Source: Pseudomonas sp. FP198 (lineage in GTDB: Bacteria > Pseudomonadota > Gammaproteobacteria > Pseudomonadales > Pseudomonadaceae). From it: 64,000 nucleotides of DNA. The stretch lies in contig NZ_CP117452.1 of NCBI RefSeq assembly GCF_030687895.1, positions 3,675,501-3,739,500 of the forward strand. Direction: 5' to 3'. The position numbers were made by a program, and so were the translations under genes. The notes under the pieces were generated by a model. That model was not told the origin of the DNA. It worked only from the letters and a program-made list of their open reading frames with translations, and made no database searches. Of the stretch, positions 1-64,000 are shown piece by piece (position 1 is the stretch's first letter; every line of letters starts with the position of its first letter).

Positions 1-279
<279 letters not shown>

Positions 280-300
280 CACATCGCTTCACCTTTGAGA

Positions 301-323
301 CGCCCGGCCGCGCCGGGCGTTTT
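301..323 (+). terminator. Rho-independent terminator after purB
   Basis: An 8-bp GC stem (CGCCCGGC / GCCGGGCG) with a three-base loop is followed by TTTTTA, directly downstream of the purB stop. Confidence 0.9.
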
Positions 324-363
324 TATTCGCGTCTGAAAAGTATATTTTTTCAATAGGTTACAC

Positions 364-1530
364 ATGAATTCTGACATTCCACTGCAACTCCTGGGCGGTA
401 TCACGGCACGGGAGTTCCTGCGCGACTACTGGCAGAAGAAACCCCTGCTGATCCGCCAGGCCATTCCTGACTTCGAAAGCCCGATCGACGCCGACGAACT
501 GGCCGGCCTTGCGCTTGAGGAAGAGATCGAGTCACGCCTGGTGATCGAACACGGCGAGCGCCCCTGGGAATTGCGTCGCGGTCCGTTCGCCGAAGACGAA
601 TTCAGCAAACTGCCGGAGCGCGAGTGGACCCTGCTGGTGCAGGCGGTCGATCAATTCGTGCCGGAAGTCAGCGAGCTGCTGGAGCATTTCCGCTTTTTGC
701 CGAGCTGGCGCATCGACGATGTGATGATCAGCTTCGCTGCCCCAGGTGGCGGCGTCGGCCCGCATTTCGACAACTACGATGTGTTCCTGCTGCAGGGCCA
801 CGGCAAGCGCAACTGGAAAATCGGCCAGATGTGCAACTCCGAAAGCCCGCTGCTGCCCCATGCAGACCTGCGCATCCTCGCCGATTTCGAGGCGACCGAG
901 GAATGGGTCCTGGAACCTGGCGACATGCTCTACCTGCCGCCGCGCCTGGCCCACTGCGGCGTCGCCGTGGATGACTGCATGACCTATTCGGTGGGTTTCC
1001 GCGCACCGAGCGCCGCCGAGGTGCTGACCCATTTCACCGACTTCCTCAGCCAGTTCCTGCCGGACGAAGAGCGCTACACCGACGCCGATGCGCGGCCTGT
1101 CGCCGATCCGCATCAGATCCAGCATGACGCCCTGGACCGCCTCAAGGGCCTGCTGGCCGAGCACATGAGCGACGAGCGCCTGCTGCTGACCTGGTTCGGC
1201 CAGTTCATGACCGAGCCGCGCTATCCGGAACTGGTCGTCGGCCCGGAGCTGGAAGAAGACGATCTGCTGGCCGGCCTGGAACAGGGCGCGGTGATCATTC
1301 GCAACCCAAGCGCTCGCCTGGCCTGGTCGGAAGTCGATGACGACCTGCTGCTGTTCGCCAGCGGCCAGAGCCGTTATTTGCCGGGCAAATTGCGCGACCT
1401 GCTGAAGATGATCTGTGCCGCCGACGCGCTGCACATCGAAAACCTCGGCCCCTGGCTGGCCGACGAGGACGGTCGCGGCCTCATTCATGAGTTGGTCAAG
1501 CAAGGTAGCCTGGGGTTCGCCGATGAATAA
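364..1530 (+). CDS. roxA: 50S ribosomal protein uL16 3-hydroxylase (cupin/JmjC, YcfD/RoxA type)
   Basis: This 388-residue protein is a 2-oxoglutarate/Fe(II) oxygenase of the Cupin_4 family. The metal triad is visible: H134 and D136 in the HFDNYD motif and a distal His near 197 in RLAHCG, close to the spacing of E. coli YcfD. Family knowledge: YcfD hydroxylates an arginine of ribosomal protein uL16. The GKRNWKIG segment and the acidic C-terminal half with a winged-helix-like end fit the full-length dimeric enzyme. Its stop overlaps the start of the following GNAT gene by 8 bases, so the two are probably co-translated. Confidence 0.88.
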   Translation: MNSDIPLQLLGGITAREFLRDYWQKKPLLIRQAIPDFESPIDADELAGLALEEEIESRLVIEHGERPWELRRGPFAEDEFSKLPEREWTLLVQAVDQFVPEVSELLEHFRFLPSWRIDDVMISFAAPGGGVGPHFDNYDVFLLQGHGKRNWKIGQMCNSESPLLPHADLRILADFEATEEWVLEPGDMLYLPPRLAHCGVAVDDCMTYSVGFRAPSAAEVLTHFTDFLSQFLPDEERYTDADARPVADPHQIQHDALDRLKGLLAEHMSDERLLLTWFGQFMTEPRYPELVVGPELEEDDLLAGLEQGAVIIRNPSARLAWSEVDDDLLLFASGQSRYLPGKLRDLLKMICAADALHIENLGPWLADEDGRGLIHELVKQGSLGFADE

Positions 1531-1948
1531 AATTCACGTTCGTGTCGCAGACTGGCAAAAGGATAACGCCGAGATCCGGCGCATTCGTGAAGCGGTATTC
1601 ATTGCCGAGCAATCCGTGCCGCCGGAGCTGGAGTGGGATTCGGACGATCAGGATGCCGTGCATTTCCTGGCCTTCGAAGGCGACTTCCCCATCGGCACCG
1701 CGCGCTTGTTGACTGAAGGCCATATCGGCCGCGTCTCGGTCCTCAAGGATTGGCGCGGCCTGAAGGTCGGCGATGCGCTGATGCATGCAGCAATCGCCGA
1801 GGCCGAGAAGCGCGGGCTCAAGCAGCAGATGCTCAGCGCCCAGGTGCACGCCACGCCGTTCTACGAGCGACTGGGTTTCGCGGTGGTCAGCGAGGAGTTT
1901 CTCGAAGCCGGGATTCCTCACGTGGACATGGTCCGTCATTCGGCCTGA
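1523..1948 (+). CDS. GNAT family N-acetyltransferase
   Basis: A 141-residue single-domain GNAT protein. The acetyl-CoA-binding region is visible as IGRVSVLKDWRGLKVGDAL, with the R/Q-x-x-G-x-G/A signature read as RGLKVG, followed by the helix carrying the C-terminal FYERLGF motif. The ATG at 1523 overlaps the end of roxA (ATGAATAA); a longer in-frame reading from 1415 lies wholly inside roxA and was not used. The substrate is unknown. Translational coupling to a ribosomal protein hydroxylase might suggest a translation-related role, but that is inference only. Confidence 0.85.
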   Translation: MNKIHVRVADWQKDNAEIRRIREAVFIAEQSVPPELEWDSDDQDAVHFLAFEGDFPIGTARLLTEGHIGRVSVLKDWRGLKVGDALMHAAIAEAEKRGLKQQMLSAQVHATPFYERLGFAVVSEEFLEAGIPHVDMVRHSA

Positions 1949-1960
1949 AGACCGTGGTGC

Positions 1961-2060
1961 GGCCATCGCGAGCAAGCTCGCTCCCACAGGGGCCAGCGGC
2001 GAACCTATGATTTGCGTACACTCGCGACTCATGTGGGAGCGAGCTTGCTCGCGATGAGGC
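1961..2060. repeat. REP pair (GTGGGAGCGAGC family), inverted
   Basis: Two REP palindromes face each other. The first reads GCGAGCAAGCTCGCTCCCAC and the second is its reverse complement after about 40 bases. This is the typical REPIN arrangement of Pseudomonas intergenic regions. Confidence 0.9.
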
Positions 2061-2078
2061 CCTGAAGCCATCCCTAAG

Positions 2079-2110
2079 CGCCCCGCCATCCACCGATGCC
2101 GGGGCGTTTT
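2079..2110 (+). terminator. Rho-independent terminator after the GNAT gene
   Basis: A 7-bp stem (CGCCCCG / CGGGGCG) with a 14-base loop is followed by TTTT. It closes the roxA-GNAT unit, downstream of the REP pair. Confidence 0.7.
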
Positions 2111-2188
2111 GCCGTCTACCATTCAACTTGCCCCACCCGGGGCCGACAAACTGGCAATATCCAGCTTTTGTCTCGCGGAGAAATGGAC

Positions 2189-2950
2189 ATGTCCCTACGT
2201 ACCCTGCTGACCACCCTGCTGCTCGGTTGCAGCCTGTCAGTCATGGCGGCTACCGAAATCGTGCCGCTGAACTACCGCACCAGCGCGGACTTGCTGCCGG
2301 TGGCGCAGAACTTCATCGGCAAGGATGGCCAGGTCAGCGCTTACGGCAACCAGCTGATCGTCAACGCCGAACCCGGCAAGATCGAAGAACTTCGACAATT
2401 CCTGGCGCAGCTCGACGTGGCTCCCAAGCGCCTGCTGATCACGGTCGACACCAATGAAAACAACCTGCAAGGCGACCAGGGTTACTCGATCAACGGCGCC
2501 GCACCCAGCCAGACCCGCATCATCAACCGCAGCACCGCCAGCCGTGACGGCGGCGTGCAGCAGATCCAGGCCAGCGAGGGCCAGCCGGCGCTGATCCAGG
2601 TGGGCCAGAGCGTGCCCTTCACCAGTAACCAGACCGATGGCTACGGGCGCATGCAAAGCCAGACCGAATACCGCAACGTCACCCAAGGGTTTTACGTAAC
2701 GGCCAGCGTCACCGGCGAGACCGTTCATCTGAGCATCAGCACCAACCGTGACCGCATGAGCCAGGAACGTCCCGATGTAGTGAACGTGCAAAGCACCGAC
2801 ACAACCGTCAGCGGGCGCCTGGGCGAGTGGATCACCCTGGCCGGGGTGAATCGGCAGAATCAGGCCGATAAACAAGGCCTGACCCGCAGCTACTCGACCC
2901 AAGGCCGGGATGACGTGATTTTGCGGGTCAAGGTCGATACGCTGAACTGA
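2189..2950 (+). CDS. Exported protein with secretin N-terminal (NolW-like) domain
   Basis: This 253-residue protein has a Sec signal peptide (basic MSLR, a leucine-rich core, then VMAA before the mature TEIVPLNYR). Residues about 20-90 resemble the N1/NolW repeat of secretins: IVPLNYRTSADLLPV, then a segment ending LAQLDVAPKRLLI. The rest is Gln/Ser/Asn-rich beta structure, without the long pore-forming domain of a true secretin (usually over 400 residues). Start choice: GGAG at 2177-2180 is only 2 bases from the ATG at 2183 but 8 bases from the ATG at 2189. It stands alone between two other genes; its partner is unknown. Confidence 0.7.
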   Translation: MSLRTLLTTLLLGCSLSVMAATEIVPLNYRTSADLLPVAQNFIGKDGQVSAYGNQLIVNAEPGKIEELRQFLAQLDVAPKRLLITVDTNENNLQGDQGYSINGAAPSQTRIINRSTASRDGGVQQIQASEGQPALIQVGQSVPFTSNQTDGYGRMQSQTEYRNVTQGFYVTASVTGETVHLSISTNRDRMSQERPDVVNVQSTDTTVSGRLGEWITLAGVNRQNQADKQGLTRSYSTQGRDDVILRVKVDTLN

Positions 2951-3022
2951 AGCACCAGAAACTGACTGATAAGTCGTATTAGACCAAAGATGTAGTGCCT
3001 GGAAAAAAGCACTACAAAACGT

Positions 3023-3051
3023 TTGACGAGCCAAAAAACCGAAGGCATGAT
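3023..3051 (+). promoter_or_regulatory. Candidate sigma-70 promoter upstream of aceA
   Basis: TTGACG at 3023-3028 is followed after exactly 17 bases by CATGAT at 3046-3051. A start near 3058 would leave about 400 bases of leader before aceA. Confidence 0.4.
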
Positions 3052-3057
3052 GGCCTC

Positions 3058-3455
3058 GCTCCCGCTAATCAGGGGCCCTGGCAAGGGCCTTCGGGTCGAA
3101 GCTCGCAACTACCCTGCGAGCCGATTCGTGTCTGTACCGCCCACAAGGTGTGTTTGACGAGGTTGCGACTGGAACGAAGTTGTCCCGAGGGACGGAAGCG
3201 TAACTAGGTAACCCGGCATCACTCTGAGTTCGTATGAAGGCCCACGACGCCCGAATGCGCCCGCAGCACGCCCCTACCTGCTCACTTTCCCCTCGAGCCC
3301 ATCGTTCATCCCGTCGCCTCCCCGCCTGAACCGACTTGTACGCCAGCCTCCTGGTCAGCGAGCAGCCCTTCACACCAATGACTGGTGCGATTGACGAGCT
3401 GGAACCTTCCAGCCCGGAACGACCATCCATACAAGACGCGACGAGGTTTATTTCC
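3058..3455 (+). promoter_or_regulatory. Long structured leader of aceA, or an unannotated small RNA
   Basis: No convincing protein gene lies in the 505 bases between 2950 and aceA. Three compact hairpins are visible: 3074-3089 (GGCCCT / AGGGCC), 3101-3121 (GCTCGCA / TGCGAGC) and 3182-3193 (GTCCC / GGGAC). The stretch 3240-3345 is unusually pyrimidine-rich. A hairpin at 2992-3015 (GTAGTGC / GCACTAC) lies just before the candidate promoter. No U-tract terminator is seen before aceA, so a leader is more likely than an independent RNA. Confidence 0.35.
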
Positions 3456-4781
<1,326 letters not shown>

Positions 4782-4842
4782 TTGCACGTGTAAACGGCCC
4801 TTGCGGACCGAATAAAAGCTAACCGCAAGGCCGACGATTTGA

Positions 4843-4870
4843 AGCCCCGACTGGTTCGGGGCTTTTTTTT
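4843..4870 (+). terminator. Rho-independent terminator after aceA
   Basis: An 8-bp stem (AGCCCCGA / TCGGGGCT) with a 5-base loop is followed by seven T. Confidence 0.92.
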
Positions 4871-4900
4871 GCCTATGCTTCGCAAACTGCCCCTACCCTT

Positions 4901-4990
4901 TGTGGGAGCGAGCTTGCTCGCGATAGCGTCAGACCAGTTGAAATGCAGATGACTGACACACCGCTATCGCGAGCAAGCTCGCTCCCACAG
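4901..4990. repeat. REP pair (GTGGGAGCGAGC family), inverted
   Basis: Two facing REP copies lie in the 630-base gap between aceA and nuoA. The left copy starts TGTGGGAGCGAGC and the right copy ends GCTCGCTCCCACAGG. The rest of the gap holds the aceA terminator and the nuo promoter region. Confidence 0.9.
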
Positions 4991-5143
4991 GAAAATGAGT
5001 GGATACGCAGAAAAATTGATCGAACGCAGTATCGGGCAGTCTGAAAAAGAGTAAAACGGCCGGCGCTGACAACTGCGGTCACCGCTATATAAGACATGTT
5101 CTCAGTTGTTGTATCGAGCTGATGCGGCGATTGAAGGCCAAAC

Positions 5144-5162
5144 AATAATAATTATCATTTAA
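5144..5162. promoter_or_regulatory. Fur-box-like AT-rich element upstream of nuo
   Basis: The 19 bases match the classical Fur consensus at about 13 of 19 positions (AATAAT AATTAT CATTT core). It lies about 250 bases upstream of nuoA. In such an AT-rich stretch this could be chance; no functional evidence is visible. Confidence 0.2.
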
Positions 5163-5295
5163 AGGTCGTTTCCATTGTTACATTCAAAACGAAATTCCCT
5201 TGTGGATTCGACAGCCAATCCCCACGGGGCCGGGCTCGCGAGGGAGTGGAGGCGCGCTATGTCCTTATTCCAATAAATAATTTCGCTATAGGAAT

Positions 5296-5324
5296 TTTAC
5301 TTGCCCGGTGTTTAGCCATAAAAT
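5296..5324 (+). promoter_or_regulatory. Candidate sigma-70 promoter of the nuo operon
   Basis: TTTACT at 5296-5301, a 17-base spacer and TAAAAT at 5319-5324 form a good promoter. The predicted start near 5331 gives a leader of about 80 bases before nuoA. Confidence 0.45.
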
Positions 5325-5411
5325 CACCGCGATTGATTGCTGCGACATATCGTCACTGCGTTATTTCTTTTCAAGCTCAGAGACCTTTGCTCTCTGTTAA
5401 GGATTTCCAGC

Positions 5412-5825
5412 ATGCCCGAAGCGACAGGACTCATGGCCCACAACTGGGGCTTTGCCATTTTCCTTCTGGGTGTTGTCGGCCTGTGTGCCTTCATGCTCGG
5501 CGTGTCGAGCCTGCTCGGGTCAAAAGCCTGGGGCCGCAGCAAGAATGAACCGTTCGAGTCCGGCATGCTGCCTACCGGTGGCGCCCGCTTGCGGCTCTCA
5601 GCCAAATTCTATCTGGTCGCGATGCTCTTCGTGATCTTCGATATCGAAGCCCTTTTTCTCTTTGCATGGTCTGTGTCCGTCCGCGAAAGCGGCTGGACCG
5701 GATTCGTCGAAGCTCTCGTTTTCATAGCAATTCTGTTGGCAGGTCTTGTCTACCTTTACCGGGTGGGGGCTCTTGATTGGGCTCCGGAAGCTCGGCGCAA
5801 GCGGCAGGCGAAGCTGAAACAATGA
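5412..5825 (+). CDS. nuoA: NADH-quinone oxidoreductase subunit A
   Basis: A 137-residue inner-membrane subunit of complex I, first gene of the operon. Three hydrophobic helices are visible (about residues 12-34, 66-88 and 97-118). The conserved acidic loop [11 protein letters not shown] and the [11 protein letters not shown] stretch are signatures of the NuoA/ND3 loop near the quinone cavity. The chosen ATG begins MPEATGL, 10 bases before nuoB starts being reached at the other end. The window continues with all remaining subunits in canonical order, which supports a functional complex. Confidence 0.96.
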
Positions 5826-5835
5826 GGCTTTGGCA

Positions 5836-6510
5836 ATGCAATACAATCTCACCAGGATCGACCCCGATGCTCCTAACGAGCAGTATCCGATCGGCAAGCG
5901 GGAAACCGTTTCCGATCCGTTAGAGGATCAAGTTCACAAGAACATCTTCATGGGCAAGCTCGAAGACGTGCTGAACAGCACGGTCAACTGGGGTCGCAAG
6001 AACTCCCTGTGGCCGTACAACTTCGGCCTTTCGTGCTGCTACGTGGAAATGACCACCGCCTTCACGGCGCCCCACGACATCGCGCGCTTTGGCGCCGAGG
6101 TAATCCGGGCATCGCCGCGCCAGGCGGACTTCATGGTTATCGCCGGTACGCCGTTCCTGAAAATGGCTCCCATCATCCAGCGCCTGTACGAACAGATGCT
6201 GGAACCCAAGTGGGTCATTTCCATGGGCGCGTGTGCCAATTCCGGCGGCATGTACGACATTTATTCCGTGGTCCAGGGAGTCGACAAGTTCCTCCCGGTG
6301 GATGTCTACGTGCCCGGCTGCCCGCCCCGCCCCGAAGCGTTCCTGCAAGGCCTGATGCTGCTGCAGGAATCCATCGGCCAGGAGCGTCGCCCACTGTCCT
6401 GGGTCGTCGGTGATCAAGGCGTCTATCGCGCCGACATGCCGTCGCAAAAGGAACAGCGCCGCGAACAGCGAATCGCAGTCACCAACCTGCGCAGCCCCGA
6501 CGAAGTCTGA
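5836..6510 (+). CDS. nuoB: NADH-quinone oxidoreductase subunit B
   Basis: NuoB carries the terminal 4Fe-4S cluster N2, which hands electrons to ubiquinone. The 224-residue protein has the tandem cysteines in LSCCYVEM, the third Cys in GACANSGG and the fourth in PGCPPRPE, so all four N2 ligands are present. The ATG at 5836 has GAGG 8 bases upstream; the TTG six bases earlier was rejected. Oddity: the usual GTCFxKMAP segment reads GTPFLKMAP. That Cys is not an N2 ligand, so activity should be kept. Confidence 0.96.
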
Positions 6511-6577
6511 TCCAGCTCTAGTTCTGTAGAAGAAACGAGAACCTGGCTTCATTCTTTACGTTGACCGAAAGCGATAA

Positions 6578-8365
<1,788 letters not shown>

Positions 8366-8367
8366 GC

Positions 8368-8865
8368 ATGAACAGCACGCTTATCCAGACAGACCGTTTC
8401 GCCCTGAGCGAAACCGAGCGCTCGGCCATCGAGCACGAGCTGCATCACTACGAAGACCCGCGCGCGGCGTCGATCGAAGCCCTGAAGATCGTCCAGAAGG
8501 AACGTGGCTGGGTGCCGGATGGCGCGCTCTACGCCATCGGCGAGATCCTCGGCATTCCGGCCAGCGACGTCGAAGGCGTCGCCACGTTCTACAGCCAGAT
8601 TTTCCGCCAGCCGGTAGGCCGCCACATCATTCGCGTCTGCGACAGCATGGTCTGCTACATCGGCGGCCACGAGTCGGTGGTCAGCGAAATCCAGGGCAAG
8701 CTGGGCATCGGCCTGGGCCAGACCACCGCCGACGGCCGCTTCACCCTGCTGCCGGTGTGCTGCCTGGGCAATTGCGACAAGGCACCGGCGCTGATGATCG
8801 ACGACGACACCTTTGGTGACGTCAAGCCGGATGGCGTCGCCAAACTGCTGGAGGGCTACGTATGA
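8368..8865 (+). CDS. nuoE: NADH-quinone oxidoreductase subunit E
   Basis: A 165-residue thioredoxin-like subunit of the NADH-input module, binding the 2Fe-2S cluster N1a. The four ligands are visible as C-x4-C in [11 protein letters not shown] and C-x3-C in [10 protein letters not shown]. The N-terminal helical half ([20 protein letters not shown] region and [10 protein letters not shown]) matches the family. Its end overlaps nuoF by 4 bases (ATGA), which implies translational coupling between the two partners that form the NADH dehydrogenase fragment. Confidence 0.95.
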
Positions 8866-10220
8866 CCCTGACTTCCTTCGGGCCCGCCAACCGCATCCAG
8901 CGTTCGGCCGAAACCCATCCCTTGACCTGGCGCCTGCGTGACGACGGCGAGGCGGTATGGCTGGACGAATACCAGGCGAAGAACGGCTATGCCGCGGCGC
9001 GCAAGGCGTTCGCCGACATGGCTGCCGACGACATCGTCCAGACCGTGAAAGACTCCGGCCTCAAGGGTCGTGGCGGCGCGGGTTTCCCCACGGGCGTGAA
9101 GTGGGGCCTGATGCCCAAGGACGAGTCCATCAACATCCGCTACCTGCTGTGCAACGCGGACGAGATGGAACCCAACACCTGGAAAGACCGCATGCTGATG
9201 GAGCAACTGCCCCATCTGCTGATCGAAGGCATGCTGATCAGTGCACGCGCGCTGAAAACCTACCGTGGCTATATTTTCCTGCGCGGCGAATACACCACCG
9301 CCGCCAGGCACCTGAACCGTGCCGTGGAAGAAGCCAAGGCCGCCGGCCTGCTGGGCAAGAACATCCTCGGCTCGGGTTTTGATTTCGAGCTGTTCGTCCA
9401 CACCGGCGCCGGGCGCTACATCTGCGGTGAAGAAACCGCGTTGATCAACTCCCTCGAAGGCCGCCGCGCCAACCCGCGCTCCAAGCCGCCCTTCCCCGCC
9501 GCTGTCGGCGTCTGGGGCAAGCCGACCTGCGTGAACAACGTCGAGACCCTGTGCAACGTGCCGGCAATCATCGCCGACGGCGTGGACTGGTACAAATCCC
9601 TGGCCCGTGACGGCAGCGAAGACATGGGCACCAAGCTCATGGGCTTCTCCGGCAAGGTCAAGAACCCTGGCCTGTGGGAATTGCCATTCGGCGTCACCGC
9701 GCGCGAGCTGTTCGAGGACTACGCCGGCGGCATGCGCGACGGCTACAAGCTCAAGTGCTGGCAGCCCGGCGGCGCCGGTACCGGTTTCCTGTTGCCGGAA
9801 CACCTGGACGCACAGATGTATGCCGGCGGCATCGCCAAGGTCGGCACCCGGATGGGTACCGGCCTGGCGATGGCGGTGGACGACAGCGTCAACATGGTTT
9901 CCCTGCTGCGTAACATGGAACAGTTTTTCTCGCGCGAGTCCTGCGGTTTCTGCACCCCTTGCCGCGATGGCCTGCCATGGAGCGTCAAGCTGCTGATGGC
10001 CCTCGAGAACGGCCAGGGCCAGGCCGGCGACATCGAGACCCTGCTGGGTCTGGTCGGTTTCCTCGGCCCAGGCAAGACCTTCTGTGCTCACGCACCGGGT
10101 GCCGTGGAGCCGCTGGGCAGCGCAATCAAATACTTCCGCCCTGAATTCGAGGCCGGCATCGCGCCCACCCGCGCGGGCGATCTCAATCAGGTGGTCTCGC
10201 CGACCATGGTCGGCGCGTAA
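8862..10220 (+). CDS. nuoF: NADH-quinone oxidoreductase subunit F
   Basis: The 452-residue NADH- and FMN-binding subunit. The glycine-rich FMN/NADH loop [10 protein letters not shown] is near residue 66, the NADH contact region [14 protein letters not shown] follows, and cluster N3 is bound by [11 protein letters not shown] plus the later Cys in KTFCAHAPG. The gene is coupled to nuoE by a 4-base overlap. A 142-base gap with a strong stem-loop separates it from nuoG, the only sizeable gap in the operon. Confidence 0.96.
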
Positions 10221-10231
10221 CGACGCTTAAC

Positions 10232-10259
10232 AAGGCGAAGGGTCCGTGCCCTTCGCCTT
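10232..10259 (+). promoter_or_regulatory. Internal stem-loop between nuoF and nuoG
   Basis: A perfect 11-bp stem (AAGGCGAAGGG / CCCTTCGCCTT) with the 6-base loop TCCGTG lies 11 bases after the nuoF stop. It is followed by TTCGTT, a weak U-tract, so it may be an attenuator, a partial terminator or an RNA-processing and stability element. Confidence 0.7.
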
Positions 10260-10362
10260 TCGTTCGATGACGCCTTTTCACCGAGGCTGTTTGGATTCGG
10301 ACGAATAACAAGATTCCATTAGCCACGCCCGCTGACACCGGGCCAACGAAGAACTTTGAACC

Positions 10363-13077
10363 ATGGCCACTATCCACGTAGACGGCAAAGAGCTCGAAGT
10401 CGATGGCGCAGACAACCTGTTACAGGCATGTCTGTCGCTGGGCCTCGACATTCCTTATTTCTGCTGGCACCCCGCCCTTGGCAGCGTTGGCGCCTGTCGC
10501 CAGTGCGCGGTCAAGCAGTACACCGACGAGAACGACAAGCGTGGTCGGATCGTCATGTCCTGCATGACCCCCGCCACCGACGGCAGCTGGATCTCCATCG
10601 ACGACGAAGAAGCGAAAGTGTTTCGCGCCAGCGTCGTCGAATGGCTGATGACCAACCACCCTCACGACTGCCCGGTCTGTGAGGAAGGCGGCCACTGCCA
10701 CCTGCAAGACATGACCGTGATGACCGGCCACAACGAGCGCCGTTATCGCTTTACCAAGCGCACCCACCAGAACCAGGACCTCGGCCCGTTCATTTCCCAC
10801 GAGATGAACCGCTGCATCGCCTGCTACCGCTGCGTGCGTTTCTACAAGGACTACGCCGGCGGCACCGACCTGGGCGTGTTCGGCGCCCACGACAACGTGT
10901 ACTTCGGTCGCGTTGAAGACGGCACCCTGGAAAGCGAGTTCTCCGGCAACCTCACCGAGGTCTGCCCGACCGGTGTGTTCACCGACAAGACGCACTCCGA
11001 GCGCTACAACCGCAAGTGGGACATGCAGTTCTCACCGAGCATCTGCCATGGCTGCTCGAGCGGCTGCAACATCAGCCCGGGCGAACGCTACGGCGAACTG
11101 CGCCGCATCGAAAACCGCTACAACGGTTCGGTGAACCAGTATTTCCTCTGCGACCGTGGCCGTTTTGGCTATGGCTACGTCAATCGCAAGGACCGCCCGC
11201 GCCAGCCGCTGCTCGCCAATGGCGCCAAGCTGAGCCTGGACGAAGCCCTGGACAAGGCCGCCGAACTGCTGCGCGGTCGCAACATTGTCGGCATCGGTTC
11301 GCCACGGGCGAGCCTGGAAAGCAACTACGCCCTGCGTGAGCTGGTCGGCGCCGAGCACTTCTACAGCGGCATCGAAGCCGGCGAGCTGGAACGTATTCGC
11401 CTGGTGCTGCAAGTGCTCAAGGACAGCCCGCTGCCCGTGCCGACGATGCGCGACATCGAAGATCACGACGCGGTGTTCGTCCTCGGCGAAGACCTGACCC
11501 AGACCGCCGCCCGCATGGCCCTGGCCCTGCGTCAGTCGGTAAAAGGCAAGGCCGAGGACATGGCCGACGCCATGCGCGTCCAGCCGTGGCTCGACGCAGC
11601 GGTGAAGAACATCGGCCAGCACGCGCTGAACCCGCTGTTCATCGCCAGCCTCGCTGAAACCAAGCTCGACGACGTCGCCGAAGAATGCGTCCACGCCGCT
11701 CCGGACGACCTCGCGCGCATCGGTTTTGCCGTCGCCCACGCCCTGGACGCCAGCGCCCCGGCCGTCGACGGCCTGGACAGCGAAGCCGCCGGCCTGGCCC
11801 AGCGCATCGCCGACGCCCTGCTGGCGGCCAAGCGTCCACTGATCATCGCTGGCACCTCGCTGGGTTCCAAGGCGCTGATCGAAGCCGCCGCCAACATCGC
11901 CAAGGCCCTGAAGCTGCGCGAGAAGAACGGTTCCATCAGCCTGGTCGTGCCGGAAGCCAACAGCCTCGGCCTGGCCATGCTCGGTGGCGAATCGGTCGAT
12001 GCCGCCCTGCAAGCAGTGATCGACGGCAGCGCCGACGCCATCGTGGTGCTGGAGAACGACCTGTTCACCCGCACCGACAACGCCAAGGTCGATGCTGCGC
12101 TGAACGCCGCCAAGGTGGTGATCGTCGCCGACCATCAGAAGACCGCCACCACCGACCGCGCCGACCTGGTGCTGCCGGCGGCGAGCTTCGCCGAAGGCGA
12201 CGGTACGTTGGTCAGCCAGGAAGGTCGCGCCCAGCGCTTCTTCCAGGTCTTTGATCCGCAATACCTGGACGCCAGCATCCTGGTCCACGAAGGCTGGCGC
12301 TGGCTGCACGCCTTGCGCGCGACCCTGCTGAACCAGCCGATCGACTGGACCCAGCTGGACCACGTCACCGCCGCCGTCGCTTCGAGCAGCCCGCAACTGG
12401 CCCGCATCGTCGACGCCGCGCCGTCCGCCGCGTTCCGCATCAAGGGCCTGAAGCTGGCGCGCGAACCGCTGCGCTACTCCGGTCGCACCGCGATGCGCGC
12501 CAATATCAGCGTGCACGAACCGCGTATGCCGCAGGACAATGACACCGCGTTCGCCTTCTCCATGGAAGGTTACTCGGGCTCCGCCGAACCGCGCTCCCAA
12601 GTGCCGTTCGCCTGGTCGCCGGGCTGGAACTCGCCGCAAGCCTGGAACAAGTTCCAGGACGAAGTCGGCGGTCACCTGCGCGCCGGTGATCCGGGCACCC
12701 GCCTGATCGAAAGCCAGGGCGATGGCCTCGGCTGGTTCGCCAGCGTGCCACGCGCCTTCAACCCGGCACCGGGCACCTGGCAGGTCGTGCCGTTCCATCA
12801 CCTGTTCGGCAGTGAAGAGAACTCTTCCAAGGCCGAGCCGGTGCAGGAGCGCATCCCGGCGGCCTACGTGTCGCTGGCCAAGTCCGAAGCCGATCGCCTG
12901 GGCGTCAACGATGGCGCCTTGCTGAGCCTGAACGTTGCGGGCCGGACCTTGCGTCTGCCGCTGCGCATCAATGAAGAACTGGGCGCCGGCCTGGTGGCCC
13001 TGCCGGCTGGCCTGGCGGGCATTCCACCGGCGATTTTCGGCAAGACTGTCGACGGTCTGCAGGAGGCGGCGCAATGA
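10363..13077 (+). CDS. nuoG: NADH-quinone oxidoreductase subunit G
   Basis: The 904-residue largest peripheral subunit. In order: an N-terminal 2Fe-2S ferredoxin domain (N1b; [15 protein letters not shown]), the His-Cys3 cluster N5 ([12 protein letters not shown]), the 4Fe-4S N4 ligands (CIACYRC with a later CPTG), and the extra N7 cluster (CHGCSSGC with a distant LCDRG) found in E. coli-type enzymes. A molybdopterin-oxidoreductase-like fold without the cofactor follows, then a C-terminal domain. It overlaps nuoH by 4 bases. Confidence 0.96.
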
Positions 13078-14081
13078 GCTGGTTCACCCCTGAAGTGATC
13101 GCGGTGATCCTGACGGTCCTCAAGGCCATCGTGATCCTGCTGGCCGTGGTGGTCTGCGGCGCGTTGCTGAGCTTCGTCGAACGTCGCCTGCTGGGCTGGT
13201 GGCAGGACCGCTACGGTCCGAACCGCGTCGGCCCGTTCGGCATGTTCCAGATCGCCGCCGACATGATCAAGATGTTCTTCAAGGAAGACTGGACGCCACC
13301 GTTTGCCGACAAGGTGATCTTCACCCTGGCACCGGTCGTGGCCATGAGCGCCTTGCTGATCGCCTTCGCGGTCATCCCGATCACCCCGACCTGGGGCGTG
13401 GCGGACCTGAACATCGGCCTGCTGTTCTTCTTCGCCATGGCCGGTCTTTCGGTGTACGCGGTGCTGTTCGCCGGTTGGTCGAGCAACAACAAGTTCGCCC
13501 TGCTCGGCAGCCTGCGGGCCTCGGCCCAGACCGTGTCCTATGAAGTGTTCATGGGCCTGTCGCTGATGGGTATCGTGATCCAGGCCGGCTCGTTCAACAT
13601 GCGCGACATCGTCGAGTACCAGGCCCAGAACCTGTGGTTCATCATTCCGCAGTTCTTCGGTTTCTGTACGTTTTTCATCGCCGGCGTCGCCGTGACTCAC
13701 CGTCACCCCTTCGACCAGCCGGAAGCGGAACAGGAACTGGCCGACGGTTACCACATTGAATATGCCGGCATGAAATGGGGCATGTTCTTCGTTGGCGAGT
13801 ACATCGGCATCATCCTGATCTCGGCGCTGCTGGTAACGCTGTTCTTTGGCGGCTGGCACGGTCCGTTCGGCATCCTGCCGCAACTGTCCTTCGTCTGGTT
13901 CGCCCTGAAGACCGCGTTCTTCATCATGCTGTTCGTCCTGCTGCGCGCCTCGATCCCGCGCCCACGCTACGACCAGGTGATGGACTTCAGCTGGAAGTTC
14001 TGCCTGCCGCTGACCCTGATCAACATGCTGGTGACCGCTGCGATCGTTTTGATGAACGCGCCCGCGGCCGCGGTTCAGTGA
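13074..14081 (+). CDS. nuoH: NADH-quinone oxidoreductase subunit H
   Basis: A 335-residue membrane subunit (ND1) with about eight hydrophobic helices. It joins the peripheral arm to the membrane arm and forms much of the quinone channel. The signature [21 protein letters not shown] lies near residues 33-53, and the second conserved loop [17 protein letters not shown] with its invariant acidic residues is present. The start overlaps the nuoG stop (ATGA), indicating translational coupling. Confidence 0.96.
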
Positions 14082-14092
14082 GGATTTGACCC

Positions 14093-14641
14093 ATGTTCAA
14101 ATATATTGGCGACATCGTTAAGGGTACCGGTACCCAACTGCGAAGCCTGGTCATGATCTTCGGCCATGGCTTTCGCAAGCGCGACACCCTGCAATACCCG
14201 GAAGAAGCGGTCTACCTGGCGCCGCGTTATCGCGGCCGCATCGTCCTGACCCGCGACCCTGACGGCGAGGAACGCTGCGTGGCCTGCAACCTGTGCGCCG
14301 TGGCGTGCCCGGTAGGTTGCATCTCGCTGCAGAAAGCCGAGACCGAAGACGGTCGCTGGTACCCGGACTTCTTCCGTATCAACTTCTCGCGCTGCATTTT
14401 CTGCGGGTTGTGCGAGGAAGCGTGCCCGACCACCGCGATCCAGCTCACGCCGGATTTCGAAATGGCCGATTTCAAGCGTCAGGACCTGGTGTACGAGAAA
14501 GAAGACTTGCTGATTTCCGGTCCCGGTAAAAACCCTGATTACAACTTCTATCGTGTTGCAGGTATGGCCATTGCCGGTAAGCCGAAAGGCGCCGCGCAGA
14601 ACGAAGCCGAACCGATCAACGTGAAGAGCTTGCTGCCTTAA
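14093..14641 (+). CDS. nuoI: NADH-quinone oxidoreductase subunit I
   Basis: A 182-residue ferredoxin-like subunit holding the two 4Fe-4S clusters N6a and N6b, which pass electrons from NuoG to NuoB. Both CxxCxxCxxxCP motifs are visible: [15 protein letters not shown] and [15 protein letters not shown], with about 35 residues between them. An amphipathic N-terminal helix ([12 protein letters not shown]) anchors it to the membrane arm. It starts 11 bases after nuoH and ends 9 bases before nuoJ. Confidence 0.96.
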
Positions 14642-14650
14642 GGAAGAAAG

Positions 14651-15151
14651 ATGGAATTCGCTTTCTATTTCGCATCGGGTATCGCGGTGGTGTCCACGCT
14701 TCGTGTGGTCACCAACACCAACCCCGTGCACGCCCTGCTCTACCTGATCATTTCGCTGATCGCCGTGGCCATGACCTTTTTCGCTCTCGGAGCACCGTTC
14801 GCCGGTGCCCTGGAAGTGATCGCCTACGCCGGCGCCATCATGGTGCTGTTCGTATTCGTGGTGATGATGCTCAACCTGGGTCCGGCGGCCGTCCAGCAGG
14901 AACGCTCCTGGCTCAAGCCGGGCATCTGGGCCGGGCCGGTGATTCTCTCCGCGCTGCTGCTGGGTGAACTGCTGTATGTGCTGTTCGCCCACCAGAGCGG
15001 CCAGGCCATCGGCCACACCACCGTAGGCGCCAAGGCCGTGGGCATCAGCCTGTTCGGTCCGTACCTGCTGGTGGTCGAACTCGCCTCGATGCTGCTGCTT
15101 GCCGCAGTCGTCACGGCGTTCCATTTGGGCCGTAACGAGGCGAAGGAGTAA
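14651..15151 (+). CDS. nuoJ: NADH-quinone oxidoreductase subunit J
   Basis: A 166-residue membrane subunit (ND6) with five hydrophobic segments. The conserved third helix with the pi-bulge region reads [20 protein letters not shown], typical of NuoJ. AGGAAGA lies just upstream of the ATG. The stop is 4 bases before the nuoK start. It helps couple quinone chemistry to the proton path along the membrane arm. Confidence 0.95.
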
Positions 15152-15155
15152 TCAC

Positions 15156-15464
15156 ATGCCTGCTATCCCTCTCGAGCATGGTCTGGCGGTTGCCGGCATC
15201 CTGTTCTGTCTCGGTCTGGTCGGCCTGATGGTCCGCCGCAACATTCTGTTCGTGCTGATGAGCCTGGAGGTCATGATGAATGCCTCCGCCCTGGCCTTCA
15301 TCGTCGCGGGCGCGCGCTGGGCGCAACCGGATGGACAGATCATGTTCATCCTGGTGATCAGCCTGGCAGCCGCCGAGGCCAGTATCGGCCTGGCGATCCT
15401 GTTGCAGCTGTACCGCCGCTTCCACACTCTCGATATTGACGCTGCCAGCGAGATGCGCGGATGA
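15156..15464 (+). CDS. nuoK: NADH-quinone oxidoreductase subunit K
   Basis: A 102-residue membrane subunit (ND4L) of three helices. The conserved glutamates are visible in MSLEVMMNA and [10 protein letters not shown]. The ATG at 15156 ([10 protein letters not shown]) follows a GAGG/AAGGAG stretch in the end of nuoJ; the longer reading from 15099 lies inside nuoJ and was rejected. It overlaps nuoL by 4 bases. Confidence 0.95.
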
Positions 15465-17314
15465 ACCTTCTCTTCCTGACTTTCGTATTTCCCCTCATCG
15501 GTTTCCTGCTGCTGTCGTTCTCCCGTGGACGCTGGTCGGAAAACCTTTCGGCGCTGGTTGGCGTGGGCTCGATCGGCCTGTCCGCCCTCGTCACCGCCTA
15601 CGTGATCTGGCAATTCAACGTCGCCCCACCGGAAGGTGGCGCCTACGTGCAGGTGCTGTGGCAGTGGATGGCGGTGGAAGGCTTCACGCCGAACTTCGCC
15701 CTCTACCTGGACGGCCTGTCGGTGACCATGCTTGGCGTGGTGGTCGGCGTGGGTTTCCTGATCCACCTGTTCGCGTCCTGGTACATGCGCGGTGAAGCCG
15801 GTTACTCGCGCTTCTTCGCCTACACCAACCTGTTCATCGCCAGCATGCTGTTCCTGGTGCTCGGCGATAACCTGTTGTTCCTGTACTTCGGCTGGGAAGG
15901 CGTGGGCCTGTGCTCGTACCTGTTGATCGGTTTCTACTACAGCAACCGCAACAACGGTAACGCCGCGCTCAAGGCGTTCATCGTGACCCGCATCGGCGAC
16001 GTGTTCATGGCCATCGGCCTGTTCATCCTGTTCCAGCAACTGGGCACGCTGAATATCCAGGAGCTGCTGGTTCGTGCGCCGGAGCACTTCAAGGCCGGTG
16101 ACTTCTGGATCGTCCTCGCGACCCTGATGCTGCTGGGCGGTGCTGTCGGTAAATCCGCGCAACTGCCGCTGCAGACCTGGTTGGCGGACGCGATGGCCGG
16201 CCCGACCCCGGTTTCGGCACTGATCCACGCCGCGACCATGGTCACCGCGGGCGTCTACCTGATCGCCCGTACCCATGGCCTGTTCGCCCTGGCGCCGGAC
16301 ATCCTGCACCTGGTCGGCCTCGTTGGCGGCGTGACCCTGGTGCTGGCCGGTTTTGCCGCGCTGGTGCAGACCGACATCAAGCGTATCCTCGCCTACTCGA
16401 CCATGAGCCAGATTGGCTACATGTTCCTGGCCCTGGGCGTCGGCGCCTGGGAAGGCGCGATCTTCCACCTGATGACCCACGCCTTCTTCAAGGCCCTGCT
16501 GTTCCTTGCTTCCGGTGCGGTGATCGTTGCCTGCCACCACGAGCAGAACATCTTCAAGATGGGTGGCCTGTGGAAAAAACTGCCGCTGGCCTACGCCAGC
16601 TTCATCGTTGGCGGCGCGGCCCTGGCGGCCCTGCCACTGGTCACCGCCGGTTTCTACTCCAAGGACGAGATCCTCTGGGAAGCGTTCGCCAGCGGTAACC
16701 AGGGCCTGCTTTACGCCGGCCTGGTGGGTGCGTTCATGACCTCGCTGTACACCTTCCGCCTGATCTTCATCGCGTTCCACGGTGAAGCCAAGACCGAAGC
16801 CCACGCCGGCCACGGCATCGCCCACTGGCTGCCGCTGTCGGTGCTGATCGTGCTGTCGACCTTCGTCGGCGCAATGATCACCCCACCGCTGGCCGATGTG
16901 CTGCCGCAAAGCGTCGGCCATGCCGGCGGCGAAGCCAAGCACAGCCTGGAAATCGCCTCGGGCGCCATCGCCCTGGCGGGGATCCTGCTGGCCGCCCTGC
17001 TGTTCCTCGGCAAGCGCCGCTTCGTCACGGCCATCGCCAACAGCGGCATCGGGCGTTTCCTCTCGGCCTGGTGGTTCGCCGCCTGGGGCTTCGACTGGAT
17101 CTACGACAAACTGTTCGTCAAGCCATACCTTGCGATCAGCCACATTCTGCGCAAAGACCCGCTCGACCAGACCATTGGCCTGATCCCGCGCATGGCCAAG
17201 GGCGGCCACACCGCCCTGAGCCGTACCGAGACCGGTCAACTGCGTTGGTATGCGGCTTCCATGGCGGCTGGCGCCGTGCTGGTTATCGGCGCCATCGTGC
17301 TGGTAGCGGTCTGA
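15461..17314 (+). CDS. nuoL: NADH-quinone oxidoreductase subunit L
   Basis: The 617-residue distal antiporter-like proton-pumping subunit (ND5). The family core is visible: [51 protein letters not shown] region with its key Lys and His residues, and [17 protein letters not shown]. The C-terminal part includes the lateral amphipathic helix HL followed by a last transmembrane segment near the end. It overlaps nuoK by 4 bases and is followed by nuoM after 39 bases. Confidence 0.96.
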
Positions 17315-17353
17315 TATGAACCTTGCGAACTTGCGAAAGGAAACGAGCCCGTC

Positions 17354-18886
17354 ATGATTCTGCCCTGGCTAATCCTGATCCCCTTCATCGGCGGCCTGCT
17401 GTGCTGGATGGCGGAGCGTTCCAGCTCTACCCTCCCGCGCTGGATTGCGCTGCTGACCATGTCCCTGGAACTCGCGCTCGGCCTCTGGCTGTGGGCGACC
17501 GGCGACTATTCATTTGCACCGGCGCCTGGCGCCGATCCGACCTGGGCGCTTGAGTTCAAGCACACCTGGATCGAGCGCTTCGGCATCAGCGTGCACCTGG
17601 CCCTTGATGGCCTGTCGCTGCTGATGATCCTGCTGACCGGCCTGCTGGGTATTCTCTCGGTACTCTGCTCCTGGAAAGAGATCCAGCGTCACGTCGGTTT
17701 CTTCCACCTGAACCTGATGTGGATCCTGGGCGGTGTCGTCGGCGTGTTCCTGGCGCTGGACCTGTTCATGTTCTTCTTCTTCTGGGAAATGATGCTGGTG
17801 CCGATGTACTTCCTCATCGCGCTCTGGGGTCACAGTTCTTCGGACGGCAAGAAAACCCGGATCTACGCGGCGACCAAGTTCTTCATCTTCACCCAGGCTT
17901 CCGGCCTGATCATGCTGGTGGCGATCCTTGGCCTGGTGCTGGTGAACTTCAACAATACTGGCGTGATTACCTTCAACTACGCCGACCTGTTGAAAGTGCA
18001 GATGTCGCGCACCACCGAGTACGTGCTGATGCTGGGCTTCTTCATCGCCTTTGCGGTGAAGCTGCCGGTAGTGCCGTTCCACTCCTGGCTGCCGGACGCC
18101 CACGCCCAGGCACCGACCGCCGGTTCCGTGGACCTGGCCGGTATCCTGTTGAAAACGGCGGCGTACGGCCTGCTGCGTTTCGCCCTGCCGCTGTTCCCGA
18201 ATGCCTCGGCGGAGTTCGCGCCGATTGCCATGACGCTGGGCCTGATCGGGATTTTCTACGGTGCGTTCCTGGCGTTTGCCCAGACCGACATCAAGCGCCT
18301 GATCGCCTTCTCCAGCGTCTCGCACATGGGCTTCGTGCTGATCGGGATCTACTCCGGCAGCCAGCTGGCCCTGCAAGGCGCGGTGATCCAGATGCTCGCC
18401 CACGGCCTGTCGGCCGCGGCGCTGTTTATCCTCAGCGGCCAGTTGTACGAGCGCCTGCACACCCGGGACATGCGAGAAATGGGCGGCATCTGGTCGCGCA
18501 TCGCCTACCTGCCGGCCATCAGCCTGTTCTTCGCGGCCGCTTCCCTGGGCCTGCCAGGCACCGGCAACTTCGTCGGCGAGTTCCTGATCCTGATCGGCTC
18601 GTTCGTCAGCGCACCGTGGATCACCGCGATCGCCACGTCCGGCCTGGTGTTCGGTTCGGTCTACTCGCTGATCATGATCCACCGCGCCTACTTCGGTCCG
18701 GCCAAGTCGGACGAAGTGCTGCGTGGCATGGACGGTCGCGAACTGATCATGGTGCTCGGCCTTGCGGTGCTGCTGGTTTACCTCGGCGTCTACCCGCAAC
18801 CGTTCCTCGACACCTCTGCCGCCACGATGCATGGCGTGCAGCAGTGGCTCGGCACCGCCTTCTCTCAACTCGCTTCGGCCCGGTAA
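17354..18886 (+). CDS. nuoM: NADH-quinone oxidoreductase subunit M
   Basis: A 510-residue antiporter-like proton-pumping subunit (ND4) with about 14 hydrophobic helices. The conserved glutamate lies in [14 protein letters not shown], and the lysine-bearing helix reads [20 protein letters not shown]. The [17 protein letters not shown] segment is the hallmark of the family. AAGGAAACGAG lies upstream of the ATG, and the gene ends 7 bases before nuoN. Confidence 0.96.
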
Positions 18887-18893
18887 GAGCGCT

Positions 18894-20357
18894 ATGGAAT
18901 TCACGATTCAACACTTTATCGCGCTTGCGCCGCTGTTGATCACCAGCGCCACGATCATCGTGGTGATGCTGGCGATCGCCTGGCGGCGCAATCACTCGCA
19001 GACCTTCCTGCTGTCGGTGGCGGGGCTGAACCTGGCCTTGCTGTCGATCCTGCCGGCCCTGAAAGTCGCGCCACTGGCGGTCACGCCACTGATCCAGATC
19101 GACAGCTTCGCCTGCCTGTACATGGCGCTGATCCTGGTCGCCACCCTCGCCTGCGTCACCCTCGCCCACGCCTACCTGGGTGATGGCGGTTCGGGTTACC
19201 CGGGCAACCGCGAAGAACTGTACCTGCTGATCCTGATGGCCGCCGCCGGTGGCCTGGTCCTGGTCAGCGCGCAGCACCTGGCCAGCCTGTTCATTGGCCT
19301 GGAACTGCTGTCGGTGCCGGTCTACGGCCTGGTGGCCTATGCCTTCTTCAACAAGCGTTCGCTGGAAGCCGGCATCAAGTACATGGTGCTGTCGGCGGCC
19401 GGTTCCGCGTTCCTGCTGTTCGGCATGGCCCTGCTCTACGCCGAAGCCGGCACCCTGAGCTTCGTCGGCATCGGCCAGGCCCTGGCGGCCACCGGCCTGC
19501 CTAGCCCGATCGCGCAACTGGGCCTGGGCATGATGCTGATCGGCCTGGCGTTCAAGCTGTCGCTGGTGCCCTTCCACCTCTGGACCCCGGACGTCTACGA
19601 AGGCGCCCCGGCGCCGGTGGCGGCGTTCCTGGCGACCGCTTCGAAAGTGGCGGTGTTCGCGGTGATGGTCCGGCTGTTCCAGATCTCGCCAGTGGCCAGC
19701 AGCGGTGTCCTGAGCAACGTGCTGACGATCATCGCCATCGCGTCGATCCTGTTTGGTAACCTGCTGGCGCTGACCCAGAGCAACCTCAAGCGTTTGCTCG
19801 GTTACTCGTCCATCGCCCACTTCGGCTACCTGCTGATCGCCCTGATCGCCAGCAAAGGCCTGGCCGTGGAAGCCATCGGCGTGTACCTGGTGACCTACGT
19901 GATCACCAGCCTCGGTGCCTTCGGCGTGATCACCCTGATGTCCTCGCCGTACAACGGCCGCGACGCCGACGCCCTGTACGAATACCGCGGCCTGTTCTGG
20001 CGGCGTCCGTACCTGACTGCCGTGCTGACCGTGATGATGCTGTCCCTGGCCGGCATCCCGCTGACCGCCGGCTTCATCGGCAAGTTCTACATCATCGCCA
20101 CCGGCGTCGAGGCCCACCAATGGTGGCTGGTCGGCTCCCTGGTGCTGGGCAGTGCCATCGGCGTGTTCTACTACCTGCGCGTGATGGTCACCCTGTACCT
20201 GATGGAACCGAACCTGCGTCGTCACGATGCCGAGTTGCACTGGGAACAGAAGGCAGGCGGCGTGATGCTGTTGGCCATCGCCGTCCTGGCGTTCTTCCTC
20301 GGCGTGTACCCGCAGCCGTTGTTGACGCTGGTCCAGCAGGCGGGCCTGGCCGGCTGA
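18894..20357 (+). CDS. nuoN: NADH-quinone oxidoreductase subunit N
   Basis: The 487-residue third antiporter-like subunit (ND2), last gene of the operon. Recognisable elements are [41 protein letters not shown] and [17 protein letters not shown]. The ATG at 18894 (MEFTIQHF) comes 7 bases after nuoM; the longer reading from 18762 lies inside nuoM. A clear terminator 28 bases downstream closes the transcript. Confidence 0.96.
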
Positions 20358-20385
20358 TCGCCTGAGCGTCATCGCTGACAAAAAT

Positions 20386-20416
20386 GCCCGTATCGTGAGA
20401 TGCGGGCTTTTTTTTT
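20386..20416 (+). terminator. Rho-independent terminator of the nuo operon
   Basis: A 9-bp stem (GCCCGTATC / GATGCGGGC, one G-U pair) with the loop GTGA is followed by nine T. Confidence 0.93.
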
Positions 20417-20430
20417 GAGCTGGATTTGAC

Positions 20431-20550
20431 CCGTGGCGAGGGAGCTTGCTCCCACTGGGTTGCGCAGCAGCCCCATCGCTTCACCGCGTCAGGTCAGGCA
20501 AATTTTACGACTGCTGCGCAGCCGAGCGGGAGCAAGCTCCCTCGCCACGG
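20431..20550. repeat. REP pair (GTGGCGAGGGAGC family), inverted
   Basis: The left copy reads CCGTGGCGAGGGAGCTTGCT and the right copy is its inverted complement ending CCTCGCCACGG, with inner GCTGCGCAGC palindromes. It fills most of the 420-base gap between nuoN and the hemerythrin gene; the remainder holds the nuo terminator and an AT-rich promoter-like stretch near 20640-20685. Confidence 0.9.
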
Positions 20551-20777
20551 GTCGGTGTTTTTCTGGGCCACACAACGTACCCCGCAGCGCAAAGTGCAAG
20601 GCATTTTCAGCGGGCCTCATGCAGCCTGCACGATGGTGAAAAGTCTCGATAATTTAAGTCATTGATTCAAAAGAGTTTTATCAAGCGGCTCGGCTGGCAC
20701 GGTGGATGCACCTGTCCTGTTAGGTGGCGTCGGCGCTCGAAGCCGGCCCGCATCCGTGAATGACCGAGGAGCAACAC

Positions 20778-21251
20778 ATGAACGCCATCGACCTGTTGAA
20801 AGCCGACCATGAACGCGTGAAGGGCATCCTGTCCCAGTTGAGCGAATCGACCGACCGCGCCATCAAGAAACGCACCGAACTGTTGGCCAAGCTGGAAATG
20901 GAAGTGTCCATCCATACCCGCCTGGAAGAAGAAATCCTTTATCCGGCCTTCAAGCAGGAAGGCGGCAAGGACGAAGCCGAGATGTACTACGAAGCCAAGG
21001 AAGAGCACCGCACCGTCGATTCCCTGGTGCTGCCCGACCTGAAAAACACCGACCCTTCCCAGCCTGAGTTCGCCGGTCGCGTGAAAGTGGTCAAGGAGTT
21101 GCTGGAACATCACATCGAGGAAGAAGAGGAAGAAATGTTTCCTAAAGCCGAAGAAATCCTCGGCAAGGCCAAGCTCGAAGAACTGGGCAATCAGATGGAA
21201 GCCGTGAAGGCCCAGTACAAAAAAGAGTTCACCGCCAACCTGGCTGCCTGA
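20778..21251 (+). CDS. Hemerythrin-domain protein
   Basis: A 157-residue all-helical protein. The histidine/acidic ligands of a diiron hemerythrin HHE fold are visible in DHERVKGIL, HTRLEEEILYP, EEHRTVD and LEHHIEEEEEEMFP. Proteins of this kind bind oxygen, nitric oxide or iron in the cytoplasm; the exact role here is not predictable. GAGGAG at 20766-20771 fixes the ATG at 20778 rather than the one at 20760. It is a single-gene unit with a terminator after it. The C-terminal lysine-rich helix has no clear assignment. Confidence 0.88.
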   Translation: MNAIDLLKADHERVKGILSQLSESTDRAIKKRTELLAKLEMEVSIHTRLEEEILYPAFKQEGGKDEAEMYYEAKEEHRTVDSLVLPDLKNTDPSQPEFAGRVKVVKELLEHHIEEEEEEMFPKAEEILGKAKLEELGNQMEAVKAQYKKEFTANLAA

Positions 21252-21266
21252 TCAAGGCGCCTTGAA

Positions 21267-21300
21267 ATTCAGCCGTCCCAGGGACGGCTGAATGCGTTTT
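21267..21300 (+). terminator. Hairpin terminator between convergent hemerythrin and LysR genes
   Basis: A 13-bp perfect inverted repeat (ATTCAGCCGTCCC / GGGACGGCTGAAT) is followed by GCGTTTTG on the plus strand. The U-tract is weaker on the minus strand, so it mainly serves the hemerythrin gene. Confidence 0.75.
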
Positions 21301-21307
21301 GCGCCAC

Positions 21308-22186
21308 CTACTGCATGTGTTCACGCAAGAATTCCACCAACGCCTGCACCGGTCGCGAGCTTTGTCGATGTTGTGGATAGACCGCCGACAGCGTCAGGGG
21401 CTCGGTCTCGAATCCCTCCAACACCTTGATCAGCCGCCCATCCCTCAACGCCTCACCGAGGATGAAGGTCGGCAGGTAAGTAATCCCCATGCCGGCAATC
21501 GCCGCATCCCTGAGCAAGTCGCCGTTATTGGCACGCATGCGTCCCACCACTTCCAGCGCCAACGGCTTGCCCTTTCCGGCGAATCGCCACTGCACCTGAC
21601 GGCTATGGCCGTACGGCAAACAGTCGTGGCTGCGCAGGTCTTCCGGTCGCGTCGGCGTGCCTCGCTGCGCCAGGTACGCGGCGCTGGCGCAATACACTCG
21701 CTCGATACTCGCGATGCGCCGCGCGATCAGGGTCGAATCTTCCAGCACACCGATCCTCAGCGCGAGGTCGTAACCCTCCCCCAGCAGGTCCACCGAGCGA
21801 TCACTCAGGTCGACCTCCACGGTGACATCCGGGTAGCGCTGCAAGAACAACGGCAGCAGGCTGCCCAGGTGCGCCACGGCGAAGGACAACGGAGCGCTGA
21901 GGCGGATGGTTCCGCGCGGCTCGCTGGTCTGGCCGCTGATGCCCTGCTCCACCTGCTCGACTTCGCTGAGCAGACGCAACGCCGCCTCATGATAGCGCTG
22001 GCCCAACGGAGTGACGTCCAGGCGGCGCGTTGAGCGATTGAGCAACCGAACCCCAAGCCGCTGCTCCAGCTCCATCAACTTGCGACTGACGAACTGCTTG
22101 GACAACCCAAGCTTGTCCGCCGCGGCGGTGAAACTGCCCGACTCCATGACCTGGGCAAAGATGCGCATTTCTTCGAAGGGGTTCAT
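21308..22186 (-). CDS. LysR family transcriptional regulator
   Basis: A 292-residue LysR protein: N-terminal winged helix (residues about 1-60, with FTAAADKLGLSKQFVSRKL as the recognition region) and a periplasmic-binding-like effector domain (from about 88). The ATG at 22186 is preferred to that at 22192 because GGA sits 6 bases upstream of it. It stands alone; the neighbouring ycaC is in the same direction but separated by REP elements and a terminator. The effector is unknown. Its closest general type is the AaeR/CrgA-like group of LysR proteins. Confidence 0.88.
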   Translation of the reverse strand: MNPFEEMRIFAQVMESGSFTAAADKLGLSKQFVSRKLMELEQRLGVRLLNRSTRRLDVTPLGQRYHEAALRLLSEVEQVEQGISGQTSEPRGTIRLSAPLSFAVAHLGSLLPLFLQRYPDVTVEVDLSDRSVDLLGEGYDLALRIGVLEDSTLIARRIASIERVYCASAAYLAQRGTPTRPEDLRSHDCLPYGHSRQVQWRFAGKGKPLALEVVGRMRANNGDLLRDAAIAGMGITYLPTFILGEALRDGRLIKVLEGFETEPLTLSAVYPQHRQSSRPVQALVEFLREHMQ

Positions 22187-22236
22187 TGTCATTCCGTGGG
22201 TGGGGCTTTATTTAGACATCCAAGCCGAATACAAAC

Positions 22237-22370
22237 CTGTGGCGAGGGGATTTATCCCCGCTGGGCTGCGCAGCAGCCCCAATAGTCAAATATATGAGCA
22301 TTCTGACACACCCAGTCAGCCTGTTTTGGGGCCGCTGCGCAGCCCAACGGGGATAAATCCCCTCGCCACA
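22237..22370. repeat. REP pair (GTGGCGAGGGGATTTATCCCC variant), inverted
   Basis: CTGTGGCGAGGGGATTTATC on the left and its inverted copy ending CCCCTCGCCACA on the right, with GCTGCGCAGC inner stems. It separates ycaC from the LysR gene. Confidence 0.9.
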
Positions 22371-22392
22371 ATGGTCATTTGCCAGATAAAAA

Positions 22393-22420
22393 GATGCCCG
22401 CACATTGGCGGGCATCCGTG
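22393..22420 (-). terminator. Rho-independent terminator after ycaC
   Basis: A 9-bp stem (GATGCCCGC / GCGGGCATC) at 22393-22416 is followed on the minus strand by TTTTTA, just past the ycaC stop. Confidence 0.9.
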
Positions 22421-22435
22421 CAGCAATAAAGCAGC

Positions 22436-23065
22436 TTACTTGGCAGTCAGCGCCGAGTAGCTGTTCATCAGGTTGCGGTAGTTGGGAATGCGCTGGGACA
22501 GCAGGTTGCCCAGGCCTTCGATATCGTTGCGCCAGTCGCGGTGCAGCTCACAGGCCACCGAGAACCAGTTCATCATTTGCGCGCCGGCGGCGGTCATGCG
22601 TACCCAGGCGGCTTGTTGCACGGTTTCGTTGAACGTACCCGAGGCGTCGGTCACGACAAACACGTCGAAACCTTCAGCCAGGGCCGACAGGGTCGGGAAC
22701 GCCACGCAGACATCGGTCACTACGCCGGCGATGATCAATTGCTTGCGGCCGGTGGCCTTGATTGCCTTGACGAAGTCTTCGTTGTCCCAGGCATTGATCT
22801 GGCCAGGGCGTGGAATGTACGGCGCGTCCGGGAACATTTCCTTGAGCTCCGGCACGATCGGGCCATTGGGGCCCTGTTCGAAACTGGTGGTCAGGATGGT
22901 CGGCAGGCCAAAGAACTTGGCCAGGTCAGCCAGGGCCAGCACGTTGTTCTTGAACTCGTTGGGCGAGAAATCCTGGACCAGGGAAATCAGGCCAGTCTGG
23001 TGATCGACCAGCAGGACGACCGCGTCGTCTTTGTTCAGGCGGTTGTAGGCGGGAACGTTGCTCAT
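22436..23065 (-). CDS. ycaC: Isochorismatase-family hydrolase (YcaC type)
   Basis: A 209-residue cysteine hydrolase closely resembling E. coli YcaC along its whole length. The candidate nucleophile is Cys120 in GVVTDVCVAF, with Asp21 in LLVDHQTGL. The segment APYIPRPGQINAWDNEDF and the ACELHRDWRNDIEGL stretch are diagnostic. YcaC forms octamers or larger rings in the cytoplasm; its substrate is not established. AGGAG lies 7 bases upstream of the ATG. A terminator follows, and REP copies isolate it from the upstream amidohydrolase gene. Confidence 0.9.
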   Translation of the reverse strand: MSNVPAYNRLNKDDAVVLLVDHQTGLISLVQDFSPNEFKNNVLALADLAKFFGLPTILTTSFEQGPNGPIVPELKEMFPDAPYIPRPGQINAWDNEDFVKAIKATGRKQLIIAGVVTDVCVAFPTLSALAEGFDVFVVTDASGTFNETVQQAAWVRMTAAGAQMMNWFSVACELHRDWRNDIEGLGNLLSQRIPNYRNLMNSYSALTAK

Positions 23066-23098
23066 GGGATGACTCCTTTGGATGGATATTACGAAACC

Positions 23099-23192
23099 TT
23101 GTGGGAGCGAGCCTGCTCGCGATGACGGTGTGTCAGCTTGCGGCGATGTCGGATGTGCCGACGCCTTCGCGAGCAGGCTCGCTCCCACAGGG
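23099..23192. repeat. REP pair (GTGGGAGCGAGC family), inverted
   Basis: Facing REP copies between the amidohydrolase stop and the ycaC start. The left one begins GTGGGAGCGAGCCTGCTCGC and the right one ends GGCTCGCTCCCACAGG. Confidence 0.9.
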
Positions 23193-23207
23193 AAATATGC
23201 TTGTCAG

Positions 23208-25046
23208 TTAAAAGGCAAAACACGAACAGCCAAACGCGCCCCAGAACCCCTGGAAGTCGCTGACCGGCACGTTCGACAGACGCGCCCGTTCATGGCTGTG
23301 GGAATGCACCTTGCACGGCCCGCTGCACTGGTGGACTTGCGCCTGCAATGGCGAAGCCGGGCGCCAGTGGCCGGGAACCTTGACCACCGGCGACCAGTCC
23401 GGCAGCACCGGGACGCTGGCCGGGCCGAGTTTTTCGAAGTCGCCGGCGGCGTAGACGACCTTGCCGTCCACCACGGTCAGCACCGATTCGATCCACTTGA
23501 TGGCTTCTTCCTCGACGCTGAAGAAATCCGCGCTCAGGGCTGCCAGGTCCGCCAGTTGGCCAACCTTGATCTGGCCCTTCTTGCCTTGCTCCGAGGAAAA
23601 CCAGGCGCTGCCATGGGTGAACAGCTCCAACGCGGTCAGCCGCGGCAGGCCTTCTTCGTGCAGCGAGAGGCCGCCGACGGTGCGGCCGCTGACCATCCAG
23701 TACAGCGAAGTCCACGGGTTGTAGCTGGAGACGCGGGTGGCGTCGGTGCCGGCGCCCACCGGTACGCCTTCGGCCAGCATGCGCTTGATCGGCGGCGTGG
23801 CTTCGGCGGCCTTGGCGCCGTAGCGGTCGACGAAGTACTCGCCCTGGAAGGCCATGCGGTCCTGGATCGCGATGCCACCACCCAGCGCGCGGACCCGCTC
23901 GATGTTTTTCGGCGTGATGGTCTCGGCGTGGTCGAAGAACCACGGCAGGCCGTTGAACGGAATGTCGCGGTTGACCTTCTCGAACACGTCGAGCATGCGG
24001 CTGATGGATTCGTCGTAGGTGGCATGCAGGCGGAACGGCCAGCGCTGCTCGACCAGATGACGCACCACCGGCTCCAGGTCCTGCTCCATGCCCGGCGGCA
24101 GGTCCGGACGCGGTTCGAGGAAGTCTTCGAAATCCGCCGCCGAGAACACCAGCATTTCACCGGCACCGTTGTGCCGCAGGAAGTCGTCGCCCTGGTGCAG
24201 CTTGACGCTGCCGGTCCAGTTCTTGAAGTCGGTGAGCTCTTCCTTGGGTTTCTGGGTGAACAGGTTGTAGGCGATGCGCACCGTCAACTGCTGCTCGCGA
24301 GCCAACTGCTCGATGACTTCGTAGTCGTCCGGGTAGTTCTGATAGCCGCCGCCGGCGTCGATCGCGCTGGTCAGGCCCAGGCGATTGAGTTCGCGCATGA
24401 ACTGGCGGGTGGAGTTGACCTGGTATTCCAGCGGCAGCTTCGGCCCTTTCGCCAGCGTCGAGTAGAGGATCATCGCGTTGGGCCGCGCCACCAGCATGCC
24501 GGTGGGCTCGCCCCTGCTGTCACGCACGATCTCGCCGCCCGGCGGGTTCGGGGTGTCGCGGGTGTAGCCGGCTACCCGCAGCGCGGCGCGGTTGAGCAAG
24601 GCGCGGTCATACAGGTGCAACACGAACACCGGGGTGTCGGGCGCGGCCTGGTTCAGTTCTTCCAGGGTCGGCAGGCGTTTTTCGGCGAACTGGAATTCGT
24701 TCCAGCCCCCCACAACCCGTACCCATTGCGGGGTCGGGGTGCGATCGGCCTGGTCCTTGAGCATGCGCAAGGCGTCGGCCAAAGACGGCACGCCTTCCCA
24801 ACGCAGTTCCAGGTTGTAGTTCAGGCCACCGCGGATCAGGTGCAGGTGCGAGTCGTTGAGGCCGGGAATGACGGTGCGGCCCTTGAGGTCGATGACCTGG
24901 GTGCCACTGCCACGCAAGGCCATGGCCTCGGCATCGGTGCCCACGGCGACGAAACGGCCCTGGCTGATGGCAACCGCGCTGGCGCGAGGTTTTTCACGGT
25001 CGACGGTATGGAACTGGCCATTGAACAGAATCAGATCGGCGTTCAT
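23208..25046 (-). CDS. Metal-dependent amidohydrolase (YtcJ-like), possible Tat-targeted long form
   Basis: A 612-residue amidohydrolase-superfamily protein of the YtcJ type. The HxH metal motif is at residues 67-69 (NDSHLHL), later ligands lie in LHATYDE and FFDHAETI, and the final Asp in GAGTDATR. Substrate unknown. Two starts are plausible: ATG 25046 (AAGGA 6 bases upstream) and ATG 25175 (GGAG 7 bases upstream), which adds 43 residues including RRQLLAAGSLLSAAAAF, a Tat-like signal. The C-terminus is Cys/His-rich (HQCSGPCKVHSHSH, GCSCF). Last gene of the LysR-DoxX-monooxygenase operon; the long form overlaps its upstream neighbour by 11 bases. Confidence 0.85.
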   Translation of the reverse strand: MNADLILFNGQFHTVDREKPRASAVAISQGRFVAVGTDAEAMALRGSGTQVIDLKGRTVIPGLNDSHLHLIRGGLNYNLELRWEGVPSLADALRMLKDQADRTPTPQWVRVVGGWNEFQFAEKRLPTLEELNQAAPDTPVFVLHLYDRALLNRAALRVAGYTRDTPNPPGGEIVRDSRGEPTGMLVARPNAMILYSTLAKGPKLPLEYQVNSTRQFMRELNRLGLTSAIDAGGGYQNYPDDYEVIEQLAREQQLTVRIAYNLFTQKPKEELTDFKNWTGSVKLHQGDDFLRHNGAGEMLVFSAADFEDFLEPRPDLPPGMEQDLEPVVRHLVEQRWPFRLHATYDESISRMLDVFEKVNRDIPFNGLPWFFDHAETITPKNIERVRALGGGIAIQDRMAFQGEYFVDRYGAKAAEATPPIKRMLAEGVPVGAGTDATRVSSYNPWTSLYWMVSGRTVGGLSLHEEGLPRLTALELFTHGSAWFSSEQGKKGQIKVGQLADLAALSADFFSVEEEAIKWIESVLTVVDGKVVYAAGDFEKLGPASVPVLPDWSPVVKVPGHWRPASPLQAQVHQCSGPCKVHSHSHERARLSNVPVSDFQGFWGAFGCSCFAF

Positions 25047-25164
25047 TGGATGTCCTTCTGGATGGGAAGATGAAAGAGACAGGCGTGGCCAGAAAGCCGC
25101 CGCCGCGCTGAGCAGGGATCCGGCGGCCAGCAACTGGCGGCGCAGCGGATCGGTCGGGTCGTCT

Positions 25165-25803
25165 TTATTGGCCATCGCCGGGCTCCAGGTGTTGGTGGGC
25201 CTTGGACGCTTCCAGCCACGGCGCGAACAGACGCGTCGCCAGCGGCATGCACACGTACACCACCGAGAGCACGATGGTCACGGTGATCAGGAACGTGGCA
25301 ACCACGTAGTTGGACAGAAACGCGTTGAGTTGCAGCAGCGGGCCCCAGAGCAACGGCACCAGCAAGGTGTGCGGCAGGATGACCAGCAAGGTCACCACCG
25401 ATTGCTTCCAGCGCGGTGGCGGCGTCGCGGCATCGGCCAGCGGGGCGAACCAGAATTCCTTGTGCGGGGCGACTTCTGTCTGGTCGCCGTCCGCCAGCAA
25501 TGGCGCAGCCTCTTCCACCAGTTCGCGGCGCTCGGGCGAGTCCAGCCAGCGCTGCATGGCCTCGGTGGAGCAAAACCGCAGCACGCAGGTGAACAGCGAC
25601 AACCCGCCCTGCTTGCCTCGGACTACGTCCACGCCCAGATGCCCCGGCCATTGGCCGGCTAAGCTGACGATGCGCCGCAACCAGGCTTCATAGGCGCCGT
25701 CCTGCCCGGCCCTGACCCGGTGCTTGACTACCAGGGTGACGATTTCATCGAAGCCGGGGATCGCCGGGATCGCCGTTGATTCAAGGGTTTGGGATTCAGG
25801 CAT
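25165..25803 (-). CDS. Antibiotic biosynthesis monooxygenase-domain membrane protein
   Basis: A 212-residue protein. Residues about 20-110 form an ABM/dimeric alpha-beta barrel domain (VTLVVKHRVRAGQDGAYEAW is characteristic), and two transmembrane helices follow (about 138-160 and 168-195). ABM domains include cofactor-free monooxygenases, but many members are uncharacterised. The start chosen (MPESQTLES) overlaps the DoxX stop by 8 bases; the longer reading to 25857 lies in the DoxX gene. Its tight overlap with DoxX and the amidohydrolase suggests a shared substrate at or across the inner membrane. Confidence 0.8.
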   Translation of the reverse strand: MPESQTLESTAIPAIPGFDEIVTLVVKHRVRAGQDGAYEAWLRRIVSLAGQWPGHLGVDVVRGKQGGLSLFTCVLRFCSTEAMQRWLDSPERRELVEEAAPLLADGDQTEVAPHKEFWFAPLADAATPPPRWKQSVVTLLVILPHTLLVPLLWGPLLQLNAFLSNYVVATFLITVTIVLSVVYVCMPLATRLFAPWLEASKAHQHLEPGDGQ

Positions 25804-26209
25804 GACGCAGCACTCCAGCAAAACGCGCGCTGATCGCCAGGCCTCCCGGGCCGGCAATGAACACGCTGGTAAATATGATCAGCAGCAACCAGCCGAACTG
25901 GCCTTCTTCCAGGCTCCATTGCGGGTGCACCACGAGCAGCGCAACGGCCAGCAGGAAGAGGATGGGCAGGCACGCCAGGCGCACCAGCACGCCGGCCATG
26001 ATCAGCAACGGGCAAAGCACCTCGGCGAAAATCGCCAGGATCAGCGTGGGCGCCGCGCCGAGGTGGAACGGGTCTTCGATGCGGGTCAGCTCGGCGCTGT
26101 AGTTCAGCAGCTTCGGCAAACCATGGACCCACAGCAAAAACAGCGCGCCGCTCAGGCGCAGGAACAGCAGGCCGAGGTTCTGCATGCGGCGTTCGTCAGT
26201 GGCGTTCAT
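25796..26209 (-). CDS. DoxX family membrane protein
   Basis: A 137-residue protein with four hydrophobic helices and the DoxX-family pattern (LFLRLSGALFLLWVHGLPK, then LAIFAEVLCPLLIMAGVLVR). DoxX relatives are small quinone-linked or oxidative-stress membrane proteins; no specific reaction is assignable. GGAG lies 7 bases upstream, and the ATG overlaps the TGA of the upstream LysR gene (ATGA). The much longer reading to 26860 lies inside that LysR gene. Confidence 0.85.
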   Translation of the reverse strand: MNATDERRMQNLGLLFLRLSGALFLLWVHGLPKLLNYSAELTRIEDPFHLGAAPTLILAIFAEVLCPLLIMAGVLVRLACLPILFLLAVALLVVHPQWSLEEGQFGWLLLIIFTSVFIAGPGGLAISARFAGVLRHA

Positions 26210-27153
26210 CGGTGAGCTCCGGCCGGGTCCGTCGAGGCGGCTGCCGGCAACGGTTGGGACATGTGGGTGGCGATGCGCGAGCGCAACCAGCGCTCGGCGG
26301 GGTCGTTGTCGTGGACGCCGCTCCAGACCATCGACAACTCGGCGGCATTGATCTCGAACGGTGGGTCTTCGGCGCGCAACGCGCAGCCCTCCACCAGCGC
26401 GCAGGCGGCATAGTCCGGCACTGTGGCGATCAGCTCGGTGCCCGCCAGCAAGGCGCGCAGGCCGCTGAATTGCGGCACTGCCAAGACCACTTTGCGGGCC
26501 CGGCCGATGCGCGCCAGGTCCAGGTCGATGTTGCCGCTCAGGTCGCCCGAGAACGACACCATGGCGTGGGGTCGCGAGCAGTAGTCGTCCAGGGTCAGCG
26601 GCCCCGGGCGCTTGTCGCCACGCAGGACCTTGCAGGGAATGTCCCGCAGTTTCTTGCGCTTGGCATTGGCCGGCAGATCGGTGGTGTAGCTGACGCCGAC
26701 GCTGATTTCGCCGCTGGCGAGCAACGACGACATCAGCAGGAAATTGGCCCGGCGCACCACCACGATGATGCCCGGCGCTTCTTCGCGCAATTGACTGAGC
26801 AGCGGTGGAAACAGGCCGAATTCGGCATCGTCGGACAGACCGATGCGGAACACGTCGCAACTGGTGGACGGATCGAACGCCTTGGCCCGGCTGACCGCGC
26901 CGGAAATGGTGTCCATGGCCGGCTGCAATTCCTGCAGGATCGCCAGGGCCCGAGGCGTCGGTTCCATGCCCCGGCCGTGACGGATCAGCAGCGGATCATC
27001 GAACAGATCCCGCAGTCGCCCGAGCGCCGCGCTCACCGCCGGCTGGCCCATGAACAGCTTTTCGGCGACACGGGTCAGGTTCTTCTCGAACATCAGCGCC
27101 TCGAAGATCACCAGCAGGTTCATGTCGAGGCGGCGTAGATCGTTGCGGTTCAT
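26206..27153 (-). CDS. LysR family transcriptional regulator, first gene of a DoxX/amidohydrolase operon
   Basis: A 315-residue LysR regulator of the NodD/LinR-like class (MNRNDLRRLDMNLLVIFEALM, then the helix-turn-helix LTRVAEKLFMGQPAVSAALGRLR). The effector-binding domain runs from about residue 95. Unusually, it is the first gene of the operon it probably controls, with ATGA overlap to DoxX. Autoregulation is therefore likely (inference). The effector could be the substrate of the amidohydrolase or monooxygenase. Confidence 0.87.
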   Translation of the reverse strand: MNRNDLRRLDMNLLVIFEALMFEKNLTRVAEKLFMGQPAVSAALGRLRDLFDDPLLIRHGRGMEPTPRALAILQELQPAMDTISGAVSRAKAFDPSTSCDVFRIGLSDDAEFGLFPPLLSQLREEAPGIIVVVRRANFLLMSSLLASGEISVGVSYTTDLPANAKRKKLRDIPCKVLRGDKRPGPLTLDDYCSRPHAMVSFSGDLSGNIDLDLARIGRARKVVLAVPQFSGLRALLAGTELIATVPDYAACALVEGCALRAEDPPFEINAAELSMVWSGVHDNDPAERWLRSRIATHMSQPLPAAASTDPAGAHR

Positions 27154-27180
27154 GGGTGTTGTTCCTGTTCAATACCGATC

Positions 27181-27206
27181 CTGTGGGAGCAGGCTCGCTC
27201 CCACAG
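27181..27206. repeat. Short REP-derived palindrome
   Basis: CTGTGGGAGC / GCTCCCACAG, a perfect 10-bp inverted repeat with a 6-base loop, lies between the alpha/beta hydrolase stop and the LysR start. It may work as the terminator of the hydrolase gene. Confidence 0.75.
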
Positions 27207-27223
27207 GTCTTGTCGTGCTTGCA

Positions 27224-28045
27224 TCAACCCTGGATGAACGCCAGCAGGTCGGCGTTCAGCCGGTCCTTGTGGGTGTCGGTCAGGCCGTGGGGAGCGCCCG
27301 GATAGACCAGCAGCTGGGAGTTCTTGAGCAGCTTGGCGGCCGCGATGCCGGCGGTTTCGATCGGCACTACCTGGTCGTCATCGCCATGCACTACCAGGGT
27401 CGGCACATCGATGTTGCGCAGGTCTTCGGAAAGATCGGTCTCCGAGAAGGCCTTGATGCAGTCGTAGGCGTTCTTGTGGCCGGCGAGCATGCCCTGCATC
27501 CAGAACCAGTCGATCATGCCCTGGGACACCTTGGCACCCGGACGGTTGGCGCCGAAAAATGCGCTGGCCACATCCTTGTATAGCTGAGAACGGTCGGCCA
27601 GGGAGGCCTGGCGGAAGCCGTCGAATACCTCGATGGGCAGGCCGCCGGGGTTGGCCGCGGTCCTGAGCATCAGCGGCGTGACCGCCGAGATCAGGCCGAG
27701 CTTGGCGACGCGGGCGGCGCCATGCCGACCGATGTAGCGCGCCACTTCGCCGCCGCCGGTGGAGAAACCGAGCAACACCGCGTCCTTGAGGTCCAGGCGC
27801 TCGATCAGCTCGGCCAGGTCATCGGCGTAGGTGTCCATGTCGTTGCCGTCCCAAGGCTGGCTGGAACGCCCGTGACCACGACGGTCGTGAGCAATCACCC
27901 GATAGCCGTTGGACGCCAGGAACATCATCTGCGCCTCCCAACTGTCCGAATTCAACGGCCAGCCGTGGCTGAAGACCACCGGTTGGCCACTGCCCCAATC
28001 CTTGTAGTAGATCTCGGTGCCGTCGCGGGTGATGAAAGTGCTCAT
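27224..28045 (-). CDS. Alpha/beta hydrolase (arylesterase / non-heme haloperoxidase type)
   Basis: A 273-residue alpha/beta hydrolase very like Pseudomonas fluorescens arylesterase and cofactor-free haloperoxidases. The catalytic triad is Ser95 (GFSTGG), an Asp near 224 (HGDDDQVVP) and His253 (GAPHGL). The oxyanion region is FSHGWPLN. Such enzymes hydrolyse aryl esters or lactones and can form peracids. No signal peptide is seen, so it is cytoplasmic. It appears monocistronic, with a REP-type palindrome after it. Confidence 0.9.
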
Positions 28046-28164
28046 GACGTGATTCCTTGAGGTCGGTGGATCGCTTTATGGTCCGGCCAAGGGGGGAATG
28101 TGCGTGAGTTAAACGTTGTTAATTTTTTTGGGACGGCGGTGTTAAACCTCAGAGGGAACTGCTT

Positions 28165-28302
28165 TTGTGGCGAGGGGGTTTATCCCCGCTGGGCCGCGAA
28201 GCGGCCCCCCAAAGCGCAATCCCCAAATATATCTGGCACTCCGAGATGACAGTCTTGGGACTGCTTCGCAGTCCAGCGGGGATAAATCCCCTCGCCACAG
28301 GG
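28165..28302. repeat. REP pair (GTGGCGAGGGG variant), inverted
   Basis: Left copy TTGTGGCGAGGGGGTTTATC and right copy ending CCCCTCGCCACAG, with inner CGCGAAGCGGC-type stems. It fills the centre of the 361-base gap between the divergent hydrolase and regulator genes; nothing else is recognisable there. Confidence 0.9.
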
Positions 28303-28406
28303 GTTGTGTCTGCCGCTCGCTCTGCGCGGAGCCTCACACCGTTGCGCTTGACGCAAAACCTGAGGAATATGCTCGGGTACAGCGGGAACGGAACAATGAG
28401 CAGACC

Positions 28407-31217
28407 ATGAGCCAATACCTCAGCCTGCCCGTCGAACAGACGGTGCATTTCGGCCCTTACCGGGTCCATCCGCGCCAGCGCCTGGTGCTCGAGGGTGGAC
28501 AACCGTTGCGCCTGGGGCGGCGGGCGGTGGAAATCCTGCTGGTGCTGCTCGAACACGCCGGCCAAGTGGTGAGCAAGCAGCAACTGATCGCCCGGGTCTG
28601 GCCGAAAAGCGTGGTCGAGGACACCAACCTGCGGGTTCACGTGGCGGCGTTGCGCAAGGCCTTGGGCGATGGCCAGGCCGGCCAGCGTTATATCGTCACG
28701 GTGGCGCAGCGCGGCTACAGTTTTGTCGCGCCGGTGACATTCGAAGCGCCCGAGGAACTGGCGCGCATCCCCCACCCCTCCCTGGCGCGCAACCTGCCGC
28801 CGCGCCGTACCCGCATGATCGGCCGCCAGGGCCTGGTGGAGAGCCTGGTGGCGCAGCTCCCGCGCAAACGCTTCATCAGCCTGGTCGGCAGCGGCGGCAT
28901 CGGCAAGACCACCGTTGCCTTGCGGGTTGCCGAACGGCTGCTTGGCCAGTACCGCGACGGCACCTGCCTGCTGGACCTGGCCTCGCTCAACGACGCGGCC
29001 ATGATCGCCCCCAACCTCTGCGCGCTGCTGGAGCTGACACTGCATGACGGCGAACCGCTCGACGCGATCGTTCGGCAACTCAAGGACCGCCATCTGCTGC
29101 TGGTCATCGACACCTGTGAACACCTGATCGATGCCGTTGCGCTGCTCTGCGAAACCTTGCTGCGCGGCGCGCCTCACCTGCACATCCTGGCCACCAGCCG
29201 CGAAGGCCTGCGCGCCGAAGGCGAACACGTGCAGCGCCTCGATTCGCTGGCGTTTCCGCCAAGGGGCATGGTCATCGAAGGTTATCCGGCCCTGGAATTC
29301 CCGGCGCTGCAACTGTTCGCCGAACGCGCGATGGCCAGCCAGGACGATTTCGAGCTGACGGACCACGAGGTTCCGCTGATCGTCGATATCTGCCAGCGGC
29401 TCGACGGCATTCCCCTGGCGATCGAACTGGCCGCCGCCCAGCTCGGGCGCTTTGGGCTGGAGGCGCTGTGCCGGCAACTGCAGGACAGCGTCGCCCTGCT
29501 CGACCATGACAGCCATGCCAGCGCACCGCGCCAGCAGACCCTGCGCGCCACGGTGGACTGGAGCTTCGCGCTGCTCACGCCGTGCGAACAAACCTGCCTG
29601 CGGCGCCTCGCGGTGTTCATGGGCAGTTTCAACCTGGCGTCGGCAGCGGCAGTCATCATCGGCCAGCATGTCGCGCCGGAACAGGTGCTGGTCTCGATCA
29701 GCCAGTTGGTGGCGAAATCGTTGCTCAATGTCGAGATCGGCGATGATGAGGTGCGTTATCGGTTGCTGGACACCACGCGCAGCTACGCCCTGGAAAAACT
29801 GCTGGAGGCCGGGGAACTGGCCGCCACCCGGGAGCGCCACGCCGAGCGCTGCCTGACGCTCATGGAACAGGCTGAAAAGGATTGGGAAAACACTTCCACG
29901 CGAGCGTGGATCGCACGGTACGCGGCCTATCGGGACGACATCCGCGCGGCGCTCGACCGTGGGCTGGGCCCGCAGGGTTCGCACGCCGTGGCGATCCGCC
30001 TGGCCGCGCGCACCCTGCCGCTCTGGCAAGAGCTGTCGCTGCTCAAGGAACACGGGCTGTATGTCAGCAAGGCGCGGGCGCTGCTAAGGGCCAGCCCCTC
30101 GCCGTGCCCGAGATTGACCCTCGCCCTGGAACTGGCCCACGGCAGTTTCAACTACCACACCGAGGGTGGTACGCCGGCCACCGTCGAGGCGTTCGTCACC
30201 GCCCGCCACCTGGCCCGGCAGTGCCAGGACCGGGCGGGCGAATTGCGCGCATTGTCGGGCCACATGACGGTCAATCTCAGCGCCGGCCGCTATCAGCAGG
30301 CGCTGAAGCAAAGCCTGGATTTCGATCGCCTGGGCCTGCCGGGCGACCCGGTCCTGTCCTTGAGTACCCAGCGCCTGCGGGTGCTCGCGCTGCATTTCAC
30401 CGGCGACCAGGACGGCGCGCGACGTGACGCCGAGCAGGTCATCCAGCGCCTGGCCCAGAATGGTCACCTGAGCCGCTTCAGCCATGGTTTCGGCGTGCAA
30501 TACGAGCAGAGCGTGGCCGCGCTGACGATCCTGTCGCGCATCCTCTGGCTGCAAGGCTTCGCCGAAAAAGCCCGGCGCACGGCCAACCTCGCGCTACAGA
30601 TTGCCCTGCAGATCAACCACGGCCTTTCGATCTGCTACACCCTGGCGATCGCCGGTTGCGTGATCGCCCATTACACCGGCGATCAGCCGACCGCCCGGGA
30701 ACGGCTGGACATGTTGAAGCAGCAGGCCAAACGCCATTCGGTCATGCTCTTTCATGATTGGGCTGGCCATTACGAGCGCGCCTTCGACGGCGCCAGCCCG
30801 CAGTCGCACTTGGGCGCTTGCGGCCTGATCGAGGATACCGTCGTCACTCTGCGCGGCGCTGCCGTCAGCCCGCAGCAGATCGAGCGCGCCCATAGCGGCG
30901 CGGCAGGCTGGTGCTCGGCGGAAATCCTGCGCGTCGCTGCCGAAGCGTTGCTGGCCGAGGGAAAAGCAGGCGCAGAAAGCCGTGCCGAAGAGTACTTGCA
31001 CGCCGCGCTGGCGGTAGCCCGGAGCCAAGGCGCACTGGCCTGGCAGTTACGCAGTGCCATGTCCCTGGCCCGGCTGTGGCGACGGCGCGGCCAGGATGCG
31101 GCAGCGCAGGATGTGCTCGCTTCGGTCTATCGGCGCTTCAGCGAAGGATTCGACACACCCGACCTAAAGGAAGCTGGCGCGCTGCTCCAGACGTTGACTC
31201 GCCAGCTCGGGTCTTGA
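28407..31217 (+). CDS. Winged-helix / NB-ARC ATPase / TPR-like transcriptional regulator
   Basis: A 936-residue regulator. An OmpR-type winged helix spans about residues 12-108 (LGRRAVEILLVLLEHAGQVV, RVHVAALRKALGD), then an NB-ARC/STAND ATPase with Walker A GSGGIGKT at 161-168 and Walker B LLLVIDTCEHL near 230. The C-terminal half (about 540-936) is helical and probably TPR-like. This architecture resembles AfsR/MalT-like switches, in which the ATPase gates DNA binding on ligand or protein sensing. The ATG at 28407 was chosen because upstream sequence is REP DNA. Its last 54 bases overlap the convergent homologous regulator. Confidence 0.85.
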   Translation: MSQYLSLPVEQTVHFGPYRVHPRQRLVLEGGQPLRLGRRAVEILLVLLEHAGQVVSKQQLIARVWPKSVVEDTNLRVHVAALRKALGDGQAGQRYIVTVAQRGYSFVAPVTFEAPEELARIPHPSLARNLPPRRTRMIGRQGLVESLVAQLPRKRFISLVGSGGIGKTTVALRVAERLLGQYRDGTCLLDLASLNDAAMIAPNLCALLELTLHDGEPLDAIVRQLKDRHLLLVIDTCEHLIDAVALLCETLLRGAPHLHILATSREGLRAEGEHVQRLDSLAFPPRGMVIEGYPALEFPALQLFAERAMASQDDFELTDHEVPLIVDICQRLDGIPLAIELAAAQLGRFGLEALCRQLQDSVALLDHDSHASAPRQQTLRATVDWSFALLTPCEQTCLRRLAVFMGSFNLASAAAVIIGQHVAPEQVLVSISQLVAKSLLNVEIGDDEVRYRLLDTTRSYALEKLLEAGELAATRERHAERCLTLMEQAEKDWENTSTRAWIARYAAYRDDIRAALDRGLGPQGSHAVAIRLAARTLPLWQELSLLKEHGLYVSKARALLRASPSPCPRLTLALELAHGSFNYHTEGGTPATVEAFVTARHLARQCQDRAGELRALSGHMTVNLSAGRYQQALKQSLDFDRLGLPGDPVLSLSTQRLRVLALHFTGDQDGARRDAEQVIQRLAQNGHLSRFSHGFGVQYEQSVAALTILSRILWLQGFAEKARRTANLALQIALQINHGLSICYTLAIAGCVIAHYTGDQPTARERLDMLKQQAKRHSVMLFHDWAGHYERAFDGASPQSHLGACGLIEDTVVTLRGAAVSPQQIERAHSGAAGWCSAEILRVAAEALLAEGKAGAESRAEEYLHAALAVARSQGALAWQLRSAMSLARLWRRRGQDAAAQDVLASVYRRFSEGFDTPDLKEAGALLQTLTRQLGS

Positions 31218-32672
31218 ACGCCGCGCCAGCCAGGCCTCCTGCAACACGTAGCGCCGATGGAGCGACTGCCACTGGCCAGCGCGGCGCAACTTTTCCAAGG
31301 CATAGGCACGCGTGGTATTGAGCAGGTGATAGCGATTGCCTTCGGCACCTTGTTCGACCATCACCAGCGACTGCTTGACCAGCCGTGACAGCAGCCAGGG
31401 CAATCGCCCCACCCCGACGTCAGTGCAACTGACCACAGCCAGCGCAGCCTTCAACGTGAACGGCTCCTCGAACACCGCCAGCCGCTGGAACACCGTCCGT
31501 TCGTCGCTGCCCAAGCGCTCGAAACTCCAATCCAGCGCCGCGTCGAGGCTGCGGTGGCGCGCCACGGCTGTACGGCGGCCGTGGCTCAACAGTGACAGAC
31601 CGTAGTCCAACTGTTCCAGGACCCCCGCCACGCCCAGCACATCAACCTGGGCCGCCGCCAGCTCCAGCGCCAACGGCAACCCGTCCAGGCGCTGGCAAAT
31701 CTGTGCCAGGAGCGCCAGGTCGCGTTCACCCGGCTTGAAGCCCTGCTGTCGGGCAGCGACCCGATCGACCAGCAAGCGCACCGCCGGGCTCGCCAGTATC
31801 AGGTGACCGGGCTCGCTGGCCGTCGCCACGGCCAGACCGGCCAATTGCACGACATGTTCATCTGCAAGCTCCAAGGCTTCGCGACTGCTCAACAACAGCG
31901 ATACGCCAGGGGCCGCTGAGCGCAGCGTCAAGGCCAGTTCCCGGCAAGCATCAATCAGGTGTTCGGCGCCGTCGAGCACCAGCAACATCCGGCACGATTG
32001 CAGGCACTGCTCCAGCGAGCCGCCCGTCAGGCCAAAGGTTCGCATGATCCGCGGGCAGACCTCGGCCGGGTCGCTGATCGCCGCCAGGTCAATAAACCAG
32101 GCGCCGTCGGCAAAGTGCTCAAGCAACAGTTCCGCCGCCCGCGACACCACCGTGGTCTTGCCGATACCGCCCGGGCCGACGACGGAGGTCAGGGGCTGGC
32201 GAGGAACCTCGACCAACAGCCGTCCCAGCAGCTTGTCGCGACCGATCACCGGGCTCAGGCGCGCAGGCAGATTGTGCCGCTCGGAGCGCCTGGCGCCGTA
32301 TGATTCAGCACTCGGCTGCGGGGTCAGGGGCACGGCGAAGCAGTAGCCCTGGCGCGGATGATTGAGAATGTACCGATTGCCATCCTGTCCGGCACCGAAC
32401 GCCCGCCGTAAGGCGGCGATGTGCACCCGCAGGTTGATGTCTTCCACCACGCTGTCGGGCCAGACCTGGGCAATCAGGGTTTGCTTGCTGACGAAGGCGC
32501 CCGCATGGGCAACCAGTATGTGCAGGATGTCCAGAGCGCGACCGCCCAGGGCCAGGGGCTCGCCATCGCGGGTGATCAGCCGCTGTTGGCGGTGAAAGAC
32601 AAACGGACCGAAGCGCACCGTTGTTTCGGTGCTCGCCGCTGTTGCGGCGCAAGGTTTGGTGAAGCTGTTCAT
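31164..32672 (-). CDS. Winged-helix / NB-ARC ATPase regulator lacking the C-terminal repeat domain
   Basis: A 502-residue homolog of the convergent 936-residue regulator. The winged helix is at about residues 18-113 (LGGRALDILHILVAHAGAFV, LRVHIAALRRAFG), Walker A GPGGIGKT at 166-173, and the QRLDGLPLALELAAAQ segment is shared. It ends soon after the winged-helix-like region following the ATPase (RYHLLNTTRAYALEKL), so the sensory repeat half is missing. Whether it is a natural short form or a truncated one is unclear. The start MNSFTKPC at 32672 precedes the conserved domain. Its 3' end overlaps the other gene by 54 bases. Confidence 0.82.
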   Translation of the reverse strand: MNSFTKPCAATAASTETTVRFGPFVFHRQQRLITRDGEPLALGGRALDILHILVAHAGAFVSKQTLIAQVWPDSVVEDINLRVHIAALRRAFGAGQDGNRYILNHPRQGYCFAVPLTPQPSAESYGARRSERHNLPARLSPVIGRDKLLGRLLVEVPRQPLTSVVGPGGIGKTTVVSRAAELLLEHFADGAWFIDLAAISDPAEVCPRIMRTFGLTGGSLEQCLQSCRMLLVLDGAEHLIDACRELALTLRSAAPGVSLLLSSREALELADEHVVQLAGLAVATASEPGHLILASPAVRLLVDRVAARQQGFKPGERDLALLAQICQRLDGLPLALELAAAQVDVLGVAGVLEQLDYGLSLLSHGRRTAVARHRSLDAALDWSFERLGSDERTVFQRLAVFEEPFTLKAALAVVSCTDVGVGRLPWLLSRLVKQSLVMVEQGAEGNRYHLLNTTRAYALEKLRRAGQWQSLHRRYVLQEAWLARRSRPELASQRLEQRASFL

Positions 32673-32855
32673 GAGCGATCCAGCGACAGAAAACCGGTCC
32701 GGGCGTGGCGCTGCGGATCGCCGCACACACCTGCCCTGGCTCCTGCGCATCCTTTGCAGAGGGTTCGCCGTTATCTTGGCAGCCACAGGGCAGAGAACAA
32801 TGCTGGCACAGGGCGCATCACGGACATCACGGTGCCCTGGACGGACACCGAAGGC

Positions 32856-33806
32856 TCAACTGAACTGCTGGCGGTACTGGACCGGTGTCAGGCCGAGTTT
32901 TTCGCTGAACAACTGGCGCATATGTCGGACGCTGCCAAAGCCACTGCGAAAAGCCACGGTCTTGAGCGGCAAGTCGGTGGACTCCAGCAACTGCCGCGCC
33001 CGATCGATGCGCGCACCTTGCAGGAACTCCATCGGGGTCATTTTGACTTCGCGCAGGAAAACCCGGGCGAAATGCCTTGAGCTCATGGCGGCCAGATCGG
33101 CCATGCGCTCGATGGAAAACGGCTCTTCCAAGTGTTCCATCACATAATGCTGCACCCGGGTAACCGCCGATTCCTGTGCCGCCACCGCCGCCACCAGCGG
33201 GCTGAACTGCGCTTGCCCGCCCTGGCGCTGCATGACCACCAGCAAGACCTTGGCCACATCCAGCGCGACTTTGCGACCATGGTCCTGGGCGACGATGGAC
33301 AGGGCCATGTCGATACCGGCGGTGACACCGCCGGAGGTGATCAACCGTCGGTCATGCAAGATGATCTTGTCGGTCTCGACCAACGCCTTGGGGAACCGCT
33401 GGATCAAGCGTTCGGTGTAATGCCAATGGGTGGTGACCCGATAGCCGTCGAGCAAGCCCGCCTCTCCCAGGATGAAGGCTCCCGTGCAGATCGACCCGTA
33501 GCGCGTGGCCCGCTGCGCCGACGCCCGCAACCAGGTGTGCAAACCCGGATGCCGATCGTTATAGGCACCAGGCCCGCCCGGTACCAGCAGTACGTCGTAG
33601 GCCGCCCAAGCCTGGTCGATATGGATGTCGGCCTGGACAGTCACGCCGTTGGAGGCTCGCAACGCCCCACGCTCGGTGCCCAGGGTCAGCAACTGATAGT
33701 GCTGGTCCGGTGCGAGAAAACGATTGGCGATGGAAAACACTTCGAGCGGCCCGGCCATGTCGAGCAGCAGGAAATCGGGGAACAGCACCATTGCAACGGT
33801 TTTCAT
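32856..33806 (-). CDS. GlxA family transcriptional regulator (DJ-1/PfpI + AraC)
   Basis: A 316-residue regulator. The N-terminal DJ-1/PfpI-like domain (about 1-180) includes VLFPDFLLLDMAGPLEVF and a nucleophile-elbow-like SICTGAFILGEAGLL. The C-terminal AraC helix-turn-helix pair (about 220-316) includes RHFARVFLREVKMTPMEFL and FGSVRHMRQLFSEKLGLTP. Such proteins usually sense small nitrogen compounds or stress. The start is MKTVAMVLF; the longer reading to 33947 crosses REP DNA. No obvious target gene is adjacent apart from the NB-ARC regulator 183 bases downstream. Confidence 0.88.
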   Translation of the reverse strand: MKTVAMVLFPDFLLLDMAGPLEVFSIANRFLAPDQHYQLLTLGTERGALRASNGVTVQADIHIDQAWAAYDVLLVPGGPGAYNDRHPGLHTWLRASAQRATRYGSICTGAFILGEAGLLDGYRVTTHWHYTERLIQRFPKALVETDKIILHDRRLITSGGVTAGIDMALSIVAQDHGRKVALDVAKVLLVVMQRQGGQAQFSPLVAAVAAQESAVTRVQHYVMEHLEEPFSIERMADLAAMSSRHFARVFLREVKMTPMEFLQGARIDRARQLLESTDLPLKTVAFRSGFGSVRHMRQLFSEKLGLTPVQYRQQFS

Positions 33807-33858
33807 GGGGAGGACGCCAAAACAAGGGGAACATGCTACCGGTTGGCGACCGAGGACC

Positions 33859-33950
33859 TTGTGGGAGCGAGCTTGCTCGCGATAGCGTCCGTCCAGCCGG
33901 CATCTATGTAACTGGGGCACCGCTATCGCGAGCAAGCTCGCTCCCACAGG
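33859..33950. repeat. REP pair (GTGGGAGCGAGC family), inverted
   Basis: Facing copies in the 321-base gap between the divergent GlxA-type and pirin genes. The left begins TTGTGGGAGCGAGCTTGCTC and the right ends GCTCGCTCCCACAGG. The remaining bases next to the pirin gene look like an ordinary promoter region. Confidence 0.9.
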
Positions 33951-34127
33951 GACCAGCGGTCACCGGTGGGCATTATGACGAAGCGCAGCGCTCCCGGCGA
34001 GATTGCCCACTCAGAACGGACAGTATTTCCAGATTCAGCCGCTTATTGAATGTGCCGATAACCATTAACCTTCTTCTGTACCCGGCGAACGGCCAAGGCC
34101 ACCGCCCACTGAACCAGGAGAATCATC

Positions 34128-34850
34128 ATGCTGACCCTTCGCAAAGCTTCTGATCGCGGCATCGCTCGTCACGGCTGGCTGACGTCGTTCCACACCTTTT
34201 CCTTCGCCAACTACCGCGACCTCAACCAACAGGGTTTTTCCGACCTGCTGGTGATCAACGACGATCGGGTTGCCGCCGCCAAAGGTTTCGGCCAGCACCC
34301 GCACCGGGACATGGAGATTTTCTCCTACGTGCTCGAAGGCGCGCTGGAACACAAGGACACCCTGGGCACGGGCTCGGTGATTCGTCCGGGTGATGTGCAG
34401 TTGATGAGCGCCGGCAGTGGCGTGGCCCACAGCGAGTTCAATCACAGCGCGGACGAGCCGGTGCACTTCCTGCAGATCTGGATCGTGCCCAATGTCGTAG
34501 GCGCCACGCCGCGCTACCAGCAGGAGCACTTCAGCACCGAACAGAAACGCGGTCGCCTGCAACTGATCATCTCCCCGGACGGCGCCGAGGGGTCGTTGCA
34601 CGTACGCCAGGACGCACGGGTATATGCCGGGCTGTTCGATGGCGAAGAACGCGCCACGCTGACCTTGGCCGCTGATCGTTATGCCTATGTGCATGTGGCC
34701 CGGGGCAGCGTCGAGCTCAACGGCGTGGCGTTGCAGGAAGGCGACGGTGTGCGGGTACGCAACGAACAGGCATTGACGCTGGGCAACGGCCAGGATGCCG
34801 AGGTGCTGGTGTTTGACCTGCGGCCGCAGGAACTGCCGCAAATGCCATAA
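34128..34850 (+). CDS. Pirin family protein (YhhW-like, quercetinase type)
   Basis: A 240-residue bicupin. The metal ligands of the N-terminal cupin are all in place: His57 and His59 in QHPHRD, His101 and Glu103 in AHSEF. This matches E. coli YhhW, which has quercetin 2,3-dioxygenase activity in vitro; the physiological role of such pirins is uncertain. AGGAG lies 8 bases upstream of the ATG. It is monocistronic and cytoplasmic. Confidence 0.92.
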   Translation: MLTLRKASDRGIARHGWLTSFHTFSFANYRDLNQQGFSDLLVINDDRVAAAKGFGQHPHRDMEIFSYVLEGALEHKDTLGTGSVIRPGDVQLMSAGSGVAHSEFNHSADEPVHFLQIWIVPNVVGATPRYQQEHFSTEQKRGRLQLIISPDGAEGSLHVRQDARVYAGLFDGEERATLTLAADRYAYVHVARGSVELNGVALQEGDGVRVRNEQALTLGNGQDAEVLVFDLRPQELPQMP

Positions 34851-34873
34851 CATCGGCAGCTGTGAGATTAATT

Positions 34874-34964
34874 TGTGGGAGCGAGCTTGCTCGCGATCGC
34901 GGTGGGTCGAGCAACATTAATGTTGGATTGACCACCGCCATCGCGAGCAAGCTCGCTCCCACAG
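34874..34964. repeat. REP pair (GTGGGAGCGAGC family), inverted
   Basis: Facing copies between the convergent pirin and LysR genes, starting TTGTGGGAGCGAGCTTGCTC and ending GCTCGCTCCCACAG. It may double as a bidirectional terminator. Confidence 0.9.
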
Positions 34965-35003
34965 TTGTTTTATGTCGTACTCAGATGTGGGGCCGCTGAA
35001 GAT

Positions 35004-35879
35004 CTACTCGTTCTCCTTGGAAAACGCCGCGACGATCTCATCGATCACCGCCCGCACCCGCGCCGTGTGGCGCAGATCCGCGTGAGTCACCAGCCACACC
35101 TCATACGGCAGCGGCCGCGTGCGCTGCGGCCAAAGCCGCACCAGCCCGTCGCGCTCGCCCATGTACACCGGAATTTCTCCCACCCCGATACCCGCCCCGA
35201 TCGACCTGCGTACCAGCAGGCTTGAGCTCAGGCTGGCGACAATCCGTCCTCGGCCGACCGGCTCGGCCACCAGGGTGAAATCCTTTTGACCCTGCAAATA
35301 CGGTTGATAGACCACCAGGTCATGCCCTTCGAAAGCACTGCCCGGCGCAGGCTCCCCGTGGGCGTCGACGTAATCCTGCGAGGCGAACAGCCCCACCGGC
35401 CAGCGCGCGATCCGCCGGGCGATGAGATCAGGGTTGTCGGGCCGGGTATTGCGCACGGCAATGTCCGCTTCACGCTTGACCAGGCTGATGATCTGCGTGG
35501 AGGCGTCCAGTTGTACGCGGACGTCGGGATGCCGCGCATGCAGGCGAGCGATGGCTGGGATGAGGAAATCGATCGCCAACGAATCGGTGGTGGCGACGCG
35601 TACGTTGCCGATCAGCCGATCGTCCAGGCCCTGGATGCGACGCTCAAGCTCCAGGGCCGACTGCTCCATTTTTTCCACGGCCTTGAGCGCCGCTTCGCCC
35701 ACCGCCGTCAGCGCATAACCGTCGGAGGTGCGCAGGAACAACGCGGCGTTCAAGGATTTTTCCAACGCGACGATCCGCCGCCCCACGGTCGCCTGATCCA
35801 CGCCCAGTACCCGCGCCGCTCCACGCAGGGTCGACTCCCGACATACCGCGAGAAACACCCGCGCGTCATCCCAATTCAT
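35004..35879 (-). CDS. LysR family transcriptional regulator, divergent from MFS transporter
   Basis: A 291-residue LysR protein. The helix-turn-helix contains LRGAARVLGVDQATVGRRI near residues 17-36 and the effector domain begins near 90. It is divergent from the MFS gene across a 111-base gap, so that transporter is its likely target (inference from arrangement). The N-terminus MNWDDARVFLAV is typical of its subgroup. Confidence 0.88.
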   Translation of the reverse strand: MNWDDARVFLAVCRESTLRGAARVLGVDQATVGRRIVALEKSLNAALFLRTSDGYALTAVGEAALKAVEKMEQSALELERRIQGLDDRLIGNVRVATTDSLAIDFLIPAIARLHARHPDVRVQLDASTQIISLVKREADIAVRNTRPDNPDLIARRIARWPVGLFASQDYVDAHGEPAPGSAFEGHDLVVYQPYLQGQKDFTLVAEPVGRGRIVASLSSSLLVRRSIGAGIGVGEIPVYMGERDGLVRLWPQRTRPLPYEVWLVTHADLRHTARVRAVIDEIVAAFSKENE

Positions 35880-35990
35880 CCGCCCCTCTCCTGCTGCAAA
35901 TCTGCATCACTGCGCCGCGAAATCGCTGCATAAACGCTCCAACGATAGCCGATATGCTGGACGCCATAAACCTTTCCGAGGAGCGTTCCC

Positions 35991-37202
35991 ATGCACACCC
36001 AATCCACGGCGCTGGACTCACCCCCGACAGGCATCTGGTTGCCGATCTTCGCCGGCCTCTGCGCCAGCCTCGTCAGCATCGGCCTCGCGCGCTTCGCCTA
36101 CACGCCGTTGATTCCATCGCTGATCGAAGCGCATTGGTTCAGCGCCAACGACGTGGTTTACCTGGGAGCGGCGAACCTGGTGGGCTACCTGATCGGCGCC
36201 CTGCTCGGCCGGCCCATGGCTCGGCGCCTGGGCAACAAGCAGGCGCTGCGCCTGATGATGCTGGCCGTGACGGCGGCATTTTTTGCCTGCGCCTTCCCGG
36301 TGTCGGTGATCTGGTATTTCGCTTGGCGGCTGCTGTCGGGCATCGCCGGCGGCGCGATCATGGTGCTGGTGGCGGCGACCGTACTGCCGCATGTGCCCGC
36401 CGCGCGCAGAGGCTTGGCCAGTGGGGCGATTTTCCTTGGCATCGGGCTGGGTATCGCCGGCTCCGGAACGCTTGTGCCGCCGCTGTTGAGCCACGGTCTG
36501 CAAGCGACCTGGCTGGGGCTCGGCGTGTTGTCACTGGTGCTGACCGGGCTGAGCTGGTTCGGTTGGCCGGAAGATTCTGCCCAGGCGACAAGCGTCGCGA
36601 AACACGCCACACCGGCCGAACCCACGCCCCGCGCCGTGTATCAGCTGTTTGCCGAATACGCCTTCATGGCGGCAGGGTTGGTCCCGGCAATGGTGTTCCT
36701 GGTGGACTACGTAGCGCGTGGCCTCAAGGCCGGCGCCCATGTCGGTGCGCTGGTCTGGGTGATGTACGGCCTCGGCGCGATTATCGGCCCGGTAAGCTAC
36801 GGCTTTCTCGCCGACCATCTGGGCGCGCGCAAAAGCATACGACTGGTGCTGGCCGTCCAGGCCGTTGCCCTTGGCCTGCTGGCGATTTCACAGAGCTTCC
36901 TGGCGCTGGCGGTACTGGCCGTGCTGATCGGCTCGTTCCCGCCGGGCATCGTGCCGTTGGCCCTGGCCCGGGTGCACGAACTGGTGCCGGACCATCATCG
37001 CCAGCAAGTCGCCTGGAGCCGCGCCACCGTTTCGTTCGCCACCTTCCAGGCGCTGGCCGGGTTCGGCTATTCGGCGCTGTTCAATGCCAGTGGTGGACAG
37101 CACGCGGTGCTGTTCCTGGTTTCTGCGGGGGCGATTGTGGTGGCGCTGCTGCTCGATTTCATGCCCAAGCGGTTCGCAAGGAGCAGAGGTGGGCGCGGCT
37201 AA
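35991..37202 (+). CDS. YbfB/YjiJ family MFS transporter
   Basis: A 403-residue protein with 12 hydrophobic segments. The N-terminal half carries FAGLCASLVSIGLARFAYTP, a signature of the YbfB/YjiJ MFS family, and the loop 2-3 motif appears as GRPMARRLGNKQ. The substrate is unknown. GAGGAGCG lies upstream of the ATG. Likely regulated by the divergent LysR protein. A further overlapping reading in another frame is a shadow. Confidence 0.9.
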   Translation: MHTQSTALDSPPTGIWLPIFAGLCASLVSIGLARFAYTPLIPSLIEAHWFSANDVVYLGAANLVGYLIGALLGRPMARRLGNKQALRLMMLAVTAAFFACAFPVSVIWYFAWRLLSGIAGGAIMVLVAATVLPHVPAARRGLASGAIFLGIGLGIAGSGTLVPPLLSHGLQATWLGLGVLSLVLTGLSWFGWPEDSAQATSVAKHATPAEPTPRAVYQLFAEYAFMAAGLVPAMVFLVDYVARGLKAGAHVGALVWVMYGLGAIIGPVSYGFLADHLGARKSIRLVLAVQAVALGLLAISQSFLALAVLAVLIGSFPPGIVPLALARVHELVPDHHRQQVAWSRATVSFATFQALAGFGYSALFNASGGQHAVLFLVSAGAIVVALLLDFMPKRFARSRGGRG

Positions 37203-37205
37203 GCC

Positions 37206-38237
37206 TTACTTGCGCCCAAACGTCGAACGATAGCTACCCGGCGGCACCCCGAAAAAATCGCGGAAACGTCGCTGGAAATGCGGGGAGCTGACGAAGCCGG
37301 TGGCCACGGCGATTTCGGTGACCGAGCGGTTGGTCTGCTGGATGAGCTGGCGTGCGCGTGTCAGGCGCAGTTCCAGGTAATAACGCGTCGGGGTCGCACC
37401 GAGGAACCGGCAGAACCGCCGTTCCAGCTGGCGCTTGGAGACCTTGACGCAGGCCGCCAGCTCATCGATCGTCAAGGGCTCCTCGACGTTCTGCCACATC
37501 AGTTCCAACGCCAGCTTGAGGCTTTCCGGCAGCGTCGGATCGGTCTCGACGAAGATCGGCGGCAGGTCCGTAGCGTCGTCCCCGGACTCATCGCAGCGAA
37601 GGATCTCTTCAATCGCCCCCACCAGCGCCTCCCCGCCCGTGCGGCGGATCAGCTGGAGCATCATGCGCAGCGAGCTGTTGGCGCCCGCGCAGCTGACTCG
37701 CTCGCGGTCCACGACATAGGCGCGGCTGGTGACTTTCACATGGGGGAACATCTCGGCCATCGTCGCCCGACTTTCTGGATGGACCGCGCATTCGAAACCA
37801 TCGAGCAGGTTTGCCTCTGCCACAAAAAACACGCCGTTCCACAACCCTCCCACGATGGCCCCGGACGTTGCCTGGGCGCGCAGCTTGCGCCGCAACAACG
37901 GCGTGCCCTGCAACTTCACGCGAAAGCCTCCGGCGACGATCAGCACGTCGAGGTTATCGGGCAATTGCGCCAGCTCGATATCGGTGGAAATCACGATGCC
38001 CAGGTCACTCGTCACCTGCCCGCCCGAAGCGCCCGCCGTCAGCACTTCATAAAGCGGCATGTCGCTCATCAGGTTGGCGGTGACCAGTGCGTCCACCGCG
38101 CCGGTAAAGGACATCATGGAAAAGTTGTCCATCAGCACAAACGCGACGCGCACCGGCGCCTGTCCCACAGGCGCAGCCCCTTGGGGACGATAGGCCATGT
38201 TCTTGTTCTTGAGTACGCTTTCGAATGCGCTGGGCAT
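37206..38237 (-). CDS. GlxA family transcriptional regulator (GATase1-like + AraC)
   Basis: A 343-residue protein with an N-terminal amidotransferase-like domain (about 28-200: VAFVLMDNFSMMSFTGAVDAL, DVLIVAGGF) and a C-terminal AraC domain (about 240-343: KVSKRQLERRFCRFLGATP, GFVSSPHFQRRFRDFFGVP). Members include GbdR, SouR and CdhR, which sense betaine, sarcosine or carnitine; this one is not recognisably any of them. The start at 38237 has GAGG 4 bases upstream; the later ATG at 38198 has none. It is divergent from an amino-acid-type chemoreceptor gene and ends 3 bases from the convergent MFS gene. Confidence 0.87.
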   Translation of the reverse strand: MPSAFESVLKNKNMAYRPQGAAPVGQAPVRVAFVLMDNFSMMSFTGAVDALVTANLMSDMPLYEVLTAGASGGQVTSDLGIVISTDIELAQLPDNLDVLIVAGGFRVKLQGTPLLRRKLRAQATSGAIVGGLWNGVFFVAEANLLDGFECAVHPESRATMAEMFPHVKVTSRAYVVDRERVSCAGANSSLRMMLQLIRRTGGEALVGAIEEILRCDESGDDATDLPPIFVETDPTLPESLKLALELMWQNVEEPLTIDELAACVKVSKRQLERRFCRFLGATPTRYYLELRLTRARQLIQQTNRSVTEIAVATGFVSSPHFQRRFRDFFGVPPGSYRSTFGRK

Positions 38238-38481
38238 GGGGCCTCGTGAGACAGGAAGGCGATCTGGACCGGACCCGGGCGGATTGCCCGAGCCAAGCCA
38301 TCTTCCCGACTAACCGCAAAGGCAACCATCGCCTGCGCGACATCACTGTCAGCGTTAGCGACGTCTGACCAGTGGCGACCTCAAGGGAATACGACATTGG
38401 TCGATAGCCTGAGAGTAGGCATGGGCGCTTTTCCCCCAAGAGTTCGCAACGCTCACCGCTACTGTTTCCGCCCTTTCCAAC

Positions 38482-38489
38482 ACCGATAA
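38482..38489 (+). promoter_or_regulatory. FliA-type -10-like element upstream of the chemoreceptor
   Basis: ACCGATAA, one base off the flagellar sigma-28 -10 box (GCCGATAA), lies 18 bases before the chemoreceptor ATG. A matching -35 at the right distance is not convincing, so this is weak. Confidence 0.25.
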
Positions 38490-38507
38490 ATACCCGCGGG
38501 AGAAGTC

Positions 38508-40451
38508 ATGAATATCAAACAGAAGCTGACATGGGCGTTCGCGACCATTGCCTGCCTCCCGGTTATCCTGGTGGCGGTGCTCGTTGTATTGAACCTGCGC
38601 GATGCGGCACAAGCCAACTTCCTGGACAGCAGCAGCCGCGAGATCCGCCAGATCGACAACGGCATGAAGCAGTTCTTCGACGGCATCATGCAGAACGTCG
38701 AATTCTTCGCCAAGGACCCGCGGATCGTCGCGGCCAAGGACCTGAAGAACTACTCGGGCGCTGACGCCGCGCAAATCCCCCTTACCGAGAACAACAAACA
38801 GCTGCTGGCGATTTTTGACCAGTTCGCCAAGAGCCATCCAACCACCGCCTACCTGTCCCTGGGACTGGCGGACGGCGGCTACGCCAGTTGGCCGGATGAT
38901 CCGAAGATTTCCAACTACGACCCGCGCGTACGCCCCTGGTACAAGGCGGCCATTGCGGCGCCTGGCACCACCGTGAAAACCGATGCCTATTACTGGGCAC
39001 CGGACGACGTGTCGTTGATCGGCATCGTGCACACCGTCGCCGATGCCAGCGGCAAGCTGGTCGGCGTGGTCGGCCTCGATGTGTCGCTCAAGCAGCTGAC
39101 CGAACTGGTCAAGAACATCAAGCTGGGCGACAGCGGCTACCTGATGCTGGTGGAGGCCAGCGGCAACGTGCTGGTCGACCCCGCCGAGGCCAAGCACAAC
39201 TTCAAGCCGCTGGCTGACCTCGGCCCCAACTACGCCGCGCTGGCCAAGAGCAGCGATGGCGCCACCGAGATCGAGATCGATGGCGTGCCCTACATGGCTA
39301 ACATCGTCACGTCCAAAAGCCTGGGCTGGCGCTTCATCGGCCTGATCAAGCGCGACGAGGTGATGGCCGAGGCTTCGAGCCTGACCTGGTTGATCGCGGC
39401 CATCGCCGCCGCGCTGGCCGTGGTCTTCGCCATCGTCGGCGCCAGCTTCGCCAGCGTGATCGTGCGGCCGATCCGCGGTGTTGCCAATGGCCTGCAGGAA
39501 ATCGCCGAAGGTGAAGGTGACCTCACCCGTAAACTGTCGGTGCAGGGCAAGGACGAAACGGCCACCCTGGCGGGCTGGTTCAACCAGTTCCTGGGCATGA
39601 TCGCGCAACTGATGCAGCGCATCGGCAGCGCCTCTTCCGACCTGCAGACTGCCGCGGCCGATACCAGCAACGTGGCCCAGAACATGAACGATGCCGCCGG
39701 GCGCCAGCGCCAGGCCGTGGAGCTGGTGAGCACCGCGTTCAACGAAATGGTCGCCACCGCCAACGAAGTGGCCCGCTCGTGCAGCCAGGCCGCCGTCAGC
39801 GCGGACGAAGGCTATCGCGACGTGCACGACGGCCAGCATCACATTGGCGAAGCCACGGGCAGCGTGATGAAACTGAGCGAGGACCTGCAAAAGTCGACCC
39901 AGACCATGCAAGCGCTGGAGCAGGACAGCAAGAACATCAACACCATCCTCGACACTATTCGCTCAATTGCCGAACAGACCAACCTCCTGGCGCTCAACGC
40001 CGCCATCGAAGCCGCGCGCGCCGGTGATCAGGGCCGTGGCTTTGCCGTGGTGGCCGACGAGGTGCGCGCCCTGGCCCGGCGTACCGCCGATTCCACCGGC
40101 GAGATCGACAGCCTGCTCGGCAACCTCGCGCGGCGCACCCAGGAAGTGACGCAACAGATGCAGAACAGCCTGCAAGGGTCGCACACCAGCGTCGAGCGCA
40201 TCCAGCAAGCCCGCGACAGCTTCGACAAGATCCGCACCTCGGTGGACTCGATCCGCGACCAGAACACCCAGATCGCCACGGCGGCAGAGGAACAGCATCA
40301 GGTGGCCGAAGACATCAACCGGCACATCGCGCAGATTCATGCCGATGCGCAACTGGTCGAGGAATTCGCCCATACGGCGCAAACCGGTTCGGGGCGGCTG
40401 ACCGATATTTCCGGGCAGCTCAAGGGCTTGGTGGGACGCTTCAGGTTCTAA
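38508..40451 (+). CDS. Methyl-accepting chemotaxis protein with dCache domain (amino-acid type)
   Basis: A 647-residue transmembrane chemoreceptor. TM1 is residues about 9-30, a periplasmic dCache domain about 35-275, TM2 about 285-310, then HAMP and the cytoplasmic signalling hairpin (tip [20 protein letters not shown]). The dCache pocket carries Tyr137, Arg142, Trp144, Tyr145, Tyr161/162 and Asp191, the spacing of the amino-acid motif of P. aeruginosa PctA. It therefore probably senses L-amino acids (family inference). GGGAGAAG lies before the ATG. Confidence 0.93.
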
Positions 40452-40479
40452 ATCTTACCTCCACTGAAGACCAAAAAAT

Positions 40480-40642
40480 GTGGGAGCGAGCCTGCTCGCG
40501 AATGCAGTGTCACAGTCAGTAAGGATGTTGACTGTGCCGGCCTCTTCGCGAGCAAGCTCGCTCCCACAGGGGTTCTGCGGTTACCTGAGTTTTGTGTCCG
40601 CTGAAGATCAAATGTGGGAGCGAGCCTGCTCGCGATGGCGGT
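40480..40642. repeat. REP pair plus a solitary REP (GTGGGAGCGAGC family)
   Basis: An inverted pair at 40480-40570 is followed by a single copy at 40613-40642, in the gap between the convergent chemoreceptor and EamA genes. Confidence 0.88.
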
Positions 40643-40671
40643 GTCACAGCCGCTGGGTAGCTGCCCGGTGG

Positions 40672-41544
40672 CTACCCTTTCGCCTTAATCGCATACATCC
40701 CACCCGCAATCACCAGACATGCTCCCACCACCGTCCAGGTGTCGGGCAGTTCACCGAATACCAGCAGCCCAATCAGTGTGGCGAACACCAGCAAGGTGTA
40801 GTTGAACGGCTGGAGTGTGGCCGCCGTTGCGTACTTCAGCGCCTGAAGTAACAGCAGCTGGGCCACGACGCCGGTAACTGAAAGCACCGCGATCAGCCCC
40901 CATTGCGCCGGGCTCGGTGTTACCCAACCTGGAAGACCCGAAAAGGTGATCGCTATCGCGCCGAAAAACCCCATGTAAAGCATGTTCGTAGCGAACGAGT
41001 CCTTCCGACTGATTCGACGGGTCAGCACGCTGAAAATGGCGAAACCCAGGGCAGACAACAGCGGGATAAGCGCCGCGAGTTGAAAGACACCGGTGCCGGG
41101 GCGAAGGATAATCAGCGTACCGGTGAAGCCGATGGCGGCGGCAATCCATCGACGCACACCAATGAACTCACCGAGAAACGCCCCCGCCAACGCCAGTGTC
41201 ATCAAGGGGAACACCGTATACAGGGCGTGCATCTCAGCGAGCCCCAGATAGCGCAGCCCGAGTCCAAACAAGGCACTTTCACCCACTCCGATCAATGCAC
41301 GGATGACCTGCTGGTAAGGATGGTGGCTTCGCCAGGCAGCCCGCAAGCTGTCCTGATAAATGCAAAAGCCGACAGCGAAACCCAGGAAGACCCAATAGCG
41401 CACCATGACCAGCTGCGCGATCGGGAGATCTTTGACCAGCACTTTGGTGACCCCATCCTGCGCGGCAAAGATCAGCATCGATAGAAGGCACAGGACGATA
41501 CCTGACCGCGATCGCGGGGCGTCATGATCATGCACCGCGCGCAT
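40672..41544 (-). CDS. EamA/DMT family transporter
   Basis: A 290-residue inner-membrane protein with ten helices in two EamA repeats (first SMLIFAAQDGVTKVLVKDL, second SALGFAIFSVLTRRISRKD). The family exports metabolites or takes up small solutes; the substrate is unknown. Its start lies 17 bases inside the upstream PutA-type regulator gene, so the two form a coupled pair. This position next to the putative proline betaine island suggests it might move an amino acid such as proline (inference). Confidence 0.88.
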   Translation of the reverse strand: MRAVHDHDAPRSRSGIVLCLLSMLIFAAQDGVTKVLVKDLPIAQLVMVRYWVFLGFAVGFCIYQDSLRAAWRSHHPYQQVIRALIGVGESALFGLGLRYLGLAEMHALYTVFPLMTLALAGAFLGEFIGVRRWIAAAIGFTGTLIILRPGTGVFQLAALIPLLSALGFAIFSVLTRRISRKDSFATNMLYMGFFGAIAITFSGLPGWVTPSPAQWGLIAVLSVTGVVAQLLLLQALKYATAATLQPFNYTLLVFATLIGLLVFGELPDTWTVVGACLVIAGGMYAIKAKG

Positions 41545-41812
41545 CAGCCTCGGCCGGCGTTATCGGGGCGGTGTCCTTGGATAGATTGCTATCTGCGCGC
41601 CGCCTCGCGATGCTGTGGCGCAACCGATCACGCTCCAGCGCTTCAACGGCCACGAGTGCTTCGACACCGGCCCCGGCTTCGACTTTCTCAATGAAGTTCA
41701 AAATGGCCTTTTTCATGAACCAGTGCGAGGTCCGGTCCAGCCTGGCCGATGCCGACTTCAGCCTGGCGCGCGTTTCCTCATCCAATTTGATACCCAGTGT
41801 CGTGACTGTCAT
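41528..41812 (-). CDS. Stand-alone PutA-type ribbon-helix-helix DNA-binding protein
   Basis: A 94-residue protein. Residues 1-45 align without gaps to the N-terminal ribbon-helix-helix domain of E. coli PutA, the bifunctional proline oxidase/repressor. The DNA-contact residues known in PutA recur at the same numbers: Thr5, Gly7, Lys9, Thr28 and His30 (Pro29 is Ser). The oxidase and dehydrogenase domains are absent; the remaining 50 residues are polar and charged. The ATG at 41812 is preceded by a GTG codon. It overlaps the EamA gene by 17 bases. A put-type GTTGCA hexamer lies about 100 bases upstream. Probably a dimeric repressor (inference). Confidence 0.78.
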   Translation of the reverse strand: MTVTTLGIKLDEETRARLKSASARLDRTSHWFMKKAILNFIEKVEAGAGVEALVAVEALERDRLRHSIARRRADSNLSKDTAPITPAEADARGA

Positions 41813-41876
41813 CACTCAGCCCCTGAATAGAAACAAGCCCTCGCCCTACGTACACATGCGAGAGGACTCAGCAGGC

Positions 41877-41905
41877 GGTGCCCTTGACGCTAGACCAAGG
41901 GCACC
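41877..41905 (-). terminator. Hairpin downstream of the betaine-binding protein gene
   Basis: A perfect 10-bp stem (GGTGCCCTTG / CAAGGGCACC) with a 9-base loop lies 33 bases past the binding-protein stop. It lacks a U-tract, so it may be a weak terminator or mRNA-stabilising element, and it is also in the promoter region of the PutA-type regulator. Confidence 0.5.
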
Positions 41906-41909
41906 GGAC

Positions 41910-41915
41910 TGCAAC
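41910..41915 (-). promoter_or_regulatory. PutA-operator-like hexamer GTTGCA
   Basis: GTTGCA on the minus strand, the core recognised by PutA in enteric bacteria, lies upstream of the PutA-type regulator gene. A single hexamer in about 125 bases has a several-percent chance of occurring at random. Confidence 0.25.
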
Positions 41916-41937
41916 AACTATCGGATAACAACGTCCA

Positions 41938-42837
41938 TTACTGGGCTGGCGCAGCGGAAGCAGTCTGGCTGCCAAACATCGCTTCGAAGCGCGGCTTGTT
42001 CGCCGCGTAGTACTCGGCAACCACCTTGTCCGCCGTGCTTTCGCGGGCATCCGCCATCAACTTCTCAAGGTCCGCTTTCGGGATCTTGAAGTTGGCGAAG
42101 AAGCGCGCCACGTCAGGATGCTCGGCGCTGAAACCTTTGCGGGCAATCGCGTGGATCTGCTCGGCGCCACCGAATATCTGCTTCGGATCATCCAGATAAC
42201 GCAGCGGCCATTTGGCAAACATCCAGTGAGGACTCCAGGCGTTGACCAACGCCCACTTGTCTCGTTTGATGTTGCGATCCAGTTCACTGAGCATGCCGGA
42301 CTCTGAAGACGCAACCATCTTGTAGCCGTCGAGCTTGTATTCCTTGATGGCTTTTTCCGTCAGCTTGTACTGACCATTGCCCACTTCCGAGGTGAGAATC
42401 TTGCCGCCGAGCTTCTCCCGCACTTCGGGTTTGTTGAGGTCTTCGACACTGGCAATCTCACTGGTAGGAATCGAGGTGGGCACCGCCATGCCGATCCGGC
42501 CTTCATACAGTACGCCGAGGTCTTCGAGCTTGTCCTTGTACTTGTCATAGAAGGACTTGTGGGTGCTCGGCAGCCAGACCATCGGAATCAAATCGATATT
42601 GCCGTTGGCCAGTGCCTGGAACTGGATGCCGATGTCGGCCAGCACCAACTTGACCGGTTGCTTGAGATGATCCTGCAACGCGGTGTTCGCCAGCTTCACG
42701 GCGATTTCCGTGTCCGACCAGTTCACCCAGCCGATACGGATGGGCGCCGGTTCCTCGGCTTGAGCGATCAGGCTGCCGCAGGCCAAAGCAAGGCCGGCAA
42801 ACCAGCCGATAAAAGTTTTACGGGGTAACGTCATCAT
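41938..42837 (-). CDS. Betaine/choline-type ABC transporter substrate-binding protein
   Basis: A 299-residue OpuAC/ProX-family periplasmic protein with a signal peptide (RKTFIGWFAGLALACGSLIAQA) followed by EEPAPIRIGWVNWSDTEIA. Family members bind quaternary amines in an aromatic cage; Trp residues at WVNWSD, MVWLPSTH and AWSPHWMFAKWP fit such a cage. The ATG at 42837 has GGAG 6 bases upstream, unlike the ATG at 42843. The matching permease and ATPase genes lie 7 kb away at 49814-51882, beyond the catabolic genes. It probably feeds a betaine to the Rieske demethylase. Confidence 0.87.
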   Translation of the reverse strand: MMTLPRKTFIGWFAGLALACGSLIAQAEEPAPIRIGWVNWSDTEIAVKLANTALQDHLKQPVKLVLADIGIQFQALANGNIDLIPMVWLPSTHKSFYDKYKDKLEDLGVLYEGRIGMAVPTSIPTSEIASVEDLNKPEVREKLGGKILTSEVGNGQYKLTEKAIKEYKLDGYKMVASSESGMLSELDRNIKRDKWALVNAWSPHWMFAKWPLRYLDDPKQIFGGAEQIHAIARKGFSAEHPDVARFFANFKIPKADLEKLMADARESTADKVVAEYYAANKPRFEAMFGSQTASAAPAQ

Positions 42838-43010
42838 GTGCATCTCCGCAGACTGTATTAATAGTTATTGGCAGGGCAGCAGAAGCATTCATTTTCCATC
42901 ACGACCGCGGGCGGCCATGGGTAAGTTCTAATTATGAAATCACGGCTATCGAGTGTGGCTTACCCTCCTCCGCCCGTTGGCGGGCTGACTCTTTCAAGGT
43001 TGTCGATAAA

Positions 43011-43107
43011 CCCGTGGCGAGGGAGCTTGCTCCCGCTGGGTCGCGCAGCGGCCCCAGGTTTTGCGGCTGCTGCGCAGCCGAGCGGGAGCAAGCTCCCTCG
43101 CCACGGG
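43011..43107. repeat. REP pair (GTGGCGAGGGAGC family), inverted
   Basis: The left copy begins CCCGTGGCGAGGGAGCTTGC and the right ends GCTCCCTCGCCACGGG, between the ETF alpha stop and the binding-protein start. Likely the 3' boundary of the etf transcript. Confidence 0.9.
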
Positions 43108-43129
43108 TTCGTCGTTTTACGTCGTGAAT

Positions 43130-44065
43130 TCACAATGCCCTTTCGAGTGCCGGCAACGCCTCGAACAGATCCGCCACCAACAGGTAATCCGCCACCTGGG
43201 CAATCGGTGCCTCGGCGTCCTGGTTGATCGCGACGATGACCTTTGAACCGCTCATGCCCGCCAGATGTTGTATGGCGCCACTGATGCCTGCGGCAATGTA
43301 AAGCTTTGGCGCGACGATCTTGCCCGTCTGCCCGACCTGCAAATCGTTGGGTGCGAACCCCGAATCAACAGCAGCGCGGGAGGCCCCCACGGCACCGCCG
43401 AGCTTGTCGGCCACCCGCTCGATCAGGGCGAAGTTCTCTTTGCTCTGCATCCCGCGGCCACCGGAAACGACGACGCGGGCGCTCGACAGATCGGGCCGTT
43501 CGTTGGCCGTCAGTTGTTCGCTCACCAAACGTACGTTGCTGGCGCTTTGTCCGCCGTCCACTGCAACCACTTCGCAGGGTTTGTCATGGGATAACGCTTG
43601 GGCGAATGCCGAAGCGCGCACCGTGAGCAACTTGATCGGATCCAGCGACTGCACCGTGGCGATGGCATTGCCGGCATAAACAGGCCGCTGGAAAGTGTCC
43701 GCCGAGACGATGTGGGTAACGTCCGAAAGCATGCCCACATCCAGGCTCGCCGCGACCCGTGGCAGCAGATTGCGGCCCATGCTGCTGGCATCGGCAACGA
43801 CGTGTGTATACCCCTCGGCCACCAGCGAAGTGATCAGCGGCTGGACGTTTTCAGCCAGGGCATTTTCGAACACCGCCGCTTGTGCGAGCAGCACCCGGTC
43901 CAGGCCCTGGGCCAGCGCTGCCTGTTGCGCCACGGCCGAGGCGTCCGTCCCGCCCATCACCAGCAGATCCGTTTCAGCACCCAACGCCACGGCGGCGCTC
44001 ACGGCGCTCCGGGTGCCTGCCGTCAGTTGACCGGCACTGTGCTCGGCGATCACCAATGTGCGCAT
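43130..44065 (-). CDS. Electron transfer flavoprotein alpha subunit (island-specific paralog)
   Basis: A 311-residue ETF alpha subunit. The C-terminal FAD-binding domain is unmistakable: [32 protein letters not shown] and [22 protein letters not shown] carries electrons from flavin dehydrogenases to ETF:quinone oxidoreductase in the membrane. The ATG shares its A with the TGA of the beta subunit (TGATG), so subunits are made together. Its place beside a DgcA-like demethylase suggests dedicated service to that enzyme, as in the dimethylglycine system. Confidence 0.92.
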
Positions 44066-44814
44066 CAAATCACCCCCGCAACGGTTTTCAGTTTATCCAC
44101 CAACTCGACCACCGAAGCGACCGTGATCCCTGCTTTGCGTACAGGTGGAGCGACAACACCCAGCAATCGAGCGTGTTGCTTCACGCTCGCACCCAAGCTC
44201 TCGGCGGCAATGGTTTCCAAGGGCTTTTTCTTGGCTTTCATGATGTTCGGCAACGAGGCGTAGCGCGGTTGATTCAGGCGCAGATCGCAGGTCACCACGG
44301 CCGGCGTCGAGAGCGCGACCACCTGGCTGCCCCCATCGACCTCACGCTCGACGAGCCATTGCCCGTCGACATGATTGACTGCCGAGGCGTAAGTGGCCTG
44401 ACCGCTGCCGATCAACTGCGCGACCATTTGCCCGACCTGGTTGTTTTCCTGGTCGATCGCCTGCTTGCCGAACAGGATCAGTTGCGGTTGTTCCTGATCA
44501 ATCACTTTGCTCAGGTACTTGGCGACGTTGAGCGGCTCGAGAGTCGCGCTGGTCTCGACCAGAAGCGCCCGGTCCGCGCCAAGTGCCAACGCCGTGCGCA
44601 GCTGTTCCTGGGCGGCCGAAGTGCCCACCGAGACCACCACCACTTCGGTTGCCAGCCCTTTCTCCTTAAGGCGAATCGCCTCTTCCACCGCGATCTCGCA
44701 GAACGGATTCAAGGCCATTTTCACGCCGTTGAGCTCAACGTCCGAACCGTCAGCCTTCACCCGGACTTTCACATTCGGGTCGATGGCGCGCTTTACCGCA
44801 ACGAGCACTTTCAT
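44065..44814 (-). CDS. Electron transfer flavoprotein beta subunit (island-specific paralog)
   Basis: A 249-residue ETF beta subunit, starting [19 protein letters not shown], with the AMP-binding-fold segment [13 protein letters not shown] and the ETF recognition-loop region [19 protein letters not shown]. The partner for dehydrogenases is contacted through that loop. It is the first gene of the etf pair and divergent from the DgcA-like demethylase, with a 209-base shared promoter region containing an 11-bp motif repeated at the TetR promoter. The longer reading to 44937 runs into that region and was rejected. Confidence 0.92.
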
Positions 44815-44928
44815 GGTCTTTGCACAGCCCCCTCGCACTTGGATCGATGCCGGATGAATGGCGCGCCCGCGCCGGATCACCCCTGTTTCGACTGGATGGT
44901 AATCCTGGTTTTTCCCCCGCGCAAGAAA

Positions 44929-44957
44929 AATGTACACCTATGTCTCAATCGTTGACA
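44929..44957. promoter_or_regulatory. Candidate operator and -35 of the demethylase/etf promoter
   Basis: AATGTACACCT at 44929-44939 recurs exactly in the TetR/ABC promoter region (49647-49657). A TTGACA -35-like box at 44952-44957 follows on the plus strand, with only a weak -10 (TACCGT) at 44975. Confidence 0.5.
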
Positions 44958-45023
44958 CACATGAACATTGCACATACCGTTATGTCAAAACCAAGCCTGA
45001 TGTTCTGTTCCCGGAGCAACACC

Positions 45024-47060
45024 ATGTCCAGCGATCCTCTGCTGCAGCCCTACAAGATCAAGCATCTGACCCTCAAGAATCGGATCATGACCACCTCCCA
45101 CGAGCCCGCGTATCCCGTGGATGGCATGCCGAAGGATTTGTACCGCGCCTATCACGTCGAACGGGCGAAGGCCGGCGTTGCGTTGACCATGACCGCGGGC
45201 TCCGCTGCGGTTTCACGGGACAGCCCGCCGGTGTTCAACAACGTGCTGGCGTACAAGGACGAGGTGGTCAAATGGATGAAGGACCTGACCGACGAATGCC
45301 ACGAACACGGTGCTGCGGTGATGATTCAACTGACCCACCTGGGGCGGCGCACGCGCTGGGACAAGGCGGATTGGCTGCCGGTCGTCTCGCCGTCCCATCG
45401 CCGCGAAGCGTCCCACCGGGCCTTCCCGAAAAAACTGGAAGACTGGGACATCGACCGGATCATCAAGGACTACGTGGACGCCGCCGAACGCATGAAGGCC
45501 GCCGGTCTCGACGGTTTGGAACTGCAGGCCTACGGGCATCTCATGGATCAATTCTGGTCGCCACTGACCAACGATCTCGACGGCCCCTACGGTGGTTCGC
45601 TGGAAAACCGCATGCGCTTCACTTTCGATGTGTTGCGCGGCATCCGCCAGCGTTGCGGTGAGGACTTCCTGCTGGGGGTGCGCTATACCGGCGACGAAGA
45701 CCTGCCGGGCGGCTTCGGCGCCAGCGATGGCCTGCAGATTTCCCACATGCTCAAGGACAGCGGGCTGGTGGATTTCCTCAACGTCGTACGCGGGCACATC
45801 GATACCGATGCCGGCCTCACCGACGTGATCCCGATCCAGGGCATGCGCAACTCACCGCACCTGGATTTTGCTGGCGAGATCCGCTCCGCCACCGGTTTCC
45901 CGACTTTTCATGCGGCGAAGATCCCGGACGTCGCCACGGCGCGACACGCCATCGCCTCGGGCAAGGTCGACATGATCGGCATGACCCGCGCGCACATGAC
46001 CGACCCGCATATCGTGCGCAAGATCATCGAAAAACGTGAAGAAGAGATCCGCCCCTGCGTTGGCGCCAACTATTGCCTGGACCGCATCTATCAGGGCGGC
46101 GCCGCGTATTGCATCCACAACGCCGCCACCGGGCGCGAAACCACCATGCCCCACGAAATCCCCAAGGCGCCGCTCAAGCGCAAGGTGGTGGTGATCGGCA
46201 CCGGCCCGGCGGGCCTGGAGGCGGCACGGGTGGCCGGCGAGCGCGGCCATGACGTCACCGTGTTCGAAGTGGCCGACCAGCCAGGCGGGCAGATCCGCTT
46301 GACCGCGCAGAGCGAGCGCCGCCGCGAGATGATCAGCATCATCGACTGGCGCATGGCGCAATGTGAACGCCTCGGCGTGAAGTTCCAGTTCAACACCTGG
46401 GCCGAGGCCGATACGGTGATGGCCGAGGAACCGGACGTGGTGATCGTCGCCACGGGCGGTCTGCCCCACACCGAGGTGCTCAAGCAAGGCAATGAGCTGG
46501 TGGTGTCGACCTGGGACATCATTTCCGGCGATATCAAGCCCGGCCAGAACGTGCTGATCTTCGACGATGCCGGCGACCACGCGGCGCTACAGGCGGCCGA
46601 GATCATCGCCAGCAGCGGCGCGAAACTGGAAATCGTCACGCCCGACCGGTCGTTCGCACCGGAGGTGATGGCGATGAACCTGGTGCCTTACATGCGCAGC
46701 CTGCAAGACCTGAACGTCACCTTCACCGTCACCTATCGGGTCGACTCCGTGGAAAAACGCGACGGTCAACTGGTTGCGCACTTCGGCAGCGACTACGGCC
46801 AGGTGCACAAGCAGCGGGTGGTCGACCAGGTGGTGGTCAACCACGGCACCCTGCCCCTGGACGATTTGTACTTTGAGTTGCGGCCGCATTCGAGCAACAA
46901 CGGCGCGGTCGAGCAGCACAACCTGATCGCCGGGAAAACCCAGAATATCGTGACCAACCCCACAGGCCGCTTCCAGCTGTTCCGGATCGGCGACGCGGTG
47001 TCGGCGCGCAATACCCATGCGGCCATCTACGATGCGCTGCGGTTGGTCAAGGACATCTGA
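45024..47060 (+). CDS. DgcA-like flavin N-demethylase (probable N-methylproline / betaine demethylase)
   Basis: A 678-residue old-yellow-enzyme/trimethylamine-dehydrogenase family flavoprotein. Residues 1-345 form an FMN barrel (VMIQLTHLGRRTRWD, LDGLELQAYGHLMDQFWSP), then an Fe-S motif, then an FAD/NAD-like domain (GTGPAGLEA at 392-400). It closely resembles dimethylglycine demethylase DgcA in layout and length. In the Fe-S motif, Cys345, Cys351 and Cys363 remain but the second ligand position is Ala348. The ATG at 45024 has GGAG 8 bases upstream. Substrate is probably a mono- or di-N-methylated amine made by the Rieske enzyme nearby; N-methylproline is the best guess. Confidence 0.82.
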   Translation: MSSDPLLQPYKIKHLTLKNRIMTTSHEPAYPVDGMPKDLYRAYHVERAKAGVALTMTAGSAAVSRDSPPVFNNVLAYKDEVVKWMKDLTDECHEHGAAVMIQLTHLGRRTRWDKADWLPVVSPSHRREASHRAFPKKLEDWDIDRIIKDYVDAAERMKAAGLDGLELQAYGHLMDQFWSPLTNDLDGPYGGSLENRMRFTFDVLRGIRQRCGEDFLLGVRYTGDEDLPGGFGASDGLQISHMLKDSGLVDFLNVVRGHIDTDAGLTDVIPIQGMRNSPHLDFAGEIRSATGFPTFHAAKIPDVATARHAIASGKVDMIGMTRAHMTDPHIVRKIIEKREEEIRPCVGANYCLDRIYQGGAAYCIHNAATGRETTMPHEIPKAPLKRKVVVIGTGPAGLEAARVAGERGHDVTVFEVADQPGGQIRLTAQSERRREMISIIDWRMAQCERLGVKFQFNTWAEADTVMAEEPDVVIVATGGLPHTEVLKQGNELVVSTWDIISGDIKPGQNVLIFDDAGDHAALQAAEIIASSGAKLEIVTPDRSFAPEVMAMNLVPYMRSLQDLNVTFTVTYRVDSVEKRDGQLVAHFGSDYGQVHKQRVVDQVVVNHGTLPLDDLYFELRPHSSNNGAVEQHNLIAGKTQNIVTNPTGRFQLFRIGDAVSARNTHAAIYDALRLVKDI

Positions 47061-47111
47061 AGCGCGACCGGATCAGGATCCGGCTCTGCATTTGACAAGA
47101 AAATCGGTAAG

Positions 47112-47157
47112 CCCGTGGCGAGGGAGCTTGCTCCCGCTGGGCTGCGCAGCAGACCCG
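47112..47157. repeat. Half REP element (GTGGCGAGGGAGC family)
   Basis: A single copy beginning CCCGTGGCGAGGGAGCTTGC with its GCTGCGCAGC inner stem, but no inverted partner, between the demethylase and VOC genes. Confidence 0.85.
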
Positions 47158-47190
47158 CTTTCGAATTCCCCCAACTGAAAGGAAACCAAG

Positions 47191-47574
47191 ATGTCCGTTT
47201 TCACCCATGTCAGCGTCGGCACCAACAACCTGGCGAAAGCCCGTGCGTTTTATGACGCCACTTTGAAAGAGATCGGCCTCAAGCGCGTCGCCGACCTTGA
47301 TGATGCCGGTTCCATCTGGGGCGCCGACAAACCTTCGTTTTTTGTCCTCAACCCGGCCAACGGCAATCCGGCATCCATCGGCAACGGCGTCACCGTAAGC
47401 TTCGAGGCGCCGAACCGGGCGGCGGTCCGCGCTTTCCACTCCACCGCCCTGGCAAATGGCGGCGTTTGTGAAGGCCTGCCGGGCTCCCGTGGCTGGGCAG
47501 AGAATGCCTACGCGGCTTATGCCCGGGACCTGGATGGGAACAAGCTGGCGGTGTATTGCTTCAAGGCTGAGTAA
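47191..47574 (+). CDS. VOC family (glyoxalase-like) protein
   Basis: A 127-residue vicinal-oxygen-chelate protein: FTHVSVGTNNLAKARAFYD at the start of the first repeat and YAAYARDLDGNKLAVYCF at the end of the second. The family includes glyoxalases, dioxygenases and resistance proteins, so no reaction can be assigned. GAAAGGAA lies before the ATG. It follows the demethylase by 130 bases with a REP half-copy between, so co-transcription is possible. A role in removing reactive aldehyde by-products is speculation. Confidence 0.85.
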   Translation: MSVFTHVSVGTNNLAKARAFYDATLKEIGLKRVADLDDAGSIWGADKPSFFVLNPANGNPASIGNGVTVSFEAPNRAAVRAFHSTALANGGVCEGLPGSRGWAENAYAAYARDLDGNKLAVYCFKAE

Positions 47575-47600
47575 GGCGCTGGGCTAACGTAGGCAAGCAT

Positions 47601-48098
47601 GGCGAATGTGTTGGCCTGCTCGCGAAGGCGGTGGTTCAGTGACGAGGATGTTGGACTGGCTGACGCTTTCGCGAGCAGGCTCGCTCCCACAAGGGATTGT
47701 GGGTTGCACATGCCCTGTGTCTGTCAAAGATTAGAATGTGGGAGCGAGCTTGCTCGCGATAGCGGTGGTTCAGTGACAAGGATGTTGAACTGGCTGACGC
47801 TTTCGCGAGCAAGCTCGCTCCCACAAGGGATTGTGGGTTGCACATGCCCTGTGCCTGTCGAAGATTAGAATGTGGGAGCGAGCCTGCTCGCGAAGGCGGT
47901 GGTTCAGTGACAGGGATGTTGGACTGACGGACGCTTTCGCGAGCAGGCTCGCTCCCACAAGGGATTGTGGGTTGCACATGCCCTGTGTCTGTCAAAGATT
48001 AGAATGTGGGAGCGAGCTTGCTCGCGATGGCGGTGATTGAGTGACAGGGATGTTGGACTGGCTGACGCTTTCGCGAGCAGGCACGCTCCCACAGGCCT
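47601..48098. repeat. Tandem array of 134-bp REP-containing units
   Basis: About four head-to-tail units with a period of exactly 134 bases; the core GTGGGAGCGAGC starts at 47738, 47872 and 48006. Each unit holds a complete inverted REP pair plus a linker beginning ACAAGGGATTGTGGGTTGCA. The first unit has a 4-base deletion in its left REP and the last has a base change (GCAGGCACGCTCC). This array accounts for the whole 534-base gap between the VOC and ProC-like genes. Confidence 0.92.
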
Positions 48099-48108
48099 GA
48101 TCAGTGAA

Positions 48109-48894
48109 TCAGGCTTGAAGGCCCTGGCGGGCGACCGCGGCGCCGGCTTGCAATGCCTTCCCCACCTGCTCCTCGAAATGCCCTTCGGTCATCGCTTGCA
48201 GGGCGGCGGCGGTCACGCCGCGGTAGGCGACCAGGGCGTCGATCATCTGCCGGGCGTCATGGCTGGCCAGCAACTGGCTGCTGTGGACCACGACATTCTT
48301 CGCCGCAAGCTGCGCAATCTCGGCGGGTATGCCGGCCTCCATCGCCTGATTGGCCAGAGCTGTCATGAGCAAGGCTGGAAAGGCCGGGCCGGTGCCGGAA
48401 AGCGCGGAAAGGTAATCAATGAAGTCTTCCTGCTGAACCTCGGCAGCCGTGCCCACGCATTCGAACAAGCGCTGAACCAGGCCTTTAGTCGCCGCATCCA
48501 CCACACCCGCGCAATACCAAGGCGTAAACGACTGCCCGATCTCCACCGCCGCATTGGGCATCGCCCGCAGCACCGTCGAAGCCGAGGTCCGGGCGGCAAT
48601 GGCCTGCGCGGTGATCCCGGCCATCAATGAAATGACTGTCTTGCCAGAAGCGTTGAGGCTCAGGCCGGCGAACTGCTCGGGGCGCACCGCGATGATGATC
48701 ACGTCGCTGCGGTCCACCAGCGCCTGGTTATCCGTGACCAGACAAACGCCTTGTTGCGCCAAAGGATGGACACCCGAGCGATTGGAGATAACCAGGTGAC
48801 CCGCCGGCAACAGCGCCTGCGCCAACACAGCCTTGGCAATCGCCCCGCCCAGCCAGCCCGTTCCGCCAATGATGCCCAGCGTCGGCGCGTTCAT
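48109..48894 (-). CDS. Diverged pyrroline-5-carboxylate reductase (ProC) family protein
   Basis: A 261-residue ProC-family oxidoreductase. The N-terminal NAD(P) site reads LGIIGGTGWLGGAIA and the dimerisation domain contains LSALSGTGPAF, comparable to SGSGPAY of ProC. The canonical SPGGTT substrate loop near the C-terminus is replaced by AYRGVTAAAL, which suggests a different imine or pyrroline substrate. Its ATG overlaps the TGA of the TetR regulator (ATGA). A housekeeping proC would be expected elsewhere. In this island it may reduce a ring intermediate of betaine breakdown (inference). Confidence 0.78.
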   Translation of the reverse strand: MNAPTLGIIGGTGWLGGAIAKAVLAQALLPAGHLVISNRSGVHPLAQQGVCLVTDNQALVDRSDVIIIAVRPEQFAGLSLNASGKTVISLMAGITAQAIAARTSASTVLRAMPNAAVEIGQSFTPWYCAGVVDAATKGLVQRLFECVGTAAEVQQEDFIDYLSALSGTGPAFPALLMTALANQAMEAGIPAEIAQLAAKNVVVHSSQLLASHDARQMIDALVAYRGVTAAALQAMTEGHFEEQVGKALQAGAAVARQGLQA

Positions 48895-49592
48895 TTCCCG
48901 GCCGTCTCTTCAAAGGTTTCCGTCAACGGCACAAAGATCCCCGGCTCTTTTTCGGCATAGCCGAATTTGCCGTAGAAACGATCCAGCTCGCGCTGCTTGG
49001 GTACTTTGCCGGTGAAAATGCTCACGTAATGCGGGATGCGCTGGAAACGCACGGTGATCAACTCGCTGGTGTTCATGGTGATGTAGCCGATCTGGGTCAG
49101 GTAGATCGTCCGGGCCCGTGCGTCGGCACCCTGGCTGTCATAACCAAAGCGCTTGAACATGCTCGCCAGGGCGCCCATTCGCTGCTCGTCGACGATGGCG
49201 ACTTCCTGCGCCACTTCAGCGGACTGGAGCGCCCAGCTGCGCACGGCGAATTCGAATTGCGAATCGAACAATTGAGGGTTGAGCCAGCATTCGAAGACAT
49301 TCAGGATCGCCTCGGAAATGCTCTCGGCGTAGCTCTCGCTTTGCCGGATCAAGCCACCGGTGTTGGTCTCGCGCCAGCGCGACAGCAAAGCCGCCAACAA
49401 CTGCTCACGATCCTCGAAGAACCAATAGAAGCTGGTGCGTGACAATCCCAAACGCTTGGCCAGCGGCATGACCCTGACCGCATCGATACCGGACTCCTTC
49501 AAGGCCTCGTAGGCCGCTTCCAGCCAGCCTTCGGGCGACCCTCGCCAGCCGGCGTCCTGGGCCTTGCCGCGCGCCTTCCCTACCTGGGGCAT
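48891..49592 (-). CDS. TetR family transcriptional regulator of the island
   Basis: A 233-residue TetR-type regulator. The helix-turn-helix is at about residues 38-60 (MPLAKRLGLSRTSFYWFFEDREQLLAAL) and an all-helical ligand domain follows. AAGGTGG precedes the ATG at 49592; the longer reading to 49673 crosses the operator region. It is the first gene of a two-gene operon with the ProC-like gene and is divergent from the ABC/Rieske operon. The shared gap carries repeated GTAC elements, so it probably represses both sides and also the etf/demethylase promoter, where the same 11-bp motif occurs. Confidence 0.87.
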   Translation of the reverse strand: MPQVGKARGKAQDAGWRGSPEGWLEAAYEALKESGIDAVRVMPLAKRLGLSRTSFYWFFEDREQLLAALLSRWRETNTGGLIRQSESYAESISEAILNVFECWLNPQLFDSQFEFAVRSWALQSAEVAQEVAIVDEQRMGALASMFKRFGYDSQGADARARTIYLTQIGYITMNTSELITVRFQRIPHYVSIFTGKVPKQRELDRFYGKFGYAEKEPGIFVPLTETFEETAGK

Positions 49593-49611
49593 CTTGCATC
49601 CACCTTGTTGA

Positions 49612-49664
49612 ACGTACGTAACGCGAATGTACTCGGATGCCCGCCGAATGTACACCTGAGTACA
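49612..49664. promoter_or_regulatory. Candidate TetR operator cluster
   Basis: The palindrome ACGTACGT is at 49612-49619. Two CGAATGTAC direct repeats at 49624-49632 and 49645-49653 start 21 bases apart, two helical turns. An inverted repeat TGTAC-N6-GTACA spans 49649-49664. The 11-mer AATGTACACCT (49647-49657) recurs at 44929. Confidence 0.55.
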
Positions 49665-49813
49665 GTTGCTCAACGCAGCGCGCTGGTGCGCTCGAAGCCA
49701 GCGCAGGATTGATGATCAAAACTCATGAGCCACTGACTTTAAATGGTTTGTCAGCACCGCACGCCCGGATGAGTATCTGCTCCAGGCAAACCAGAACAAA
49801 AACGAGCCGCCTT

Positions 49814-50662
49814 ATGTGGACTGCACAAGAAAAACTCCCGCTGGGTGAGCACATCGCCCGATACGTCGAATGGCTGACCCAACATGGCGCCGATGTCTTC
49901 GACGCCATTTCGCTGTCGCTTTCCGAGGTCATCTCGGTCTTTACCAGCGCCCTGCTCTGGTTCAACCCGCTGGCCCTGATCGGACTGCTGGCCCTCTTCG
50001 CTTATTACATTCAACGCAAGGTAAGCCTGACGCTTTTCGTCGCCCTGTCGTTCCTGTTGATCTTCAACCTGGGCTACTGGCAGGAAACCATGGAAACCCT
50101 GGCCCAGGTGACATTCGCCACGCTGGTGTGCGTCATCATCGGCGTGCCGCTGGGCATCGTCGCGGCGCATCGTCCCTGGTTCTACGCAACCCTGCGACCG
50201 GTGCTCGACCTGATGCAGACCGTCCCGACTTTCGTCTACCTGATCCCGACCTTGACGCTGTTCGGCCTCGGCGTGGTTCCGGGATTGATTTCCACGGTGG
50301 TCTTCGCCATTGCCGCGCCAATCCGCCTGACCTACCTGGGCGTGCGCGATGTGCCTCAAGAACTGATGGACGCCGGCAAAGCCTTCGGCTGCTCACGTCG
50401 CCAGCTGCTGGCACGCATCGAGCTGCCCCATGCGATGCCGAGCATCGCCGCCGGGATTACCCAGTGCATCATGCTGTCGCTGTCGATGGTGGTCATCGCC
50501 GCGCTGGTCGGCGCGGATGGCCTGGGCAAGCCTGTCGTCAACGCCTTGAATACCGCCGATATCGCCATGGGCTTCGAAGCAGGCCTGGCGATCGTGTTGT
50601 TGGCGATCATCCTCGACCGCATCTGCAAGCAGCGCGAAACCGTGAAAAGAGGTGACGCATGA
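49814..50662 (+). CDS. Betaine-type ABC transporter permease
   Basis: A 282-residue ProW/OpuAB-like permease with about six transmembrane helices. The coupling-loop EAA motif reads QELMDAGKAFGCSRRQLL, and the core includes TFVYLIPTLTLFGLGVVPG. It starts MWTAQEKLPL; the longer reading from 49637 covers the operator region. The gene overlaps the ATPase by 4 bases. It probably works with the distant binding protein at 41938-42837. First gene of a likely ABC-Rieske-reductase operon. Confidence 0.9.
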   Translation: MWTAQEKLPLGEHIARYVEWLTQHGADVFDAISLSLSEVISVFTSALLWFNPLALIGLLALFAYYIQRKVSLTLFVALSFLLIFNLGYWQETMETLAQVTFATLVCVIIGVPLGIVAAHRPWFYATLRPVLDLMQTVPTFVYLIPTLTLFGLGVVPGLISTVVFAIAAPIRLTYLGVRDVPQELMDAGKAFGCSRRQLLARIELPHAMPSIAAGITQCIMLSLSMVVIAALVGADGLGKPVVNALNTADIAMGFEAGLAIVLLAIILDRICKQRETVKRGDA

Positions 50663-51882
50663 GCATCATTCGTTTTGAAGACGTCGACGTCATCTTCGCC
50701 AACCGCCCGAAGCCGGCGCTGGAGCTGCTCGACCAGGGTTTTTCGCGCCCGGAGATTCTGCAGCAAACCGGCCTGATCGTCGGCGTGGAGAAGGCCAATC
50801 TAGACATCAACAAAGGTGAAATCTGCGTGCTGATGGGCCTGTCCGGCTCCGGCAAATCGAGCCTGTTGCGCTGCGTCAATGGCTTGAACACGGTGAGTCG
50901 CGGCAAGTTGTTCGTCGAGCACGAGGGCCGACAGATCGACATCGCCGCCTGCACGCCGGCCGAGCTGAAAATGATGCGCACCCGACGCATCGCCATGGTC
51001 TTCCAGAAATTCGCCCTGATGCCCTGGCTGACCGTGCGCGAGAACATCGGTTTCGGCCTCGAAATGCAAGGCCGTCCCGAGAAGGAGCGGCGCAAGCTGG
51101 TCGACGAAAAGCTCGAACTGGTGGGCTTGACCCAATGGCGCAACAAGAAGCCCGACGAGTTGTCCGGCGGCATGCAGCAGCGGGTCGGCCTGGCCCGCGC
51201 CCTGGCGATGGACGCCGATATCCTGCTGATGGACGAACCCTTCTCGGCCCTCGACCCGCTGATCCGCCAAGGCCTGCAGGACGAACTGCTCGATCTGCAG
51301 CGCAAGTTGCACAAGACCATCGTCTTCGTCAGTCATGACCTGGACGAAGCCCTCAAGCTGGGAACACGGATCGCCATCATGAAAGACGGCAAGATCATCC
51401 AGTACAGCAGACCCGAGGAGATCGTGCTGAAGCCGGCCGACGACTACGTGCGCAACTTCGTCGCCCACACCAACCCATTGAATGTGCTCTGCGCGGGAAG
51501 CCTGATGACCCCGTTGGACCAGTGCATATCCGCCCAGGGCGAATATTGCCTGGATACGGTGCAGAACCTCTGGGCTGCGCTGAACGCATCGAAAGAACTG
51601 GCCAGCGTGCGCCGCGGCGCTGCGGCCCAAGCGCTGCAACACTGGAACCGCAACGAGGCCAGCGCGCCCTTGCGCCGCCTGGTCACCTCGGTGCCGGCGG
51701 ATACCGGCATGCGCGAGGCGCTGCGTATCCGCTACGAAACAGGACATCCATTGATCGTGCTCGATAAAGACCAGACCGTCGTCGGTGTACTGGGCGATAC
51801 GGAACTGTACCGCGCACTGCTCGGGCATGACCTGTCGCGCCCGGTTTTGTCCGAGCCATTGTCAGAGCCTGCGGTGGCCTGA
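50659..51882 (+). CDS. Betaine-type ABC transporter ATP-binding protein with C-terminal CBS-like region
   Basis: A 407-residue ProV/OpuAA-like ATPase. Walker A GLSGSGKSS (about 60-68), signature LSGGMQQRVGLARAL, Walker B ILLMDEPFSALDP, and the switch His in FVSHDLDEAL are intact. The C-terminal 120 residues, ending HPLIVLDKDQTVVGVLGD, look like a CBS module, which in OpuA-type systems senses ionic strength. It overlaps the permease (ATGA) and is followed 75 bases later by the Rieske oxygenase. Confidence 0.9.
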   Translation: MSIIRFEDVDVIFANRPKPALELLDQGFSRPEILQQTGLIVGVEKANLDINKGEICVLMGLSGSGKSSLLRCVNGLNTVSRGKLFVEHEGRQIDIAACTPAELKMMRTRRIAMVFQKFALMPWLTVRENIGFGLEMQGRPEKERRKLVDEKLELVGLTQWRNKKPDELSGGMQQRVGLARALAMDADILLMDEPFSALDPLIRQGLQDELLDLQRKLHKTIVFVSHDLDEALKLGTRIAIMKDGKIIQYSRPEEIVLKPADDYVRNFVAHTNPLNVLCAGSLMTPLDQCISAQGEYCLDTVQNLWAALNASKELASVRRGAAAQALQHWNRNEASAPLRRLVTSVPADTGMREALRIRYETGHPLIVLDKDQTVVGVLGDTELYRALLGHDLSRPVLSEPLSEPAVA

Positions 51883-51957
51883 ACAGACGAAACCCGTTTT
51901 CCCTGCAGCACTGCTTGTCCGCCAACCACCGATCATTTGCCTTGAGTGAGATCGACG

Positions 51958-53211
51958 ATGAACCCAACCCTGAAAACCCATCGTGAACTGCTGGCCGACC
52001 GCACCCCGGGCCATGGCATGCCTGGCGGTCTGTTCGGCCGCGAGGATGTTTTTGCAACCGACGTCGATGTGTTTTTTACCAGACACTGGATTCTGGTGGG
52101 GGTCACCAGCGACGTTGCCGAACCCGGCGATGTCTCGACGATCGATATCGGCAAATCCTCGATCATCCTGGTCCGCGACGATGACGAGCATGTGCAGGCG
52201 TTCCGCAATGTCTGCCGTCACCGTGGGGCGCGCTTGAAACAGGCCGGCAAATCGACGGTGGGCATGCTGGTCTGCCCCTATCACCAATGGACGTACGACC
52301 TGGACGGCAGCCTGAAACATGCCGCGCACATGGGCAAGGATTTCGACCCGGGGTGCAAGAGCCTGATCCCGGTCCACACCCGCGTGGTGGGTGCCCACGT
52401 ATTCGTCTGCCTGAGTGACGAGCCGCCGGAAGACATCCTGTACCTCGACCAGGTCATGACCCCGCGTTTCGCTCAGTACGATCTCAGCCATTCGAAGATC
52501 GCCTACGAGTCGGAAATCATCGAGAACGGCAACTGGAAACTGGTGATCGAGAACAATCGCGAGTGTTATCACTGCGCCGCCACTCACCCCGAATTGACCG
52601 CGTCGTTCCTGCCGGAGGACTTCGGCTTCTGCACCGACGGACTGGGCGAGGACTCGCTCCTGGCACTCAAGGAATATCACCAGCGCAACGCCGATACCAG
52701 GCAAGACTGGGAAAACCAAGGCTACCTCTGTGAGGCCGTCGAGCACCTGGGCGAGGACGCGGTGACTCAGTTCCGCACCCAGCGCCTGGCCATCGCCGGC
52801 AACGGCGAATCCCAGACCCTCGATACCCGCGTCGCCTGCACGCGCTTGTTTGGCGACCTCACCCGGCGCGACCTGGGCGACATACACTTGTGGACCCACA
52901 ACTCATGGACCCACATCATGAGCGACCACGCGGTGGTCTCCTACATCATCCCGCTGGCGCCCGATAAAACCCTGGTGCGGACCAAATGGCTGGTGCACGC
53001 CGATGCCATCGAGGGCGTGGACTACCAGGTGGACAGACTGATCGAGGTCTGGGCTGCAACCAATCTTCAAGACGCCAACCTGGTCGGCATCACCCACAGC
53101 GGCACCCAGGACCCGGCCTATTCGCCCGGACCGTTCTCGGCGTTTACCGAAACCTATGTCGACCAGTTTTCTCGCTGGTACGCGGCGCGTCTGGCCGCCC
53201 ATGGCGTGTGA
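51958..53211 (+). CDS. Rieske non-heme iron oxygenase (quaternary amine / proline betaine demethylase type)
   Basis: A 417-residue ring-hydroxylating-type oxygenase of the GbcA/Stc2 class that oxidatively removes an N-methyl group as formaldehyde. Rieske ligands are Cys86, His88, Cys106 and His109 (CRHRG and CPYHQW); mononuclear iron ligands are His205 and His210 (NRECYHCAATHPE) with Asp372 (TNLQDANLV). Similarity to my memory of GbcA is clear but not close, and the surrounding ProC-like and PutA-type genes favour a proline-derived betaine. The ATG at 51958 follows GTGAGATCGACG. Confidence 0.87.
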   Translation: MNPTLKTHRELLADRTPGHGMPGGLFGREDVFATDVDVFFTRHWILVGVTSDVAEPGDVSTIDIGKSSIILVRDDDEHVQAFRNVCRHRGARLKQAGKSTVGMLVCPYHQWTYDLDGSLKHAAHMGKDFDPGCKSLIPVHTRVVGAHVFVCLSDEPPEDILYLDQVMTPRFAQYDLSHSKIAYESEIIENGNWKLVIENNRECYHCAATHPELTASFLPEDFGFCTDGLGEDSLLALKEYHQRNADTRQDWENQGYLCEAVEHLGEDAVTQFRTQRLAIAGNGESQTLDTRVACTRLFGDLTRRDLGDIHLWTHNSWTHIMSDHAVVSYIIPLAPDKTLVRTKWLVHADAIEGVDYQVDRLIEVWAATNLQDANLVGITHSGTQDPAYSPGPFSAFTETYVDQFSRWYAARLAAHGV

Positions 53212-53220
53212 GGGATGGAC

Positions 53221-54339
53221 ATGACGACCTACGAAAAGCTGACGCGCCTCCAACGTTTTACCGACCCGACGACCTGGGCCGCCTATGGCTCGCAATGGCA
53301 CAGCGGCGAGCAGAAAACCTTGTCATGTTGCGCCGTGCGCCAGGAAACCCATGACGTGAAGACGTTCGTCTTCCAGTGCGCGGACTTCACTGCGTTGAGC
53401 TTCGAACCGGGGCAATTCATCACGCTGTCGCCGGTCATCGGTGGGCAAACCATCGCGCGCTGCTACACGCTGTCGTCCTCCCCCACGCGCCCGTTCACCT
53501 TTTCGATTACGGTCAAGCGCGTGCCGGGTGGCGTGGTCTCGAACTGGCTGCATGACCATCTCGAACCGGGAGACAACCTCAGGGCATCCGGCCCGGCGGG
53601 CAGTTTCACACCGGTGGGCCATCCGGCGACAAAACTGCTGTACCTGTCGGCCGGTTCCGGCGTGACGCCCTTGATGTCGATGACCCGCGCCGCCTGCGAC
53701 ATGGCGGCCAATCTCGACATCGTGTTCCTGCACAGCGCCCGCACGCCGGCGGACATCATTTTCCATGACGAACTGACGCGAATGCAGGCCGATATGCCCG
53801 GCCTGCGGGTCATCGGTATTTGCGAAGGGCTTGGCGCTGCCAGCCAGTGGCAGCAGCCGATCGGTCGGCTCGATCTGCCTCTGTTGAGCCAGCAAGTGCC
53901 GGACTACCACGAGCGGGAAATCTTCACCTGTGGGCCCCAAGGCTACATGGAAGCGGTCAAGGCGCTGCTCAGGGAAGCGGCGTTCGATTTTCGCCACTAT
54001 CATCAGGAAAGCTTCGATATCGCGGTGCTGAATGAGGAACCGCTGATCGAGCAGGCCCCTTCACCCGACCCGCAACAGATGTTCACCGTCACCCTGTCGC
54101 GTTCGGGCAAGACCTTCAGCATGTCCGGCAACCAGACCGTGCTGAGCGCGGCGAAAAAAGCCGGGGCGATCGTGCCCTCCTCGTGCAGCCAGGGCATCTG
54201 TGGCACCTGCAAGACCGCCCTGCTGGAAGGCACGGTGGACATGAACCACAACGGCGGCATCCGCCAACGGGAGATCGACAAAGGCCTGCGCTTGCTCTGC
54301 TGCAGCAAGCCGACCTCCAATCTGGTCATCGATCTCTAG
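53221..54339 (+). CDS. Ferredoxin-NAD(P)H reductase component of the Rieske demethylase
   Basis: A 372-residue hybrid reductase of GbcB type. In order: FAD domain with RCYTLSS at 80-86, NAD(P) domain with GSGVTP at 145-150 and CGPQGYM at 237-243, and a C-terminal plant-type 2Fe-2S ferredoxin (Cys322, Cys327, Cys330 and Cys360 or 361). It supplies electrons to the preceding oxygenase, 9 bases upstream. GAGGG at 53210-53214 is 6 bases from the ATG at 53221 and abuts the ATG at 53215, so the second is preferred. Confidence 0.9.
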   Translation: MTTYEKLTRLQRFTDPTTWAAYGSQWHSGEQKTLSCCAVRQETHDVKTFVFQCADFTALSFEPGQFITLSPVIGGQTIARCYTLSSSPTRPFTFSITVKRVPGGVVSNWLHDHLEPGDNLRASGPAGSFTPVGHPATKLLYLSAGSGVTPLMSMTRAACDMAANLDIVFLHSARTPADIIFHDELTRMQADMPGLRVIGICEGLGAASQWQQPIGRLDLPLLSQQVPDYHEREIFTCGPQGYMEAVKALLREAAFDFRHYHQESFDIAVLNEEPLIEQAPSPDPQQMFTVTLSRSGKTFSMSGNQTVLSAAKKAGAIVPSSCSQGICGTCKTALLEGTVDMNHNGGIRQREIDKGLRLLCCSKPTSNLVIDL

Positions 54340-54427
54340 CCGTCACGCCTGATCTGCTAGTCACTGCGCGCAGGCTTCTGCACAATCACCCTGCGCCTGA
54401 CCCCAAACAAGACAGTGACCCAGGCCG

Positions 54428-55342
54428 ATGAAACTGCAACCGTTGCCGCCGCTCAACAGCCTGGTGGCGTTCGAGGCCGCTGCTCGCCACCGGAGTTTCA
54501 CCGTGGCGGCTCGTGAACTGAACGTCACCCAGGGCGCCATCAGCCGCCAGATACGCCTGCTCGAAGATTATCTGGGCACGGCGCTGTTCATCCGCACGAC
54601 CCGTGAAATCAACCTCACTGCGACAGGCAGCCAGTACCACGAAAGCATTCGCGATACGTTGCAGCAGATCGCCCGCGCCACGGCTGGCGTTCGGCATTGG
54701 CAAGGCGCGCAGCAAGTCACCGTGGTCACCAGTACGGCGATGGCATCCCTGTGGCTGCTCCCGCTTGTTTCGGAGTTTCAGCGCCAGCACGAAGAGATCG
54801 ACCTGCGCATCATCGCCACCGACCAGGTCGAGGACTTTTCCCGGCTCGATTGCGATCTGGCGCTGTATTACTGCAGCACACCGCCCAACAACATGAAGGT
54901 CACCGCGCTGTTCAGCGAAGAGATTTTCCCGGTATGCAGCCCCGCGTACCTGGCGCAGCATCCCGAGGCCGGCAGGCTCGAACAGCTCGGCGCCTGCACC
55001 TGGTTATGGCTGGAGGACCAGCATCGGGACTGGATCGGCTGGAAAGAATGGTTCCGACGCCTAGGCCACCAGGCGCCAGAGCCTCGTCGGCGGATCAACA
55101 TCAACAGCTACTCGATGCTGATCCAGTCGGCGCTGGCCGGGCAAGGTGTGGCCCTGGCCTGGTCGAGGTTACTCGGCGACCACTTGCAGACCGGCCACCT
55201 TGTTCGCCCGACCTCCAGCCTCTTGCGCACCGATGCGCAGTTTTGCCTGCTGGAACCCTTGGGGCGGGTGCCGAACCGGCAAAGTGTCAATCGCTTCCGC
55301 GAATGGCTGATGACTTATCTTGCGCAGACGGAGGGTGCCTGA
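54428..55342 (+). CDS. LysR family transcriptional regulator (GcvA-like) downstream of the demethylase
   Basis: A 304-residue LysR protein: MKLQPLPPLNSLVAFEAAARH with helix-turn-helix FTVAARELNVTQGAISRQIRLLE, typical of the GcvA subgroup, then a substrate-binding-like effector domain. It lies 88 bases after the reductase in the same direction and may be co-transcribed. It is a second candidate regulator of the island besides the TetR protein. The effector is unknown; an island substrate or product is plausible. Confidence 0.87.
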   Translation: MKLQPLPPLNSLVAFEAAARHRSFTVAARELNVTQGAISRQIRLLEDYLGTALFIRTTREINLTATGSQYHESIRDTLQQIARATAGVRHWQGAQQVTVVTSTAMASLWLLPLVSEFQRQHEEIDLRIIATDQVEDFSRLDCDLALYYCSTPPNNMKVTALFSEEIFPVCSPAYLAQHPEAGRLEQLGACTWLWLEDQHRDWIGWKEWFRRLGHQAPEPRRRININSYSMLIQSALAGQGVALAWSRLLGDHLQTGHLVRPTSSLLRTDAQFCLLEPLGRVPNRQSVNRFREWLMTYLAQTEGA

Positions 55343-55459
55343 GCAGTGGCGCGTCGAACCCAGGGCCGTTTATCAAACAGCTTAAAAAACCGCCACCGCG
55401 GCCGATAACCCTCACAAGAGCCCAGTGACTGGGTGGCTGGATTGCGGCGGGAACCGGTG

Positions 55460-55723
55460 ATGACAGACATATATCTGCTGATAGCGAGCGGCACGGACCA
55501 GAGCGATGCGTACGTCCTCGGTTGGTTCGATGACAGGAACAAAGCCAGGGAAGTGGCCGAGCAGAAAGAATGGGAGGCTTATCGCGCCAGCCTGAAGGCG
55601 GAAAACCGTTGGTCAAGCCATAAACCGCTGGCGCCGGACAAGACCGAGTATCGGCGGTACTGGATCAAGACCGTTTCGAAGTTCGAATACGTTTCCGTCC
55701 CGAGGTCCCTGGCGGTTCACTGA
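55460..55723 (+). CDS. Small hypothetical protein
   Basis: An 87-residue soluble protein (MTDIYLLIASGTDQSDAYVL start) rich in Lys, Glu, Trp and Tyr, with a central charged helix and no signal or membrane segment. I do not recognise the family. The phrase YVLGWFDDRNKAREVAEQKE looks like a small alpha/beta fold. The ribosome site is weak (GCGGGAA). It stands alone between the LysR gene and the 28-residue membrane peptide. Codon use looks like that of neighbours, which favours a real gene. Confidence 0.6.
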   Translation: MTDIYLLIASGTDQSDAYVLGWFDDRNKAREVAEQKEWEAYRASLKAENRWSSHKPLAPDKTEYRRYWIKTVSKFEYVSVPRSLAVH

Positions 55724-55813
55724 AAGCCTGCGGCCGATCATTCGAAAATTTAACGAACCGCGCGCGCTCGCCAGGGGTCTAGAACACTAAGCCCATCTGA
55801 AGAGAGCGTCCTC

Positions 55814-55900
55814 ATGTTGAAATTTCTTGGTGGTACCGTCGGGATCATTTTCCTGATCGGCCTGATCGTGGTCATTGCCCTGTTCAAGTTCATTTTCTGA
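55814..55900 (+). CDS. 28-residue single-helix membrane peptide
   Basis: A very short reading frame, MLKFLGGTVGIIFLIGLIVV continuing to a KFIF end: a basic N-terminal turn, one 20-residue transmembrane helix and a short basic C-terminal end. GAGAG lies upstream of the ATG, and a perfect terminator begins 8 bases after the stop, which strongly suggests a genuine small gene. Function unknown; such peptides often modulate membrane complexes or act as type I toxins, but no antisense partner is evident. Confidence 0.62.
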   Translation: MLKFLGGTVGIIFLIGLIVVIALFKFIF

Positions 55901-55907
55901 TCCGGAC

Positions 55908-55941
55908 AGCGGTAGCACGTGCTGCGCTACCGCTGATTTTT
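55908..55941 (+). terminator. Rho-independent terminator after the small membrane peptide
   Basis: A 9-bp stem (AGCGGTAGC / GCTACCGCT) with a 9-base loop is followed by GATTTTTC. It reaches the stop of the convergent TetR gene. Confidence 0.88.
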
Positions 55942-56507
55942 CATGGCTCCGATGCTGGCAGGGACGCCAGGATCTGTGCACGGCAGACCTCAAGTATCTC
56001 GCCAGCCAGCGGAGCATCGTCCGGGCACGCGCGCGAGAGCATGATCGCGCCGATAGCCTGGGCGAGCAGGCCAAGCATCTTCGCCCGGCCCCTCTCCTCT
56101 TGTGTCTCAAGCTTTTTTTCAAGCGAAGCCAGGGTGCTTTCGACGCCGCTGGCGAAAGTCGCTTTCAACTCGTCCGACTGACGCGCCGCATCGCCGCACA
56201 AAGCTGCCATCGTGCAACCGTGACCCCGCGCATCGCGGTGTTCCCTGGATAGATACATCGCAAAAAATCCGCCTACATCCAACTCGCCGGTACTGGCCAG
56301 CGACTGCGAAAGGCTGTTCGCGGAAGCCTCAGCCATCAGGTCGGCCTTCGACCCGAAGTGTTTGTAGAAGCCGCCATGGGTAAAACCCGCAGCGGCCATC
56401 AGGTCCGCCACGCCTATTCCGTCAAAACCGCGCTCGCGAAACAACACCGACGCCGTCTCGACGATGTGCTCGCGGTTTGCCTGTGCCTGGGCCTTGGTCA
56501 CTCTCAT
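55941..56507 (-). CDS. TetR family transcriptional regulator, divergent from an SDR gene
   Basis: A 188-residue TetR protein. The N-terminal domain reads RVTKAQAQANREHIVETASVLF then the recognition helix GIGVADLMAAAGFTHGGFYKHF. The ligand domain contains the conserved GHGCTMAAL segment of the AcuR/NemR-like group. GAGG lies 9 bases before the ATG at 56507. The arrangement with the divergent SDR gene (196-base gap) suggests it represses that gene and responds to a reactive carbonyl or xenobiotic (inference). Confidence 0.87.
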   Translation of the reverse strand: MRVTKAQAQANREHIVETASVLFRERGFDGIGVADLMAAAGFTHGGFYKHFGSKADLMAEASANSLSQSLASTGELDVGGFFAMYLSREHRDARGHGCTMAALCGDAARQSDELKATFASGVESTLASLEKKLETQEERGRAKMLGLLAQAIGAIMLSRACPDDAPLAGEILEVCRAQILASLPASEP

Positions 56508-56576
56508 TTGCGTATGCCTCGTGGCCGCTCGAATCAAGCCCTCATCATACATAGATGCCGAGCATAATCAAATTCG

Positions 56577-56605
56577 TTGACAGTTTAGATTTCGATCATC
56601 ATCCT
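56577..56605 (+). promoter_or_regulatory. Weak candidate promoter of the SDR gene
   Basis: A perfect TTGACA -35 box at 56577-56582 with a poor -10 (CATCCT) 17 bases on. It is the best promoter-like element in the TetR/SDR gap, and repression by TetR there is plausible. Confidence 0.3.
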
Positions 56606-56703
56606 AGAAACAAGCGGTACGAAACTGACTACCCGACGGTTGCCGAGCCCAGCCCCGTAGTTGAAGTGACCGCACATTCCAACCCTCTCAAGAGACCGAC
56701 ACC

Positions 56704-57486
56704 ATGACCACTCGCAAAACCGTCCTCATCACTGGCGCCTCCACCGGCATCGGCGCGGTCTATGCCAAGCGCTTCGCCCAACGCGGCCACGATCTGGTGC
56801 TGGTCGCCCGCGACAACGCGCGGCTGGAAGCGCTGGCAAGCGAACTGCGCAATGAACACAACGTCAGCGTCGATGTGCTCCAGGCCGACCTCACCCAAAC
56901 CGGCGACCTGCACAAGGTCGAGGCCCGCCTGCGCGATGACGACAGCATCGGCATCCTGATCAACAACGCCGGCGCCGCCCAGTCCGGCAGTTTCATCGAA
57001 CAGACCACCGACAGCGTCGCGCACCTCGTTGCGCTCAACACCACCGCGCTGGTTCGACTCGCCAGCGCCATCGCCCCGCGCCTGGCAAACGCTGGCGAAG
57101 GCGCAATCATCAACATCGGCTCGGTAGTCGGCCTGGCACCGGAATTCGGCATGTCGGTCTACGGCGCAACCAAGGCCTTCGTGCTGTTCCTCTCCCAAGG
57201 GCTGAGCGTCGAGCTTTCGCCCAAAGGCGTCTACGTCCAAGCCGTGCTGCCGGCAGCCACCCGTACCGAAATCTGGGAACGCGCCGGTATCGACATCAAT
57301 ACGCTGACTGAAATCATGGAAGTGAGCGACCTGGTGGATGCCGCGCTGGTCGGCTTCGATCGCCGCGAAGGCGTGACCATCCCACCCTTGCAGGACGGCG
57401 CGCGCTGGGATGCGTTGCAGGCGGCGCGGCAGGGACTGCTGTCGGAGATCAAGCAATCGACGGTTGCCGAGCGCTACAAAGCCTGA
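56704..57486 (+). CDS. Short-chain dehydrogenase/reductase
   Basis: A 260-residue classical SDR. The cofactor loop is TGASTGIG (about residues 10-17), the NNAG motif is in LINNAGAAQ, and the catalytic Ser and YxxxK read IGSVVGL and VYGATK. It is NAD(P)-dependent and cytoplasmic, with unknown substrate. It is divergent from a TetR gene that probably controls it. AAGAGACCGACACC precedes the ATG. Confidence 0.92.
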   Translation: MTTRKTVLITGASTGIGAVYAKRFAQRGHDLVLVARDNARLEALASELRNEHNVSVDVLQADLTQTGDLHKVEARLRDDDSIGILINNAGAAQSGSFIEQTTDSVAHLVALNTTALVRLASAIAPRLANAGEGAIINIGSVVGLAPEFGMSVYGATKAFVLFLSQGLSVELSPKGVYVQAVLPAATRTEIWERAGIDINTLTEIMEVSDLVDAALVGFDRREGVTIPPLQDGARWDALQAARQGLLSEIKQSTVAERYKA

Positions 57487-57561
57487 CGCTTCACAGCGAA
57501 AATGCTCCGGTGCTGGACGGTTTGTGGCTGACTGGAATGGCTATCAACCTCGCCCCCATGA

Positions 57562-58425
57562 CTACGTCTGGGCTCTGAGCGCTCTGATGATAAAAGCATG
57601 AAGACTGTTGACCGCCTTGGACCCGCGAGAAGCCCGGCTACGGAGTATCGAAACCTCCATGGATTCGATGTTCCCCAAGCCGTGCTCGCCACTCAGGACG
57701 TGAAGCGATGGCTGCACCGTGCACTGCGTGATCGCGGCAATCGCAAGGCCCCCCTCAACGGCGGCGACCTGTCCGGCCAGGCTGGAGCTGTTGTAGACCA
57801 CTTTGAATCGGCGTCCCTGCTGGGTCAGCGAATCCACCGCGTATCGCCGGGCCAGGCTTTCGCTTTCGTAGACGGCGATAGGCACCGGGTCGCGCCTCCA
57901 CAGTTCGAACTGGGGTGAGCCCACCCAGACCATGGGCTCCTTGAACAGAAAGGTACCGCTTTGAGGCGAGTCCCTCGACACCAGCGCCAGATCAAGATCG
58001 CCGCTGCGTACGCGTGGGATAAGCGCAGTGGACTGTTCGCAATTCAGTTCGATTTCCACCCCGGCGTAGCGCGGCGAAAAGCGTTTCAGAACGGGTGTGA
58101 GGTACTTCGCTGCGTAGTCCTCGGCGACCCCCAGACGGATTCGTCCGGTCAACTCTTCCCCATGAAAAGCCGCCTGGGTTTCCGCATGCAGCGCGAGAAT
58201 ACGACGGGCATAGCCCAGTAGCGTCTGGCCGTCGGCGGTCAGGTGAAGATGTCGCGGGCCACGACTCAATAACTGCCGCCCGAGCGCGGCCTCGAGTTTT
58301 TTTATCTGCATGCTGACGGCGGACTGGGATCTGTTGACCTCGTGGGCGGCCCCCGACAGCGAACCCGCATCCACCACCGCCACGAAGCACTTGAGCCAAT
58401 CGGTCTGCAAATCGCTGGCCGGCAT
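57562..58425 (-). CDS. LysR family transcriptional regulator, divergent from LysE exporter
   Basis: A 287-residue LysR protein: MPASDLQTDWLKCFVAVVD, helix-turn-helix LSGAAHEVNRSQSAVSMQI, effector domain from about residue 90. It is divergent from a LysE-type exporter across 110 bases, the classic arrangement in which the regulator senses the exported amino acid. It converges with the SDR gene without an obvious terminator. Confidence 0.88.
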   Translation of the reverse strand: MPASDLQTDWLKCFVAVVDAGSLSGAAHEVNRSQSAVSMQIKKLEAALGRQLLSRGPRHLHLTADGQTLLGYARRILALHAETQAAFHGEELTGRIRLGVAEDYAAKYLTPVLKRFSPRYAGVEIELNCEQSTALIPRVRSGDLDLALVSRDSPQSGTFLFKEPMVWVGSPQFELWRRDPVPIAVYESESLARRYAVDSLTQQGRRFKVVYNSSSLAGQVAAVEGGLAIAAITQCTVQPSLHVLSGEHGLGNIESMEVSILRSRASRGSKAVNSLHAFIIRALRAQT

Positions 58426-58535
58426 CGCGGTTATCCTCTATTCGTTAATCGAATGGCTACGACGTGAATTATGCGCTTTCCATGATCGTCGTTCACTCGC
58501 AGGATGCAAGTCAATCAACCCATCTGGATCGGATC

Positions 58536-59144
58536 ATGCCGTTTGATACCTGGTTGCTCTATCTGGTTACTTGCTGCGGCATAGCGGTAGTGCCAGGTCC
58601 CAATGCCTTGTTGGCGCTGACCCACGGCGCCATTCACGGCAGCCGGAAAACGCTGTTCACCATCACCGGCGGCGTCCTCGGCTTTGCCCTCGTGCTGACG
58701 CTTTGCGCCCTGGGCCTGGGTGCGCTGATCCAGGCTTCAGTTACCTGGTTCACGGCGTTGAAAATCATCGGCGGGCTCTATCTGATCTGGCTGGGCTTCA
58801 ATCTGTGGCGATCGCCTCCCGTCAGTCTTGAGGCGCCCGCTACAGACAGCTTCCGTGGTGGGTCGCTGTTCCGCCAGGGGTTGGTATCGGCCATTTCCAA
58901 TCCCAAGGCGCTGCTGCTGTTTACCGCATTCATTCCGCCGTTTCTGGATCCGCACCGGAACATCATCGCGCAGACGTTGGCCATCGCGCTGACTTACGCG
59001 GTCGTCGAGTTTATCGTTGAGTTCGGTGTAGCCAGCGCAGCGCACCGGGTCAGACCCTGGCTCGCCCGAACCGGGCGCCGGTTCAATAAAGTCTGTGGCG
59101 GTTTTTTCGTACTTTTCGGGGTGAGCCTGCCGATTCATAACTGA
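58536..59144 (+). CDS. LysE/RhtB family amino acid exporter
   Basis: A 202-residue inner-membrane protein with about five to six helices. The family signature is visible as VVPGPNALLALTHGAIHGSRK near residues 20-40, and the ISNPKALLLFTAFIPPF segment in the middle is typical. It exports amino acids or homoserine lactone-like compounds. The ATG at 58536 was chosen since a longer start at 58464 adds a non-homologous polar extension. Probably controlled by the divergent LysR gene. Confidence 0.9.
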   Translation: MPFDTWLLYLVTCCGIAVVPGPNALLALTHGAIHGSRKTLFTITGGVLGFALVLTLCALGLGALIQASVTWFTALKIIGGLYLIWLGFNLWRSPPVSLEAPATDSFRGGSLFRQGLVSAISNPKALLLFTAFIPPFLDPHRNIIAQTLAIALTYAVVEFIVEFGVASAAHRVRPWLARTGRRFNKVCGGFFVLFGVSLPIHN

Positions 59145-59211
59145 ACGGTGTGCTTCTGGCATGTAAAACCTTGATCATTGGCCCACCATCGGACGCTCAG
59201 GTCGCAACAAC

Positions 59212-61230
59212 ATGACAGACGTAGAGACGGCTATTGCTGAGTGGGAGCCGCTTGATCTCGAATGGCATCAGGGTTTCGCCTTCCTGGAAGGCGTGCTGCT
59301 GGGCGACGGACAAGTGCCGGACGTGTACATCCTGCTCAACCCTGAAGGCGCACACCCCGACGCGATAGCGCAAGCTGCCAGTGACGGGCGTTATCCGCCG
59401 TCGCCCCTGGTTGTCGGCCAGCCGGTCTGGCGGCATCGACGCAACCCCTGGATTTTGCGTGACGCCTTGCGCGACTATTACCTGCTTCCCGCCTACCCAC
59501 AGCGCTACGGCTATCACGCGCTCCAGGCCCTGGCGTTTCGGTTCGACCAGGCCCTGGAAGACCTTGGCCACCAGTATTGGCGCGATGCGTCCGGCGCCTA
59601 TTGGTTCGGTGAATACACAATTACCGAAATCCTTCAGGCAAAGCCCGACAGCCTGGCCCTGGTGGCATCGTCGCCAGCCTCGGTGACTGCAGCCTCTGCC
59701 CTGTTCAGCGACGGGGTAAATATCTTTCTTCAAGGCAAATTCATCGCCAGCGCGACGGCGCGGGTGCGTTATTGCAACCATCCTTCCTATCGGGTGATCG
59801 ACGGCCAGGTCTACAAGGGTTTCAAACCCCTGCATCAGAAGGACGGCACCCCGTTACCGATCAGCAATCCAGACGACTTCCGGATGCTCGCCGAACGCTG
59901 GGGAACCGATGGACAGTCGATCATCGTGCAGGCGCAGCAAGGTTCGAGCATTGCCTATGAGTACTTCTATCGCATCGACAATGCCGACCTGGCGACCTTC
60001 ACCGTGCTTAACGAACGTTACGCCAAGGACCGGCAACGCGCCTATTACCTGACCGGCAAGACCCTGCGCTACGTTGGCGATTTTCGGCTGCTGAAGAACT
60101 GCCACCCGGCGTTCGACGAGTGCGGTCGCGTGGTTGGTAGCAGCGAAAGCGAGGATGAGTATTTCGCCGTGGACGACCTGTACGTCTACGCCGCCGGGAC
60201 GCGCCTGCGTGATGCCCATGGCCCGAGTTTCCGCCACTTGGGATTCGACTATTACCGTGATCAACAGCACGTCTACAAACGCCAGAAACGCCTGGATGTC
60301 GACGTGGAAAGCTTCGTCGTGACCCAGCTCTGTGGCGATGAGCTGGATTACTCGCCGGTACTCGCAGGCGACAGGAAGGGTCCGCTGGGTTCTGGCGGCA
60401 TCATCGATGCGGCCATGCAACAGGCGTGGGCGCCCTACTTCGAGGCTCATCCGCACCTGCAGGATTACTGGTGGCACCGTTTGCAAGTACCGCCTGACGC
60501 CGCAGAAACGCAAACAGAAACGCCGCCGCTAGAAGCCATCGGCCTCGGTTTCGAAGTAGGCCGCCAGGTGTACTTCCATGGCCGCGTTATCAACGGGCTG
60601 GACGCTGCAAGTTTCCAATTGCTCGACACGCACCTGTGCGGCGACGCCCGGGGCCTTTATCTGATTCCGTTTCATAACGCCGAGACGCAAGTGCCGGAAC
60701 GGTTTTCCCAAGAGCCGGTTGAGCACTTCCGCTCACTCGGCGGGCCCTATCTCACCGACGGCAAAACCGTGTTCTGCCACCGGGTCTTCTATCATCCCCC
60801 CGAACCGATCCGTAAGGCTCAGGTAGCCAGTTTCGAGTCTTGCGGGCATGGTTGGGCCAAGGATCGGGACTCGGTTTATTACTACGGCGAGGCGAAAAAA
60901 AAGCTGCAACCTTGCGACACTCGCATTCTCGGAACCTATGCCATCAGCCCCACGCTGATCTTCTCGGAAGGCAAGTGGCTGGATGTGGCGTTCGAGCCTG
61001 ATGAAGTCCGCGTGCCGCATCCCGATTTCCTGCAATTGGGTACACGCAAACTGTTCTGCCATCGGCGGCCGTTGAGTGCCATGCGTATCGACCTGGGCAC
61101 CTTGGAATTCCTGACGGAGCGTTATGCCCGAGACAAGCACCGAATCTACCACTACGACGGCCATGCGAGCCTGACCGAGGTCGATGAAGCGCATTATCAG
61201 CAATCCCTCCGTGAGCCGTCCCCTTCATAG
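59212..61230 (+). CDS. Large DKNYY-repeat protein
   Basis: A 672-residue soluble protein without signal peptide. Degenerate copies of the DKNYY module recur: YAKDRQRAYYLTGKTL, YYRDQQHVYKRQKRLD, WAKDRDSVYYYGEAKKKL and YARDKHRIYHYDGHASL, together with LxDGKTVFCHRxFYxP-type units. Function of DKNYY proteins is unknown; the repeats may form a beta-rich scaffold. It is unusually tyrosine-, aspartate- and histidine-rich. It is flanked by LysE and GcvA-like genes in the same direction and ends 69 bases before the next start. Confidence 0.75.
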   Translation: MTDVETAIAEWEPLDLEWHQGFAFLEGVLLGDGQVPDVYILLNPEGAHPDAIAQAASDGRYPPSPLVVGQPVWRHRRNPWILRDALRDYYLLPAYPQRYGYHALQALAFRFDQALEDLGHQYWRDASGAYWFGEYTITEILQAKPDSLALVASSPASVTAASALFSDGVNIFLQGKFIASATARVRYCNHPSYRVIDGQVYKGFKPLHQKDGTPLPISNPDDFRMLAERWGTDGQSIIVQAQQGSSIAYEYFYRIDNADLATFTVLNERYAKDRQRAYYLTGKTLRYVGDFRLLKNCHPAFDECGRVVGSSESEDEYFAVDDLYVYAAGTRLRDAHGPSFRHLGFDYYRDQQHVYKRQKRLDVDVESFVVTQLCGDELDYSPVLAGDRKGPLGSGGIIDAAMQQAWAPYFEAHPHLQDYWWHRLQVPPDAAETQTETPPLEAIGLGFEVGRQVYFHGRVINGLDAASFQLLDTHLCGDARGLYLIPFHNAETQVPERFSQEPVEHFRSLGGPYLTDGKTVFCHRVFYHPPEPIRKAQVASFESCGHGWAKDRDSVYYYGEAKKKLQPCDTRILGTYAISPTLIFSEGKWLDVAFEPDEVRVPHPDFLQLGTRKLFCHRRPLSAMRIDLGTLEFLTERYARDKHRIYHYDGHASLTEVDEAHYQQSLREPSPS

Positions 61231-61299
61231 CCGCCGGCGATGTTCTATCATGAGCCAGCGCTCATGACGCACATCCTTAAAACGCCGGATACCCTTCAC

Positions 61300-62211
61300 A
61301 TGAGAGACTTGCCGCCGACCGCTACATTACGCGCCTTTGAAGTCGCCACCCGCCATGCGACCTTTACCGCAGCCGCGCAAGAGCTGCACGTCACCCAAAG
61401 CGCGGTCAGCCACCAGCTCAAGCACCTGGAGTCCCTTTGGGGATTGCAATTGTTCGAACGTGGCAAGTCATTGCGCCTCACCGCAGCGGGGGCCACGCTG
61501 GCGCCCATCGTGCGCGAGTTTTTCATGAGCCTTGAAGCCACCCTGGGCGATCTGCGCGAGCAGAAAGGCAGGGTTCGACTCGAAGTCAGCACCACCTATT
61601 CCTTCGCGCTGAAATGGCTGCTGCCCCGCTTGCCGAATCTCTCCCGCCTGCACCCGGAGTTATTGGTCTCGCTGGACACCACCGACAAGATCATCCACTT
61701 TTCCAGTGCCCAGGCCGACGTGGCGATCCGGCTCGGCAAGGGCAATTACCCGGGCCTGTATTCGGAATTCCTGTTCGGCGAGCAGGTTTTTCCGGTGGCC
61801 AGTCCTGACTTGCTGCAGCGCTTCGGGACGCCACGCAGCCCAGCCGAACTGTTGCACTACCCGTTGCTGACCCGGGATGGCGCCGAGCTGGTGCCGAAAT
61901 GGGAGATGTGGTTTGAGAAGGTCGGCCTGGAATTCTTGCCACTCAAGGAAAGCGTCAGGTTCGGCGACACCAACATGACGGTCGAGGCAGCCCTGCTCGG
62001 CCAGGGCGTTGCCTTGGTGCGCAGCGGGCATGTTGAAAGCGAAATCAGCGATGGCCGCCTGGTGCGGCTGTTCGACGTGCCATTCCCGTCACCGCTGGCC
62101 TACTATTTTGTCTGCCCCAAGGGCATCGAATCGCAGCCGCATATCGTCAGCTTCCGCCAATGGTTGATCGGCGAAGCGTCGACCGTCCAACGCGCTTATG
62201 AAAATGCATGA
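61300..62211 (+). CDS. LysR family transcriptional regulator (GcvA-like)
   Basis: A 303-residue LysR protein of the GcvA subgroup: MRDLPPTATLRAFEVATRHA, helix-turn-helix FTAAAQELHVTQSAVSHQL. The effector domain holds the typical ADVAIRLGKGNYPGL. The start at 61300 matches the usual subgroup N-terminus; longer in-frame ATGs exist at 61240 and 61264 without better ribosome sites. It lies upstream of an EamA transporter and an SDR in the same direction and could control them. Confidence 0.85.
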   Translation: MRDLPPTATLRAFEVATRHATFTAAAQELHVTQSAVSHQLKHLESLWGLQLFERGKSLRLTAAGATLAPIVREFFMSLEATLGDLREQKGRVRLEVSTTYSFALKWLLPRLPNLSRLHPELLVSLDTTDKIIHFSSAQADVAIRLGKGNYPGLYSEFLFGEQVFPVASPDLLQRFGTPRSPAELLHYPLLTRDGAELVPKWEMWFEKVGLEFLPLKESVRFGDTNMTVEAALLGQGVALVRSGHVESEISDGRLVRLFDVPFPSPLAYYFVCPKGIESQPHIVSFRQWLIGEASTVQRAYENA

Positions 62212-62278
62212 GGTTTTACTCATGAAACGATGAGGAGACTTCGCTGTAGTACGGCATCAGCGCTGCCTAGAATGGCGC

Positions 62279-63106
62279 ATGCCTATCCATATCATCTCAC
62301 TGGTTCTTTTCGCCGCGCTCCTGCATGCCGGCTGGAACGCCTTGCTGCGCCGCGGTGCCGATCGGCTGTGGTCAATGACGATCATGTGCATCGCCATCGC
62401 CGTGACCTGCGTCGTCGCCGCAGCATTCATGGTGCCACCGGCTGCCGCCAGTTGGGGTTATGCGGTGCTTTCAGCCGTACTGCACGTCGGCTACAACCTG
62501 TTCCTGGTGCGCAGCTACCGGGTCGGCGACCTGGGACAGGTCTACCCGATTTCCCGTGGTTCATCACCGGCGCTGATCGCCCTGGGCGCCGCCGTCTTCG
62601 CCGGAGAAAGCATCGCCCCCGGCGTCCTGCTGGGGATTGCGCTGGTGTCCGGCGGGATCATTTCCCTGGCCTTCAGGGGCCGCCAACTGTCGGTGCCCAG
62701 CCTGCCCTACGCGCTGGGCACCGGCTGTTTCATCGCCGCCTATAGCGTCGTCGACGGCATCGGCGCCAGGCTCTCCGGCGCGCCGCTCGCCTACACCGTC
62801 TGGATGTGCGCGTTGTGGGGCGTGCTGATGCCGATGGTCTACATCGGCCTGCGCGACGCACGCAGCCTGTTCTCCGTCCGCCCGGGAATATTCAGCGCCG
62901 CGGCCGGCGGGCTCGTCTCCTTGCTGGCCTATGGAATCGTCATCTACGCCATGAACGAAGCGCCCCTGGGGGCGGTATCGGCATTGCGCGAAACCAGCGT
63001 GCTGTTTGCAGCGCTGATCGGCGCCATCTTCCTCGGCGAGACACTCACCGCCCGCCGGATCCTGGCGTGCGCAGTGATCGTCTGCGGCACCATTATCATC
63101 GGCTGA
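62279..63106 (+). CDS. EamA/DMT family transporter
   Basis: A 275-residue membrane protein with about nine to ten helices in two repeats (LFAALLHAGWNALLRRGAD, then a second repeat beginning ALGTGCFIAAYSVVDGIGA). The YPISRGSSPALIALGAA segment resembles phosphonate-utilisation-associated and related EamA exporters. Substrate unknown. It starts 68 bases after the LysR stop and ends 32 bases before the SDR gene, so the pair is probably co-transcribed. Confidence 0.87.
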   Translation: MPIHIISLVLFAALLHAGWNALLRRGADRLWSMTIMCIAIAVTCVVAAAFMVPPAAASWGYAVLSAVLHVGYNLFLVRSYRVGDLGQVYPISRGSSPALIALGAAVFAGESIAPGVLLGIALVSGGIISLAFRGRQLSVPSLPYALGTGCFIAAYSVVDGIGARLSGAPLAYTVWMCALWGVLMPMVYIGLRDARSLFSVRPGIFSAAAGGLVSLLAYGIVIYAMNEAPLGAVSALRETSVLFAALIGAIFLGETLTARRILACAVIVCGTIIIG

Positions 63107-63137
63107 CACAGCCAACTGCTCAGGAGGGCTATTCACC

Positions 63138-63899
63138 ATGGTCAATGACTCGCAGGCACCGCTGGTCCTGATAACCGGAGGAAGTCGCGGAGTGGGCGCC
63201 GCCACCGCGCGGCTGGCCGCCGCACAAGGCTACGACGTCGCGATCAGCTACGTTGCCAACGAGCCCGCAGCGCTGGCAGTGGCGGCGGATGTGGAATCAC
63301 TCGGACGCCGCGCGCTGGCCATGCGCGCCGACAGTGCCGACCCCGAACAGGTCGCCGATCTGTTCGCGGCCATCGACCGCTCGTTCGGGCGCATCGACGT
63401 CCTGGTCAATAACGCGGGCATCCTATCGGCTCAGTCACGCCTGGAAGACCTTGGCTTCGAGCGCATGCAGCGCATCTTCGCGGTCAACTCCATCGGCCCG
63501 ATTCTCTGCGCCCAGCAGGCAGTGAAGCGCATGGCGTACCGGCATAACGGCCCGGGCGGCGCGATCATCAACATCTCTTCGGCATCCGCGCGCCTGGGCA
63601 GTCCCAATGAATACGTCGACTACGCGGCCTCAAAGGGCGCCTTGGAGACCTTCACCATCGGCCTCGCCAAAGAAGTGGCCCGGGAAGGCATACGCGTCAA
63701 CTGCATTCGCCCCGGACACATCTACACCGAAATGCACGCCAGCGGCGGCGAGCCGGGACGGGTTGATCGGGTGAAGGATTCGATCCCCATGGGTCGAGGA
63801 GGCCAACCGGAGGAAGTGGCACGGGCGATTTTATGGCTGGCGGGTGGAGAGGCGTCGTTTGTGACGGGGACGTTTCTTGATGTGACTGGGGGGAAATGA
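63138..63899 (+). CDS. Short-chain dehydrogenase/reductase (FabG-like)
   Basis: A 253-residue classical SDR with GGSRGVGAA as cofactor loop, LVNNAGILS, catalytic ISSASARLGSPNEYVDYAASKG (Ser, Tyr and Lys present) and a typical FVTGTFLDVTGGK end. It resembles glucose- or oxoacyl-type reductases of the FabG group; the substrate is not predictable. AGGAGG lies 11 bases before the ATG. Probably in an operon with the preceding EamA transporter. Confidence 0.92.
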   Translation: MVNDSQAPLVLITGGSRGVGAATARLAAAQGYDVAISYVANEPAALAVAADVESLGRRALAMRADSADPEQVADLFAAIDRSFGRIDVLVNNAGILSAQSRLEDLGFERMQRIFAVNSIGPILCAQQAVKRMAYRHNGPGGAIINISSASARLGSPNEYVDYAASKGALETFTIGLAKEVAREGIRVNCIRPGHIYTEMHASGGEPGRVDRVKDSIPMGRGGQPEEVARAILWLAGGEASFVTGTFLDVTGGK

Positions 63900-63956
63900 G
63901 TTTTTCGCGGTGCAAGGCTGAGAGCCTAACGCTGTTCACTCTAGAGAAACGCAGAC

Positions 63957-64000
63957 CTGTGGCGAGGGAGCTTGCTCCCGCTCGGCTGCGAAGCAGTCGT
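63957..64000. repeat. REP element cut by the window end
   Basis: A copy of the GTGGCGAGGGAGC family (CTGTGGCGAGGGAGCTTGCT) begins at 63957 and runs past the last base, so a partner cannot be checked. Confidence 0.85.

What the first reader, a model, noticed from the sequence alone, without database searches (positions are those of the whole stretch)
40672..55342. Putative proline betaine (stachydrine) catabolic island, built from parts of the choline-degradation toolkit
Seen: a Rieske oxygenase with full ligand set, its hybrid reductase, a DgcA-like flavin demethylase, a dedicated ETF pair, a betaine-type ABC transporter, a diverged ProC paralog, a PutA-type DNA-binding protein, and TetR and LysR regulators within 15 kb. 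Known: GbcAB and DgcA-type enzymes strip methyl groups from glycine betaine and dimethylglycine, and Stc2-type Rieske enzymes plus DgcA-like demethylases turn proline betaine into proline. Inference: the two proline-linked genes (ProC-like, PutA-type RHH) point to a proline-derived betaine rather than glycine betaine. Alternatives are hydroxyproline betaine, homostachydrine or carnitine derivatives.
Basis: partly seen in the sequence, partly recalled or inferred. Interest (0 to 1): 0.82.

Follow-up and report, generated by a model that had tools for sequence, protein, structure and literature searches.

The report
Proline-betaine demethylation cluster with unusual oxygenase
A Pseudomonas genome carries a gene cluster that most likely strips the methyl groups from the plant osmolyte proline betaine to make proline; the second-step enzyme is a known type, but the first-step enzyme belongs to a separate branch whose function has apparently not been assigned.

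Summary
The genes are real. The 'DgcA-like' flavoenzyme is HpbA/StcD (N-methylproline demethylase) by sequence: 79% to annotated HpbA and StcD, 43% to the genome's own DgcA. The genome has a separate GbcA and DgcA, no Stc2-type Rieske, no HpbD, and PutA. The layout (Rieske + reductase, HpbA, ETF, ABC, TetR, ProC-like) matches the Paracoccus hpb cluster.

The surprise is the Rieske enzyme: neither GbcA (37%) nor Stc2/HpbB (38-40%) but a third clade, near dgcA-linked relatives; joining it with Stc2 is rejected (p-AU 0.002, post hoc). In 249 genomes of the genus, 12 of 13 with a close homologue carry hpbA (35 of 236 others do). In the seven loci looked at, Stc2-like paralogues sit with hydroxyproline genes. 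One column, seven residues after an iron ligand (Phe/Tyr or Leu), follows HpbA or DgcA linkage in both lineages, but a control pairing also gave one column. A TetR-type operator upstream of hpbA is conserved from Pseudomonas to rhizobia; a weak copy precedes the Rieske operon. Hydroxyproline betaine is not excluded. No biochemistry. New variant of a known pathway.

The parts
40672..41544 (-). EamA/DMT-family transporter; neighbour conserved in some relatives, role unknown
   Evidence: Pfam EamA; 62-89% homologues in 5 of the 20 fetched Pseudomonas stretches
41528..41812 (-). free-standing PutA-type ribbon-helix-helix DNA-binding protein
   Evidence: Pfam PutA_1st; 55% over 53 aa to the N-terminus of the genome's own PutA
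41938..42843 (-). OpuAC-type substrate-binding protein of a betaine ABC transporter
   Evidence: Pfam OpuAC 210.7 bits; homologue in 13 of the 20 related Pseudomonas loci that hold hpbA
43130..44065 (-). EtfA, dedicated electron-transfer flavoprotein alpha
   Evidence: Pfam ETF/ETF_alpha; 55-56% to the EtfA of R. etli stcD and Paracoccus hpbA clusters
44065..44814 (-). EtfB, dedicated electron-transfer flavoprotein beta
   Evidence: Pfam ETF; 58-61% to EtfB of the same reference clusters
44929..44946 (-). putative TetR operator, first of a facing pair in the etfB/hpbA intergenic region
   Evidence: 25.6-bit site; such a pair recurs upstream of hpbA in Pseudomonas and rhizobia
44952..44969 (+). 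putative TetR operator, second of the pair; contains TTGACA (possible -35)
   Evidence: 29.8 bits, best site in the window; the core pattern without mismatch occurs only at this pair in the genome
45024..47060 (+).
   Evidence: 79.2% to Paracoccus pantotrophus hpbA, 78.7% to R. etli stcD; 43% to own DgcA
47191..47574 (+). glyoxalase/dioxygenase-fold protein, function unknown
   Evidence: Pfam Glyoxalase 27.2 bits; 75-96% homologues after hpbA in several relatives
48109..48894 (-). ProC-like imine reductase paralogue with YRGVTAA where ProC reads SPAGTTEAA
   Evidence: Pfam P5CR_dimer; 36-42% to homologues in the Paracoccus and R. etli clusters; motif
48891..49592 (-). TetR-family regulator, probably of this cluster
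   Evidence: Pfam TetR_N; 55-68% to the TetR beside hpbA/stcD in Paracoccus, R. etli, S. meliloti
49647..49664 (-). weaker putative TetR operator in the tetR/transporter intergenic region
   Evidence: 15.9 bits; five shuffles reach 9.1-18.2; a site of 14 bits or more beside tetR also in 6 of 18 relatives
49814..50662 (+). ABC transporter permease
   Evidence: Pfam BPD_transp_1
50659..51882 (+). ABC transporter ATPase
   Evidence: Pfam ABC_tran
51958..53211 (+). Rieske oxygenase of a third group-Vb clade (not GbcA, not Stc2); proposed proline-betaine demethylase
   Evidence: trees; 390 bits against NF058607 cut-off 670
53215..54339 (+). FAD/2Fe-2S reductase of the oxygenase
   Evidence: Pfam FAD_binding_6, NAD_binding_1, Fer2
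54428..55342 (+). LysR-family regulator
   Evidence: Pfam HTH_1/LysR_substrate; 85-92% homologue after the reductase in 6 of the 11 fetched window-type loci, and 87-88% in L017 and L018

Best explanation
This is a Pseudomonas version of the hpb/stc pathway. Proline betaine is taken up through the OpuAC-type ABC transporter. The Rieske oxygenase with its reductase hydroxylates one N-methyl group, which leaves as formaldehyde, giving N-methylproline. HpbA with its own ETF pair removes the second methyl group, giving proline, which PutA (encoded elsewhere) oxidises. The TetR protein represses hpbA through a facing operator pair and probably also the transporter-Rieske-reductase operon. The Rieske enzyme is not the Stc2/HpbB type but a separate clade, near dgcA-linked enzymes; it shares with Stc2-type enzymes an aromatic residue close to the iron-binding motif where GbcA and the dgcA-linked enzymes have Leu, which needs two changes on the tree (their direction is not known). 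Shown by sequence: gene identities, clade, recurring operators, co-occurrence with hpbA. Inferred: every reaction, substrate and regulatory step.
For: HpbA/StcD identity about 79%. Paracoccus cluster with the same parts, including ProC-like, TetR and ETF. Separate GbcA at 812 bits over the 670 cut-off, window Rieske 390; separate DgcA; PutA 2524 bits. Close Rieske homologues (76% or more) occur with hpbA in 12 of 13 genomes versus 35 of 236 others; all window-type homologues (56% or more) in 13 of 20. In 12 of those 20 genomes (own included) hpbA lies within about 15 kb on the same contig (positions). 16 of 25 sister-group loci show DgcA (61-66% to own DgcA), none HpbA; 13 of 45 window-clade loci show HpbA (66-98%). 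Residue F221: aromatic in 177 of 177 window-clade and 129 of 129 Stc2-group proteins, Leu in 123 of 123 GbcA, Leu/Ile in 25 of 25 sister proteins, near-copies included. Operator upstream of hpbA in 58 of 60 sequences.
Against: No activity data. Burkholderiales members of the clade sit beside hydroxyproline genes or a DddP-like protein, without hpbA within the 10 kb held on each side, so the clade may accept other substrates. 7 of 20 genomes with a window-type Rieske lack hpbA, and 20 of 47 hpbA genomes have neither a window-type nor a Stc2-like Rieske. Stc2-like Rieskes also go with hpbA (20 of 42 genomes; 3 of the 7 stretches). The F221 pattern is one column; the control pairing also gave one, and L087 breaks it. 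In the first tree the dgcA-linked rows are not one clade. The operator before the Rieske operon is within the range of shuffles. Genomes are related, so the association test overstates independence.
Confidence: 0.74

Rival explanations
1. The main substrate is hydroxyproline betaine (or both proline and hydroxyproline betaine); the product 4-hydroxyproline feeds a hydroxyproline pathway elsewhere in the genome.
For: Clade relatives lie near DHDPS-like, FAD-oxidase and aldehyde dehydrogenase genes (all three in 10 of 45 loci, 11 if the 30-46% hits of L039 count) or a proline-racemase-family gene (4 of 45); one 82% homologue (G151, L144) has both the triad and hpbA. The own genome has a proline-racemase-family protein at 463 bits, 73% to the Paracoccus one. 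That such a triad marks hydroxyproline catabolism is stated in PMC4113996 (passages read).
Against: The triad is absent from the window cluster and from 10 of 11 other fetched window-type Pseudomonas stretches, while the Stc2-like loci carry it (all three genes in 6 of 7; in the seventh one gene, at the edge of the stretch). No HpbD orthologue in the genome (best 37% over part).
Confidence: 0.16
2. The Rieske enzyme works on another quaternary compound (pipecolate betaine, or a compound handled with the DddP-like protein) and merely shares the locus with HpbA.
For: A DddP-like protein lies near the clade's Rieske gene in 8 of 45 loci (NCBIfam DddP 360-394 bits in the two tested, under the cut-off of 600). 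A subclade without hpbA exists.
Against: No DddP-like hit in the window; 12 of 13 close homologues go with hpbA; permease, ATPase, Rieske and reductase genes are nearly contiguous.
Confidence: 0.07
3. A second, redundant glycine-betaine pathway.
For: The best NCBIfam model for the Rieske is GbcA; some sources name clade members 'glycine betaine catabolism A'.
Against: Below the GbcA cut-off (390 of 670), outside the GbcA clade, GbcA and DgcA elsewhere, flavoenzyme is HpbA not DgcA.
Confidence: 0.03

Closest known systems
hpb cluster of Paracoccus (proline/hydroxyproline betaine catabolism)
   Same: HpbA (79%), ETF pair, ABC transporter, TetR, ProC-like protein, Rieske plus reductase; one operator copy upstream of hpbA
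   Different: Rieske only 40% and in another clade; no hpbD and no cupin gene in the window cluster; glyoxalase-fold protein and PutA-type RHH gene instead
R. etli stcD locus and its S. meliloti counterpart
   Same: StcD 79%, TetR 63-68%, operator pair upstream; the S. meliloti record carries no annotation, so its naming is mine
   Different: no Rieske hit in the two fetched stretches (26 and 32 kb)
Stc2 stachydrine demethylase (PDB 3vca)
   Same: iron ligands, Asn of group Vb, Phe at Stc2 position 216
   Different: 38% identity, separate clade; joint clade rejected at p-AU 0.002
GbcA glycine betaine monooxygenase
   Same: group-Vb Rieske family and ligands
   Different: 37% identity; 390 against cut-off 670 bits; Leu where this one has Phe; a true GbcA is elsewhere in the genome

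Membership tests
HpbA/StcD N-methylproline demethylase | high identity over full length to annotated HpbA and StcD, and nearer to them than to DgcA | tested here: met
   79.2% and 78.7% over 677 aa; 43% to own DgcA
HpbA/StcD N-methylproline demethylase | N-demethylation of N-methylproline | not testable with these tools
   needs enzyme assay
Stc2/HpbB Rieske demethylase | falls in the Stc2/HpbB clade | tested here: not met
   separate supported clades; p-AU 0.002 on a quick tree, group chosen after seeing the first trees
Stc2/HpbB Rieske demethylase | aromatic residue at Stc2 position 216 | tested here: met
   F221; that this residue defines the family is my inference
GbcA | NCBIfam NF058607 curated cut-off 670 bits | tested here: not met
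   390 bits; own GbcA 812. HpbB of Paracoccus has 489
group Vb quaternary-amine Rieske oxygenases | Asn where CntA has Tyr203, plus iron ligands | tested here: met
   N204 (Stc2 N199), H209, H214, D376; group definition from passages of PMC7948474, numbering tied through the Cys pairs named in PMC10952381 (passages)
hpb/stc gene cluster | hpbA with ETF pair, TetR, ABC transporter, ProC-like gene, Rieske and reductase | tested here: met
hpb/stc gene cluster | hpbD betaine epimerase and cupin gene | tested here: not met
   no hpbD orthologue in genome; no cupin hit in window

The most novel reading that the evidence does not exclude
Glycine-betaine and proline-betaine specificity separated twice among Rieske demethylases: once between GbcA and Stc2/HpbB, and once between an unstudied dgcA-linked line and the window's hpbA-linked line, with the same Leu/aromatic exchange near the iron site in both. 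Which state came first is open.
Probability: 0.45. Interest if true: 0.6.

Novelty: new variant of a known kind. Interest (0 to 1): 0.45.

Why it matters
Proline betaine is a common plant osmolyte (recalled); in S. meliloti it is described as a seed-exuded compound that enhances competitiveness for root colonisation (passage in PMC12239276). If right, a Rieske clade whose members are named as generic dioxygenase, Rieske family protein or GbcA in the listing gets a function, with a one-residue prediction that can be tested, and a recurring TetR-type operator gives a simple marker for the regulon.

Tried and rejected
Rejected: Stc2 orthology of the Rieske; GbcA orthology; 'DgcA' for the flavoenzyme. 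Fe-S ligand pattern as a difference between HpbA and DgcA: both read CVGANYC, so dropped. Sequence link of the window chemoreceptor to structure 6d8v (by recall the S. meliloti McpX sensor): only E=0.008, so not claimed. My first automatic ORF clustering of neighbourhoods was poor because of shadow frames; replaced by tblastn. My first reading of the own GbcA frame was on the wrong strand; mended.

Literature: searches of the open library showed, in titles and abstract starts, no paper on this Rieske clade or on proline betaine use by such a Pseudomonas locus; most listed papers were not opened. Passages of PMC8079746 report GbcAB and DgcAB induction by root exudates and do not mention this locus. 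The two key papers (Zhao 2013, Kumar 2014) are not held and could describe a relative of this enzyme.

Rows dropped: L149_W31 and L087 from the groups; 11 locus rows (L080, L082, L084, L085, L086, L087, L088, L090, L091, L093, L096) and the Paracoccus HpbB row were outside the groups and are given; the 52% hpbA-like match in G181 was left out of the 47 hpbA genomes, the partial 90% match in G221 was kept.
Full report
Setting. The window is G000:C1:3675501-3739500 of a 5.86 Mb single-contig genome. The nearest named relatives by the Rieske protein are Pseudomonas brassicacearum and Pseudomonas sp. Q11, 91%, so I take the genus as Pseudomonas.

Second step. The flavoenzyme at 45024-47060 is 79.2% identical over 677 aa to Paracoccus pantotrophus 'hpbA: N-methyl-L-proline N-demethylase' and 78.7% to R. 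etli 'stcD: N-methylproline demethylase', against 43% to the genome's next best match at C1:487255. That one lies about 12 kb from the canonical gbcA; I take it as DgcA from identity and position and did not test it against a curated model. The Paracoccus region has hpbD, reductase, Rieske, LysR, an FAD enzyme, a ProC-like protein, ABC genes, TetR, hpbA, a cupin and etfBA. Identities to the window: TetR 55%, EtfB 58%, EtfA 56%, ProC-like 36%, Rieske 40%, reductase 39%. So the ProC-like gene belongs to the known cluster. The homologues found read Y-[RK]-G-[VT]-T-A-A in 36 of 36 loci where the segment aligned, some loci being one genome twice; the own ProC reads SPAGTTEAA there. That this loop binds substrate in ProC is recalled. 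The function is unknown; I guess an imine-repair role.

First step. The Rieske protein keeps all ligands but is 37% to own GbcA, 38% to Stc2, 40% to HpbB, while Stc2 and GbcA are 48% to each other. Trees of 88, 57 and 55 rows put it in its own clade (SH-aLRT 100; bootstrap/SH-aLRT 100/99; SH-aLRT 100). Next to it stand rows from loci with DgcA: 16 of the 25 such loci show a DgcA (61-66% to own DgcA, 41-44% to HpbA) and none an HpbA, while 13 of 45 window-clade loci show an HpbA (66-98%). These sister rows form one group with moderate support (83/93; 94) but fall into more than one branch. Forcing Stc2 and window clades together is rejected, p-AU 0.002, a test chosen after seeing trees and run on a quick tree.

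Residue test. Used were the best 120 listed proteins of each of three searches plus locus rows. Of 105 columns in which each of four groups (thinned to 27, 69, 18 and 72 rows) has one residue at 80% or more, 80 are the same in all, 5 follow phylogeny, 1 follows the proposed function (Stc2 F216, window F221), 1 follows the control pairing, 18 fit none. Unthinned, F/Y is 129 of 129 in the Stc2 group and 177 of 177 in the window clade; L is 123 of 123 in GbcA; L/I is 25 of 25 in the sister group. By neighbour gene, DgcA-linked loci are L/I in 17 of 17, HpbA-linked F/Y in 27 of 28 (L087 has L), and of two loci with both kinds one has F and one L. The tree needs 2 changes, with four actinobacterial Tyr rows counted as aromatic; it is unrooted, so gain and loss cannot be told apart. 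Given the one control column, this is a hypothesis, not proof, and that the residue lines the pocket is not shown.

Distribution. In 249 genomes of the genus hpbA (79% or more) is in 47, window-type Rieske (56% or more) in 20, Stc2-like Rieske (51-55% to HpbB) in 42. Overlap with hpbA: 12 of 13 for homologues of 76% or more (Fisher p 6e-9), 13 of 20 for all window-type, 20 of 42 for Stc2-like (p 2e-6); 20 of 47 hpbA genomes have neither. Kinship between genomes inflates these p-values. Of the 20 window-type genomes, 12 (own included) have hpbA within about 15 kb, G210 has it on another contig, 7 lack it. I fetched 20 stretches chosen by me from these genomes. In 7 with a Stc2-like gene, DHDPS-like, FAD-oxidase and aldehyde dehydrogenase genes are near in 6 and the first alone, at the edge, in the seventh; G101 also has an HpbD homologue (65%); 3 of the 7 hold hpbA too. 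In 11 with a window-type gene, hpbA is near in all (the reason for choosing them) and the triad is present in 1. PMC4113996 (passages) gives that triad as part of the hydroxyproline route. This suggests a division of labour, but 10 of 45 clade loci, in Burkholderiales and some rhizobia, do carry the triad.

Regulation. Upstream of hpbA, 58 of 60 sequences (all but L052 and L054; some are one genome twice) have a site within 4 mismatches of TTGACACATATGTACATT, in Pseudomonas and rhizobia mostly with a second facing copy, in Paracoccus one copy. In the window the two best sites are this pair (29.8 and 25.6 bits); the third (15.9) lies between tetR and the permease gene. Five mononucleotide shuffles reach 9.1-18.2, so the third is weak by itself. 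A site of 14 bits or more lies beside tetR, apart from the hpbA pair, in 7 of 19 sequences including the window, and none of the sites of 14 bits or more in about 410 kb lies inside a mapped gene. Genome-wide, GACANNNRTGWACATT occurs without mismatch only at the hpbA pair; 12 further places have one mismatch, against 1 for the reversed control pattern, and I did not look at their surroundings. That the TetR protein binds these sites is inferred from their company. From permease to reductase the genes are nearly contiguous, so one operon is likely. P. brassicacearum has an extra LysR gene between ATPase and Rieske and an adhI-like gene after hpbA; the window has neither.

Downstream. PutA is present (2524 bits). 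HpbD is not (best 37% over part). The genome has three ring-hydroxylating alpha subunits: GbcA, the window's, and one with 84 bits to the GbcA model, so no Stc2 type. A proline-racemase-family protein is present, 73% to that of Paracoccus. Hence proline betaine is the most likely substrate and hydroxyproline betaine an open second one.

Verdict. A known pathway in a variant form whose first enzyme comes from a clade without assigned function in what I could see; interesting mainly for the possible parallel split of specificity.

Noticed in passing
window 38508-40451 and 37206-38237: dCache chemoreceptor (318 bits to PDB 6mni_A) and an AraC/DJ-1-type regulator just left of the cluster; receptor homologues (91-94%) lie near hpbA in G160 and G010, a regulator homologue (89%) in G010, so they may be part of betaine sensing.
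   Followed up: partly
G138, G060, G185, G222, G242: Stc2-like Rieske matches with one TGA inside the matched stretch and an open frame of about 700-770 aa; cause not examined.
   Followed up: no
L097:16444-17667 and L099:14373-15653: DddP-like M24-family protein next to the window-clade Rieske in Paraburkholderia, Caballeronia and Rhizobium; below the DddP cut-off in the two tested (360-394 of 600 bits), role unknown.
   Followed up: partly
20 of 47 genomes of the genus with hpbA: hpbA without any window-type or Stc2-like Rieske; in the two looked at (G005, G010) TetR, ProC-like and binding-protein genes are there too. Perhaps use of N-methylproline alone or of GbcA for the first step.
   Followed up: no
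L061, L069, L078, L055: Rieske proteins of the dgcA-linked branch score 454-496 bits against the GbcA cut-off of 670, so the model would not name them GbcA although the first three have a DgcA gene nearby.
   Followed up: partly
window 41528-41812: Free-standing copy of the PutA DNA-binding domain, 55% to that of the own PutA; it could compete with PutA at put operators. Not tested.
   Followed up: partly
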